NCBI RefSeq assembly: GCF_000374165.1
Contig: NZ_KB893754.1
Span: 1 to 38,193 of the forward strand
Length of the DNA stretch: 38,193 nucleotides
Direction: 5' to 3'
DNA from: Parafrankia elaeagni
GTDB lineage: Bacteria > Actinomycetota > Actinomycetes > Frankiales > Frankiaceae
The translations under genes were made by a program, and so were the position numbers. The notes beneath the pieces were generated by a model. That model was not told the DNA's origin. It did no database searches and was given only the letters and a program-made list of their open reading frames with translations. Shown in pieces: positions 1 through 38,193 of this stretch. Position 1 is the stretch's first letter, and the number at the start of each line of letters is the position of its first letter.

Positions 1-63
1 CTGGACCGTACCCGCTTCGGTGGACGCCCGACGTAGCTGCCCGATCCGTCGGGAGAGCTGGAC

Positions 64-381
64 ATGGGTGCGACACGCCGTAGATTTACCGAGGAGTACA
101 AAGAACAAGCGGTAGCTTTCGTCATCGACGGCGGCCGTCCGGTCGTCGAGGTCGCCCGGAACATCGGCGTCCACGAGATGACGTTGGGAAAATGGGTGAA
201 GAAAGCGAAGGAAGAGGCCGAGCCGTCGTCGCCGGACGCCCCCCTGGACGAGTCCGAACGCGCTGAACTCGTCCGCCTACGCGGCGAAGTCAAAGACGCG
301 AACTCCACCATCAACGAGCTGCAGATGCAGGTCGAGTTCGCAAAAAAAGTAGCGACCTGGTTCGCGAAGGGAAAGCAGTGA
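64..381 (+). CDS. IS3-family transposase OrfA
   Basis: This 105-residue protein is a typical IS3 OrfA. The N-terminal half is a helix-turn-helix of the transposase_8 type (RRRFTEEYKEQAV, then a GVHEMTLGKWVKK recognition helix), which would bind the element's terminal repeats. The C-terminal half (about residues 70-100) is a charged, leucine-containing helix of the kind that dimerises OrfA with the fused OrfAB product. Near the end, an A7 run at 342-348 is read as A AAA AAA in this frame, a classical -1 slippery heptamer. Slippage there enters the orfB frame, which stays open from 345 onward. Unslipped ribosomes stop at TGA 379-381. Confidence 0.92.
   Translation: MGATRRRFTEEYKEQAVAFVIDGGRPVVEVARNIGVHEMTLGKWVKKAKEEAEPSSPDAPLDESERAELVRLRGEVKDANSTINELQMQVEFAKKVATWFAKGKQ
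342..348 (+). promoter_or_regulatory. Programmed -1 frameshift site of the first IS
   Basis: Seven A residues are phased A AAA AAA in the orfA frame. The -1 frame reads without a stop from 345 into orfB at 378. This is the usual translational control of IS3-family transposition. Confidence 0.75.
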
Positions 382-1262
382 AGTTCGCTGCCATCGCGGA
401 CTGGGCTGCCTCCGGTGAGTTCCCCGTCGCGTTCATGTGCGCCGAACTCGACGTGTCCCGCTCCGGCTACTACGCCTGGTCCCGGGCCGTGCCCAGCCAG
501 CGTTCCCTCGACGACACCACCTACACCACCCTGATCAGGAAGATCCACGCCGACGGACGCGGCAATCCCGGCGTCCGCCGGATCCGCGCCGGCCTGGCCG
601 CCGCCGGCCACCAGCTCTCCCACAAGCGGGTCTGGCGCCTCATGCAGGCCGCTGGCCTGCAAGGACGCCACCCCAAGGCCTGGAAACGCACCACCGTCGC
701 CGGCGACCAGCCCGTCCCCGCACCCGACCTGATCTCCCGCGACTTCACCGCCACCGCACCCGACACCCGCTGGTGCGGCGACATCACCTACGTCAGGACC
801 TGGGACGGCTGGGCCTACGTCGCCACCGTGATCGACCTCTACTCCCGCGCCGTCGTCGGCTGGGCCACCGCCGACCACATGAGAACCAGCCTCATCACCG
901 ACGCGCTCGACAACGCACTCACCCGACGCCAACCACCAGCAGGAGTGATCTTCCACAGCGACCGCGGAACCCAGTACACCTCGCAGGAATTCAACGCCTA
1001 CTGCAAGAAGAACGAGATCCGCCGATCGCTCGGACGCACGGGAATCTGCTACGACAACGCCGTCTCGGAATCCTTCTTCGCAACCTACAAGAAGGAACTC
1101 GTCCACACCCGCCCCTGGCCGTCACTCGCCGACCTGAAGAAAGAGACCGCGGACTGGATCGAAAACTACTTCAACACAACGCGACGCCATTCGACGCTGG
1201 AATACTTGACGCCCAAGGAATACGAGATAGGCTACAGGAACATCAGTCAACTGGCAGCCTAA
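378..1262 (+). CDS. IS3-family transposase OrfB (DDE integrase)
   Basis: This is the catalytic subunit of the element, 294 residues from a GTG that overlaps the orfA stop. An HTH_21-like segment (DVSRSGYYAWSR, about residues 25-36) precedes an rve integrase core. The DDE triad is visible as D135 (WCGDITYV), D195 (FHSDRGTQY) and E231 (AVSESFF), with the canonical 35-residue spacing between D195 and E231. The frame is intact to the right inverted repeat, so the element is probably active or recently active. The functional enzyme is expected to be the OrfAB fusion made by -1 frameshifting at 342-348, with the GTG-initiated product possibly made separately. Confidence 0.93.
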   Translation: MKFAAIADWAASGEFPVAFMCAELDVSRSGYYAWSRAVPSQRSLDDTTYTTLIRKIHADGRGNPGVRRIRAGLAAAGHQLSHKRVWRLMQAAGLQGRHPKAWKRTTVAGDQPVPAPDLISRDFTATAPDTRWCGDITYVRTWDGWAYVATVIDLYSRAVVGWATADHMRTSLITDALDNALTRRQPPAGVIFHSDRGTQYTSQEFNAYCKKNEIRRSLGRTGICYDNAVSESFFATYKKELVHTRPWPSLADLKKETADWIENYFNTTRRHSTLEYLTPKEYEIGYRNISQLAA

Positions 1263-1292
1263 ACGGGCGTCCAAAAAAGCGGAAACACTCCA

Positions 1293-1691
1293 GACCAGCT
1301 GATGTTCTGGTGGCTGACCGACGTGCGCGGCCAGTTCGGCGACGACCCCACCGACCCGGACGCGCCGTTGCTGCCCAGCGAACGCTACGACCGGCTGACC
1401 GGCCGCTGTACTCGGGTTGGCGACGACGCACTGCGCTCCGGCCTGGCGCAGGCCGTCAAGCGGTGGCTGCCCGCGTGGGCGGGACGGCTGACCCCGCATG
1501 GGTTGCGTCACCACTGCGCCTCGGCACTGTATGCCCGAGGCATGGACCTCAAGGCGATCCAGGAACTGCTCGGCCACGAATGGCTGTCCACCACTACCCG
1601 GTACATCCACGTTCATAACGATCATGTCGACCGCGCGTGGGCTGCCGCCAACCAGCGCGTCGCCGACCGCTTCGCCGACCAGGGGAGGTAG
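1293..1691 (+). pseudogene. Tyrosine recombinase, C-terminal fragment cut by the IS
   Basis: The frame enters directly from the IS border (codons for D-Q-L, then MFWWLTDVRG from the ATG at 1302) and ends at TAG 1689-1691. The remaining roughly 130 residues hold the C-terminal catalytic core of a phage/XerC-type recombinase: the box HGLRHHCASAL (H-x-x-R), the LGHEWL segment and the nucleophile region TTTRYIHV. The N-terminal SAM-like DNA-binding domain and the first catalytic arginine lie on the other side of the element, outside the window. The ATG at 1302 is an internal methionine. The gene is a casualty of the insertion and would not make an active integrase unless re-fused. Confidence 0.85.
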
Positions 1692-1695
1692 TCCC

Positions 1696-2040
1696 GTGCG
1701 CTGGAACCTGCGCCTGCACGCCGCCGGGCAGGGCATCTGGAAGTCCACCGAGCTGCGCCGCCGCCTTCTGGACGCGGGCATGGAGATCAGCGCCGGGAAG
1801 ATGTCCGCGTTGTGGACCGGCACTCCGACCACGATCCGGCTCGACGACCTCGACGTCATCTGCGCGGTCCTCGCCTGCAGCCCCGCGGACCTCCTGATCT
1901 GCGAACCGGAGAAGGTCGCCGCCCGCAAACCGGCGGCGCAGGCGCCGGCGTCGCGCACCGCCTCGGGTGAAACCTCGGCGGTCACGTCCGCGGCGGTCAC
2001 GCCTCGGCCCGGCCGGCGCCGCTCCGCGCCGCCCGCATGA
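1696..2040 (+). CDS. Small XRE/HTH_26-type DNA-binding protein
   Basis: This 114-residue protein starts at GTG 1696, preceded by GGGGAGG at a good distance. About residues 8-68 form a Cro/CI-like helix-turn-helix of the kind that follows actinobacterial integrases: KSTELRRRLLDAG, then EISAGKMSALW, then a C-terminal helix with the SPADLL motif. The last 45 residues are an Ala/Pro/Thr-rich, probably disordered tail. It lies 4 bp downstream of the broken recombinase and overlaps the next gene by ATGA, so the three were one operon. A role in regulating the recombinase module, or as an excision accessory factor, is an inference from position. Confidence 0.72.
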   Translation: MRWNLRLHAAGQGIWKSTELRRRLLDAGMEISAGKMSALWTGTPTTIRLDDLDVICAVLACSPADLLICEPEKVAARKPAAQAPASRTASGETSAVTSAAVTPRPGRRRSAPPA

Positions 2041-3767
2041 CACCACCCAAGCCATGCCCGGTCTGCCGCACCAACCCCGTCGCGTTCACCGACCCGCGCG
2101 TCGACTTCTGCTACCAGTGCCTGCCCGGCGGACCGTTCACCCCGCCGCCGTGTCGGGCCTGCGCCGCCACCGACGGCTACTACTCCGCCGGGCTCTGCGA
2201 CCGTTGCCACCCGGCCGCACCGCAGCGGATCACTTCCTGCAAACACTGCCTCGGCTGGGGCGTCACCCGCCACTCCAAGTACCTGTGCTGGGGCTGCGTC
2301 ACCTGGCGCACCAAGAACACCTACGGCACCTGCATGTCCTGCCAGCGCCACGTCCCCGTCGACGATCGCCAGGTCTGCCGCCTGTGCTGGCGGCACGCCG
2401 CCATGCTCCGTTGGAGCCGCACCGGTCTGTCGCTCGCCGAGGCGAACAAGGACGGCCAGCAGCTGTTCCTCGCGAACACGTTCAGTACACCCCTGCCGGA
2501 CCGCGGCTCCGCCTCCGGTGCTCCGACCGCCGTGGATGCACGAGCCCGGATCACCGCTTCGCCGGTCCGGCCCGTCGACTACGAGCAGCTCGTCCTGTTC
2601 GATACCCGCCGCCGCCTGCGTCCCGGCGTCATCCTGCCCCCGCCACCCGACCCGCAGGCCGCGAACGCACTCACCGAGCTGCTGGAAGAGCACGCCGCCC
2701 AGCGCGGTTGGAGCCCGAGCACCCGCAAGAAGGCCCGCAGCGGCCTCAACGCGCTCCTCGGCCTGCAAGACACCCCCGGCGCACGCATCACCACCAGCCT
2801 CCTGCGCGACCTCGGCCCCACCAGCCGCGCCACCCGGCTGCTGCGCGAGTTCCTCGCCGGCATCGACATGCTCAACGACGACCTGGCCCCGGCCGTGGAA
2901 ACCTGGTTCACCGGCAAGGTCACCGACCTGCCCCTCCAGATGCGCGCCGAACTTCGCGTGTGGTTCGACATCCTGTTCCAGGGCCACACGGCCAGCGCAC
3001 CTCGCAGTCGTGCCCGCAACCACAACACCATCCGCTCCACACTCACCGTCGCCCTGCCTACCCTGCACACCTGGGCCGGTGACGGACACGGGTCGCTGCG
3101 CGAGATCACCCGCCGACATGTCCTGGACGTCCTCGCCGCCGCCGAGGAGGGCGGACCCCGCTACCGGATCGGCTCCGCGCTGCGCTCGATCTTCCGCACC
3201 CTCAAAGGGCACAAGGTCGTCTTCCGCGACCCCACGCTGCACATCAAGCTCGGCGCCCCACACACCCGCACACCCGAGCCCGCCGATTTCGACGTCATCC
3301 GGGAAGCCCTGAACTCCGCGGACCCCACCCGGGCCGCGCTCGCCGGCCTGCTGGCCTTCCACGCGCTGACCCCAGGGCAACTGCGCAACCTGAAGACCAC
3401 CGATATCCGCGACCGGCGGCTGCACCTCGACGAACGCGTCATCCCCCTCGCCGAACCCGTCCTGATCCGGCTCGCCGCCTACCTCGACCATCGGATGACT
3501 ACCTGGCCGAACACCGCCAACCCGCACCTGTTCATCCACTTGCGCACCGCACTGGAACTGAAACCGGTCGGGGGACGCTGGCTCGCGCTGCAACTCGGCA
3601 CCGCCGCCCGCGGCATCCGCACCGATCGCATCCTCCACGAGGTCGCTGCCACCGGCGGCGACATCAAACGCATCTGCGTCCTGTTCGGGCTCACCCCGTC
3701 CGGCGCAGCCCTCTACACCGCCACGCTCAGCCACCCCGAGCTCGACCCCGACCCGCGACAGCACTGA
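2037..3767 (+). CDS. Zinc-ribbon protein with degenerate tyrosine-recombinase-like C-terminus
   Basis: This protein has 576 residues and is coupled to the preceding HTH gene by ATGA. The first 125 residues carry many CxxC pairs (CPVC, CYQC, CRAC, CDRC, CKHC, CWGC, CMSC, CRLC), suggesting four or more zinc ribbons for nucleic-acid or protein contact. About residues 215-345 resemble an integrase SAM-like core-binding domain. The C-terminus (about 430-570) follows a recombinase fold pattern (LLAFHALTPGQLRNL, late GLTPSGAALYT), but the first catalytic Arg position reads TPGQL and no clear HxxR box is present. It may be a catalytically dead partner of the adjacent recombinase. I know no characterised function. 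Confidence 0.6.
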   Translation: MTPPKPCPVCRTNPVAFTDPRVDFCYQCLPGGPFTPPPCRACAATDGYYSAGLCDRCHPAAPQRITSCKHCLGWGVTRHSKYLCWGCVTWRTKNTYGTCMSCQRHVPVDDRQVCRLCWRHAAMLRWSRTGLSLAEANKDGQQLFLANTFSTPLPDRGSASGAPTAVDARARITASPVRPVDYEQLVLFDTRRRLRPGVILPPPPDPQAANALTELLEEHAAQRGWSPSTRKKARSGLNALLGLQDTPGARITTSLLRDLGPTSRATRLLREFLAGIDMLNDDLAPAVETWFTGKVTDLPLQMRAELRVWFDILFQGHTASAPRSRARNHNTIRSTLTVALPTLHTWAGDGHGSLREITRRHVLDVLAAAEEGGPRYRIGSALRSIFRTLKGHKVVFRDPTLHIKLGAPHTRTPEPADFDVIREALNSADPTRAALAGLLAFHALTPGQLRNLKTTDIRDRRLHLDERVIPLAEPVLIRLAAYLDHRMTTWPNTANPHLFIHLRTALELKPVGGRWLALQLGTAARGIRTDRILHEVAATGGDIKRICVLFGLTPSGAALYTATLSHPELDPDPRQH

Positions 3768-3870
3768 CCACACGTGAGTCCGCGAACCGAAGCCCTCCGC
3801 TACGCTCCCCACATCCACCTACCCTTCAGTTCCCGGCCGACCATGCTTCAGAAATCACGAACCCACGGAC

Positions 3871-4413
3871 TTAGGCCCGTCGCTGCTCAACGGGCCCAGC
3901 CGCGTCGGCATCGATCCCGAGCCGAAGCCCAGGGATCACGCTGGCGGCGGTGCCGTGGATGTGGACGGTCGCTGTGTCGCCGTCGCGGGTGACCGTGACC
4001 TGCGGACTGGTGAGGCTGGACCGGCCGAGCTGATCGAGAGTGTCCTGTGCCTGCTGCTCGCCGGCGGCGACGCTGCCGCCGTCGGCGCGGGCGGCGACCA
4101 GGGCACGGGTGGCGGTGGTTTGCGCGATGTGGCTGGCATGAGCCCAGACCGTGACCTGCGCGAGCAGCAGTACGATCGTCAGTACCAGCGGCAGCACGAA
4201 AATCATCTCGACGGTCAGCGCGCCGGCATCCGCCTGACGGCGCGGCACCCCCGCGGAAACGGATCGGCAGGACCGCCGGCCGCGCCCCGGACGGACACGG
4301 GTACGGCGTGGGCGCCACCTGGCACCACCCGCCCCCGGTGGACGTCCAGCCCCAGGGCGGCCGGAGACCGGGCGGCGTCGCCGGTCATGGACCGGCCGGA
4401 CAGGCGCTGTCAT
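3871..4413 (-). CDS. TadE-like pilus-assembly protein
   Basis: The protein has 180 residues from ATG 4413. An Arg/Pro-rich, probably cytoplasmic N-terminus of about 65 residues is followed by a TadE-type hydrophobic segment (GALTVEMIFVLPLVLTIV), with the Glu expected for a prepilin-like processing site just before the membrane helix. The rest is a predicted extracytoplasmic domain rich in Thr/Val. TadE-like minor pilins join the Flp fibre or its assembly platform. It is the last gene of the minus-strand Tad locus, 11 bp after the pilin-like gene. The processing site is inferred from the motif only. Confidence 0.75.
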   Translation of the reverse strand: MTAPVRPVHDRRRRPVSGRPGAGRPPGAGGARWRPRRTRVRPGRGRRSCRSVSAGVPRRQADAGALTVEMIFVLPLVLTIVLLLAQVTVWAHASHIAQTTATRALVAARADGGSVAAGEQQAQDTLDQLGRSSLTSPQVTVTRDGDTATVHIHGTAASVIPGLRLGIDADAAGPVEQRRA

Positions 4414-4424
4414 CGTCGTTCCGC

Positions 4425-4619
4425 CTACTTGAAAACGACACTTCGGGCAGCTTCCAAGATCTCTGGTCCGAAAATCCCGATCACGGTGAGCGCGAGGGCT
4501 GCCAGAAAGGCAATCCAAATCACCTGCTCGGTGGTGTTCCCGGCATCGCGTCCATCGGGCGGCGCCTTGGTCCAGCGGTCGACGGCCTGCAACCACCAGG
4601 CGTAGAAACGGGCAAACAC
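4425..4619 (-). CDS. Flp-pilin-like small membrane protein
   Basis: The peptide has 64 residues from GTG 4619, with GGAGGAATTC directly upstream. A hydrophilic 30-residue leader ends in AGNTTEQ, followed by one long hydrophobic helix (IWIAFLAALALTVIGIF) and a short charged tail. That architecture (leader, Gly and Glu near the membrane start, single helix) matches the small Flp/TadA-system pilins of actinobacteria. It lies between TadC and the TadE-like gene, where the major pilin is often encoded. Which residue is the prepilin cleavage point (A or G before NTTE) cannot be decided here. Confidence 0.62.
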   Translation of the reverse strand: MFARFYAWWLQAVDRWTKAPPDGRDAGNTTEQVIWIAFLAALALTVIGIFGPEILEAARSVVFK

Positions 4620-4635
4620 GAATTCCTCCGGCAGG

Positions 4636-5556
4636 CTATAGCGAATTCGATATTTGAGTCAGAGCTGGATAGAAGACAAAGACGATGAAGCCGATGGCGA
4701 TCAGAACGCCGGGGATACTCATCCGTTCGGTCGCGGCGTTCGCGTCCGCTTCGGCGTCCTGGGCCTGGCGGACCCGCAGCGCGGCGGCTTTGGCTTCCAG
4801 GCTTTGGCGGACCCGGGCCCCTTCGGTGCCGGCGAGCGCGACCGCGTCCGCGAGTTCCGTCAGCTCCGAGATCTGAAGATCCGCACCGAGCCGGCCCAGC
4901 GCGACCCAGGGACTGACACGGGTCTCGCGGGCGGTCCGGAGCGTTCGGCGGATCGCCACGAACGGCCAGCCGGTGCCGATGGTCGCCGCGTCGGTCAGCG
5001 CGGTCTCCACACCCGCGCCGCCAGCGAGGAGAACCTGGATCAGGGACAGGTAGGCCGACAGCGCATGCCGGAAGGCCCGACGCTGACGCGCGGCCTCGGC
5101 TTTCACGGTGAGGTCGGGCAGCAAGAATCCGCCGACCGCGAGGAACAAGGCGAGCGCGACCGGCAGCACCGGGGGAAACGGGCGGCCTCCCGCGGCGAAG
5201 GCGAGTCCGACGACCGAGGGGAAGAGGAGACCGGCAAGGCCCGCGGTGGCCTTCTCCGCCAGGTGGGCCTCGACGGAGCGGCCGAGCGCCGTCAGGTCCT
5301 GGCGCAGCGATGTGGTGGGCAGACCCGCCGCGCGCAGCACACCGACGAACGGCCCGCCCGCCCGCACGGCCCACCCATCCTGCTCGTCCGGCACGACCAC
5401 CGCAGCGTCGGGCGTCGCCGCGGCGGGAGCCGCCGGGGCGGGATCGAGCCGGGCCAGCACCTCCTCCAGCGACGGCCGCGGCGGGAACAGCCACACCGCC
5501 AGCGCCCACAGACCGACCCCGACCCCGGCCGCCAGGAACATCAACAGCACACTCAT
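4636..5556 (-). CDS. tadC: TadC-like inner-membrane platform protein (T2SSF family)
   Basis: The protein has about 306 residues. The start is either ATG 5556 or the immediately preceding GTG 5559, and both overlap the tadB stop. It has an N-terminal membrane helix, a Pro/Ala-rich linker, two central helices (about residues 110-150), a cytoplasmic type II secretion F domain (about 155-270, including LSAYLSLIQVLLAGGAGVE) and a C-terminal helix (GVLIAIGFIVFVFYPAL). This is the TadC half of the TadB/TadC platform that couples ATPase motion to pilin polymerisation. Family membership is clear from topology and gene order. Confidence 0.82.
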   Translation of the reverse strand: MSVLLMFLAAGVGVGLWALAVWLFPPRPSLEEVLARLDPAPAAPAAATPDAAVVVPDEQDGWAVRAGGPFVGVLRAAGLPTTSLRQDLTALGRSVEAHLAEKATAGLAGLLFPSVVGLAFAAGGRPFPPVLPVALALFLAVGGFLLPDLTVKAEAARQRRAFRHALSAYLSLIQVLLAGGAGVETALTDAATIGTGWPFVAIRRTLRTARETRVSPWVALGRLGADLQISELTELADAVALAGTEGARVRQSLEAKAAALRVRQAQDAEADANAATERMSIPGVLIAIGFIVFVFYPALTQISNSL

Positions 5557-6452
5557 CACGGCACCCGCCCCATCGCGGGAACCGCTGCCGCTGCCGGCGC
5601 GGCCTCATCACCGCGCAAGAACCGGCCCGGGTTCTCAATCTTCGACATGCGCTTCAACCACACGAACCCGGCAACGAAGATCGCCCCGACGGCCAGCAGG
5701 ACCATCTGACCGGCAGCTGAGCTGTAGGGGGCCAGGAACGCACGGTTGAAAATCACAAGTCCGCCGGCGAACACCAGGGAGGTCACGACGACGACCCGCA
5801 TCGTGGTGCGCATCCGGGCACGGCCGACCTCGATGCGGCCCAGCATGTCGACCTGGGCGCGGGCCGTGGCCGCGAGCTGGCCGAGCAGCCCGGACAGCTG
5901 CCGGGCCTGATGCTCGCTGGCCAGGATCAGCGCGCCGATCACGAGATCGGCCAGCGGATCATCCAGATCGTCCGCGAGTGCCCGCAGCGCCGGACCGAGG
6001 CGCTCGCGGCGTTCGACCCGGGCAGCCAGCAGGGCGATCTCGTCGCGGATCGCCGCCGGTGCGGCGGGCGCGGTCGCCACGATCGCCTGCTCCAGCCCGG
6101 CCGCGGCGGCGAGGGTGTCACGCAGCTGCTCCGTCCACACCGCGATGCCCTGCGTCCGTGCGACCTGCCGGGCCTGTTCCCGGTCCGGGCCCAGCATCCG
6201 CGGCAGCCCATACACGGCCATAGCGATCAGCAGACCGCCGACAACCCAGCCCGTCACCGCGCCCGCGACGATCCCGGCCGCCGCCGCCGCGGCGGCCCAC
6301 CGGCCGAACCGCGGGTTCGTCCGCCACGGCCGGGGCAGCACCAGCCCGCGACGAGGACGGCCGGCATCGTCGGGTGCCCCCCGCCAGCCATAGATGATCA
6401 GCAGCAGACCGGCACCGACACCCAGGCCGAGCAGCCCGAACAGACCGGTCAT
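5556..6452 (-). CDS. tadB: TadB-like inner-membrane platform protein (T2SSF family)
   Basis: The protein has 298 residues from ATG 6452, chosen because it overlaps the tadA stop as ATGA. A GTG three codons upstream is also possible. Membrane helices lie at the N-terminus (GLFGLLGLGVGAGLLLIIYG), around residues 60-85 and at the C-terminus (GQMVLLAVGAIFVAGFVWL). The central cytoplasmic part (about 105-215) is the T2SSF domain. It partners with TadC and with the TadA ATPase encoded just upstream, at the inner face of the membrane. Confidence 0.83.
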   Translation of the reverse strand: MTGLFGLLGLGVGAGLLLIIYGWRGAPDDAGRPRRGLVLPRPWRTNPRFGRWAAAAAAAGIVAGAVTGWVVGGLLIAMAVYGLPRMLGPDREQARQVARTQGIAVWTEQLRDTLAAAAGLEQAIVATAPAAPAAIRDEIALLAARVERRERLGPALRALADDLDDPLADLVIGALILASEHQARQLSGLLGQLAATARAQVDMLGRIEVGRARMRTTMRVVVVTSLVFAGGLVIFNRAFLAPYSSAAGQMVLLAVGAIFVAGFVWLKRMSKIENPGRFLRGDEAAPAAAAVPAMGRVP

Positions 6453-7897
6453 CCCCACCACCCCTGCGACAGCAGGTCCGGGTCCAACCCGGCGTCGATC
6501 AGGTCGTCGAGCAGCTCACCGGTCGGCGGAGCAGCCGGCAGGCCGCGCCTGTCCGGGCCCGGCCGGTACAGCTCGTTGGTGACGACCTGAGTGCCGTCGG
6601 CGTCCACGACCTCCCGCACCGACGAGACCACCCGCCGGCCGCGTTCCCCCCGCGGCTCGGCCAGGTGGACCACGACGTGGATCGCCGAGGCGATCAGCAG
6701 GTTCGTCGCCTCGACGGGCAGCCGTTCCGGGCCCTGCACGGCGTAGCTGGCCAGCCGGGTGAAAACGCCGCGGCTGGTCGAGCTGTGCAAGGTCGTCATG
6801 GAGCCGTCGTTGCCCTGGCTCATGGCGTTGAGCATCGGGATGACCTCGGGTCCGCGGACCTCGCCGACGATCACCCGGTCCGGGGACATCCGCAGCGCGG
6901 CCCGGACAAGGTCGGAGGCGGAGATCGCGCCTTCGCCTTCGGTGTTGGGTTCGCGGACCTGCATCGCGACCACGTCCGGGTGGGCCCGCTCGTCGGTGTC
7001 CAACCCCAGCTCGAAGACGTCCTCGATCGTGACCAGCCGTTCGCTGGGCGGGATCTGGTCGGCGAGCGCGAGCAGCATCGTCGTCTTCCCGATCGCCGTC
7101 CCTCCGGCGACCACGATGTTCTTCCGCGCCCGGACCAGCGCGCCGAGCAGCGCCTCCAGCCCGTAGTCGATCGTCCCGTTGGCGCGCAGTCCGGCCAAGG
7201 TCACGTGGCGGAACCGGTGCCGGCGGATCGACACACTCGGCCGTGCCGTCACCGCCATGACCGCGAACACGCGGCTCTTGTCGGCCAGGTGAAAGTTGAC
7301 CATGGGGGCGCCGCGGTCCCAGCGGCGTTCCTCCACCCCGGCGTGCGCGGCCAGGTCACGGATCAGCCCGACCAGCTGAGTGTCCGAGTCGGTGATCGCC
7401 GGCAGCCGCTCCCGGCTACCGTCCGCCCGGCGGATGAACACCCGATCCCCGTTGATGTTGATGTTCTCGATCGATGGATCGGCCAGCAGCGGTTCGAGAC
7501 CGCCGAGCCCGAGGACCTCGGCGAGGACCTCCGCGATGACGCGCTGCTCATCCTCGGGCGTCAGGACCCCCGCACCGCGGGCCAGCTCGGCACTGGTGTG
7601 TGCTTCGGTCAGGTCCACGAGCACGGACCGGGCGAACGCCTCACGCGCGCTTGCGGTCAGCGGCGGGGAGCCTGCGTCCTCGTCCGTACGCAGCCGGCGG
7701 GCGAGCGCAGCCCGCAGCCCGTCCCGGAGCCGACCGCGCAGGGCATCAGCCGCCGACCCGGTGGCACGGCCCGGAAGATCAGTCGGCGCAGCCGGACCCC
7801 CACCGCCACCGCTCCAGGCCGCGAGCGGACCGGGCCAGCCCGCGCCGTTCACCGACGCCGGACGACGTGGGTCGTAGGGCCAGGACGGGACCGTCAT
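6449..7897 (-). CDS. tadA: TadA/CpaF-type secretion ATPase
   Basis: The protein has 482 residues. An N-terminal variable region (1-90) is followed by the CpaF N-domain (LGGLEPLLADPSIENI) and the hexameric ATPase core. Walker A is GGTAIGKTT at about 265-273, with Ala-Ile where many relatives have Gly-Ser/Thr. The Asp-box region is VTIEDVFEL, Walker B is RVIVGEVRGPE at about 341-351, and the His-box is MTTLHSS. The enzyme powers assembly of Tad/Flp pili or a related secretion machine. Its ATG overlaps the stop of the CpaE-like gene and its own stop overlaps tadB, indicating coupled translation. Confidence 0.93.
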   Translation of the reverse strand: MTVPSWPYDPRRPASVNGAGWPGPLAAWSGGGGGPAAPTDLPGRATGSAADALRGRLRDGLRAALARRLRTDEDAGSPPLTASAREAFARSVLVDLTEAHTSAELARGAGVLTPEDEQRVIAEVLAEVLGLGGLEPLLADPSIENININGDRVFIRRADGSRERLPAITDSDTQLVGLIRDLAAHAGVEERRWDRGAPMVNFHLADKSRVFAVMAVTARPSVSIRRHRFRHVTLAGLRANGTIDYGLEALLGALVRARKNIVVAGGTAIGKTTMLLALADQIPPSERLVTIEDVFELGLDTDERAHPDVVAMQVREPNTEGEGAISASDLVRAALRMSPDRVIVGEVRGPEVIPMLNAMSQGNDGSMTTLHSSTSRGVFTRLASYAVQGPERLPVEATNLLIASAIHVVVHLAEPRGERGRRVVSSVREVVDADGTQVVTNELYRPGPDRRGLPAAPPTGELLDDLIDAGLDPDLLSQGWWG

Positions 7898-8727
7898 CGC
7901 CGCCCCGCCCGGGTGGGGGCCGGTGGCAACGCACCACGGCCATCAATCCCGCCGGGCGCCGCCTCCAGCGCCGGGCGTTCCACGTCGGCCGGCGCGGTGG
8001 CGGCGAGGTGGCCGGCGATGTCCGCCACTGTCCGGCCGAGTTTCGACCGGCCGATCCCGGTGCGGGTCTGGCGACGACCAGCGAGCACCTCCGCGGCCGT
8101 GGTGTCGTAAGGCACCGGGCCCAGCACCCGCGAACCCAGCACTCGGCCGATCTCCCGAACCCGGTATTCCGGCGCCTGATGGGGCTGGGCGATGACCACG
8201 ACATACCAGTCCGGTACGTCCCAGCCCTGTACTACGTGCATCCGTGCCGCCAGATGCGCCAGCTCGTCGTCCCGCGCCCGTCCCACGAGCAGAAGCACGT
8301 CCGCTGCCCGCAGCACCGGCAGTGTGGGTGAGCGCGGATCGAGCCGGCCGCAGTCCACGATCACCGTCCGCCCGCCCGTCCGCGCTGCCGACCACAGCAG
8401 CGACCAGCCTCCGCCGTCCAGCTCGCCGAGTACCTGACTGGCCTGCTCGGCACCGGCGGGGGCCGGGATCACCTGGAGGCCACCAGGCAGTTCATGCACG
8501 TGGTCGTCGACCGGCCGGGCGTGCCCGCCGCGGCGACCGGCGGCGGCGAGTGTGACCAGCCCCCGCCCACCCGCCAGCAGCCCGAACCGGGCACCGAGGT
8601 CGCCACCCGCCGGGTCGGCCTCCACCACCAGCGGCTCCCCGCCGCCTGCGGGCCAGCGATCCGCCAGCGCCAACGCCAACGTCGTCGCCCCCGGACTGCC
8701 TTTCAGTGAACCCACAGCGATGATCAA
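7894..8727 (-). CDS. CpaE/TadZ-like MinD/ParA ATPase
   Basis: The protein has 277 residues from a probable TTG at 8727. The N-terminus carries a deviant Walker A of the ParA/MinD class (KGSPGATT, residues 9-16). VIVDCGRLD and a VLLLVGRARDDE strand follow as the Walker B and later switch elements. In Tad systems this protein localises the machine at the pole or membrane and recruits the TadA ATPase. No receiver domain is present, as in actinobacterial versions. The C-terminal 40 residues are Pro/Ala-rich. It is coupled to tadA by ATGA. Confidence 0.78.
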   Translation of the reverse strand: MIIAVGSLKGSPGATTLALALADRWPAGGGEPLVVEADPAGGDLGARFGLLAGGRGLVTLAAAGRRGGHARPVDDHVHELPGGLQVIPAPAGAEQASQVLGELDGGGWSLLWSAARTGGRTVIVDCGRLDPRSPTLPVLRAADVLLLVGRARDDELAHLAARMHVVQGWDVPDWYVVVIAQPHQAPEYRVREIGRVLGSRVLGPVPYDTTAAEVLAGRRQTRTGIGRSKLGRTVADIAGHLAATAPADVERPALEAAPGGIDGRGALPPAPTRAGRR

Positions 8728-8734
8728 GGCCAGG

Positions 8735-9427
8735 TCACCCGCCCGTTCCGTTGACCGTCACGACGCCGATCTGACCGGCCGGTGCCGCCGCCAGCGCGCG
8801 GGCATCGGCCTCAGCGAGCTGAAGCGACACCACCGTCGTCTGATCCGTGTCCGTCGCCACCACGGCCACGACCGTCGCCGGCCACGAACGAGCCGCCTCC
8901 GCGGACCCGGCGGTCGACACGGCGCTGGTCGCGGGGGCGACGACCACAGCCACCCGCGAGCCGGCCGACAGACCAGTGGGGAACTGGCCGGCCTTCAACG
9001 CCACCGCCGCGATCGCCTCACCCCGCGGCGGGACCTGCGCAGCACCCACCGCCGCCCGGCTGAGCACCGTGCCCGCCGGAAGGCTGAAGGCCACCGGCCG
9101 GCCCACCACGGTGTCCCTCGACCCCGCCGGGATCGTGTCGAGGCCATCGGCCGAGATCTGAGCCTCCCGCACATCGGCCGCTGCCAGGACATGCCCCACC
9201 GCGACGGGACGGGCCAGCACCAGCACCGGCTCCCGCGACCCCACCCGGGCGCCCGCGAGCAGACCCGCGGTGGCGCAGCCGATCACAAGGACGACCCCGA
9301 GCAGCAGATACGGCAGCCGGCGCCGCCGCCGTGGACCACCGGTCAGCCGCGCGGCCGGCGCCGCACCCGCATGCCGGGCGCCACGCTCCACGCCCGCGGT
9401 ACGTGGCGCCGACGACGGGGCGGTCAC
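8735..9427 (-). CDS. CpaB/RcpC-like SAF-domain membrane protein
   Basis: The reading frame opens at GTG 9514, but that start would overlap the upstream gene by 8 bp with no ribosome site. The pair of GTG codons at 9430 and 9427 follows GGGGAGG directly, so I place the start there (about 230 residues). An Arg-rich segment precedes one membrane helix (LPYLLLGVVLVIGCATAGLL). An SAF domain follows (VLVLARPVAVGHVLAAADV... VGRPVAFSLPAGTVLSR), then a C-terminal RcpC/CpaB-like domain. Such proteins sit in the cell envelope and stabilise the pilus channel. It is part of the Tad operon, 7 bp before the CpaE-like gene. Confidence 0.75.
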   Translation of the reverse strand: MTAPSSAPRTAGVERGARHAGAAPAARLTGGPRRRRRLPYLLLGVVLVIGCATAGLLAGARVGSREPVLVLARPVAVGHVLAAADVREAQISADGLDTIPAGSRDTVVGRPVAFSLPAGTVLSRAAVGAAQVPPRGEAIAAVALKAGQFPTGLSAGSRVAVVVAPATSAVSTAGSAEAARSWPATVVAVVATDTDQTTVVSLQLAEADARALAAAPAGQIGVVTVNGTGG

Positions 9428-9506
9428 CACGACACCTCCCCGCCGCGCCCCCCACAGCGTGGGTGCGCCCCAGCGGCTCGCTGGGCCGTATCGATCGTGG
9501 TCGTCA

Positions 9507-10526
9507 TCAGCCACCGCCTGCCGTGAGCGAGGGAATGTCGATCACCCGGGCCTGCGTCGTCGACACCGTCGTCAGCCCCGGGAACGCCCCCACCTGGCCG
9601 GCGCCGGCCCAGGTCACGTCCCAGCGCACCGTCGCCGTCACCGCGAACGTCCCGCCCGGCGTGTCCAGCGACCGGTGGCGGTAGGTGTAGCCGCAGTCCG
9701 GCGACCCGCTCTTCGGATCGGCCCCATCCGGGAACGGCGTGCCCGGACCCAGGCACGTCACGGCTCCGCCGTCCCCGAGCGACCAGGACACCTGCACGGG
9801 CTTGGCGACCGCGGTCACCGACACCCCGCCCGCCGCTGCGGTCGCCGCCACCTGATTCCAGCCTGCCGCGTCCAGCCACAGCCACGTCGGCAACCCCACC
9901 AGCTGATCCACCGAAGGGTTCATCACGATCTGCGGGCCGGCAAGCCGCAACTGGCTGCGCGCCTGCTCCGCCAACGCCTCCGGGTCCGGCGCAGGCGCCG
10001 CTCCCGGACCAGCGTTCGGTATCCACACCGGCGGCCGGTACAGCGCATCCCGCACTCCGGCCGTCGAGCACCGGTAGACATACCAAGCACCCGGCTCCTG
10101 CCCCGGCTGGGACGCCACCGGACGCACCGACGGGCCCGACGAGCCGAGCACCGCGGGCCGCACTATCAGGCCGCCAGTTGCCGACGGCTGATAGGAGACG
10201 GGCCGCACCCCGCCAGCGGGCGGCTGGTAGTCACTGCGGACATACGCGCAATCCGCGATCGGCAATGCGGGTGGGTCCAAAGCCCTGTCACCCGGAGGGG
10301 CAGAACGTGCCTGCCCGCCGCTCCCACCCGCCGGAGGAACGGCGGATGGGGGACCGCTATCCGGCGCTGGGGCCGTAGTGCCGTCGTCCCCGGCGAGGAG
10401 GTCGCATCCGGGCTTAGGGTTCTGGCTGCAATCCGTTCTGCCGTAGATTCCACCGGCGGCGGCCGGGGAGGCAAATAGGCAGATGGTTACCACCGCGAGA
10501 ACGGCGAAGGTGGCGGTTCTTCTCAT
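9507..10526 (-). CDS. Secreted Tad-locus protein with a PKD-like segment
   Basis: The protein has 339 residues from ATG 10526, which overlaps the lipoprotein stop as ATGA. A clear Sec signal peptide (MRRTATFAVLAVVTICLFA, then SPAAA) precedes a Gly/Pro/Ser-rich linker and paired cysteines (CSQNPKPGC; later CAY, YRCST). The C-terminal 130 residues have a PKD-like pattern (VQVSWSLGDGGAVTCLGPG, then TPGGTFAVTATVRWDV). It is probably exported and associated with the pilus or secretion apparatus. The exact family is not recognised, and the PKD assignment rests on pattern alone. Confidence 0.65.
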   Translation of the reverse strand: MRRTATFAVLAVVTICLFASPAAAGGIYGRTDCSQNPKPGCDLLAGDDGTTAPAPDSGPPSAVPPAGGSGGQARSAPPGDRALDPPALPIADCAYVRSDYQPPAGGVRPVSYQPSATGGLIVRPAVLGSSGPSVRPVASQPGQEPGAWYVYRCSTAGVRDALYRPPVWIPNAGPGAAPAPDPEALAEQARSQLRLAGPQIVMNPSVDQLVGLPTWLWLDAAGWNQVAATAAAGGVSVTAVAKPVQVSWSLGDGGAVTCLGPGTPFPDGADPKSGSPDCGYTYRHRSLDTPGGTFAVTATVRWDVTWAGAGQVGAFPGLTTVSTTQARVIDIPSLTAGGG

Positions 10527-11164
10527 TGGCACGTTCCGGCGGTGTCGATCCCGTACTTGGTGACCCGCCATTTGCCATCAGCGTGCAGCCGTACCTCGGC
10601 GACAATCCGATGCGACGCCCCCGGAGTGTTGTTCAGCAAAGACCCGTCGGTTCTGTATTGCAACCAGTTCCTGTCGTCGCCGCAGTCCTCGATGATCACC
10701 GACTTCGGTGCGTCTTCCGGAGTCACCGACGTAACCCGCGGGTTGTTCACCGGTTCGCCCTTGGCGACCAGACCGTTGTAGTGGTCGGCATACAGGTTGC
10801 CCGTGATGACCTGCAAAGCGTCACCTGCGGCGTACTGCGACAGGTACGGCGCCTGCCAGTCGGAGGTGTGGCTGGCCTGCGCGTACGCCTTCCACATCCC
10901 GAGGTACGCCGCCACCGCGTCCCGTCGCGCGATATCCGCCGGAGAAGTCGGTGTGGGTGACACGGGCGCGGACGGTTGAGTGGAAGCGTTGGCGGCGCTG
11001 GGCGTCGGGGCGGGCTGCGAACCATCCCCCGAATCGCAGCCGGCGGCGAGAGTCAGCACCGCAGTGATCAGGGCGCCCGCGCTCGCGAGGCGCAGCCGTG
11101 TACCGCGGCGCCGTTCAGACCGACGAGTCCCGTCCACAGTGCTCCACCTCGCAGGCCGTTCCAC
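10523..11164 (-). CDS. Lipoprotein at the head of the Tad operon
   Basis: The protein has about 213 residues from GTG 11164, or about 204 from a second GTG at 11137. A positively charged N-terminus and hydrophobic stretch end in the lipobox LAAGC, so the mature protein would be lipid-anchored outside the membrane. A Pro/Thr/Ser-rich spacer follows. The rest (DAVAAYLGMWKAYAQASHTSDWQ to the C-terminus) resembles the small NTF2-like/mce-associated type of extracytoplasmic domain seen in actinobacterial lipoproteins. It is the first gene of the Tad transcript and overlaps the secreted-protein gene by ATGA. Confidence 0.68.
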   Translation of the reverse strand: MERPARWSTVDGTRRSERRRGTRLRLASAGALITAVLTLAAGCDSGDGSQPAPTPSAANASTQPSAPVSPTPTSPADIARRDAVAAYLGMWKAYAQASHTSDWQAPYLSQYAAGDALQVITGNLYADHYNGLVAKGEPVNNPRVTSVTPEDAPKSVIIEDCGDDRNWLQYRTDGSLLNNTPGASHRIVAEVRLHADGKWRVTKYGIDTAGTCQ

Positions 11165-11629
11165 ACAGGGCGATCACCCGCCCGGACGGGTGGCCCTCAG
11201 ATGACCCTCACCGTCTAGGACTACTCCGGTGGCAGCGATTTGTGGCGTTCTAACTTTTCGGTCTGAGCGGCGTCCCAGCGCGAAATGACTCAGAAGAGCT
11301 AGGCTGATTGGTCCGGATGGGCTAGCACAGCGGATCGCTGTGCTAGCCCATCCGGACCAGTAGGAGGCGTGCAGAGATCCTCGTCGAACCGCGGACGAAG
11401 GCGGACAGCAACCCGCGCCAACGCGGGCACCGCCAAGACCCGCACCACACCCACAGGAGCCCTTCGGTAGACGGCGAACACGCCAAGACAGGTCGAGCCC
11501 GAGGGGCGCGGCGCGGCGGGCCGTACCGGACCGCTTGGGACGATGAGCGTCGAGGGCTACTGTTGGCGCATTCCGACTCGCTGTCCGCCACCAGCTGTGG
11601 TGCAGGACGAGGGAGGAGCCCAAGACCTC
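11165..11629. other. Divergent intergenic region upstream of the Tad operon and the XRE regulator
   Basis: These 465 bp separate the leftward Tad operon from the rightward regulator gene. They must hold both promoters and contain the long hairpin at 11309-11359. I could not assign -35/-10 boxes with confidence. The frame of the regulator is open upstream to 11543, but that extension lacks a ribosome site. Confidence 0.5.
11309..11359. repeat. Perfect 24-bp inverted repeat with a 3-base loop
   Basis: Arms 11309-11332 and 11336-11359 are exact reverse complements around the loop GAT. The outer arm starts TGGTCCGGATGGGCTAGCAC. There is no T-run on either side, so it is not a canonical intrinsic terminator. 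It lies between divergent transcription units and could be an operator, an RNA hairpin in the regulator's leader, or a DNA cruciform site. Confidence 0.9.
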
Positions 11630-13159
11630 GTGACGACCAGGCCCAGCCTGCGGGTGGAGCAGGCGGAGCTACGAGCGCGGATGCGCACGGCGGGAATGTC
11701 CCACGACGAGATCGCCGTCGAGTTCGCCCGCCGCTACCAGTTGCGCCCCCGCGCCGCCTACCGTGTCGCCCACGGCTGGACCCAGACGCAGGCCGCGAAC
11801 CACATCAACGCCCACGCCGCCCGTACCGGTCTGGACCCCAAGGGCGCCGCCCCTATGACCGGCCCACGGTTGTCGGAGCTGGAGAACTGGCCGCTGCCGA
11901 ACAACCGCCGCCGGCCCACCCCTCAAATCCTCGCGCTGCTCGCCGAGGTCTACGGCACCGGCATCCACAACCTGATCGACCTCGACGACCGCGAAAACCT
12001 CGCCCCTGCCGACAATCTCCTCATCGGCAAGACCCCGAGAACCCTGCGGGTCAGACCCGAAGAACTACCGAAACCCAGGGATGTGAGCCAGGCTGAGATC
12101 GCCGGAAAAGGTATCAGAACGCCCGCTCCGGTGATGGCCTCGTCAGCTGCGGAGGCGACCGCTTCCCTTAGTGGCGGGTTTGACCGGCAGGCGGAACTGT
12201 TCGACGTCGGCGTTCGGCTGCGATATTTCGCAGGACTCTCCACGCAAACACCTTTTCTCGACTATCTCGACGTGTTCGTCGAGGACTGTGTCGCCTCCTA
12301 CGAGGCGCGGGGTCCAGCGCTTCTGATGCCTCTTGTCGTACGCCAGCGGAAGGACGTGCAGACCCTCGTCGAGGGCTGGCAGACGTCCCGGGACCGTATC
12401 CGGCTGCTGCGGGCCGCGGGTCGGCTGTCGGGGCTGGCCGGCTATATGGCGGTGAACCTCGGGGATTTCCCGCTCGCGCGTGCCTACTGCGTGGAGGCGT
12501 TCACCCTCGCAGTGGCTGTTGAGGACGGCGATCTGGCGGCGTGGGTACGGGGCACCGAAAGCCTGTGCGCCTACTACGCCGGTGACTACCGGCTGGCGTT
12601 GGAACGGGCACGCGAGGGGCAGATCCACGCCGCGGGCGGGCCGCAGGCGATCCGGCTGGCGGTCAACGGTGAAGCTCGCGCCCTGGGCCAGCTTGGTGAC
12701 CGCGACGGCGTGCGGGAAGCCGTCGGCCGCGCGTTCGACCTCGCCGAGGGCACCGAGCTGCCCGAGGGCATGTCGCCGTGCATTTCCTTCGGCGCCTACA
12801 GTCTCGCGCGGATCGCGGCGAACGCGGCGACCGCCCATGTCGGCACCGGCGACACCGCCCTGGTGCAGAGCTATGCCCAGACCGCCAGCGGCATGCCGGG
12901 CGCCGACCGTTCCCGGTGGAGCGACGTTCTGATCACCCTCGATGTCGCCACCGCGCTGACGGTCGGCGCCGACCCGGACCCGGAACACAGCGCCGCGCTC
13001 GGCGTCGAGGCCCTCACCCGTGCCGGTGCCGCTCCGATCGAGTCGATCCGCCAGCGTGGCCGGGAACTGGTCCGCCGCACCGCGCCCTGGCGGACCCTGC
13101 CCGCCGTCGCTGAACTCGCCGAGGTGTCCCAGACGCTGCCCCACAGTGCGTCACGGTGA
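11630..13159 (+). CDS. XRE-family regulator with C-terminal TPR-like region
   Basis: The protein has 509 residues. I chose GTG 11630 because GGGAGGAG lies upstream and the protein family begins here. Residues about 15-120 form an unusual helix-turn-helix (GMSHDEIAVEFARRYQLRPR, GWTQTQAANHINAHA, SELENW, then LLAEVYGTGIHNLIDLDD). The remaining 350 residues are helical repeats of TPR type, probably a ligand or peptide sensor. Such large XRE/TPR proteins are common single-component regulators in actinomycetes and usually control adjacent genes. It overlaps the 2H gene by GTGA. A decayed copy of its C-terminus lies at about 16.7-17.1 kb. Confidence 0.82.
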   Translation: MTTRPSLRVEQAELRARMRTAGMSHDEIAVEFARRYQLRPRAAYRVAHGWTQTQAANHINAHAARTGLDPKGAAPMTGPRLSELENWPLPNNRRRPTPQILALLAEVYGTGIHNLIDLDDRENLAPADNLLIGKTPRTLRVRPEELPKPRDVSQAEIAGKGIRTPAPVMASSAAEATASLSGGFDRQAELFDVGVRLRYFAGLSTQTPFLDYLDVFVEDCVASYEARGPALLMPLVVRQRKDVQTLVEGWQTSRDRIRLLRAAGRLSGLAGYMAVNLGDFPLARAYCVEAFTLAVAVEDGDLAAWVRGTESLCAYYAGDYRLALERAREGQIHAAGGPQAIRLAVNGEARALGQLGDRDGVREAVGRAFDLAEGTELPEGMSPCISFGAYSLARIAANAATAHVGTGDTALVQSYAQTASGMPGADRSRWSDVLITLDVATALTVGADPDPEHSAALGVEALTRAGAAPIESIRQRGRELVRRTAPWRTLPAVAELAEVSQTLPHSASR

Positions 13160-13806
13160 GCGAGCACGACCCGGTCCATGACGACTGGGAACGCTTCCGG
13201 GTCCTGCCCTCGATGACCGACCACTGGGACCGGCCCGGCTGGACCCCGGGCCGGAGTAGCTTCCACTGGTTCCTGACGTTCGACAGCGCCGCGCTACGTG
13301 ACCTCGCTGCGACCTGCCAGCAGCAGCTGCACGACCTCGCCTGTCTCGACCCGGTGCCCGCCGAGGGGCTGCACCTCACCGTGCGCCGGCTCGCGTTCAC
13401 CGACGAGATCGACCCCGCCACCCTCGTCGCGGTCACCCGCCGGGTCGCCGAACGGTGCCGTGACCAGCCGGCGTTCCGGCTGCGGGTCGGACCGCTGGCA
13501 GGATCGAGCGGTGCGGTCCGCTTCACCGTCACCCCCTGGGAGCCCCTGATCAGACTGCGGGGCTCCGTGGACGATGTGTCCTCTGCCTGTGGCCTGCCCG
13601 CCGTCGAGCGGCGTTTCCGTCCGCATGTCGGCATCGCCTACTGCAACCGCGACACGCCTGCGGAGCCGATCATCCACCGGGTCGCGGGGCTGCGTGACCT
13701 GCCCCCGGCCGAGGTCTCCGTGGCCGATCTACGGCTGGTGCGGCTGTACCGGGAAGGCCGGACCTACCAGTGGGACACCGTGGCTGTCGTCCCTCTGAGC
13801 GCCTGA
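13156..13806 (+). CDS. 2'-5' RNA ligase / 2H phosphoesterase-like protein
   Basis: The protein has 216 residues from GTG 13156, coupled to the regulator by GTGA. Two His motifs of the 2H superfamily are visible: HLTV at about residues 73-76 and HVGI at about 157-160. The second motif has Gly where Thr/Ser is usual, so activity may be altered. Characterised 2H enzymes cleave or form 2',5' or cyclic phosphodiester bonds in RNA and small nucleotides. Placed next to the regulator and a nucleotide-kinase island, it may process a nucleotide signal or pathway product, but the substrate cannot be read from sequence. Confidence 0.75.
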   Translation: MSEHDPVHDDWERFRVLPSMTDHWDRPGWTPGRSSFHWFLTFDSAALRDLAATCQQQLHDLACLDPVPAEGLHLTVRRLAFTDEIDPATLVAVTRRVAERCRDQPAFRLRVGPLAGSSGAVRFTVTPWEPLIRLRGSVDDVSSACGLPAVERRFRPHVGIAYCNRDTPAEPIIHRVAGLRDLPPAEVSVADLRLVRLYREGRTYQWDTVAVVPLSA

Positions 13807-14012
13807 CACGTCTTCTCTGGTCGCTCGGGTCGGACGGCGCGGGCTGCATTGGGGAGGCGGGCGTCGACCAAGACATGGCGCCGGTCCCCGCAGCTGCCGG
13901 TCGAACGAACGGGAGTCGGACACGATCACATTCCGCGTGTCGAAGATGGCTCATCCTGGCCCACTTCTTCCCTCGTGAACTCGTTCGGGTTGTCACGGCC
14001 ATCGGGTGCCTG

Positions 14013-14828
14013 TCATCGGCGGTCCAGCACATCGGCCGATGGAGAGGACGCTGCGGCTTCCCCTGGACCGGTGTGAGTAGCCCCCTGGGGGGCGCACCCC
14101 GCGCCACGCGGTGCGGGGGTTGCAACAGGACGGGCAGGGGGCTCGCCGGTCGGGACACCGAGGGCGGTGCGCAGGTGTGGAGCGTTGAGGTCGCTGGCGG
14201 TCAGGTGGGCGGCGAGGGCGATGGTCGGGTGTACGGGGACGCCGATGACGTACATGCCGGCGGTGCGGGCGGCGAGGACGCCGGGGGGTGAGTCTTCGAT
14301 AGCGATGCTTCGCGCTGGCGTGGCGCCGAGTCGGGTGCAGGCGCGGAGGTAGATGTCGGGGTCGGGTTTGGGCTGGTCGGTGTCTTCGGCGCACAGGACG
14401 ACGGGGAAGGCGTCGGTGAGCCCGGTGGCGGCGAGGTGCTGCTGTACGAGGGTGCGGGGGGCGCTGGAGGCGACGGCGAGGCGGTAGCCGCGGTCAGCGA
14501 GGACGTGGACGAGGTGGATGGCGCCGGGACGGGCGGGTGCGCCCGTGGCGAGTTCGGTGAGGGCGAGGTCGAGGATGTCGCCGGCGAGGCGGGCGCTGTG
14601 GTGGGTGGGAAAGCCGAGGGCGGTGGCGAGGAGGCGGCCGACGACGGGCATGGGCTGGCCGATGAGGGTGGCGTGGTCGGTGGCGGTGAAGGTGCGGCCG
14701 TGGTGGTGGAACAGGGTGGTGTAGGCGCGGTTCCAGCAGATCTCGGTGTCGACGAGGGTTCCGTCGCAGTCGAACACGACGGCGTCGGGAGGTGCGGGTG
14801 GCCGTCGTGCCGGTGGGACGCGGCTCAT
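14013..14828 (-). CDS. HAD-superfamily phosphatase/phosphoglucomutase-like
   Basis: The protein has 271 residues from ATG 14828, overlapping the kinase stop as ATGA. HAD motif I is VVFDCDGTLVDTE with nucleophile D20 and acid/base D22. Motif II is AVASSAPRT, motif III lies in DQPKPDPDIY and motif IV in IEDSPPGVLAA. An alpha-helical cap inserted after motif I (about residues 30-95) is of the beta-phosphoglucomutase/phosphoglycolate-phosphatase type. It probably dephosphorylates a sugar or nucleotide phosphate. The last 40 residues are Pro/Ala/Gly-rich beyond the fold. It converges on the 2H gene and pairs with the P-loop kinase upstream. Confidence 0.85.
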   Translation of the reverse strand: MSRVPPARRPPAPPDAVVFDCDGTLVDTEICWNRAYTTLFHHHGRTFTATDHATLIGQPMPVVGRLLATALGFPTHHSARLAGDILDLALTELATGAPARPGAIHLVHVLADRGYRLAVASSAPRTLVQQHLAATGLTDAFPVVLCAEDTDQPKPDPDIYLRACTRLGATPARSIAIEDSPPGVLAARTAGMYVIGVPVHPTIALAAHLTASDLNAPHLRTALGVPTGEPPARPVATPAPRGAGCAPQGATHTGPGEAAASSPSADVLDRR

Positions 14829-15526
14829 GCGGGGTGCGGAGCCGGTGTGCGCGGCTGGCCGTGGGGCGTGTCGAGCATGCGGGTCCAGGCGACCGGGGCT
14901 GGTGAGGTGGGGGTTGTGGCGAGGAAGGCCGCGGCGGTGGCGGCGAGCTGGCTGATGGGCCGGTCGGCGTCGAGGATGAGGCGCCGGTCGTCGGGCAGCA
15001 TGTCGAGGTAGCGCAGGCTGGCGTGGTCGGTGGCGGCGGTGAAGCGTGGGTCGACGAGGTGGGGTTGCACGGGGCCGCGGTGGCGTTGCCGGGCGAGGAC
15101 GGTCTCGCGGGGCAGGCGCAGGTACAGGTAGCGGTCGGGCGGCAGGGTTGTGCCCGTGTGCACGGCGTGGGTGAAGATGCCGGCGGCGTAGTGGGGGTCG
15201 GCGGGGACATCCAGGTGGGTGACGGCCTGCTGGTAGGCGATGCAGGACAGGGGGCTGCGGTCGAATAGCACGATGCTGGTCCGGAGGCGCCGGGCGAGGT
15301 CGGCGCGTTGTTGTTCCAGGCGGCACAGGTGGTCGAGGCCGGCGTGGACGTCGTCGAGGATGCGGGGTGGGTAGGGCGGCAGCGGTGCGAGGTCGGCGTA
15401 TTCGGGGATGGCGGTGGCGCCGAGCTGGCTGGCCAGCACGGTTGCCAGCGTCGTCTTGCCGGTGAAGCACCCGCCGTCGAGGGCGACCAGTTGCGGGCGG
15501 GCGGGGGCCGGGGATGGCGGTGTCAT
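14825..15526 (-). CDS. P-loop nucleoside/nucleotide kinase-like protein
   Basis: The protein has 233 residues from ATG 15526. Walker A is GGCFTGKTT (about residues 18-26), followed by IPEYADL and IVLFDRSPLSCIAYQQAV, the pattern of deoxynucleoside/thymidylate-kinase-like and AAA_28 proteins (an acidic residue after the P-loop, then D-R-S). A lid-like Arg segment (LPRETVLARQRHRG) follows. It is probably a cytoplasmic ATP-dependent kinase of a nucleoside, nucleotide or related small molecule. It is coupled to the HAD gene by ATGA and divergent from the APH-type gene, 66 bp away. Confidence 0.75.
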   Translation of the reverse strand: MTPPSPAPARPQLVALDGGCFTGKTTLATVLASQLGATAIPEYADLAPLPPYPPRILDDVHAGLDHLCRLEQQRADLARRLRTSIVLFDRSPLSCIAYQQAVTHLDVPADPHYAAGIFTHAVHTGTTLPPDRYLYLRLPRETVLARQRHRGPVQPHLVDPRFTAATDHASLRYLDMLPDDRRLILDADRPISQLAATAAAFLATTPTSPAPVAWTRMLDTPHGQPRTPAPHPA

Positions 15527-15592
15527 GAGTGTCTCCGGGGCGGGATGAAAGCCGGTGTACGGTGCGGACCGTAGCCAGAGGGACCGACAATT

Positions 15593-16651
15593 GTGAGGAC
15601 GGCCAGGGCGGTGACCGCGGATACCGGACGCAGTGAGGCGAGCCGCCGCAGCGGCCCGGGGCTGCCGCTGTCGGTGTCGCGGTTCTGGCCGATCGGGGCG
15701 CCGACCGGGGTGCGGTATCTGGCCGAGGGACTGATGAACCGCAACTGGCAGGTCACGACGTCGACCGGGGTGTTCTTCGTCAAGCAGTTCCTTGACATCG
15801 ACCGGGCGCAGATCGGCTTTCAGCAGGAGGTCACCGGCCGGCTGGCGGCGAGTGGCCTGCCGGTCCCGGCGGCGATGGCGACCGTGGACGGTGCCCGGCT
15901 GGTGTGCACCGAGGAGGGCCGTTTCGCGGTCTACCCCTGGATCGCCGGGCGGCATCGGACGGGTCTGGAGCTGACCGCGGGTCAGTGCGGTGAGCTGGGT
16001 GAGCTGCTCGGGCGCGTGCACCAGGCGCTGGGAGATCTCCTGCCGCCGGCGCAGGGTGTGGCCTGGAAGCCGGTGGCGGACCCGGCATCGGCGCAGGAGC
16101 TGATCGAGACGCTGCTTGGGCGGCTCCCGCCGCCTCGGTCGCGGGACGCGTTCGACGAGCTGGCTGCGCGGGTGCTGGTGGAACGCCGCGCGATGCTTGT
16201 CGAGCTGGCCGACCGGCAGCCCCCGGACGGCCGGCCGAGAGCCGGCGGCCACGTCCACGGAGACTTCCACGCGTTGAACCTGCTCTACGACGACGCGGGA
16301 ACGGTCGTGGCGATCCTGGACTGGGACCGGCTTACGGCCGGGCCGCTGGCCGCGGAGGTGGTCCGCGCGGCGACGTTGCTGTTCGGGTTCGGGGACGAGC
16401 GGGGCCTGGACTTGGACCGGGCGGGACGGTTCGTCGCCGGCTACCAGCAGGTGTTCCCCCTGCCGGCAGAGGATCTTGCCGGGGCGGTGTGGCGGTTGTG
16501 GTGGGAACGTCTGCACGACTTCTGGATGCTGGAGTGGCGGTATCTGCGCGGCGACCAGTCGTGTGACCATCTGTTTCCCGGGGCGGCGGCGCTGGTGGTC
16601 TGGTGGACACGGCACTACGACCAGGTGCTGACAGCGCTGGCGCGCGGCTGA
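15593..16651 (+). CDS. APH/choline-kinase-family phosphotransferase
   Basis: The protein has 352 residues from GTG 15593 (AGAGGGA upstream), with other GTGs downstream possible. It has an aminoglycoside-phosphotransferase fold: an N-lobe with the ATP lysine (FFVKQFL, K64), the hinge VYPWIAG, the Brenner motif HVHGDFHALN with catalytic D224 and N229, and the metal-binding ILDWDR (D243). The family phosphorylates hydroxyls of aminoglycosides, choline, homoserine, fructosamine and nucleoside-like compounds. Nothing here identifies an antibiotic substrate. In this nucleotide-rich island a pathway intermediate is more likely. Confidence 0.82.
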   Translation: MRTARAVTADTGRSEASRRSGPGLPLSVSRFWPIGAPTGVRYLAEGLMNRNWQVTTSTGVFFVKQFLDIDRAQIGFQQEVTGRLAASGLPVPAAMATVDGARLVCTEEGRFAVYPWIAGRHRTGLELTAGQCGELGELLGRVHQALGDLLPPAQGVAWKPVADPASAQELIETLLGRLPPPRSRDAFDELAARVLVERRAMLVELADRQPPDGRPRAGGHVHGDFHALNLLYDDAGTVVAILDWDRLTAGPLAAEVVRAATLLFGFGDERGLDLDRAGRFVAGYQQVFPLPAEDLAGAVWRLWWERLHDFWMLEWRYLRGDQSCDHLFPGAAALVVWWTRHYDQVLTALARG

Positions 16652-16689
16652 GAGGCCGGGCGCGATCACAGGATGATGCGAGGCCCGCC

Positions 16690-17063
16690 GACGGCGCGGG
16701 TGACGTCGTCGAGCACGGCTGGACATCACCATGCATCGCCTTCGGCGCCGACAGCCTCGCGCGGCTCGCGGCAAACGCCGCGACCGACCACGTCGGCACC
16801 GGCGCCGCCGCTCCCGTCCAGAGCTACGCGCAGACCCGCCAGCAGCATGCTGGGCTTCCCAGCGGAGCGACATTTTGATCACCCTCGATGTGGCCACCGC
16901 GCTGATGGCCGGCACCAACCCCAACCCGAAATACGGCGCCGCGTTCGGCGTCGAGGCTCTTATCCGTGCCGTGCCGTGCCGTGCCGATCGAGTCGATCCA
17001 CCATCGTGGCCGGCTACTCGACCGCCGCACCGGGCCCTGGCAGGCCCTGCCCACAGCCGCTAG
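16690..17063 (+). pseudogene. Decayed copy of the XRE/TPR regulator C-terminus
   Basis: The DNA from about 16732 to 17060 aligns along its length with 12778-13110 of the intact regulator; by eye roughly three quarters of bases match. Shared stretches include GATCACCCTCGATG and GATCGAGTCGATCC. A deletion near 16860 and a pentanucleotide expansion at 16966-16985 shift the frame, so recognisable protein fragments (DILITLDVATALMAG, AAFGVEALIRA) fall in different frames. No N-terminal HTH part is present. It is a relic of a second regulator or of a partial duplication. Confidence 0.82.
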
Positions 17064-17136
17064 ACCCGACCCCCGGCCCGGTGAGCTTTGGGGTAGTGAA
17101 GCCGACGAGGACGGCCGCGCCGCGCGACATGGCTTG

Positions 17137-17583
17137 CTAGGCGTCGGTAGATGTCCATCCCGAGACGGCGAAGTTCTGCCGCTTCCGGTACAGCTCGATA
17201 CCTATCCGCGTGTAGGGGTAGGTGTTGTCGGGCAGGGCGTCGAGCGGGAACCAGCCGAGGCGTGCGCATTTGTGCGGCTCGGCGTTGACCGGCTCGCCCT
17301 CCCACGACCGCGCGAGGAAGAACAACCCGAGCCGACCCTCGCCGTGCTCGTTGCGGAAATGCACGGTCGAGGCCAGCGACAGCGCCCGACGGTCCAGGCG
17401 AAGGCCGATCTCCTCGCGAGCCTCGCGGCAGATCGCGGCGGCGACGTCCTCACCATCTTCCAGCTTGCCCGAAGGCAGGTTGAACCAGCCGTCAGCGAAA
17501 CCGGTACCGGATCGCTCAGCGAGCAGAACCGCGCCGTCTCGGATGAGCAGAAGCATGACGTCGATGACACTGGTGTACGCCAT
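17137..17583 (-). CDS. NUDIX hydrolase
   Basis: The protein has 148 residues from ATG 17583. The NUDIX box begins GKLEDGEDVAA at about residue 39 and ends REAREEIGL (about 53-61), with all metal-binding glutamates present. Upstream residues WFNLPSG match the substrate-loop signature of MutT-like enzymes. The family hydrolyses nucleoside diphosphates linked to another group, such as (d)NTPs, sugar nucleotides or capped RNA. It is the last gene of a minus-strand unit after the P-loop kinase, separated by 26 bp. A housecleaning or pathway-specific pyrophosphatase role is inferred. Confidence 0.88.
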   Translation of the reverse strand: MAYTSVIDVMLLLIRDGAVLLAERSGTGFADGWFNLPSGKLEDGEDVAAAICREAREEIGLRLDRRALSLASTVHFRNEHGEGRLGLFFLARSWEGEPVNAEPHKCARLGWFPLDALPDNTYPYTRIGIELYRKRQNFAVSGWTSTDA

Positions 17584-17609
17584 GGAGGGCAGTCTCCCAG
17601 GGAGGCGGG

Positions 17610-18224
17610 TCAGCGGTTTGTCGGGTCGAGGCCGAGGGCGGTGAGTTGCTCGGCGATCCAGCCGACCCGTGCGCTGGTGGGCATGTTCGGTGGGATGTCG
17701 TAGATCCGCTGTCCGACGGTGGCGCAGATGCTGCGCACGACCCGGTCGGCCGCGGGCTGGATGTCGAGGACGCGTGACCGGTAGGGGTCGCCGAGTTGCT
17801 GCTGGTCGAACTTGTCGGTGCAGTAGAACACCGCGTCGTAGACGGGCGCCCAGGCCCGGCAGAACGTTTCCATCGCGCGCAGGACAGGCGCGTGGGGTCC
17901 TTCGGGGCCGCCCGGTAGGACGAGCCAGGCGTAGGCGAGGACGTTCGCGATCGTCTTGTCCGCGATGACCATGGTGTGTTGGCGTGCGGTGCGCAGGAGG
18001 CTGGTCAGCTGGGCGGCGAACAGGTCGACCTCACACTCCACATCGAACTCGCCGCGGCCGTGGACGACGATCTCCTCGATGAAGGGGCTGTTGCGCGCGG
18101 GCTCGGGGACGCAGGCGACGTGCACGCCACGCTCGCGGTAGTAGGCGGCGAGGGCGTGGGTGAGGGTGGTCTTGCCCGAGGCGTGGGTACCCTCGACGGC
18201 GACGACCAGGCAGTTGCGCAGCAT
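17610..18224 (-). CDS. AAA_28-type P-loop kinase/ATP-binding protein
   Basis: The protein has 204 residues from ATG 18224, with AAGGAG seven bases upstream. Walker A is GTHASGKTT (about residues 12-20), and VPEPARNSPF follows in the position of the acceptor/base loop. MVIADKTIANVLAYAW supplies the second acidic strand. The C-terminal part has FYCTDKFDQQQLGDPYRS. This layout matches AAA_28/thymidylate-kinase-like proteins such as the NadR C-domain and deoxynucleoside kinases. It probably phosphorylates a nucleoside or nucleotide. It lies 85 bp downstream of the unknown protein in the radical SAM unit. Confidence 0.75.
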   Translation of the reverse strand: MLRNCLVVAVEGTHASGKTTLTHALAAYYRERGVHVACVPEPARNSPFIEEIVVHGRGEFDVECEVDLFAAQLTSLLRTARQHTMVIADKTIANVLAYAWLVLPGGPEGPHAPVLRAMETFCRAWAPVYDAVFYCTDKFDQQQLGDPYRSRVLDIQPAADRVVRSICATVGQRIYDIPPNMPTSARVGWIAEQLTALGLDPTNR

Positions 18225-18309
18225 CAGCGAGCTCCTTCCGCGGCTGACATCTGATCGCTGCGGCCGGCCGGTACGGTGTGGCGAGACGAGGGCCGTGCAG
18301 ATGGGTTCG

Positions 18310-19011
18310 TCACGTAGCCACTGCCGTCTGGTCCCAGGCGGCGGCCTCGACGACCGTGTCGAGATCGAGCCGGTCCCACTGGTAGTGGCCGGTCCCGCGC
18401 GCCGCGAGGAGCGCGATCCCCAGTGCTCGGAGAACGACCTGCCGAAGGGTCTGCGGCGCGGTGGCGGAGGTCATGGGTGCCGCCAAGGCAGGGCCGGCGG
18501 CTGGGTCCGAGTCGGCGGGTAGGCCGTGGAGGTGGACGGCGGCACACACGTCGTGCAGCGCGGGCGGTGTGGGGCCGTATGCCGTGTCGCAGAGGCGAGC
18601 GAGACCGGGCTGCGCGTTCTGAGCCGGCCAGGCGGCGGCGAGGGCGGCGATTCCCCGTGTGGGTGCGTCGGCGGTGGCGAGCCTCGCCAGAGTGTCGGCG
18701 AGCCGGTGGCCGGCGAGGATCGCCGCCTGGCGTCGCGCCTGCACCAGCAGGGCATCGAGCCTGGCAGCAACGGTGGGGGTCTCCGCCGGTTGCTCGGCCG
18801 CGATGGCGTGGAAGCCGAACCGCAGCGTCGTGTCGGTCACCGTCAGGGTGCGTCCCCGCGGCAGCCGCAGGTAGACCGCTGCGATGGCGTCCGGCGCCGC
18901 AGCGCGGGTCGAGACGGTGAACGAGGCCAACAGCGGGGTGCGTTCGGCGAAAGGCCGCCGTGCGGCGCCGAACGGCGTGTCGGCCCAGCCCAGGTTCGTC
19001 GCCTCACGCAT
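18310..19011 (-). CDS. Unrecognised protein coupled to the radical SAM enzyme
   Basis: The protein has 233 residues from ATG 19011, overlapping the radical SAM stop by 8 bp, so the two are probably translated together. It has no signal peptide or membrane helix. Pro/Ala/Arg-rich stretches alternate with helices. Segments TLRFGFHAI, ILAGHRLADTLARLA and LARLCDTAYG faintly recall an RNase-H-like/DEDD exonuclease layout, but the catalytic acids do not line up convincingly and I do not assign it. Its tight linkage suggests a partner, substrate carrier or modifying subunit for the radical SAM protein. Confidence 0.6.
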   Translation of the reverse strand: MREATNLGWADTPFGAARRPFAERTPLLASFTVSTRAAAPDAIAAVYLRLPRGRTLTVTDTTLRFGFHAIAAEQPAETPTVAARLDALLVQARRQAAILAGHRLADTLARLATADAPTRGIAALAAAWPAQNAQPGLARLCDTAYGPTPPALHDVCAAVHLHGLPADSDPAAGPALAAPMTSATAPQTLRQVVLRALGIALLAARGTGHYQWDRLDLDTVVEAAAWDQTAVAT

Positions 19012-20044
19012 GGTTGATGCGCAGCGACGGAGGTTCGGCCGGCGGTTGCTCGGCGCGGGTGAGGGTGCGGATCGAGCGCCCCAGGTATTTGGCATAGTGA
19101 TTGCGTTGAAAGCGGTACCGCGCCCAGATCGCGGTGATCGGCTCGTCGAGCAGGTTGCCCAGCGGTTCGAGCAGGTCGGGGGCGTCGTAGACCGGCCAGG
19201 CACTCGCCAGCCCACGCGGGCTGACCACGATCATGTGGCCTTCGGTGTCCGGGGTCCAGGACGTCAGTCGCAGTGCCGGCCGCCAGTCGTGCACCGTGCG
19301 CAGTTCGGCCAGCCGGTCGAATGCCGCTGCGGCTTCCTCCACGGAGATGAACTCGTTGTCGGCGAGGTCGAGCGCGTTGCCTTTCTTCAGCGGCATGATC
19401 AGTTTGAGTTTCCCGGCGTCCAGCAGATCGGCGATCTGGTAGGTGTACGGCAACGCGGCCACCGTCGAGCGGTAGACCACCGCCGACAGCGACAGCGGCA
19501 GACCCGCGTCCCGGAACGCCCGTACCCCGGCCATCACCGCGTCGTAGTCTCCCCGGACCCGGTTCGTCGTCGCCCGCGGGCCTTCCAGCCCGACGTTGAC
19601 GAACGCGATTTTGCCGGACAGGCGTGCCGCGTGCTGAAGGCCGCGGGTCGCGTTGGTCGGCACGCCGATCACCGTCCCGGCGAACATGTCGACGATGTCG
19701 ACGAAATCCCGGCGCAGCAGCGGCTCACCGCCGGACAAGAACACCCGGGGCACCCCAGCGAGGTTGTCCCGTATCCGCTCCAAGGCGGCCAGCGTCGGGT
19801 CGGGCTCCTGCAACGTCTCGGAGCAGAACGAGCAGTCGAAATTGCACCGCTTCGTGACCTGAAGGATCACCGACAGCGGCCCAGCCGCCCCGGCTGCGAC
19901 CGCCTCCAGATCCAGCGGAGCCTTCAGTCTGAAATGGTGCCCATCGGTGAAGACGACAGGTTCGGCAGTAGGCGCGCAGATCTCACCGGGGCCCGGCTGC
20001 ACCTCGGTATCAACGGTTGGAGGGGGTGGAGAGGAGGTGATCAT
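19004..20044 (-). CDS. Radical SAM enzyme
   Basis: The protein has 346 residues from ATG 20044, preceded by GAGAAGGACC. A 55-residue N-terminal extension precedes the 4Fe-4S motif CNFDCSFC (C67, C71, C74; CxxxCxxC), followed by LSGGEPLLRRD (the SAM-binding GGE motif). The barrel continues to about residue 270. The tail has the position of a SPASM/twitch region but lacks its cysteines, so only one cluster is predicted. It resembles MoaA/PqqE-type oxidoreductases in the core. The substrate is unknown. It leads the unit rSAM-unknown-kinase-NUDIX and is distinct from QueE. Confidence 0.85.
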   Translation of the reverse strand: MITSSPPPPTVDTEVQPGPGEICAPTAEPVVFTDGHHFRLKAPLDLEAVAAGAAGPLSVILQVTKRCNFDCSFCSETLQEPDPTLAALERIRDNLAGVPRVFLSGGEPLLRRDFVDIVDMFAGTVIGVPTNATRGLQHAARLSGKIAFVNVGLEGPRATTNRVRGDYDAVMAGVRAFRDAGLPLSLSAVVYRSTVAALPYTYQIADLLDAGKLKLIMPLKKGNALDLADNEFISVEEAAAAFDRLAELRTVHDWRPALRLTSWTPDTEGHMIVVSPRGLASAWPVYDAPDLLEPLGNLLDEPITAIWARYRFQRNHYAKYLGRSIRTLTRAEQPPAEPPSLRINHA

Positions 20045-20725
20045 CAGGTCCTTCTCGTCGTAGGCACCTCGACGACCGGGTCAGCTGGCCGCCGCTATCG
20101 TGACGGCGAGCTGACCGCGCCGATGCTGAACGCCCTCAGCTTCCCAACCGGCGGCACGGCAGTCATTCCCCGCAATGCGAACATCCGCTTCGGGTCAGTG
20201 CAGGCCACTGACCTGCGACAACAGTGTCGACAAGCGGGAGATGTTCGGCTTGAACGCCATGATCTGTTCGGCTGATTCCACCGAAACCAGGCCCTGATCG
20301 CACGTGGCGCAGCCGGAGGCAACCCGGCACTGTCCATGATCGGATCTGCGTCCGCGAGGAACGCGGGCGGTCGGCTACCCGCCGTCCTGAACGGAGCGCC
20401 GTTCGCGGAGGAGCAGGGTCGACCGGGGCATGCTCGGTGTCTTTGCGCTTGCGCCGCGTACAGAAATTTCTCCCACGCCGGCAGGCGCAACAGTTGTACG
20501 TGAGCCTCCCGCCGTCCGCCGGAATCGTTGAATGCCGTGACCCGTTCGAGAAGTGTGGCAGCATTATCGTTCTACGATTCTTCGGTGATCCCTTGCCGGG
20601 GGGACGAGGGCGCTGCCCGATTCTTCCTGGCTCGGGTGCGGCAGCTATGGGAGCCCGGCGCGGCAGCTGATGCTGGTGTCCTAGCCCGCCCTTCGAGGGT
20701 CGCCACCGCGATCGGAGGTGCTGGG
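20045..20725. other. 681-bp divergent intergenic region
   Basis: This region separates the leftward radical SAM unit from the rightward thymidylate-kinase-like gene. Open frames here are Arg/Pro/Ser-rich and have no family pattern, so I take them as chance frames. A nested inverted repeat lies at 20179-20246. The last 150 bp before 20726 are less GC-rich (GCATTATCG, TACGATTC) and probably hold the promoter of the kinase gene. No small precursor peptide was recognised. Confidence 0.5.
20179..20246. repeat. Nested inverted repeat upstream of the radical SAM unit
   Basis: The inner arms GGTCAGTG (20193-20200) and CACTGACC (20206-20213) are perfect around a 5-base loop. The outer arms GAACATCCGCTT (20179-20190) and AAGCGGGAGATGTTC (20232-20246) pair with a short bulge. 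It lies about 135 bp upstream of the radical SAM start and could be an operator or a leader hairpin. Confidence 0.6.
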
Positions 20726-21400
20726 ATGCTCGTCAGCTTGGAAGGTCTTCCCGGGTCGGGGAAGTCGACGCAGGCCCGTCTGCTGGAGGAGCGTCTTCGC
20801 GGTGAAGGACTCAGGGTCACCTATCTCCCGGATCTCGCCACCCTCGACACCGGGGATGTCGGGATGGCCCTGTCGGAGATCTTCTCGTCGTCGGATGATC
20901 CGTTCCTGCGTCACGGGGACGTGGTGACCGAGTGTCTGTTGGCGGCGGCGGTGCGCGCGGACATCGTGGCGACGCGGATCGAGCCAGCGCTCGATCACCA
21001 CGATGTGGTGATCGAGGACCGTGGTGTGCACACCATGTTCTCTTACGGGTTGGCGTCCCTGATCCGGCAGCATGCGGCGGAGGTGGACGACGCTGTGTCC
21101 TGGCTGGATGGGTTGGGACGCCTTGCCGGGCGGCGCGCGGACGTCGTGCTGTGGCTGTCGGCGCCGGTGGGCGAGACGGTCGCGCGGGCGGAGGCTCGTG
21201 ACGGGAGGCGGTGGACAGGTGAGCAGCGCGTGTACCTGTCGTTCGTGGATCTTGCCTATCGGGAGCTGGCCGCACGCGACGCCGCCATGGTCAGGGTGCC
21301 GACGGCCGGGCAGGCGCCGGAGGCCGTGCACGCGGCCGTCTGGGAGGTGGTCGCCGCACAGCTGAAGCGGCCTGCCCGCAGGGCATCCGCAGGGGGTTGA
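20726..21400 (+). CDS. Thymidylate-kinase-like nucleotide kinase
   Basis: The protein has 224 residues from ATG 20726, with CGGAGG about eight bases upstream. Walker A is GLPGSGKST (residues 7-15). VVIEDRGVHTMFSYG carries the D-R motif of dNMP kinases. The Arg-containing lid follows in AEARDGRRWTGEQR, and a YxxLA-like helix (YLSFVDLAYRELA) closes the fold. It is close to TMK in layout but divergent, so the substrate may be another (deoxy)nucleoside monophosphate. It is followed 45 bp later by an APH-type gene on the same strand. Confidence 0.82.
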   Translation: MLVSLEGLPGSGKSTQARLLEERLRGEGLRVTYLPDLATLDTGDVGMALSEIFSSSDDPFLRHGDVVTECLLAAAVRADIVATRIEPALDHHDVVIEDRGVHTMFSYGLASLIRQHAAEVDDAVSWLDGLGRLAGRRADVVLWLSAPVGETVARAEARDGRRWTGEQRVYLSFVDLAYRELAARDAAMVRVPTAGQAPEAVHAAVWEVVAAQLKRPARRASAGG

Positions 21401-21445
21401 GCCCGTGCGTGGCGGGTGACCCTCGCCCCGTAGGCTTCGTGTGTT

Positions 21446-22414
21446 GTGAAGCCGTCACTGTCTGATGCGCCGACGATGGCACCTTCCTCGACGCCTGCGC
21501 TGCTAGCGGACGACCTGCGTAGATGTCTTGTGGTCGACGGTCCGGAACGCGTCGAGGGTTTGCACCGCCTCGGTCTTCGCCCGCTGGCGGGTGGCCGGAA
21601 CAACCACGTCTTCGCCTGGCGGGACCCGCAGGGTGACGAGGTGTGTGTGAAGGCGTACCGGTTTGATGATCGACAGCGGGCGGAGAGGGAATGGCGGGCG
21701 CTCTCCTTGCTGGCGAGGCATGGTGTGCCGAACGTGCCGCGACCGTTGTGGCGGGAGCAGCATGAGGACCGGCCTGTCGTCGCGATGACCATGCTGCCAG
21801 GTGTGAGCGTCCCTGACCTGGCTGAGCCGGCGGCGCGGGAGGCAGCCCTGGTGGGTTTGGCCGTGACGCTGTGCCCGATCCACGACGTCCCGTGGGAGAC
21901 CGGCTTCGCGAGGCTGCCCCGCGTCGACTCCGCGGCGCACTACGTGGCGAGATTGACCGAGGTGTGGCCTGGTCAGCTCGGCGCGCGGCCGGACGACCCG
22001 CTGACGCGGGACCTGCGACGGCTGCTGGGGGTGTGGCGGGACAGCGGGGACGCGGAGATGCTCGCGCGCCCCGTGGCACGGATCTTCTCGCGGGGTGACG
22101 GGAACCTGGTGAACTGGCTGTGGGATAGCGAGGTCTCGCGCTGCGTCGACTTCGAGTTCTGCGGGTGGAGCGATCTGGCGTTCGACGCCGCCGATCTCGT
22201 CGAGCACATCAGCGCCCGTGAGTTCGACGATCGGGTCTGGTCGGCCGTGGTCACGGCGCTCGGGATCGAGGGCGAGCTGATGCCGAGGTTCCGCGCGGCG
22301 CAGCGGACGTGTGCGTTGCGGTGGCTGGCGGTGCTGTGGAAGCAGCGGGAACGGCGGGCCGGGGAGTTCTCCGCCCAGCTGGACCGTGTACGGGTCCTGC
22401 TTCGCGACCAGTGA
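21446..22414 (+). CDS. APH-family phosphotransferase
   Basis: The protein has 322 residues from GTG 21446; ATG 21476 is an alternative start. It is a kinase-like fold with an N-lobe lysine in VCVKAYRFDD (about K69), the hinge VVAMTMLPG, the catalytic loop SRGDGNLVNW (D218, N223) and the metal site CVDFEFCGW (D235). The usual HGD is replaced by RGD, as in some APH relatives. It is probably co-transcribed with the upstream dNMP-kinase-like gene. The substrate is unknown. It converges on the end of the long que operon, leaving only 13 bp. Confidence 0.8.
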   Translation: MKPSLSDAPTMAPSSTPALLADDLRRCLVVDGPERVEGLHRLGLRPLAGGRNNHVFAWRDPQGDEVCVKAYRFDDRQRAEREWRALSLLARHGVPNVPRPLWREQHEDRPVVAMTMLPGVSVPDLAEPAAREAALVGLAVTLCPIHDVPWETGFARLPRVDSAAHYVARLTEVWPGQLGARPDDPLTRDLRRLLGVWRDSGDAEMLARPVARIFSRGDGNLVNWLWDSEVSRCVDFEFCGWSDLAFDAADLVEHISAREFDDRVWSAVVTALGIEGELMPRFRAAQRTCALRWLAVLWKQRERRAGEFSAQLDRVRVLLRDQ

Positions 22415-22427
22415 GGTGGTAGCGCGC

Positions 22428-22967
22428 TCAGCCGGGCGCGGCGCGGGAGGTGACGCCGAGTCGGTCGAGGCAGCGCGCGACGACGGTCGCCAGCTCGGTG
22501 TCCGTGGATAGGACGATCTTCGGTTCGGGGATGGGGACCGCGTTCGCGTGAATCCGCTGGTAGAGGGCGACGGTGCGATCGGCCGCGGGATGGGTGCCCT
22601 CGGCCTGGTCGTGGGTGAGACGTGCGTGCGCGACGGCCGGCGGGCAGACGCACTCAATGACGTGCAGAGGGCGTCCGAGGCGGTCGGCGAGGTGGGCGAC
22701 CCGGCTGATCTGACCGGCGCGGTGGCAGGTTGGGCCGTCGAGCACGACGGCGGGGGCGATTCCCTCGCCGATCAGGTGGGCGGCGGCCTGGTGGGCGACG
22801 TCGATGCACAGGTCGTCCTGGGCGGGGCTGTAGGTGAGATAGGGGTCGGCGAACAGGGCGTGGCGGATGTGGTCCTTGCCGAGGACGGCGGCGGGCAGGT
22901 GCCGGCCGAGTTCGGCGGCGAGGGTGCTCTTCCCGGTTCCGGGGAGACCAGCCAGCTGCACGATCAT
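22428..22967 (-). CDS. Small AAA_33-type P-loop kinase
   Basis: The protein has 179 residues from ATG 22967, with AAGGAAGG upstream. Walker A is GLPGTGKST (residues 7-15), then LGKDHIRHALF and VVLDGPTCHRAGQ, the pattern of small-molecule kinases related to chloramphenicol, gluconate and adenylylsulfate kinases. A lid segment with Arg (RLTHDQAEGTHPAADR) follows. It is the last gene of the long minus-strand operon, 25 bp after the nucleotidyltransferase gene. It may phosphorylate the pathway's product or an intermediate. Confidence 0.8.
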   Translation of the reverse strand: MIVQLAGLPGTGKSTLAAELGRHLPAAVLGKDHIRHALFADPYLTYSPAQDDLCIDVAHQAAAHLIGEGIAPAVVLDGPTCHRAGQISRVAHLADRLGRPLHVIECVCPPAVAHARLTHDQAEGTHPAADRTVALYQRIHANAVPIPEPKIVLSTDTELATVVARCLDRLGVTSRAAPG

Positions 22968-22992
22968 CAAGATCCTTCCTTGTGGTGTGGCG

Positions 22993-23940
22993 TCAGATGC
23001 CTGCCGTGGGTGCCCATCCCTCGTCGGCGCGGCACAGGTCCCACAGGCCGTCGAGACCGCGGACACCTTCGGCCGCCGGGATCTGAGTCGCGGGACCGAT
23101 CTGTGCGCTCGCTGGGGCCAGGCGCAGCGCGTCGGCACGCGTGCGCAAGAAGACTGGCCTGCCCGAATCGTCCTTGCGCCGCGCGGTCAGGAGCACGACG
23201 GTGAGGTGATCGAGGGGGGCGAGGACGGGCAGGTCGATGTTCGGGTGGCCGGGCAGGGGTTGGGACCGTCGGCGATCGAGCATGCTCGGCACCAGGTCAG
23301 GGAGAACCGGCACGGGCCGGGGCAGGTCGGTGATGATGTCGACGGCCGTGCAGGGAGCGACGAGGTCGTCGTGTAGGCGGGTGTAGGTCGCTGACATCGG
23401 GTCGTCGAGAGCGACGCGGTGGGTGGTCGAGTCGTAGCGTCCGGGCTGGTAGCCGAGCAGACGCAGGGCACGGCGGAAGGCGTCGGCCTGGTCCGGGGCG
23501 ACCAGGACGTCGAGGTCGCTGAACTCGCGGGCGCCACGTCCTCCATACAGCTGGGACTCCAGGGCGATGCCTTTGACAGCCGCGAAGGCGACGTGGTGGC
23601 GGGCCGCCGCATCGGTGAGGGCGGCGGCCTGCGCACGGTGGACGGCGGTCTTGTGTCGGCTGGTGCGCAGAACGGAGGTTAGAAAGCGGCGGAACGCCCG
23701 GGGGACCTCGTCTACCAGGCCGGTGGTGGTGAGGGTGTCGGCGAGCAGGCACAGCACCTTGTGCTCGATGGCCGTGGCGAGCAGCGTGCCCCAGTGCAGT
23801 GCCGGCTCGGTGAGCAGCGGCCGGATCGCGGCGTGCTGCTGCTCGACGGGTGCGGGCAGGCAGGCCGCCTCCAGGACGAGGTGTTCCACCCGTGGCGTCT
23901 CCGGTGGACATGCGGGGATGCGCGGGGTCGCTGGTCTCAT
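22993..23940 (-). CDS. Nucleotidyltransferase-family protein (NTP_transf_5 type)
   Basis: The protein has 315 residues from ATG 23940, overlapping the HPr-kinase-like stop as ATGA. A helical N-terminus leads to AVKGIALESQLYGG and the nucleotidyltransferase core REFSDLDVLV with D142 and D144 as the metal-binding pair. A third acidic strand lies further on (TAVDIITDLP). This family is often encoded beside HPr-kinase-like proteins in lasso-peptide and surface-polysaccharide clusters, and the same pairing occurs here. It should transfer a nucleotidyl group to a small acceptor or protein; the acceptor is unknown. Confidence 0.8.
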   Translation of the reverse strand: MRPATPRIPACPPETPRVEHLVLEAACLPAPVEQQHAAIRPLLTEPALHWGTLLATAIEHKVLCLLADTLTTTGLVDEVPRAFRRFLTSVLRTSRHKTAVHRAQAAALTDAAARHHVAFAAVKGIALESQLYGGRGAREFSDLDVLVAPDQADAFRRALRLLGYQPGRYDSTTHRVALDDPMSATYTRLHDDLVAPCTAVDIITDLPRPVPVLPDLVPSMLDRRRSQPLPGHPNIDLPVLAPLDHLTVVLLTARRKDDSGRPVFLRTRADALRLAPASAQIGPATQIPAAEGVRGLDGLWDLCRADEGWAPTAGI

Positions 23941-25052
23941 CGGGTGGCTGCTTCGGTGTCGTGGAGGATCGCGGTGACGGCGTCGGCGAGCGTGGTGGGG
24001 TCCGGGCGGGCCACCAGCTCGTAGCAGGGCACGGTCCGGGCGAGGGCGGCGATGACGGCGCGCCGGTTGCTCTCCGTCGTGTGGGCCGGGGGCGCCGGGG
24101 CGAGCCAGTGGTTGATGTGGGAGCTGGCGTCCGAGGTGGGGCGGTGCATGAACAGCTGGTTGCTTGTCAGCGTGGCGTGGACGGTCCCCGCAGGGATCCG
24201 CTCGTGACGGGCGTTTCCTGCGGTCGGGGACAGCTGCGGCCAGATCATCACGTGGGGGCGGCAGGAGGCGGTGAGCGTGCCCGCGTGCAATAGGCGTGGG
24301 ATGTCGGGGGGCTCGATGCTGAGTTTCGTGTGCAGGTCGGCCGGGTCCCCGCGTAGACCAGTGGGGACGAGGCCGGTGAGGTTGGGGTAGGCGAGCAGAG
24401 TGCCGACGCCGACGCGGATGTGGGCGGGCCAGGCGTAGCCGAGCAGCCCGCCGTTTCTGTCGGGGGTGAGCAGGAGCCGGTCGCTGGTGACGAACTCTCC
24501 GCCGAGCCGGCGCAGGACGGCGACGAGGGTGGTGGTCTTGCCGGCGCCGGGATGGCCGGCGATCAGGATGCCGTGGTCGCGGTGGACGAGCGCGGCGGTG
24601 TGGGTGTAGACGGCGCCGGCGGCGAGGAGCTGGGCGGTTATGAGTTGGCGGACGAGGCGGGCGGCGTAGTAGGTCGCCGCGTCGTCGGTGGCGCAGTGGA
24701 CGGTGGTCGTGCGTCGGGTGGGGTCGTGGACGATGAGGGTGCGGTGCTGGTCGATCCAGAAGATCTCGCGTTCGTCCTCGGTGATGTGGTGGGCGGTGAG
24801 CTCGCTGGGGCCGATCTCGCGGAGGTCGCCGACGTCGGGCGGGGCGTCGAGGAGGCTGTGGTGGGGGTCGGCGACGGTGATGGTGACGTGCCACGCGGCG
24901 TGCGGGTCGGTGGTGGTCCGGTAGGCGTAGAGGGTGTCCTGGGCGGCGCGCGCCGCGGCGGTCACGGTCGTGGTGAGGGTGACCGAGGCGTCGGCGAGGC
25001 GGAAGCAGGTGACGTGGCGGGTCCGCGGGCCGGCGGCGGGATTGTGGGTCAC
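23937..25052 (-). CDS. HPr kinase/phosphorylase-like protein
   Basis: The protein has 371 residues from GTG 25052, overlapping the cupin stop as GTGA. The N-terminal 140 residues are unlike bacterial HprK and may form a separate recognition domain. The P-loop is GHPGAGKTTT at about 166-175, followed by GGEFVTSDRLLL, where HprK has its acidic Walker B-like motif. No HPr or PTS gene is nearby. Homologues in biosynthetic clusters phosphorylate peptide termini or small molecules, and here the neighbours are sugar and deazaguanine enzymes. The substrate is therefore open. Confidence 0.78.
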   Translation of the reverse strand: MTHNPAAGPRTRHVTCFRLADASVTLTTTVTAAARAAQDTLYAYRTTTDPHAAWHVTITVADPHHSLLDAPPDVGDLREIGPSELTAHHITEDEREIFWIDQHRTLIVHDPTRRTTTVHCATDDAATYYAARLVRQLITAQLLAAGAVYTHTAALVHRDHGILIAGHPGAGKTTTLVAVLRRLGGEFVTSDRLLLTPDRNGGLLGYAWPAHIRVGVGTLLAYPNLTGLVPTGLRGDPADLHTKLSIEPPDIPRLLHAGTLTASCRPHVMIWPQLSPTAGNARHERIPAGTVHATLTSNQLFMHRPTSDASSHINHWLAPAPPAHTTESNRRAVIAALARTVPCYELVARPDPTTLADAVTAILHDTEAATR

Positions 25053-25882
25053 GCTGGTCCTCGGAGGATCTCCGTGGCGAGGGCGGCCCGTACCAGCGCG
25101 GCCAGGGAGGTCATGGGCGCGTCACGGTGCAGGTCCGGGAGGCGGGTGGCCAGCGGCCAGGACGCCAACCAGGCGGGAACGGGCAGCGCGGTCGGCGGGC
25201 CGTACTCACGCTGTGAGTCGGCGGTGACGCTGAGGGGGTGTTCGGTGTCGCCGTCGCGTACAACGACGAGGCCGGGAGCGGCGGCCCGCTGGTATTTGGC
25301 GTCGTCCAGGCGGGGGTATGCGTCGTCGGGGTCGAGGTGGATGTCGGTGTAGATGTTGAACACGGCTGCCGGGCCGTCGAGGACGTAGGTCAGGTGCCAG
25401 GCCCCGAACGGCACGACGGCGAGGTCCCCGGCCCGGGTGGTCACCTGGTGGGCGTAGCGGGAGCCGTCGGGCCGGTGCCCGGCTACCAGCATCAGGGTGG
25501 TGCCGCTCAGGGTCTGGAAGATTTCCAGCTGGGTGGGCGGGTTCCAGTGGCCGATGGACCGGTGGGGTTGCCCGTCGGGCAGTGTGCCGGGCTGGTAGAC
25601 GACGAGGTCGGCCCGCCAGCCGTGCCGGGTGGATGCGACGTCCCGGTACGCCTCGTACAGCAGCGGGTCCTCGCCGGCCTTCAGCGCCGTCTCGATCTGA
25701 CGGCGGTCGGCGAAGGCGGTGTGGGGGCGGCTGGCATCGGCGTCGCCGTACAGGAGGTGGGACAGGAATCGGCGGCTGGGCGGACCGGGGGCGGCGCCGA
25801 GGAGAGACGCGATACCGGCGGGGAGATCGTCCTCGGTCGTGGTGGCGGTGGTTGCGGGGCGTGGTACGGCAAAGGAGTCCAT
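25049..25882 (-). CDS. Cupin protein, phosphoglucose-isomerase type
   Basis: The protein has 277 residues from ATG 25882, with AGGAGA seven bases upstream, so it can initiate independently in the operon. A double-stranded beta-helix is marked by GHWNPPTQLEIFQTLSG (H112, E120) and VVPFGAWHLTYVLDG (H163), which align with the metal site of archaeal-type glucose-6-phosphate isomerase cupins. The second His of the usual HxH appears as Asn. It would interconvert aldose and ketose phosphates, or bind a sugar phosphate, and it sits with three other sugar-phosphate genes. It lies 43 bp after the HAD gene. Confidence 0.72.
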   Translation of the reverse strand: MDSFAVPRPATTATTTEDDLPAGIASLLGAAPGPPSRRFLSHLLYGDADASRPHTAFADRRQIETALKAGEDPLLYEAYRDVASTRHGWRADLVVYQPGTLPDGQPHRSIGHWNPPTQLEIFQTLSGTTLMLVAGHRPDGSRYAHQVTTRAGDLAVVPFGAWHLTYVLDGPAAVFNIYTDIHLDPDDAYPRLDDAKYQRAAAPGLVVVRDGDTEHPLSVTADSQREYGPPTALPVPAWLASWPLATRLPDLHRDAPMTSLAALVRAALATEILRGPA

Positions 25883-25925
25883 GCGTTGTCTCCTGTCCGA
25901 ACGTCGGTCAGGGCTAGTCCGCGGC

Positions 25926-26699
25926 TCACCGGCCGGCGTCGGCGGCCGACGCCTCAGGTACCGCGGTGGGCGTGGTCTGGGGGGCGAGTCGCTGGACCAG
26001 TACGGGAATGTCGACGAGCAGTGCGGCGTCGGGCGCCTCGGGTCGCGACGGCTTGTGCCCGGGGTTGAACCAGACCGCGCGGCAGCCCGCGTCGAGGGCG
26101 CCGCGGACGTCGGTGCGCCAGTCGTTGCCGACATGCACGACCTGGTCGATAGAGGTGCCGGTCTGCTCGGCGATGGCGTGGAACATCGCGGCCTGGGGTT
26201 TGGCCACGCCGAGTTCGCTGGAGAAGAACAGCCGGTCGAAATGGTCGGTGAGCCGGTGGCGGTCGAGGATCTGCCGGGTGACGGCTCCTGGGGTCGCCAG
26301 GGTGTTGGAGGCGAGGACAAGGCGGTAGCCGGCGGCGGACAGTGCGGCGAGGCAGGCGTGCGCGCCGGGGATCAGCTGGGGGCAGGCCCGCAGCACGGCG
26401 TGGGTGTGCGCGACCGTGAGTACCTGGACGAGGGCGTCGTCGGCGTCGATGCCGAGCCGGCGGACGATCGTGCGGACCTGCTCGGGGACCGGGATCTGCC
26501 GGCCGTGCTGTCGCTGCTCGTCGAGCAGCTCGGCGCGGACCGCTCGGACCGTGGTGTCCAGGTGCTCGGCGGGAAGGGTGTGGCCGAACGCGGTCAGGGC
26601 GAGGTGGAACTCGCGGACCCGCCAGGCGGCTTCGGCGTCCCGGTCGCCGTAGCTGATCAGCGTTCCCCACAGGTCCACGCTGACGACCGTGACGCTCAC
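25926..26699 (-). CDS. HAD-superfamily hydrolase
   Basis: The protein has 257 residues from GTG 26699, overlapping the epimerase-like stop as GTGA. Motif I is VDLWGTLISYG: nucleophile D9 is present, but the usual second Asp is Trp (DxWGT), as in some haloacid-dehalogenase-like members. Motif II is LVLASNTLA, motif III lies in GVAKPQAAMF and motif IV is HVGNDWRTDVRGA. The cap is helical. A phosphatase role on sugar or nucleotide phosphates is plausible from context, though loss of the acid/base Asp may change the chemistry. Confidence 0.83.
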   Translation of the reverse strand: MSVTVVSVDLWGTLISYGDRDAEAAWRVREFHLALTAFGHTLPAEHLDTTVRAVRAELLDEQRQHGRQIPVPEQVRTIVRRLGIDADDALVQVLTVAHTHAVLRACPQLIPGAHACLAALSAAGYRLVLASNTLATPGAVTRQILDRHRLTDHFDRLFFSSELGVAKPQAAMFHAIAEQTGTSIDQVVHVGNDWRTDVRGALDAGCRAVWFNPGHKPSRPEAPDAALLVDIPVLVQRLAPQTTPTAVPEASAADAGR

Positions 26700-27436
26700 C
26701 GCGGGCGCCTGGTTGTGGCCCGCGGCGGGACGTGCTGGTGCAGCCACCGGGTCGTGGCGGTCAGGTCGTCGCTGCCGAACAGCAGCGAGCCGGCGACCAC
26801 GCCGTCGGCACCGGCGTCGGCGAGGGGGCCGACGGTCGGCTCGCGGATGCCGCCGTCGGCGAGGATCTTCACGGCATGGTCGCGGCCGGTCTCGTGCAGG
26901 AGACCGCGCAGGGTTCGGAGGCGGTCGAGCGCGGCCGGGGCAAGTCCGGTGCCTCGGGTGCCGATCGGGGTGCCGACGAGGACGACGACGTCGACCGCGT
27001 CGAGGAAGGGGCGGACGGCCGTGACGGGGGTGTCGAGGGTGAGTGCCAGGCCGGCGGCTTTCCCGTGCTGGCGGATCGTGTCGAGGGCCGGGTAGACGTC
27101 GTCGCCGGTTTCGACGTGGACGGTGATGAGGTCGGCGCCGGCCTGCGCGAACAGGGCGGCGAGCAGGGCGGGCCGGCGGACCATGAGGTGGGCGTGGAAG
27201 GGGACGGTCGTCAGCGGGCGCAGCGCGGCGAGCAGGTCCGGGAAGAACAGCAGGTCGGGCACGAACTGGCTGTCGCCGACGTCGAAGTGGAACAGGTCTG
27301 CCACGGGCGAGGCGCGCTCGATCTCGGCGCGCAGGCACGCCAGGTCCGCCGACCAGACGGAGACGTCGACCAGCAGCCGCCCGTCCGGCAGGCCAGCCAG
27401 CGGCTGACGCGACGAGGCCGTGCGGGTGCCGCTCAT
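26696..27436 (-). CDS. Ribulose-phosphate 3-epimerase-like protein
   Basis: The protein has 246 residues from ATG 27436, overlapping the TIM-barrel gene as ATGA. The RPE signatures are present but divergent: FHFDVGDSQFVPD replaces the usual HxDVMDGxFVPN, FHAHLMVRRP carries the second His, and KILADGGI gives the second catalytic Asp. The metal ligands H50, D52, H83 and D194 are conserved. It is probably an epimerase of a pentulose or hexulose 5/6-phosphate other than housekeeping Rpe. It works beside a TIM-barrel isomerase and a cupin isomerase, suggesting synthesis of a special sugar phosphate. Confidence 0.82.
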   Translation of the reverse strand: MSGTRTASSRQPLAGLPDGRLLVDVSVWSADLACLRAEIERASPVADLFHFDVGDSQFVPDLLFFPDLLAALRPLTTVPFHAHLMVRRPALLAALFAQAGADLITVHVETGDDVYPALDTIRQHGKAAGLALTLDTPVTAVRPFLDAVDVVVLVGTPIGTRGTGLAPAALDRLRTLRGLLHETGRDHAVKILADGGIREPTVGPLADAGADGVVAGSLLFGSDDLTATTRWLHQHVPPRATTRRPR

Positions 27437-28326
27437 CGGGCGAGCTGTTCTTTGCAGTGGGCGACCGAGCTGGCGATCGTCCGGCGGACCTGGTCGTCGT
27501 CGTCCTCGAACCGCGGGTAGACCTCCAGGAGCACCGGCACGTCGTCCAGTCCGGCGTCCCGCAGCGCCGCGCCGACCTCGGCGACGTCCACACGTCCCTG
27601 CGGGTGGGGCCAGCCCCAGTGCGGGTCGCCCAGACCGTCGGTGTTGTCGAGGTGCACCAGCCGGATTGCCGGGCCCAGCGGGCTGATCCAGTCCGCCGGT
27701 GTGCTGTCCGGGCCGTACAGCGGCTGGTAGAGGGTGTGACCGATGTCGAGCGTCAGGCCGACCGGCACCTCGGTGCGTCCGGCCAGGTCGCGTATCAGCT
27801 GTTCGGCCTGGCTGACCGTGGCCGGGATCTCGCGGGCGATCGGCGTCGGTTCGACGAGGAACTCGGCGAGACCGACGGCCGCGGCGTGGTCGGCGACGAA
27901 CACCAGCGAGTCGAGTAGATCGGCGTAGCGCCGTGCCCGGCTGTCGGGGTCGGCGGCGTCCTGGATGCTCAAGGTGCCCAGCGGTCCCCCGACAGCATGG
28001 GCGCCGAGCAGCGCGGTCACGTCGCAGGCCCGCCGCCACCAGGTCAGCGCGACCGCCCGCGCCTGCGGGTCGGGATCGAGCAGCCCGGCGGGTAGGTAGT
28101 GTGCCAGGCCGACGTAGGCGCTGTGGATGGTGAGATCCCACGCGGTGGCGGCGTCGGCGATGCGGCGGGTGACCTTGTCGCGTTCCCGCTCCGGCCACCA
28201 CGGGTCGAGCAGGTCGAAGGTGACCTGCACCGTGTCCAAGCCCAGGTCGGCGCGGACGAACTCGGCCCACCGCTGCGGTTCCAGGTCGCGTTTGACGGCG
28301 AAGCACAGGTTGATACCGAGGTTCAT
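27433..28326 (-). CDS. Sugar phosphate isomerase/epimerase (xylose-isomerase-like TIM barrel)
   Basis: The protein has 297 residues from ATG 28326, overlapping the deoxyribosyltransferase-like stop as ATGA. The fold is AP_endonuclease_2/hydroxypyruvate-isomerase type: MNLGINLCFAV at the first strand, LTIHSAYVGL, FLVEPTPI (metal Glu), LTLDIGHTLYQ (Asp/His), RLVHLDNTDG and VLLEVYPR (C-terminal Glu). These place a divalent metal at the barrel mouth. Family members isomerise ketoses, inososes or hydroxypyruvate. It is a cytoplasmic enzyme, and its operon position suggests it prepares or remodels the sugar unit for the pathway. Confidence 0.83.
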   Translation of the reverse strand: MNLGINLCFAVKRDLEPQRWAEFVRADLGLDTVQVTFDLLDPWWPERERDKVTRRIADAATAWDLTIHSAYVGLAHYLPAGLLDPDPQARAVALTWWRRACDVTALLGAHAVGGPLGTLSIQDAADPDSRARRYADLLDSLVFVADHAAAVGLAEFLVEPTPIAREIPATVSQAEQLIRDLAGRTEVPVGLTLDIGHTLYQPLYGPDSTPADWISPLGPAIRLVHLDNTDGLGDPHWGWPHPQGRVDVAEVGAALRDAGLDDVPVLLEVYPRFEDDDDQVRRTIASSVAHCKEQLAR

Positions 28327-28841
28327 GCGGGCTGGCCTCCTGCGGTCGGTGTGCGGGGCTCGGAGTCCGCGGGACCCGAGCCGTCCGCGGTGGTATTCGG
28401 CCGCCGGCCATGCAGGTGCGCGGCCAGCGTGGCGGTGAGCTCGTCGAGAGAGCGACTGATGCCACCACCCAGCGCGTAGTCGATCATCAGGTTGTTCGAG
28501 TCGGTACCGCCGAAGCGGCGGGAGTCGGTCTGCAACCCGAAACAGGTCTTGCCGGCGGCATACGCGAGGCCGAGCTCGAAGCAGGCGCCCTCGTCGGGCA
28601 CCCGGCCGTCCAGGATGAGCACGAACAGCTCGCAGCCGCCGACGGCCGTGCAGTCGGCGGTGAACAGCCGGGCCCGGACGGTGTGCTCGTCGGCGCCGGC
28701 GCGGATCAGCGGCGCGGCTTCGCCGGCGTCCCGCTGCGGCAGGTAGGTGTCGAGCCCGAGGTCCCGCAGCACACGGTCGACGGTCAGGTTGAACTCTTTC
28801 TCCGCCTGGCTGAACAGCGGCGCGGCGATGTAGATCCTCAC
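28323..28841 (-). CDS. Nucleoside 2-deoxyribosyltransferase-like enzyme
   Basis: The protein has 172 residues from GTG 28841, overlapping queC by GTGA. MRIYIAAPLFSQAEKEFN is the typical N-terminus of the PF05014 family, and DEGACFELGLAYAAGK contains the nucleophilic Glu (E89) that attacks the glycosidic carbon. It is a Rossmann-like fold that oligomerises. The family swaps nucleobases on deoxyribonucleosides or hydrolyses nucleotide N-glycosidic bonds. Coupling to QueC makes exchange of a nucleobase for preQ0, or release of a base, an attractive hypothesis. The C-terminal 40 residues are a disordered Pro/Gly/Thr tail. Confidence 0.85.
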   Translation of the reverse strand: MRIYIAAPLFSQAEKEFNLTVDRVLRDLGLDTYLPQRDAGEAAPLIRAGADEHTVRARLFTADCTAVGGCELFVLILDGRVPDEGACFELGLAYAAGKTCFGLQTDSRRFGGTDSNNLMIDYALGGGISRSLDELTATLAAHLHGRRPNTTADGSGPADSEPRTPTAGGQPA

Positions 28842-29572
28842 CGCCGACCGTCCTTCGCCGCGGCCGGGTGGGCGGGCGGCGGGGGGACGAAGCCGACGGC
28901 GTCGAGAGCGGCGAAGAACTCCTCGGCCCGATGGTCCGGGTAGGTGCCGTCCCGCATCGCGGAGACGTAGTAGTCGGCGACCCGCGCCCAGGTCCACGGG
29001 TCGGTCTCGAACGGCGCGTCGACGCCGTTGTTGACCAGGGAGATCCAGCGGCGCAGGCAGCTGGAGCACTGCCCACAGTGCACCGCCAGGCTGTCGGTGC
29101 GCGAGCAGGAGAACGTCAGCAGCAGGTCGCCGGCCGGCAGGCCCTGGCCCAGGTACCAGGCGACGATCTCCGTCTTGGTCATCTGCCAGAACGGGCTGTC
29201 AAGCCAGACCGGTCGCCCCGACAGATCTGTGATCATCTGGCTGATCCGGCGAAACGCCTGGGGGCTCTTATCCGCGGTCGCGTCACCCTTGACCCCGACG
29301 CACCAGATCCGCTCGGCCCGGTTCGCGGCCAGCATCGCGAGGTAGACGTTGCGCAGCGGGATGATCGCGTCGTCGGCTTCCCACCGCGACAGGTCGAGTT
29401 CCCGACTGACACTCACCTCGACGCCGCACCGGTCGACCAGCGCCGTGATCGCGGCCCGTTCCTGGTCGCGGTAGCGGTGGCCGAGGTCGAAGTACAGCGC
29501 CGGAGGTTTGTCGAGATAGTGCCAGGCCGGGAACGAGTCGAGCCCGGCGGAGAACAGCAGCACATCAGACAC
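28838..29572 (-). CDS. queC: QueC-like 7-cyano-7-deazaguanine synthase
   Basis: The protein has 244 residues from GTG 29572, with GGGAGGAG upstream. The PP-loop ATPase signature is SAGLDS (residues 8-13, usual SGGLDS), followed by LGHRYRDQERAA and VGVKGDATADKSPQAF. The zinc site has four cysteines, C156, C166, C169 and C172 (CSRTD... HCGQCSSC). QueC converts 7-carboxy-7-deazaguanine to preQ0 with ammonia and ATP. This protein is compact and divergent, closer in style to phage and accessory QueC-like proteins than to the housekeeping enzyme, so an amide or conjugation variant is possible. Confidence 0.85.
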   Translation of the reverse strand: MSDVLLFSAGLDSFPAWHYLDKPPALYFDLGHRYRDQERAAITALVDRCGVEVSVSRELDLSRWEADDAIIPLRNVYLAMLAANRAERIWCVGVKGDATADKSPQAFRRISQMITDLSGRPVWLDSPFWQMTKTEIVAWYLGQGLPAGDLLLTFSCSRTDSLAVHCGQCSSCLRRWISLVNNGVDAPFETDPWTWARVADYYVSAMRDGTYPDHRAEEFFAALDAVGFVPPPPAHPAAAKDGRR

Positions 29573-30338
29573 CGGGATCTCCTCCCACGGTGGAAACACC
29601 GAGCAAGGCCAGCAGGTCCTGTTCGATCTCGTCGGCGACGTCGTCGGCCTCACGCAGGTCGACGACGACGGGGACCACCACGTCGGGGAAGGCGGCGACC
29701 ACATGCCGGTAGGCGGCGTCGAACCGCGGCAGGAACAGCAGCCGCTCCACCGAGCCCGGCACACCGCCGCCGCGCCCGCGCAAGATCGCCCGTTCCCGCG
29801 CCAGCGGCCACGGGACGTCCAGGAAGTACGCCCGGTCCGGGACACAGAACCACGGGGCGACACACCCCCGGAGCTGATCCAGCAGCGCGCTGCCGGTGAC
29901 ATCAGGGCGCGTTTCGCTGAGGATCGCCAGGCAGTAGGCGAGCTTGGAGTAGACGCCGTGGTCGACCACCACGACGTCGTGCGCCTCCAGCGCCGGCCGG
30001 TAGAAGTGGTTGTGGTGCCACGCCTCCCGACACAGCCGCGCGAACACGTCGACCGTGGCGTGATGAGGGTGACGGAACCCGCCGGTGCCCGTCCTGGCCC
30101 GCAGCGGCTCACGTTCCAACCAGCGCGACAGCCGACCCACCACGCCCGGCAGCGGCCCGTAGTGCACCACCTCGACGTCGAACCCCTGCCCTGCCAGGCG
30201 GCGGCCGAGCTGCCCGGCCATGGTCGTCTTTCCCGCCCCCCACAGCCCCTCGACCGTGACGAGCACACCGCTGCGCGGGCGCAGGCGACCAGCGGTGGAC
30301 CCGGCCGTGATGAGGGAGCTGGGATGGTCAGCGGCCAC
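29565..30338 (-). CDS. Thymidylate-kinase-like P-loop kinase
   Basis: The protein has 257 residues from GTG 30338, preceded by GGGGGA and overlapping the queE stop by 11 bp; GTG 30266 is an alternative start. Walker A is GLWGAGKTT (about residues 31-39). VVVDHGVYSKLAYCLAI takes the place of the dNMP-kinase D-R motif. A lid with several Arg (LARERAILRGRGGG) follows. The enzyme lies between QueE and QueC in the operon, which is unusual for preQ0 synthesis. It may phosphorylate the deazapurine nucleoside or nucleotide made by the pathway. Confidence 0.8.
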   Translation of the reverse strand: MAADHPSSLITAGSTAGRLRPRSGVLVTVEGLWGAGKTTMAGQLGRRLAGQGFDVEVVHYGPLPGVVGRLSRWLEREPLRARTGTGGFRHPHHATVDVFARLCREAWHHNHFYRPALEAHDVVVVDHGVYSKLAYCLAILSETRPDVTGSALLDQLRGCVAPWFCVPDRAYFLDVPWPLARERAILRGRGGGVPGSVERLLFLPRFDAAYRHVVAAFPDVVVPVVVDLREADDVADEIEQDLLALLGVSTVGGDPGV

Positions 30339-31044
30339 GAGCGTTCCCCCACAGCAGCACGTGCAGACGCGGCGAGAGGTTCCAACCCCGTTCCAGGGCG
30401 ATCTCGGCCAGGCGCCGCATACCGGCCAGCACGCTCGGCTCGTCGCTGCCTTCCGGCATCACCCACACCGGAGACAGGCCGAAACGACCCTCCAGCTCCG
30501 CCATCTCGTCGATCTCCCCGTCCCTGGCGACCACGAACTTGAACACGGCCTTGCCGCAGCCTGCGAACGCCGTCAACGCCGCCGGGACGATCCGTCGGCC
30601 TGCGGCCACCCGCGAGCCCGACAGCTTCGGCGAGACGGTGAACCGGTCGATGGCCTCGACCATCTCTGTCGTCGGCGCCACGGTGCCGTTCGTCTCGATC
30701 TCCACTTGCCGTCCCGCCTGTGCGAGCGCGGCGACCAGCGGAAACAGGGCGGACTGTTGCAGCAGCGGCTCCCCGCCGGTCACGACCACTCGGGTCACCG
30801 GCGAGTCCAGCGCCCAGCCGAGCAGCGTGCGCTGGCTCAGCCGCTGGCTGTGTGCGTCCACGTCGAACCGGTTCCTGTCCCACGTATACGGCTCGTCGCA
30901 CCACGCACAGGACAGGTTGCACGCCGAGAGCCGCAGGAACAGCGCCTGCTGGCCGGCCGTCGGCCCCTCACCCTGAAACGTCGGACCGAACCGCTCCACG
31001 ACCACAAGTCCACGCGGCGGCGTACCGGGGGAGGCCGGGATCAC
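30328..31044 (-). CDS. queE: QueE, 7-carboxy-7-deazaguanine synthase (radical SAM)
   Basis: The protein has 238 residues from GTG 31044, overlapping the queD stop as GTGA. The motif FGPTFQGEGPTAG is diagnostic of QueE. The 4Fe-4S motif is CNLSCAWC (C42, C46, C49), followed by DEPYTWD and VVTGGEPLLQQ. KLSGSRVAAGRRI lies where family members bind substrate. QueE contracts 6-carboxy-5,6,7,8-tetrahydropterin to 7-carboxy-7-deazaguanine using SAM and Mg2+. It is the second gene of the operon, immediately after the enzyme that makes its substrate. Confidence 0.93.
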   Translation of the reverse strand: MIPASPGTPPRGLVVVERFGPTFQGEGPTAGQQALFLRLSACNLSCAWCDEPYTWDRNRFDVDAHSQRLSQRTLLGWALDSPVTRVVVTGGEPLLQQSALFPLVAALAQAGRQVEIETNGTVAPTTEMVEAIDRFTVSPKLSGSRVAAGRRIVPAALTAFAGCGKAVFKFVVARDGEIDEMAELEGRFGLSPVWVMPEGSDEPSVLAGMRRLAEIALERGWNLSPRLHVLLWGNARGR

Positions 31045-31463
31045 CGGGACTCCCCGAGCAGGTACTCGGCCCAGCTCCTCGGCGTCTCCGACACCCGCAC
31101 CGCCACGAGCCGGCCATGCACCCCGGGTTCCACCTCGGCCCGGAACCACCGCGCCAGATGCTGCGCGAGCGCCTCGCTGGTCGGCTCGACGTCCAGCACC
31201 TCGTTCAGGTCACGGTGGTCGAACGACTCGGCGAGATAACGACCGGCCACGGCGAGATCACCAAAGTCGGTGACGAACCCCGGCCCGGCCAGCTCCGAGG
31301 CTTCCAGCACGAACTCGACCGTGTACGTGTGGCCATGAACGCGGGAGCACTTGTGGTCGGTAGGCAGGCTCGGTAGGTGGTGCGCGGCATCGAAGGTGAA
31401 CCGTTTCCCAATCCGAAAGGTCGCCGCACCGGATATCCGACTTTCGATCACTGTGCGCTCCAT
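31041..31463 (-). CDS. queD: QueD, 6-carboxytetrahydropterin synthase
   Basis: The protein has 140 residues from ATG 31463. It has a PTPS/QueD fold with FTFDAAHHLP (zinc His 28/29), HKCSRVHGHTY (catalytic C39; zinc H43, H45), VTDFGDL, FDHRDLNEVL (catalytic H83) and PTSEALA (substrate Glu E97). The Cys spacing CxxxHGH fits QueD rather than mammalian PTPS. It converts 7,8-dihydroneopterin triphosphate to 6-carboxytetrahydropterin. It is the first gene of the 12-gene minus-strand operon, so the promoter must lie in the 617-bp region to its right. Confidence 0.93.
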   Translation of the reverse strand: MERTVIESRISGAATFRIGKRFTFDAAHHLPSLPTDHKCSRVHGHTYTVEFVLEASELAGPGFVTDFGDLAVAGRYLAESFDHRDLNEVLDVEPTSEALAQHLARWFRAEVEPGVHGRLVAVRVSETPRSWAEYLLGESR

Positions 31464-32080
31464 CCTCGCCCTCCAAGAATCCCGGCCGCGACACGGCCGT
31501 GCCGCGGGCCAGCACTATCCGAGTGGAGAACTACCGCCGCGTGCGTCAGCTGCTCCACCGCCGGAACCACAGGAAGACCAGCATGGCGATGCACGCCTGC
31601 CTCGGTCATTCCCTGGGTTACGAAGAAGTCGTTCCCCGCTCTGCGAGCGCCTGACCAGGCAGAATGGCAAGTCGGCGGTCGATGACTTCGCGGCAAGCGG
31701 TGACGATGCAGGCGTCGCTACCGCAGGGGCTGCGGCACACCAGGTGCGACAACACGCAGCGCGGCTGCGTCCTCTGGGCCCGACGGATCGGAATCCTTGT
31801 TTCCGCTCCTGCTCGCCGGCGTCGATGCGGCAGCGGCAAGCATTGGAATGATGGCATCCTGGAGAGCGACTGGAGATCGATAATCGAAATTGGTAAGATT
31901 CGCGCGCGCCCAGATCGAATGCTGCGTGAGGCTAGTCGGATGACTCGACTGGCGACGGTTTACTTCGCGTAAGAGCGGGTCGATGGCCTGATTTCATCAG
32001 AAGAATTCAGGGGACGCTCAATGAATGCGAGAACCTCATTCTCGGCAATGCCGGTCGCCAAGGCACGATCCTGGCAGGTG
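31464..32080. other. 617-bp region upstream of the que operon, no convincing gene
   Basis: This region must contain the promoter of the minus-strand que operon. Open frames on both strands are short, and their translations match no family I recognise. The part from 31850 to 31980 is clearly less GC-rich than the rest of the window (AGATCGATAATCGAAATTGG). I looked for a preQ1-type riboswitch upstream of queD and saw no convincing aptamer. It could hold decayed gene remnants. Confidence 0.45.
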
Positions 32081-32395
32081 TCAGAGCGGTTCCGTGCTGT
32101 GGGCTTTGGCGATGGCGTTGATGCGCCGCGCGAGATCGAAGTCGGCCGCAGTGAGCCGGTGCCCGGCGTCGTGGGTGGTGATCCCGAATCGGATGCTGTC
32201 CCAGCGCAGGTCGATGTCCGCGTGATGGCTGATGAGCCGCTCGATGTCGGCGACGTGCACGATCAGGGCGACTCTGCGGTGGTAGCGGACGCGGAAAATT
32301 TTTGGTGATCTCCTGGCCGACGCGGGCCCAGCCGGGTGCTCGCACAGCCGGACCTCGATCTCGTCATCGGCCAGGGTCGCCGGAACATCCGGCAC
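32081..32395 (-). CDS. Pterin-4a-carbinolamine dehydratase, with compensated double frameshift
   Basis: The protein has 104 residues from GTG 32395, with AAGGAG eight bases upstream. LADDEIEVRLCEHP at the start and LISHHADIDLRWDSIRF, HRLTAADFDLARRI at the end are those of a PCD (catalytic HH pair intact). Between them the frame reads AGPASARRSPKIF, whereas the next frame reads GWARVGQEITKNF, the expected family sequence. One base is missing near 32333 and one extra T sits near 32298, so about 14 residues are scrambled and the frame is then restored. The enzyme may be crippled or the gene decaying. Confidence 0.72.
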   Translation of the reverse strand: MPDVPATLADDEIEVRLCEHPAGPASARRSPKIFRVRYHRRVALIVHVADIERLISHHADIDLRWDSIRFGITTHDAGHRLTAADFDLARRINAIAKAHSTEPL

Positions 32396-32407
32396 GTCGG
32401 GTCTCCT

Positions 32408-32547
32408 TCAGAGCCCGAAGATCTCGTCGAGGTCGCGGCCGACGGCCATCCCTTCCAGAGCCGTGCAGCTTCCCGCAGGCGGGGACCATCGCACGCTCGA
32501 CCTGTCGTATGTCAGGCCAGCAACTCCGCTCCGGCATGGCCTGTTCT
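32408..32547 (-). pseudogene. Possible C-terminal remnant of an unidentified gene
   Basis: In the gap between the two PCD genes one minus frame ends CTALEGMAVGRDLDEIFGL and stops at 32408, immediately before the ribosome site of the downstream PCD gene. That position and the protein-like composition suggest the tail of a former operon gene whose 5' part is lost. I cannot name the family. Confidence 0.3.
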
Positions 32548-32847
32548 CTACCCTGCTCCATGTACTGGCGCGATTTCCTGGATGCGCCTGGCGAGCTCGA
32601 TGTCGTGCTCGGCGACGTAGCCGCCGATGTCGCTGGAGCTGATGGACACGTGCACGGTCTTGTAGCCGAGCGTCGCGTCGGAGTGATGGCCGAACTCGTT
32701 CTGAATGGCGGCGAGGTGCATGACAAACGCCGCGCCCTGGACGTGGGGTATCGAGTAGAGCCGTTCGATGCGTCGGCCGTCGGTCGTCCATCCGTCCAGG
32801 GTCTTGAGGTGTTCCTCGATCTGTTCGGGTGACAGCGCCTCAGCCAT
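32548..32847 (-). CDS. Pterin-4a-carbinolamine dehydratase
   Basis: The protein has 99 residues from ATG 32847, overlapping the end of the truncated TPR regulator by 8 bp. This is a full-length PCD/DCoH: LSPEQIEEHLKTLDGW at the N-terminus, YSIPHVQGAAFVMHLAAIQNE, the catalytic EFGHHSD (H54, H55), then TVHVSISSSDIGGYVAEHD. It dehydrates 4a-hydroxytetrahydropterins and recycles tetrahydrobiopterin in aromatic hydroxylase reactions. It lies near QueD, another pterin enzyme, but on the far side of a 1-kb gap, so a common pathway is only suggested. Its promoter was probably that of the disrupted regulator gene. Confidence 0.88.
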   Translation of the reverse strand: MAEALSPEQIEEHLKTLDGWTTDGRRIERLYSIPHVQGAAFVMHLAAIQNEFGHHSDATLGYKTVHVSISSSDIGGYVAEHDIELARRIQEIAPVHGAG

Positions 32848-33521
32848 GATCCCTCTCTGGTTCGTCGATGGTGACGGGCGCGAGCGCGTCCGCCAGTTCC
32901 TGGCCGATGGAGTGAGCACGCCACGGGGCCATCGCCACGGCGACCGTATCCAGTTCCCGCCGGGCACGTGCGGAGCCGGTCTCCACCGCGAGCGCGCTTG
33001 CCTGGCGCGCGAGTTCCACTGCCCGTTCCGGTTCTCCCTGCCGCGCGGCGGCGACCGCGTGGCGTGCTGACCAGACCCCGACGTCGCGGCGGGCTGACGG
33101 GGGTGCGGCGGGGATGATCTGCTGCCAGAGACGGTCGGCGTTGTCGGCGAGGCCGAGCCGTCCGTAGCAGGTGGCGCGTTGCACTTCGACGTAGCTGTCG
33201 GTGCGGCGGCAGGCCGTTCCCCACTCCTCGACGTCGACCTGGTCCACGAGCCGGCCAGCCTGATCGAGCAGGAGATCGACCTGGCGGCGGTCACCGCGCA
33301 GCGAGGCGCCGTGTGCCTGCTGCTGCAAGGCGAACACCTGAACCTCGGGTGCAAGGTGCGGCGCGTCGACCAGCGCGGCCTGGCACAGGTCGATCACAGC
33401 TGCTGTGTTGCCCAGGTCGGTGAAGGCCATCGCCCGGTCGACCAGCGCGCAGGCGACGGCGTCACGTTCTCCACAGCGGTGCGCCAGTTCCAGGGCGGCG
33501 CCGTGGCAGCGCATCCCTGTC
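32840..33521 (-). pseudogene. TPR-type transcriptional regulator, C-terminal half only
   Basis: About 225 codons of TPR-like helices remain (LELAHRCGERDAVACALVDR, AVIDLCQAALVDAP, YGRLGLADNADRLWQQI, ERAVELARQASALAVETGS), ending at TGA 32840. These match the C-terminal region of XRE/TPR regulators of actinomycetes. The upstream HTH half is absent because the second IS begins at about 33522. The ATG at 33514 is an internal methionine. It is not the copy related to the 11.6-kb regulator but a different member of the broad family. The downstream PCD gene overlaps it and was probably under its control. Confidence 0.75.
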
Positions 33522-33576
33522 TGTCAGAGTCCCGTGAGACACGAGGATCACTGAGACCTCTGTAGCGCAGGGCGAG

Positions 33577-34041
33577 ATGGGATCTTCAAGACCAGTGACG
33601 TTGACCATGGCAGACATGGCCTCCTCGACGCAGGAGGATGGCGAGGTGAGCCCCTCCCGAGGCGGGCCGAGGTCGGACCGGCCGAAGCGCCGGACCTTCA
33701 CCGCGGCCTACAAGAAGAGAATCCTGAACGAGTACGACGGCCTGACCGAGTCGGGCGAACGAGGCGCCCTGCTCCGCCGGGAAGGCCTGTACCACTCCCA
33801 CATCCAGAAATGGCGTGAGACACAGGAGCAAGGTGCTCACGACGGCCTCGAAGGAAAGCCCGCCGGCCGGCCCGCGGCCACCGAGACGGACACCGACAAC
33901 GAGCGGCTACGGCGAGAGAACGAACGGCTCGCCGCCGAGCTGGCACGAACGAAAGCAGCGCTGGAAGTCGTGGGAAAAGCACACGCGCTCTTGGAACTGA
34001 TCTCCGGGAGCGCGGATTCCGACAGGAAACCCAGCAGATAG
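33577..34041 (+). CDS. IS3-family transposase OrfA
   Basis: The protein has 154 residues from ATG 33577, or about 144 from ATG 33607. The N-terminal helix-turn-helix (RRTFTAAYKKRILNEYDG, then REGLYHSHIQKWR) is of transposase_8 type. Residues about 105-130 form a leucine/arginine coiled coil (NERLRRENERLAAELARTKA) for dimerisation. A G GGA AAA heptamer at 33972-33978 is phased for -1 slippage, and the orfB frame is open from there. Without slippage the protein ends at TAG 34041. The long Gly/Arg segment before the coiled coil is typical of actinobacterial copies. Confidence 0.88.
   Translation: MGSSRPVTLTMADMASSTQEDGEVSPSRGGPRSDRPKRRTFTAAYKKRILNEYDGLTESGERGALLRREGLYHSHIQKWRETQEQGAHDGLEGKPAGRPAATETDTDNERLRRENERLAAELARTKAALEVVGKAHALLELISGSADSDRKPSR
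33972..33978 (+). promoter_or_regulatory. Probable -1 frameshift site of the second IS
   Basis: The heptamer GGGAAAA is read G GGA AAA in the orfA frame, matching the X XXY YYZ rule. The -1 frame is open from 33978 through to the orfB stop at 35072 with no internal stop in the overlap that I could find. Confidence 0.6.
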
Positions 34042-35072
34042 TCGACGAGGCGTTCACCTCACTGGCGCCACTGACCTCGGTCAAAGTCGCCTGCGACCTG
34101 CTCGGGCTTTCACGGGCGACGGTGTACCGCCGGCGCCACCCCCCACAATCCACCGCCGAAAGCCCGCCACGGGCCCCGGCCGTCCACCCGGCAACGCTCG
34201 ACGACACAGAACGAGAAAGGCTCCTGGAACTCCTCAACAGCGACCGGTTCGTCGACAAGTCCGCCGCCCAGGTCTGGGCGACCCTGCTCGACGAGGGCGT
34301 CTACCTGGCCAGCGTGTCCACCATGTACCGGCTGCTGCGGGCCCGGCACCAGACCGCCGAGCGGCGGGCACAAGCCACCCACCCCGCCCGGAAGAAACCG
34401 GAACTACTCGCGACCAGACCCAACGAAATCTGGAGCTGGGATATCACGAAACTCACCGGTCCCGTCCGCGGCGTGTACTTCGACCTGTACGTCATCCTCG
34501 ACATCTTCTCCCGTAAAGCCGTCCACTTCGAGGTCCATCCCACCGAGAACGGGGAACTCGCGAAGGCTTTCATCGAACACGCCGTCGCCGCGAACGGCGG
34601 GGTCGCACCGATCGCTGTCCACGCCGACCGTGGGACCTCGATGACGTCCCAGCCGGTCGCCGCCCTCCTGGCCTACCTGAACATCGACCAGAGCCATTCC
34701 CGCCCACACGTCTCCAACGATAACCCCTATAGCGAAGCGCACTTCAAAACACTCAAGTACTGTCCCGCTTTCCCGGGACGTTTCGGATCCCTCCAGGACG
34801 CCCGCGTTTTCTGCGACGTCTTCTTCCGCTACTACAACAACGAACACAGGCATTCGGGTATCGCTCTACACACCCCGGCCAGCGTCCACGACGGCACCGC
34901 CCACGAGATCCAGGCCCGTCGCGCCCAGGTCCTCGACGCCGCCTACGCGGCCCACCCCGAGCGGTTCCACCGCCGGCCGGCCCCGCCCGCGCTGCCGACC
35001 AAGGCGTGGATCAACCAGCCCCCAGCGATCATCGAGACCGAGGAGGCGCTACCCACGAACCAAGCAGCCTGA
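33978..35072 (+). CDS. IS3-family transposase OrfB (DDE integrase)
   Basis: The frame is entered by -1 slippage; a separate GTG start exists only at 34122, which would cut off the HTH_21 region (SVKVACDLLGLSRATVYRRR). The integrase core has the triad WSWDITKL, VHADRGTSM and YSEAHFKTLK, with 35 residues between the second Asp and the Glu, as required for DDE enzymes. RYYNNEHRHSGI and the VHDG segment are typical of the family's C-terminus. The frame is intact, so the element may still be active. Confidence 0.88.
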   Translation, partial: STRALGTDLRERGFRQETQQIVDEAFTSLAPLTSVKVACDLLGLSRATVYRRRHPPQSTAESPPRAPAVHPATLDDTERERLLELLNSDRFVDKSAAQVWATLLDEGVYLASVSTMYRLLRARHQTAERRAQATHPARKKPELLATRPNEIWSWDITKLTGPVRGVYFDLYVILDIFSRKAVHFEVHPTENGELAKAFIEHAVAANGGVAPIAVHADRGTSMTSQPVAALLAYLNIDQSHSRPHVSNDNPYSEAHFKTLKYCPAFPGRFGSLQDARVFCDVFFRYYNNEHRHSGIALHTPASVHDGTAHEIQARRAQVLDAAYAAHPERFHRRPAPPALPTKAWINQPPAIIETEEALPTNQAA

Positions 35073-35091
35073 TGTCTCATCGGGATTGACA

Positions 35092-35215
35092 GGCTCCGCG
35101 CCAGCAGCGCCAGCAGAAGTCGGCGTCGGTTCTCATCAGCCAGCGCCGTGCCCACCCGCGCCAGCGCCGCAGCGTCCACGGCGAGGGCGAGACCACTCGA
35201 ATGACTCGTCTCCAC
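35092..35215 (-). pseudogene. ArsR-family regulator, N-terminal stub
   Basis: About 41 codons from GTG 35215 read LAVDAAALARVGTALADENR, then RRLLLALLAR, the first helices of an ArsR/SmtB winged-helix metal sensor. The frame then enters the IS end (SLSIPMR), and the recognition helix and metal ligands are lost. The right-hand promoter with its palindromic operator survives. The rest of the gene is not found on the left side of the element, which carries an unrelated TPR regulator. Confidence 0.72.
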
Positions 35216-35398
35216 CCCCCGAACGTTACAGTCAACTCTGAATTAAGCAAGGACTGTATCAATACAGTCGGCGTTCTGCCTCCGACCCCTCACACGGACC
35301 ACGAGCACACCGACCCACCAGCGTCGACGAACTGCGGCCAACGCTGGACGAGCCCGTCGCCGAACCTGGCCCGTACGCGCCGCCACCCTCCGGACTAG
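35216..35398. other. Promoter region of the truncated ArsR gene
   Basis: This is 183 bp of relatively AT-rich DNA between the ArsR stub and the ynfA remnant, both on the minus strand. It contains the palindrome at 35252-35269. No open frame of interest is present. Confidence 0.5.
35252..35269. promoter_or_regulatory. Palindromic operator, probably ArsR-type
   Basis: GACTGTAT-CA-ATACAGTC is a perfect 8-bp inverted repeat with a 2-base spacer, AT-rich in a GC-rich window, lying 37 bp upstream of the ArsR stub. A partial match, TTACAGTCAA, follows at 35226-35235. Size, spacing and position fit an autoregulatory ArsR/SmtB-family site. Confidence 0.65.
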
Positions 35399-35650
35399 CT
35401 AGTGGCCACGCGGCGCATACATGATCACAGCCATGCCTGTCAGGCAGACCAGCGTGCCGGTGATGTCGAAGCGGTCGGGCCGGTAGCCGTCGGCGACCGC
35501 GCCCCACAGCAGTGAGCCGGCGACGAAGATTCCGCCGTAGGCGGCCAGGATGCGCCCGAAGTGGGCGTCGGGTTGAAAGGTGGCGACGAAGCCATACAGG
35601 CCGAGCGCGACGATGCCGGCGCCGACCCAGAGCCAGCCGCGGTGCTCGCG
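35399..35650 (-). pseudogene. ynfA: YnfA/UPF0060 membrane protein, 5'-truncated
   Basis: The last 83 codons are a good Ynf[56 protein letters not shown] and [16 protein letters not shown]. That covers helices two to four and the conserved YRPDRFD loop. Full-length members have about 108 residues, beginning with a first membrane helix of about 25 residues. Here that part is replaced by unrelated Pro/Arg/Thr-rich sequence with no start or ribosome site. The gene is therefore probably dead. It follows the CorA/MerR chimera on the same strand. Confidence 0.78.
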
Positions 35651-35754
35651 TTCTCCTTCGGGCGATGGGCACGGCGGCGGCTTTCTGACAGGAGCCGTAT
35701 GGGCCCGGCGGCAAGCGGGGGGGGTGGGCACGTGGGGACGGGGCGGGGGCCTGG

Positions 35755-36828
35755 TCAGGCGGGTGGGCCGAACAGCTCGGTGAGCAGGCCCGTCCCGTCT
35801 GCTGGTGCGCGTATTTCCAGGTGCAGCAGGTGGCCGTCGAGGTGGAGGCGGAAGTCGAAGAACGGGCAGCACCGGTGCTCGTCGGCGGCGAGTGCGGCGA
35901 GTTGGGCCGCCCGGTCGGTGGGCAGGGTCAGGCGTACTCCGCCGGGGATCTTCGTCCGGGTGGCGCCCTCGAGTGCCTCACGCCAGGTGGCGGCGCGCTC
36001 GGCCATGCCGCTGCCGGTCAGCGAGCAGGCGACGGGCGCCGACCGCCACCGCTCTGTCTCCTGTTCGGTGGCCTGCCGGCGGGGTGCGAGCAGCACGTTG
36101 ACCGGCCGGGTGGTGGCTGGCGCGGGGGTGGTGAGGAAGGCGCACTCCGGGACGACGGTGGCGAGCCGCGCCATCCGCGCGTAGACGTCGCGGCCGGAGG
36201 CGCTCATCGTGCGGATGGCCAGCAGACCGTGCCGTACCCGGAACAGCTCGTCGAGGAGGTGCTCGGGGTCGCAGAGGTGTCCTCCGGTGACCTGTTGCTC
36301 CAGGTCCCACACCTGCCGGGTCAGTGATTCGACGAGCTGTTCCTGGCCGCCGATGACGGCGCAGACGATGGCGTGGGACAGCTCGAAACCGGAGGAGGGG
36401 TGTAGCCGACCTGTGGTCAACCTGGTGAGGACGGCCTCGGTCTCCCGGTGGGCGACCTTGGGGTCGACTGCCGGATTGACCGGTCCATGGATCGTGACAA
36501 GGTAGTGCACCGCGACGAACTGGTCGATCTCGACGAAGTGGACGTGGCCGCCCGCCCCGAGTTCGGGCGCGTGGAGTACGACGAACACGTGGTCGTGGTA
36601 GGCGTCGACCCGTGGTACCCGGTTGCGGCGGGCGCAGTCCGCAATCGCGGATGGATGGAAACCGAACATGGCGGAGAGCAGGTCGCCGTTCCCGTCGTCA
36701 CCGACCGGGATGTCGACCCAGAGGGGATCGTCGCCGGTGGGCGGATGTCCGCGCCACGTCCCGTCGAGGCCGAGGGCCGACAGCGGGTGTTGCTCGATGC
36801 CCGTTGTCGTGACTATGCGTACCTCCAT
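35755..36828 (-). CDS. Chimeric ORF: CorA-type N-domain fused to a MerR-regulator C-terminal tail
   Basis: The protein has 357 residues from ATG 36828, with a perfect AAGGAGGT ribosome site. Residues 1 to about 228 are the cytoplasmic N-domain of a CorA-like Mg2+/Co2+ transporter ([61 protein letters not shown]). The stalk, both membrane helices and the GMN motif are missing. From about residue 255 the sequence is instead the C-terminal domain seen after metal-responsive MerR regulators ([37 protein letters not shown]). A deletion apparently fused two gene halves in frame. Transport function is impossible, though the fusion could be expressed. Confidence 0.75.
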
Positions 36829-36934
36829 GGCTACCTCCTTACGAAGGTCGGCTCTCGCGTGAGACGTCGGAGCCGGTCGTGCCGGCCCGAGGGCGCGGTG
36901 ACCTTCGGTGTGACGGCGTGGTGGGAGGTCGGAC

Positions 36935-38193
36935 TCACGGCCCGACTGACGGTTCCGGCTCCTGCGCTGTCGGCTGGCTGGAGGCATCCTGCGGTGCCAT
37001 GACCGGGCTGGGGGCGGCGGGGAGAGACAGGACCATGGTGAGGCCGCCGCCGGGTGTCTCCTCGGGGGTGAGGGTCCCGCCCATGGCTTCGGTGAGGCCG
37101 CGGGACAGCGCGAGGCCGAGGCCGACGCCGGTGGTGTTGTCGTGGTCGCCGAGGCGTTGGAAGGGCTGGAAGACGTGGTCGTGCTCGGCGGGGGGGATGC
37201 CGGGGCCGCGGTCGATGACGCGCAGCTCGACGCGGTCCCCGAGGGCGCTGGCGGTGATGGTCGGCGGGATGTCGGCGGGAGCGTGCCGCAGGGCGTTGGT
37301 GACGAGGTTGACGATGACCCGTTCGAGCAGTGCCGGGTCGGCGTGGACGGCAGGCAGGTCGTCGGGGACCTGTAGGCCGATCTTGCTTGCGGGCGGGCCG
37401 ATCTCGTCGAGGGCGGGTGGGACGATGTCGTCGAGGCCGACGGGGCGGGGGAAGACGCTGAGGGCGCCTGCCTGCAGGCGGGACATGTCGAGCAGGTTCT
37501 CGACCAGGTGGGTGAGCTTGTCCAGGGACTCGTCGGCGGTGGCGAGGAGCTCGGCCTGCTCGTCATCGGTGAGGGTGATGCCCGGTTCGCGGAGGCCGCT
37601 GATGGAGGCCTTGGCGGCGGCGAGCGGGGTGCGCAGGTCGTGGCTGACGGCGGTGAGCAGCGCGGTGCGGACCTTGTCGGCCGCGGCGATCGGGGCGGCC
37701 TCGGCGGCTGCTTCCCGCAGCCGGTGCTGGTCGAGGGCGACGGCGGCCTGCGCGGCGAAGGCGGTGAGGATCCGCCGGTCGGCGGCGGGCAGTGACCGCC
37801 CGGTGAGCGCGAGGCACAGGTTGTCGCGCACGGGAATGTCCACACGCTCGTCGTCGTGGCGGGCACGGTCAGCGGCGGCGTTGTCATCCGCGCCGACGGT
37901 CATGACCGGACGCCACCCGTCGCTGGCCTGGTCGTCGTCGGCGCGTTCGAGCAGGGTCACCGAGGTCATCCCGAAGGTCTCCTGGGCACGGCCGAGGAGG
38001 GCGGGCAGGGCGTCCTCGCCGCGCAGGACGCTGCCGGCGAGCACGGAGAGGGTGGCGGCTTCGGCGGAGGCCCGCACCGCCTGCCCGTAGCGCCGCGCGG
38101 AGGTGGACACGACCCGGCTGACCAGGCCGGCGACCAGGACGAAGCCGAGCAGCGCCAGCGCGTTGTCGCCGTCCGCGACGGTCCAGGTGTGGA
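36935..38193 (-). CDS. kdpD: KdpD-type osmosensitive sensor histidine kinase, partial at window edge
   Basis: The frame is open to the right end of the window, so this is the C-terminal 419 codons or so of a larger protein; the GTG at 38110 is internal. The end of a membrane helix (ALALLGFVLVAGLVSRVV) is followed by a GAF-like domain (DALPALLGRAQETFGMTSV), the phosphoacceptor H-box VSHDLRTPLAAAKASI, N-box NLVTNALRHAPA, G1 VIDRGPGIPP and G2 GVGLGLALSRG. KdpD senses K+ limitation or osmotic stress and phosphorylates KdpE. No kdpE follows on this strand, only the CorA chimera 106 bp on. Confidence 0.85.
   Translation of the reverse strand, partial: HTWTVADGDNALALLGFVLVAGLVSRVVSTSARRYGQAVRASAEAATLSVLAGSVLRGEDALPALLGRAQETFGMTSVTLLERADDDQASDGWRPVMTVGADDNAAADRARHDDERVDIPVRDNLCLALTGRSLPAADRRILTAFAAQAAVALDQHRLREAAAEAAPIAAADKVRTALLTAVSHDLRTPLAAAKASISGLREPGITLTDDEQAELLATADESLDKLTHLVENLLDMSRLQAGALSVFPRPVGLDDIVPPALDEIGPPASKIGLQVPDDLPAVHADPALLERVIVNLVTNALRHAPADIPPTITASALGDRVELRVIDRGPGIPPAEHDHVFQPFQRLGDHDNTTGVGLGLALSRGLTEAMGGTLTPEETPGGGLTMVLSLPAAPSPVMAPQDASSQPTAQEPEPSVGP

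Follow-up and report, generated by a model that had tools for sequence, protein, structure and literature searches.

We consider it fairly probable that the window, a 38,193-nucleotide stretch of Parafrankia elaeagni DNA, carries a mobile gene cluster whose product is a phosphorylated nucleoside of 7-deazaguanine, or a close relative of one, with a non-ribose sugar. The cluster looks like an undescribed pathway, probably for a new nucleoside-type natural product. In it, genes for making a base and genes for reshaping a phosphosugar are locked together and move as one unit, found on plasmids and in several groups of actinomycetes. A preliminary description of the locus had placed sugar isomerases, kinases, a nucleotidyltransferase and an enzyme of N-glycosyl transfer alongside deazaguanine genes. 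That association holds; the preQ0 product is doubtful, and the plain cupin label and the gene count are corrected below.

Twelve minus-strand genes lie at positions 22428–31463. Checks of their open reading frames and families confirmed the operon as first described, with overlaps at nine of the eleven junctions (4 bp at seven of them, 8 bp and 11 bp at one each) and gaps of 43 and 25 bp at the other two. Comparison between loci indicates, however, that the unit here has 14 genes rather than 12. A second thymidylate-kinase-like kinase, TMK2 (20723–21400, plus strand; PF02223, E = 4.8e-12), and an APH-family phosphotransferase (21446–22414, plus strand; PF01636, 2.1e-20) belong to the conserved core and are inverted here, lying tail to tail with the operon (20723–22414). 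In 13 of 14 loci APH lies near TMK2 and the AAA_33 kinase; L011, the fourteenth, ends at the cupin gene. TMK2 and APH form one open frame in 4 of the 13 loci with both genes (L005, L012, L013 and L014), annotated as a single protein in L005. The window proteins that were scanned included no exporter.

The motifs of the first two base-synthesis enzymes are intact. QueD (6-carboxytetrahydropterin synthase; 31041–31463, minus strand; Pfam PTPS, 3.5e-30), the sole PTPS match of the genome, shows the family's catalytic Cys and DH dyad together with its HGH zinc motif (DHKCSRVHGH and DHRDLN). CxxxHGH is present in at least one domain of all 12 orthologues, six of them tandem proteins with a Cys-less first domain, and the dyad is invariant in 13 of 13 alignment rows. 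QueE, the radical SAM synthase of 7-carboxy-7-deazaguanine (CDG) (30328–31044, minus strand; Radical_SAM, 1e-7; TIGR03365, 8.1e-30), keeps the three CxxxCxxC cluster cysteines of its signature in 13 of 13 rows; the NCBIfam QueE models are its top matches yet fall under their equivalog cut-offs. GTP cyclohydrolase I is encoded elsewhere in the genome.

The third base gene (28838–29572, minus strand; PF06508 (QueC), 2.8e-10; start codon picked by ribosome-binding site) encodes a QueC-family ATP-dependent enzyme that is, judging by its residues, a divergent, non-canonical paralogue. Canonical QueC carries SGGxDS, YxQxHxxE, VPxRN, YPDC and C(x)8CxxCxxC, in which Tyr follows the first Cys, and three tyrosines are essential in E. 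coli for preQ0 formation, according to the sections of PMC13329287 used here. None of the 12 cluster copies counted (L011 was left out) matches this signature in full: all 12 lack Tyr35, Tyr131 and Tyr189, which six of six canonical controls keep. Leu, Ile or Ser stands at position 35 and His in place of Gln37; Tyr131 aligns with a gap, xDK takes the place of YPDC, and Ser, Met, Phe or Ala follows the first zinc Cys. The zinc cysteines, Glu42, Arg99, Asn100, Asp133 and Lys165 are kept in all 12, and His39 is Thr in the Halobacterium canonical control. Since QueC departs from the canonical signature, the earlier proposal that QueD, QueE and QueC lead to preQ0 is doubtful; instead of preQ0, the base could be CDG itself or a conjugate of it. 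What else the fold can make from CDG becomes testable in a QueC lineage that has lost the residues essential for preQ0.

The cluster comes in two forms with unrelated candidate base-joining enzymes. A nucleoside 2-deoxyribosyltransferase (NDT)-family enzyme occurs in 10 of 16 sequences (A form, including the window), a guanine-type phosphoribosyltransferase (PRT) in four (B form; Streptomyces plasmids and Micromonospora okii) and both in none; the other two sequences (L009 and L014) lack that part of the cluster. The window NDT (28323–28841, minus strand; Nuc_deoxyrib_tr PF05014, 7.8e-17) matches PDB entries 7o62 (8.1e-20) and 7m5h, an NDT (1e-12). Its N-terminal Tyr and LDG...E region, the latter with the nucleophile Glu, align with theirs, consistent with family membership. 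We propose that it performs the base-sugar joining step here. NDTs normally swap bases on 2-deoxyribose, and the sugar that is joined to the base may be an ordinary one, the isomerases serving another moiety. The PRT is of the xanthine/guanine type, which fits a guanine-like base; the core showed no AgmC-like pyrophosphokinase, so this form would depend on PRPP or some other donor. The exchange need not concern one step, since the NDT gene follows queC and the PRT gene precedes it, and FolE, TIM barrel type, tmk1 position, a radical SAM gene and an aminotransferase gene vary along with the PRT.

Sugar remodelling could fall to three enzymes. The AP_endonuc_2 TIM barrel (27433–28326, minus strand; PF01261, 4e-19), with PDB matches 3qxb (6.7e-58) and 4k3z (5.4e-18), is proposed to be a sugar or sugar-phosphate isomerase/epimerase. 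The ribulose-phosphate 3-epimerase (RPE)-family enzyme (26696–27436, minus strand; Ribul_P_3_epim PF00834, 2.7e-43) matches RPE (1.5e-36) and D-allulose-6-phosphate 3-epimerase (7.8e-29) in the PDB and scores below the curated models (TIGR01163, 157.7 bits versus a cut-off of 212.6; AlsE, 104.9 versus 271). HxDxxD and DGGI occur in 14 of 14 loci and FHxHxM in 11. Because a separate RPE gene lies elsewhere, on C25, this copy is probably dedicated to the cluster. The cupin (25049–25882, minus strand) is under the Pfam cut-off (E = 0.02) and has a profile match to 4luk (5e-5); its AlphaFold model (mean pLDDT 75.7) retrieves archaeal phosphoglucose isomerases at Foldseek ranks 1–11 (best E = 2.5e-10; TM 0.47 on the query, 0.66 on the target). 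By profile and predicted fold it resembles a cupin-type phosphoglucose isomerase. Such isomerases have a His-x-His...Glu...His metal site, and Asn stands at the second metal-site His of 4luk in 10 of 10 copies. The HAD-family protein (25926–26699, minus strand; PF00702, 2.3e-17) has the nucleophile motif DLWGTL, without the usual second Asp, in the window and in all 14 loci. With that Asp and the metal-site His absent, the HAD protein and the cupin may not perform their named reactions. An inositol-monophosphatase (IMPase)-family gene, absent from the window form, has a match in 13 of the 15 other sequences.

The remaining minus-strand genes encode TMK1, a thymidylate-kinase-like P-loop kinase (29565–30338; Thymidylate_kin PF02223, 6.5e-7), an HprK-related P-loop kinase-like protein (23937–25052), an NTP_transf_5 nucleotidyltransferase (22993–23940; PF14907, 6.6e-25) and an AAA_33 small-molecule kinase (22428–22967; PF13671, 9.5e-18). 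The HprK-like label proposed earlier is weakly supported by TIGR04355 (HprK_rel_B; 5.5e-13, 48.8 bits versus a cut-off of 200), but not by the HPr kinase model PF07475 (12.6 bits versus 33.3) or PDB HprK (E = 0.32). All nine copies compared share the same Walker A residues. D142, D144 and D201 of the nucleotidyltransferase are invariant in 9 of 9. The pairing of an HprK-like kinase with a nucleotidyltransferase recalls lasso peptide clusters, whose nucleotidyltransferase may also be a PF14907 member. No asparagine-synthase-like, PqqD-like or protease families of such clusters were found among the core proteins. In those clusters a kinase phosphorylates a C-terminal serine and a nucleotidyltransferase adds hexose to the phosphate, as parts of PMC8498205 describe.

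Gene set, order, family assignments, motif states and the mutual exclusion of NDT and PRT come from sequence comparison; from these we infer all the reactions, their sequence and what is made. Housekeeping GTP cyclohydrolase I followed by QueD and QueE would yield CDG, whose carboxylate the divergent QueC-type enzyme could activate with ATP to give a nitrile, amide or conjugate. The phosphoglucose isomerase-like cupin, RPE-family 3-epimerase and TIM-barrel isomerase would remodel a hexose or pentose phosphate, and the NDT-family enzyme here, or the guanine-type PRT in the Streptomyces plasmids and M. okii, would make the N-glycosidic bond. APH with TMK2, TMK1 and the AAA_33 kinase would phosphorylate, the HAD protein (plus the IMPase-family enzyme elsewhere) would dephosphorylate, and the HprK-like/NTP_transf_5 pair may add a phosphate and transfer a nucleotidyl or glycosyl group. 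This unusual-sugar nucleoside logic resembles that of angustmycin, where an AlsE-like epimerase acts together with a transferase and a HAD phosphatase (sections of PMC8599513). The likeness lies in the RPE/AlsE-type 3-epimerase, the HAD protein and, in the B form, the PRT; the base there is adenine, whereas 7-deazaguanine is proposed here. Among the Pfam matches of all 14 core proteins there is no ribose-phosphate pyrophosphokinase (AgmC), phosphoribohydrolase or SAH-hydrolase-like AgmF dehydratase. We give some, lesser credence to a route in which the carboxylate of CDG is linked to an acceptor borne on a sugar or nucleotide, this acceptor being a product of the cluster's own isomerases and kinases. 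If so, the product would be a small-molecule counterpart of protein carboxydeazaguanylation, made by new QueC chemistry, and not a preQ0 nucleoside.

It is rather unlikely that the locus makes a preQ0 nucleoside antibiotic in the manner of the toyocamycin/tubercidin clusters, with a QueC that has drifted and still makes preQ0. The intact QueD and QueE motifs and the retained QueC residues agree with this, and in toyocamycin, tubercidin and huimycin biosynthesis QueD and QueE homologues likewise supply the 7-deazaguanine base; FolE and a purine-type PRT are shared with the B form only, the A form having an NDT (parts of PMC6112128, PMC7439116 and PMC12648386). Against it stand the loss of the three QueC tyrosines, the lack of a TubD/ToyE-type reductase in the window core and the many additional genes: sugar isomerases, the HprK-like protein, NTP_transf_5, TMK1, TMK2, AAA_33 and APH. 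None of the 14 core proteins in the window reached the cut-off for the FolE, PRT or GMP-reductase-like families that characterise such a cluster. As far as the same sources describe them, the tubercidin and huimycin pathways use PRPP or attach a ready-made sugar.

We regard as unlikely a conjugation or signalling system, not a nucleoside pathway, in which the QueC-type enzyme is a deazaguanine ligase joining the CDG carboxylate to an amine or hydroxyl. Cap9 of type IV CBASS, such a ligase of the QueC family, is the sole significant PDB match of the window QueC (9nto, 2.6e-5), and PADLOC matches it with its QueC model (1.4e-15) and weakly with QatC (5.7e-5). Cap9 and QatC join CDG via its carboxylate to a protein N-terminus (PMC13329287, in part); the loss of the preQ0-essential tyrosines and the nucleotidyltransferase within the operon point the same way. 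Yet Cap9 retains the YxDC and Y/FxQ motifs (same source), and these residues, common to Cap9 and canonical QueC, are replaced in the cluster proteins. Moreover, PADLOC found no CD-NTase, QatA, QatB or QatD match (E 0.001) in the 10 of 14 core proteins scanned (QueD, QueE, QueC, TMK1, TMK2, NDT, the cupin, the HprK-like protein, NTP_transf_5 and AAA_33), and the sugar isomerases and NDT or PRT would be left unexplained.

Although QueD, QueE and QueC occur together, an operon for tRNA queuosine or 7-deazaguanine DNA modification is very improbable. The QueC is divergent, and a tRNA role is unlikely because the draft genome, 98 percent complete, gave no TGT-family (PF01702) match and each of the 14 control genomes gave one; the objection raised at the outset, that these genes might simply serve queuosine, did not hold.

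A search for conserved synteny, suggested in the preliminary description, recovered the gene set and order in distantly related actinomycetes, and not in this strain only. The order is kept in Frankia, Amycolatopsis, Saccharothrix, Lentzea, Streptosporangium and two metagenome assemblies; Streptomyces plasmids and Micromonospora carry the same genes in a partly changed order. Searches of 72,556 plasmid records (tblastn) with QueC (E 1e-8), HprK (1e-6) and TMK1 (1e-15) returned an identical seven records and no others, which, with the conserved order, places the grouping beyond chance. The idea that unrelated genes came to lie side by side by chance in this strain, suggested by rarity alone (QueC in 2 of 36 same-family genomes, the cupin in 3 of 394 class genomes), is refuted by this synteny across genera and plasmids, and its probability is negligible. 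Pairwise-identity correlations between core genes are positive and uneven (0.16–0.79; L007 and L014 left out). The set of about 14 genes moves as a whole, in many cases on large plasmids, between soil actinomycetes that are only distantly related. Amycolatopsis sp. AA4 (plasmid), Streptomyces longwoodensis and S. liliifuscus (plasmids) and Frankia sp. AiPa1 are hosts in which to seek the product. Of the metabolite, cofactor or nucleotide signal first envisaged, we favour a secondary metabolite because of the plasmid setting, the patchy distribution, the ABC and MFS transporter genes that come after the cluster in a Streptomyces version (L027), and the related XRE/TPR-type regulators of one family at 9 of the 14 contigs examined (L019 and L020 being one contig).

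The twelve genes that the preliminary description had read as one operon all lie on the minus strand at 22428-31463, and the coupling proposed for them is confirmed: 9 of the 11 junctions overlap, 7 of these by 4 bp. The cluster is real, conserved and larger than these twelve genes, with TMK2 and APH on the plus strand (20723-22414) completing a core of queD, queE, TMK1, a queC-like gene, NDT, TIM barrel, RPE, HAD, cupin, HprK-like, NTP_transf_5, AAA_33, APH and TMK2. No earlier description of this gene set was found among the listed papers of the openly licensed PMC literature, which was searched for the gene set, deazaguanine products and comparators. There is good support for the general reading of the cluster as a route to a deazaguanine-sugar metabolite; its individual reactions stand as predictions. 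Gene family assignments come from Pfam and NCBIfam. None of QueD, QueE and QueC (0/3) reaches the NCBIfam equivalog cut-off, QueD falling narrowly short (85.1 versus 89.25 bits), and the HprK-like assignment is the weakest of the family names, with support mainly from the P-loop region.

We found that the cluster order from queD to APH recurs beyond the window strain. In the A form, the NDT-containing type of the window, it is identical at loci L004, L012, L013, L015, L016 and L018; NDT of L005, missed by script assignment, was placed at the expected site by tblastn. TMK2 and APH are inverted in the window and in Frankia sp. AiPa1 (L008). Three loci are truncated: L011 ends after the cupin gene, L009 starts at RPE, and the recognisable part of L014 (Pseudonocardia dioxanivorans) begins within the TIM barrel. 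The order is partly different on the Streptomyces plasmids L006 and L007 and in Micromonospora okii (L010), where tmk1 follows the TIM barrel gene and several genes stand between queE and queC. The rare and patchy occurrence of the unit is what would be expected of a mobile element. The QueC protein occurs in 2 of 36 genomes of the window's own family (the window's and a second, 94 percent identical in this protein) and in 7 of 72,556 plasmid records, five of which were inspected (L004-L007 and L027), the other two being NZ_CP107815 and NZ_CP107890. The cupin profile hit 3 of 394 genomes in a class-wide sample, the window's among them; the cluster is probably present in 2 of the 394. Among genome contigs (genome_contigs) the same profile found 11 loci, 10 of which carry the cluster (L009, L011 and L014 only partly), the eleventh being L017 of Streptomyces griseoviridis, and it found no relatives among viral contigs. 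In tblastn searches of plasmids, TMK1 and HprK-like returned exactly the same seven records as QueC; for cupin there was an eighth, from Streptomyces mirabilis. Hence the core genes move as a set, the cupin gene being found outside it too. The S. mirabilis locus (L025) is related to L017, which of the window genes has only cupin and PCD; the cupin of L025 is adjoined by an APH/TCAD9-like protein and an enolase, and L017 and L025 represent a different shared cupin locus.

The B form carries a xanthine/guanine-type PRT. The B-form genes of L006, along with NDT and TIM barrel of the A form, were compared against the window and 15 loci, 16 sequences in all. NDT is present in 10 (the window, L004, L005, L011, L012, L013, L015, L016, L018 and L019), PRT in 4 (L006, L007, L027 and L010), and both together in none (0/16). 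The two sequences with neither, L009 and L014, are without that part of the cluster, and L009 is too short there to be typed as A or B. NDT and PRT come from unrelated families, both of which form or cleave bonds of one kind. Their positions differ, NDT following queC and PRT preceding it; it is from mutual exclusion, not from a shared position, that we infer two putative solutions to the base-joining step. The type of TIM barrel changes with them, that of the B form being hydroxypyruvate-isomerase-like and that of the A form a relative of 3qxb/4k3z. All four B-form loci also have FolE, a radical SAM protein and a DegT aminotransferase. The three Streptomyces B-form records compared add an adenylation-thiolation didomain, two HADs, a methyltransferase and a 685-residue protein with no Pfam match. 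In L027 the cluster is followed by ABC transporter, HIT-domain, phosphotransferase and MFS genes and these by site-specific integrases.

On the route to preQ0 that had been proposed for the operon, catalytic motifs are kept in QueD (window and orthologues) and QueE (orthologues), but QueC fails the canonical motifs in 12 of 12 aligned sequences. The window's genome has one QueD, that of the window, and one GTP cyclohydrolase I elsewhere. The canonical QueC motifs were defined in a 2026 study, in which mutation showed Tyr35, Arg99, Tyr131 and Tyr189 to be required (PMC13329287). Throughout the 12 cluster proteins, Tyr35 is replaced by Leu, Ile or Ser and Gln37 by His; Tyr131 aligns to a gap, xDK stands in place of YPDC, its Lys being invariant, and after the first zinc Cys comes Ser, Met, Ala or Phe (the last once, in L007). 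The zinc cysteines are retained, as are Glu42, Arg99, Asn100, Asp133 and Lys165. The inspected stretch of L011 QueC, outside these 12, agrees with the other cluster copies. The three tyrosines are retained in all six canonical controls (E. coli, mycobacteriophage Rinkes, Turneriella, Halobacterium, Paracoccus and Phocaeicola; 20-28 percent identity to the window QueC), of which Halobacterium has Thr for His39. In a single-sequence search of the PDB with the window QueC, Cap9 was the sole significant match (2.6e-5) and no solved canonical QueC appeared at E 1. We conclude that this QueC lineage has changed its function or mechanism, and it likely no longer makes preQ0. As the family study analysed its 10 largest clusters, which comprise 98.5 percent of the sequences (PMC13329287), so small a lineage may lie outside them. 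The queD gene encodes tandem PTPS domains in L005, L011, L012, L013, L016 and L018, the first domain without the catalytic Cys.

A role in tRNA queuosine or DNA modification was put aside, since TGT has no match in the window's draft genome. Phage origin of QueC was rejected as well, with 4 of 50,697 phage records matching at 27-32 percent identity. Two gut phage QueC-like proteins (L035 and L036) share the DK motif and NNG tail of cluster QueC.

Among the sugar enzymes, the cupin profile places Pyrococcus phosphoglucose isomerase mutants first (4luk, 5e-5). A predicted model of the cupin, built from 10 sequences (mean pLDDT 75.7, pTM 0.80, with low-confidence stretches), has archaeal phosphoglucose isomerases as its matches of ranks 1-11 (E 2.5e-10 to 3.4e-9), with modest query TM of 0.42-0.48; an engineered protein (1.1e-8) and oxalate oxidase (2.8e-6) came next among the best 50 of 1,813 matches. 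Aligned with 4luk, 10 of 10 cupins have Asn in place of the second His among the residues that bind the metal. The RPE-family protein, a second copy in the genome, where another RPE lies on C25, is nearest to RPE, with D-allulose-6-phosphate 3-epimerase also matched; HxDxxD and DGGI are present at all 14 loci, FHxHxM at 11 of them. In the HAD protein the motif reads DLWGTL in the window and 14 of 14 loci, which makes the usual second Asp a Trp; phosphatase activity should not be assumed.

APH and TMK2 share one open reading frame in L005, L012, L013 and L014 (in L005 they are annotated as a single protein), which suggests that they may catalyse consecutive steps. The three Asp of NTP_transf_5 are invariant (9/9). 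An IMPase-family gene is matched in 13 of the 15 sequences other than the window and in neither the window nor L019; the best match of L013 lies outside the cluster, and L011 ends before the site. Lasso peptide clusters offer a precedent for a possible role of the adjacent HprK-like and NTP_transf_5 pair: in them an HPr-kinase-like enzyme phosphorylates serine and, for pseudomycoidin, a nucleotidyltransferase adds hexose to the phosphate of the phosphorylated serine (PMC8498205).

The toyocamycin, tubercidin and huimycin clusters have the base pathway in common with the present cluster, and angustmycin the epimerase-transferase-phosphatase logic, but none is described with the present combination. 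The cluster was filed with the 7-deazapurine biosynthetic clusters, outside these four families. A defence system was discounted, the 10 core proteins scanned yielding no partner proteins. On an Agrobacterium leguminum plasmid (L034, 2658-8481), a QueC-like gene lies near PfkB-family, three TIR-domain and DUF4231 genes, which may be a defence island, perhaps akin to cluster 4 in PMC13329287. The idea of a RiPP with a conserved small peptide ORF upstream of queD gave nothing convincing, the small-ORF groups there mixing frames of larger genes and related strains.

Directly upstream of queD, on its strand, lie two pterin-4a-carbinolamine dehydratase-family genes (32081-32847) with no match in the Frankia contig, possibly tied to pterin chemistry or there by chance. 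The next protein (32840-33514) has a weak TPR match below cut-off (0.0015), is similar (31.7 percent, 8.5e-6) to a section of the XRE-type regulator found in the Streptomyces clusters and adjoins an rve-type transposase gene (33577-35072); the regulator appears incomplete in the window. Farther away (4636-8727), a T2SSE ATPase gene has neighbours that on visual inspection resemble a Tad-type pilus locus; the neighbour scanned (5556-6461) had no Pfam match. Between an NsdA-family regulator and TMK2, a second gene group (13156-20044) encodes a 2'-5' RNA ligase-like protein, a HAD, two dNMP-kinase-like proteins, an APH, an unknown 233-aa protein and a radical SAM protein. For the radical SAM protein and its neighbour, neither the plasmids at the cut-offs used nor the Frankia contig gave a match, and both are therefore placed outside the core; the group may be a strain-specific extension of the cluster.
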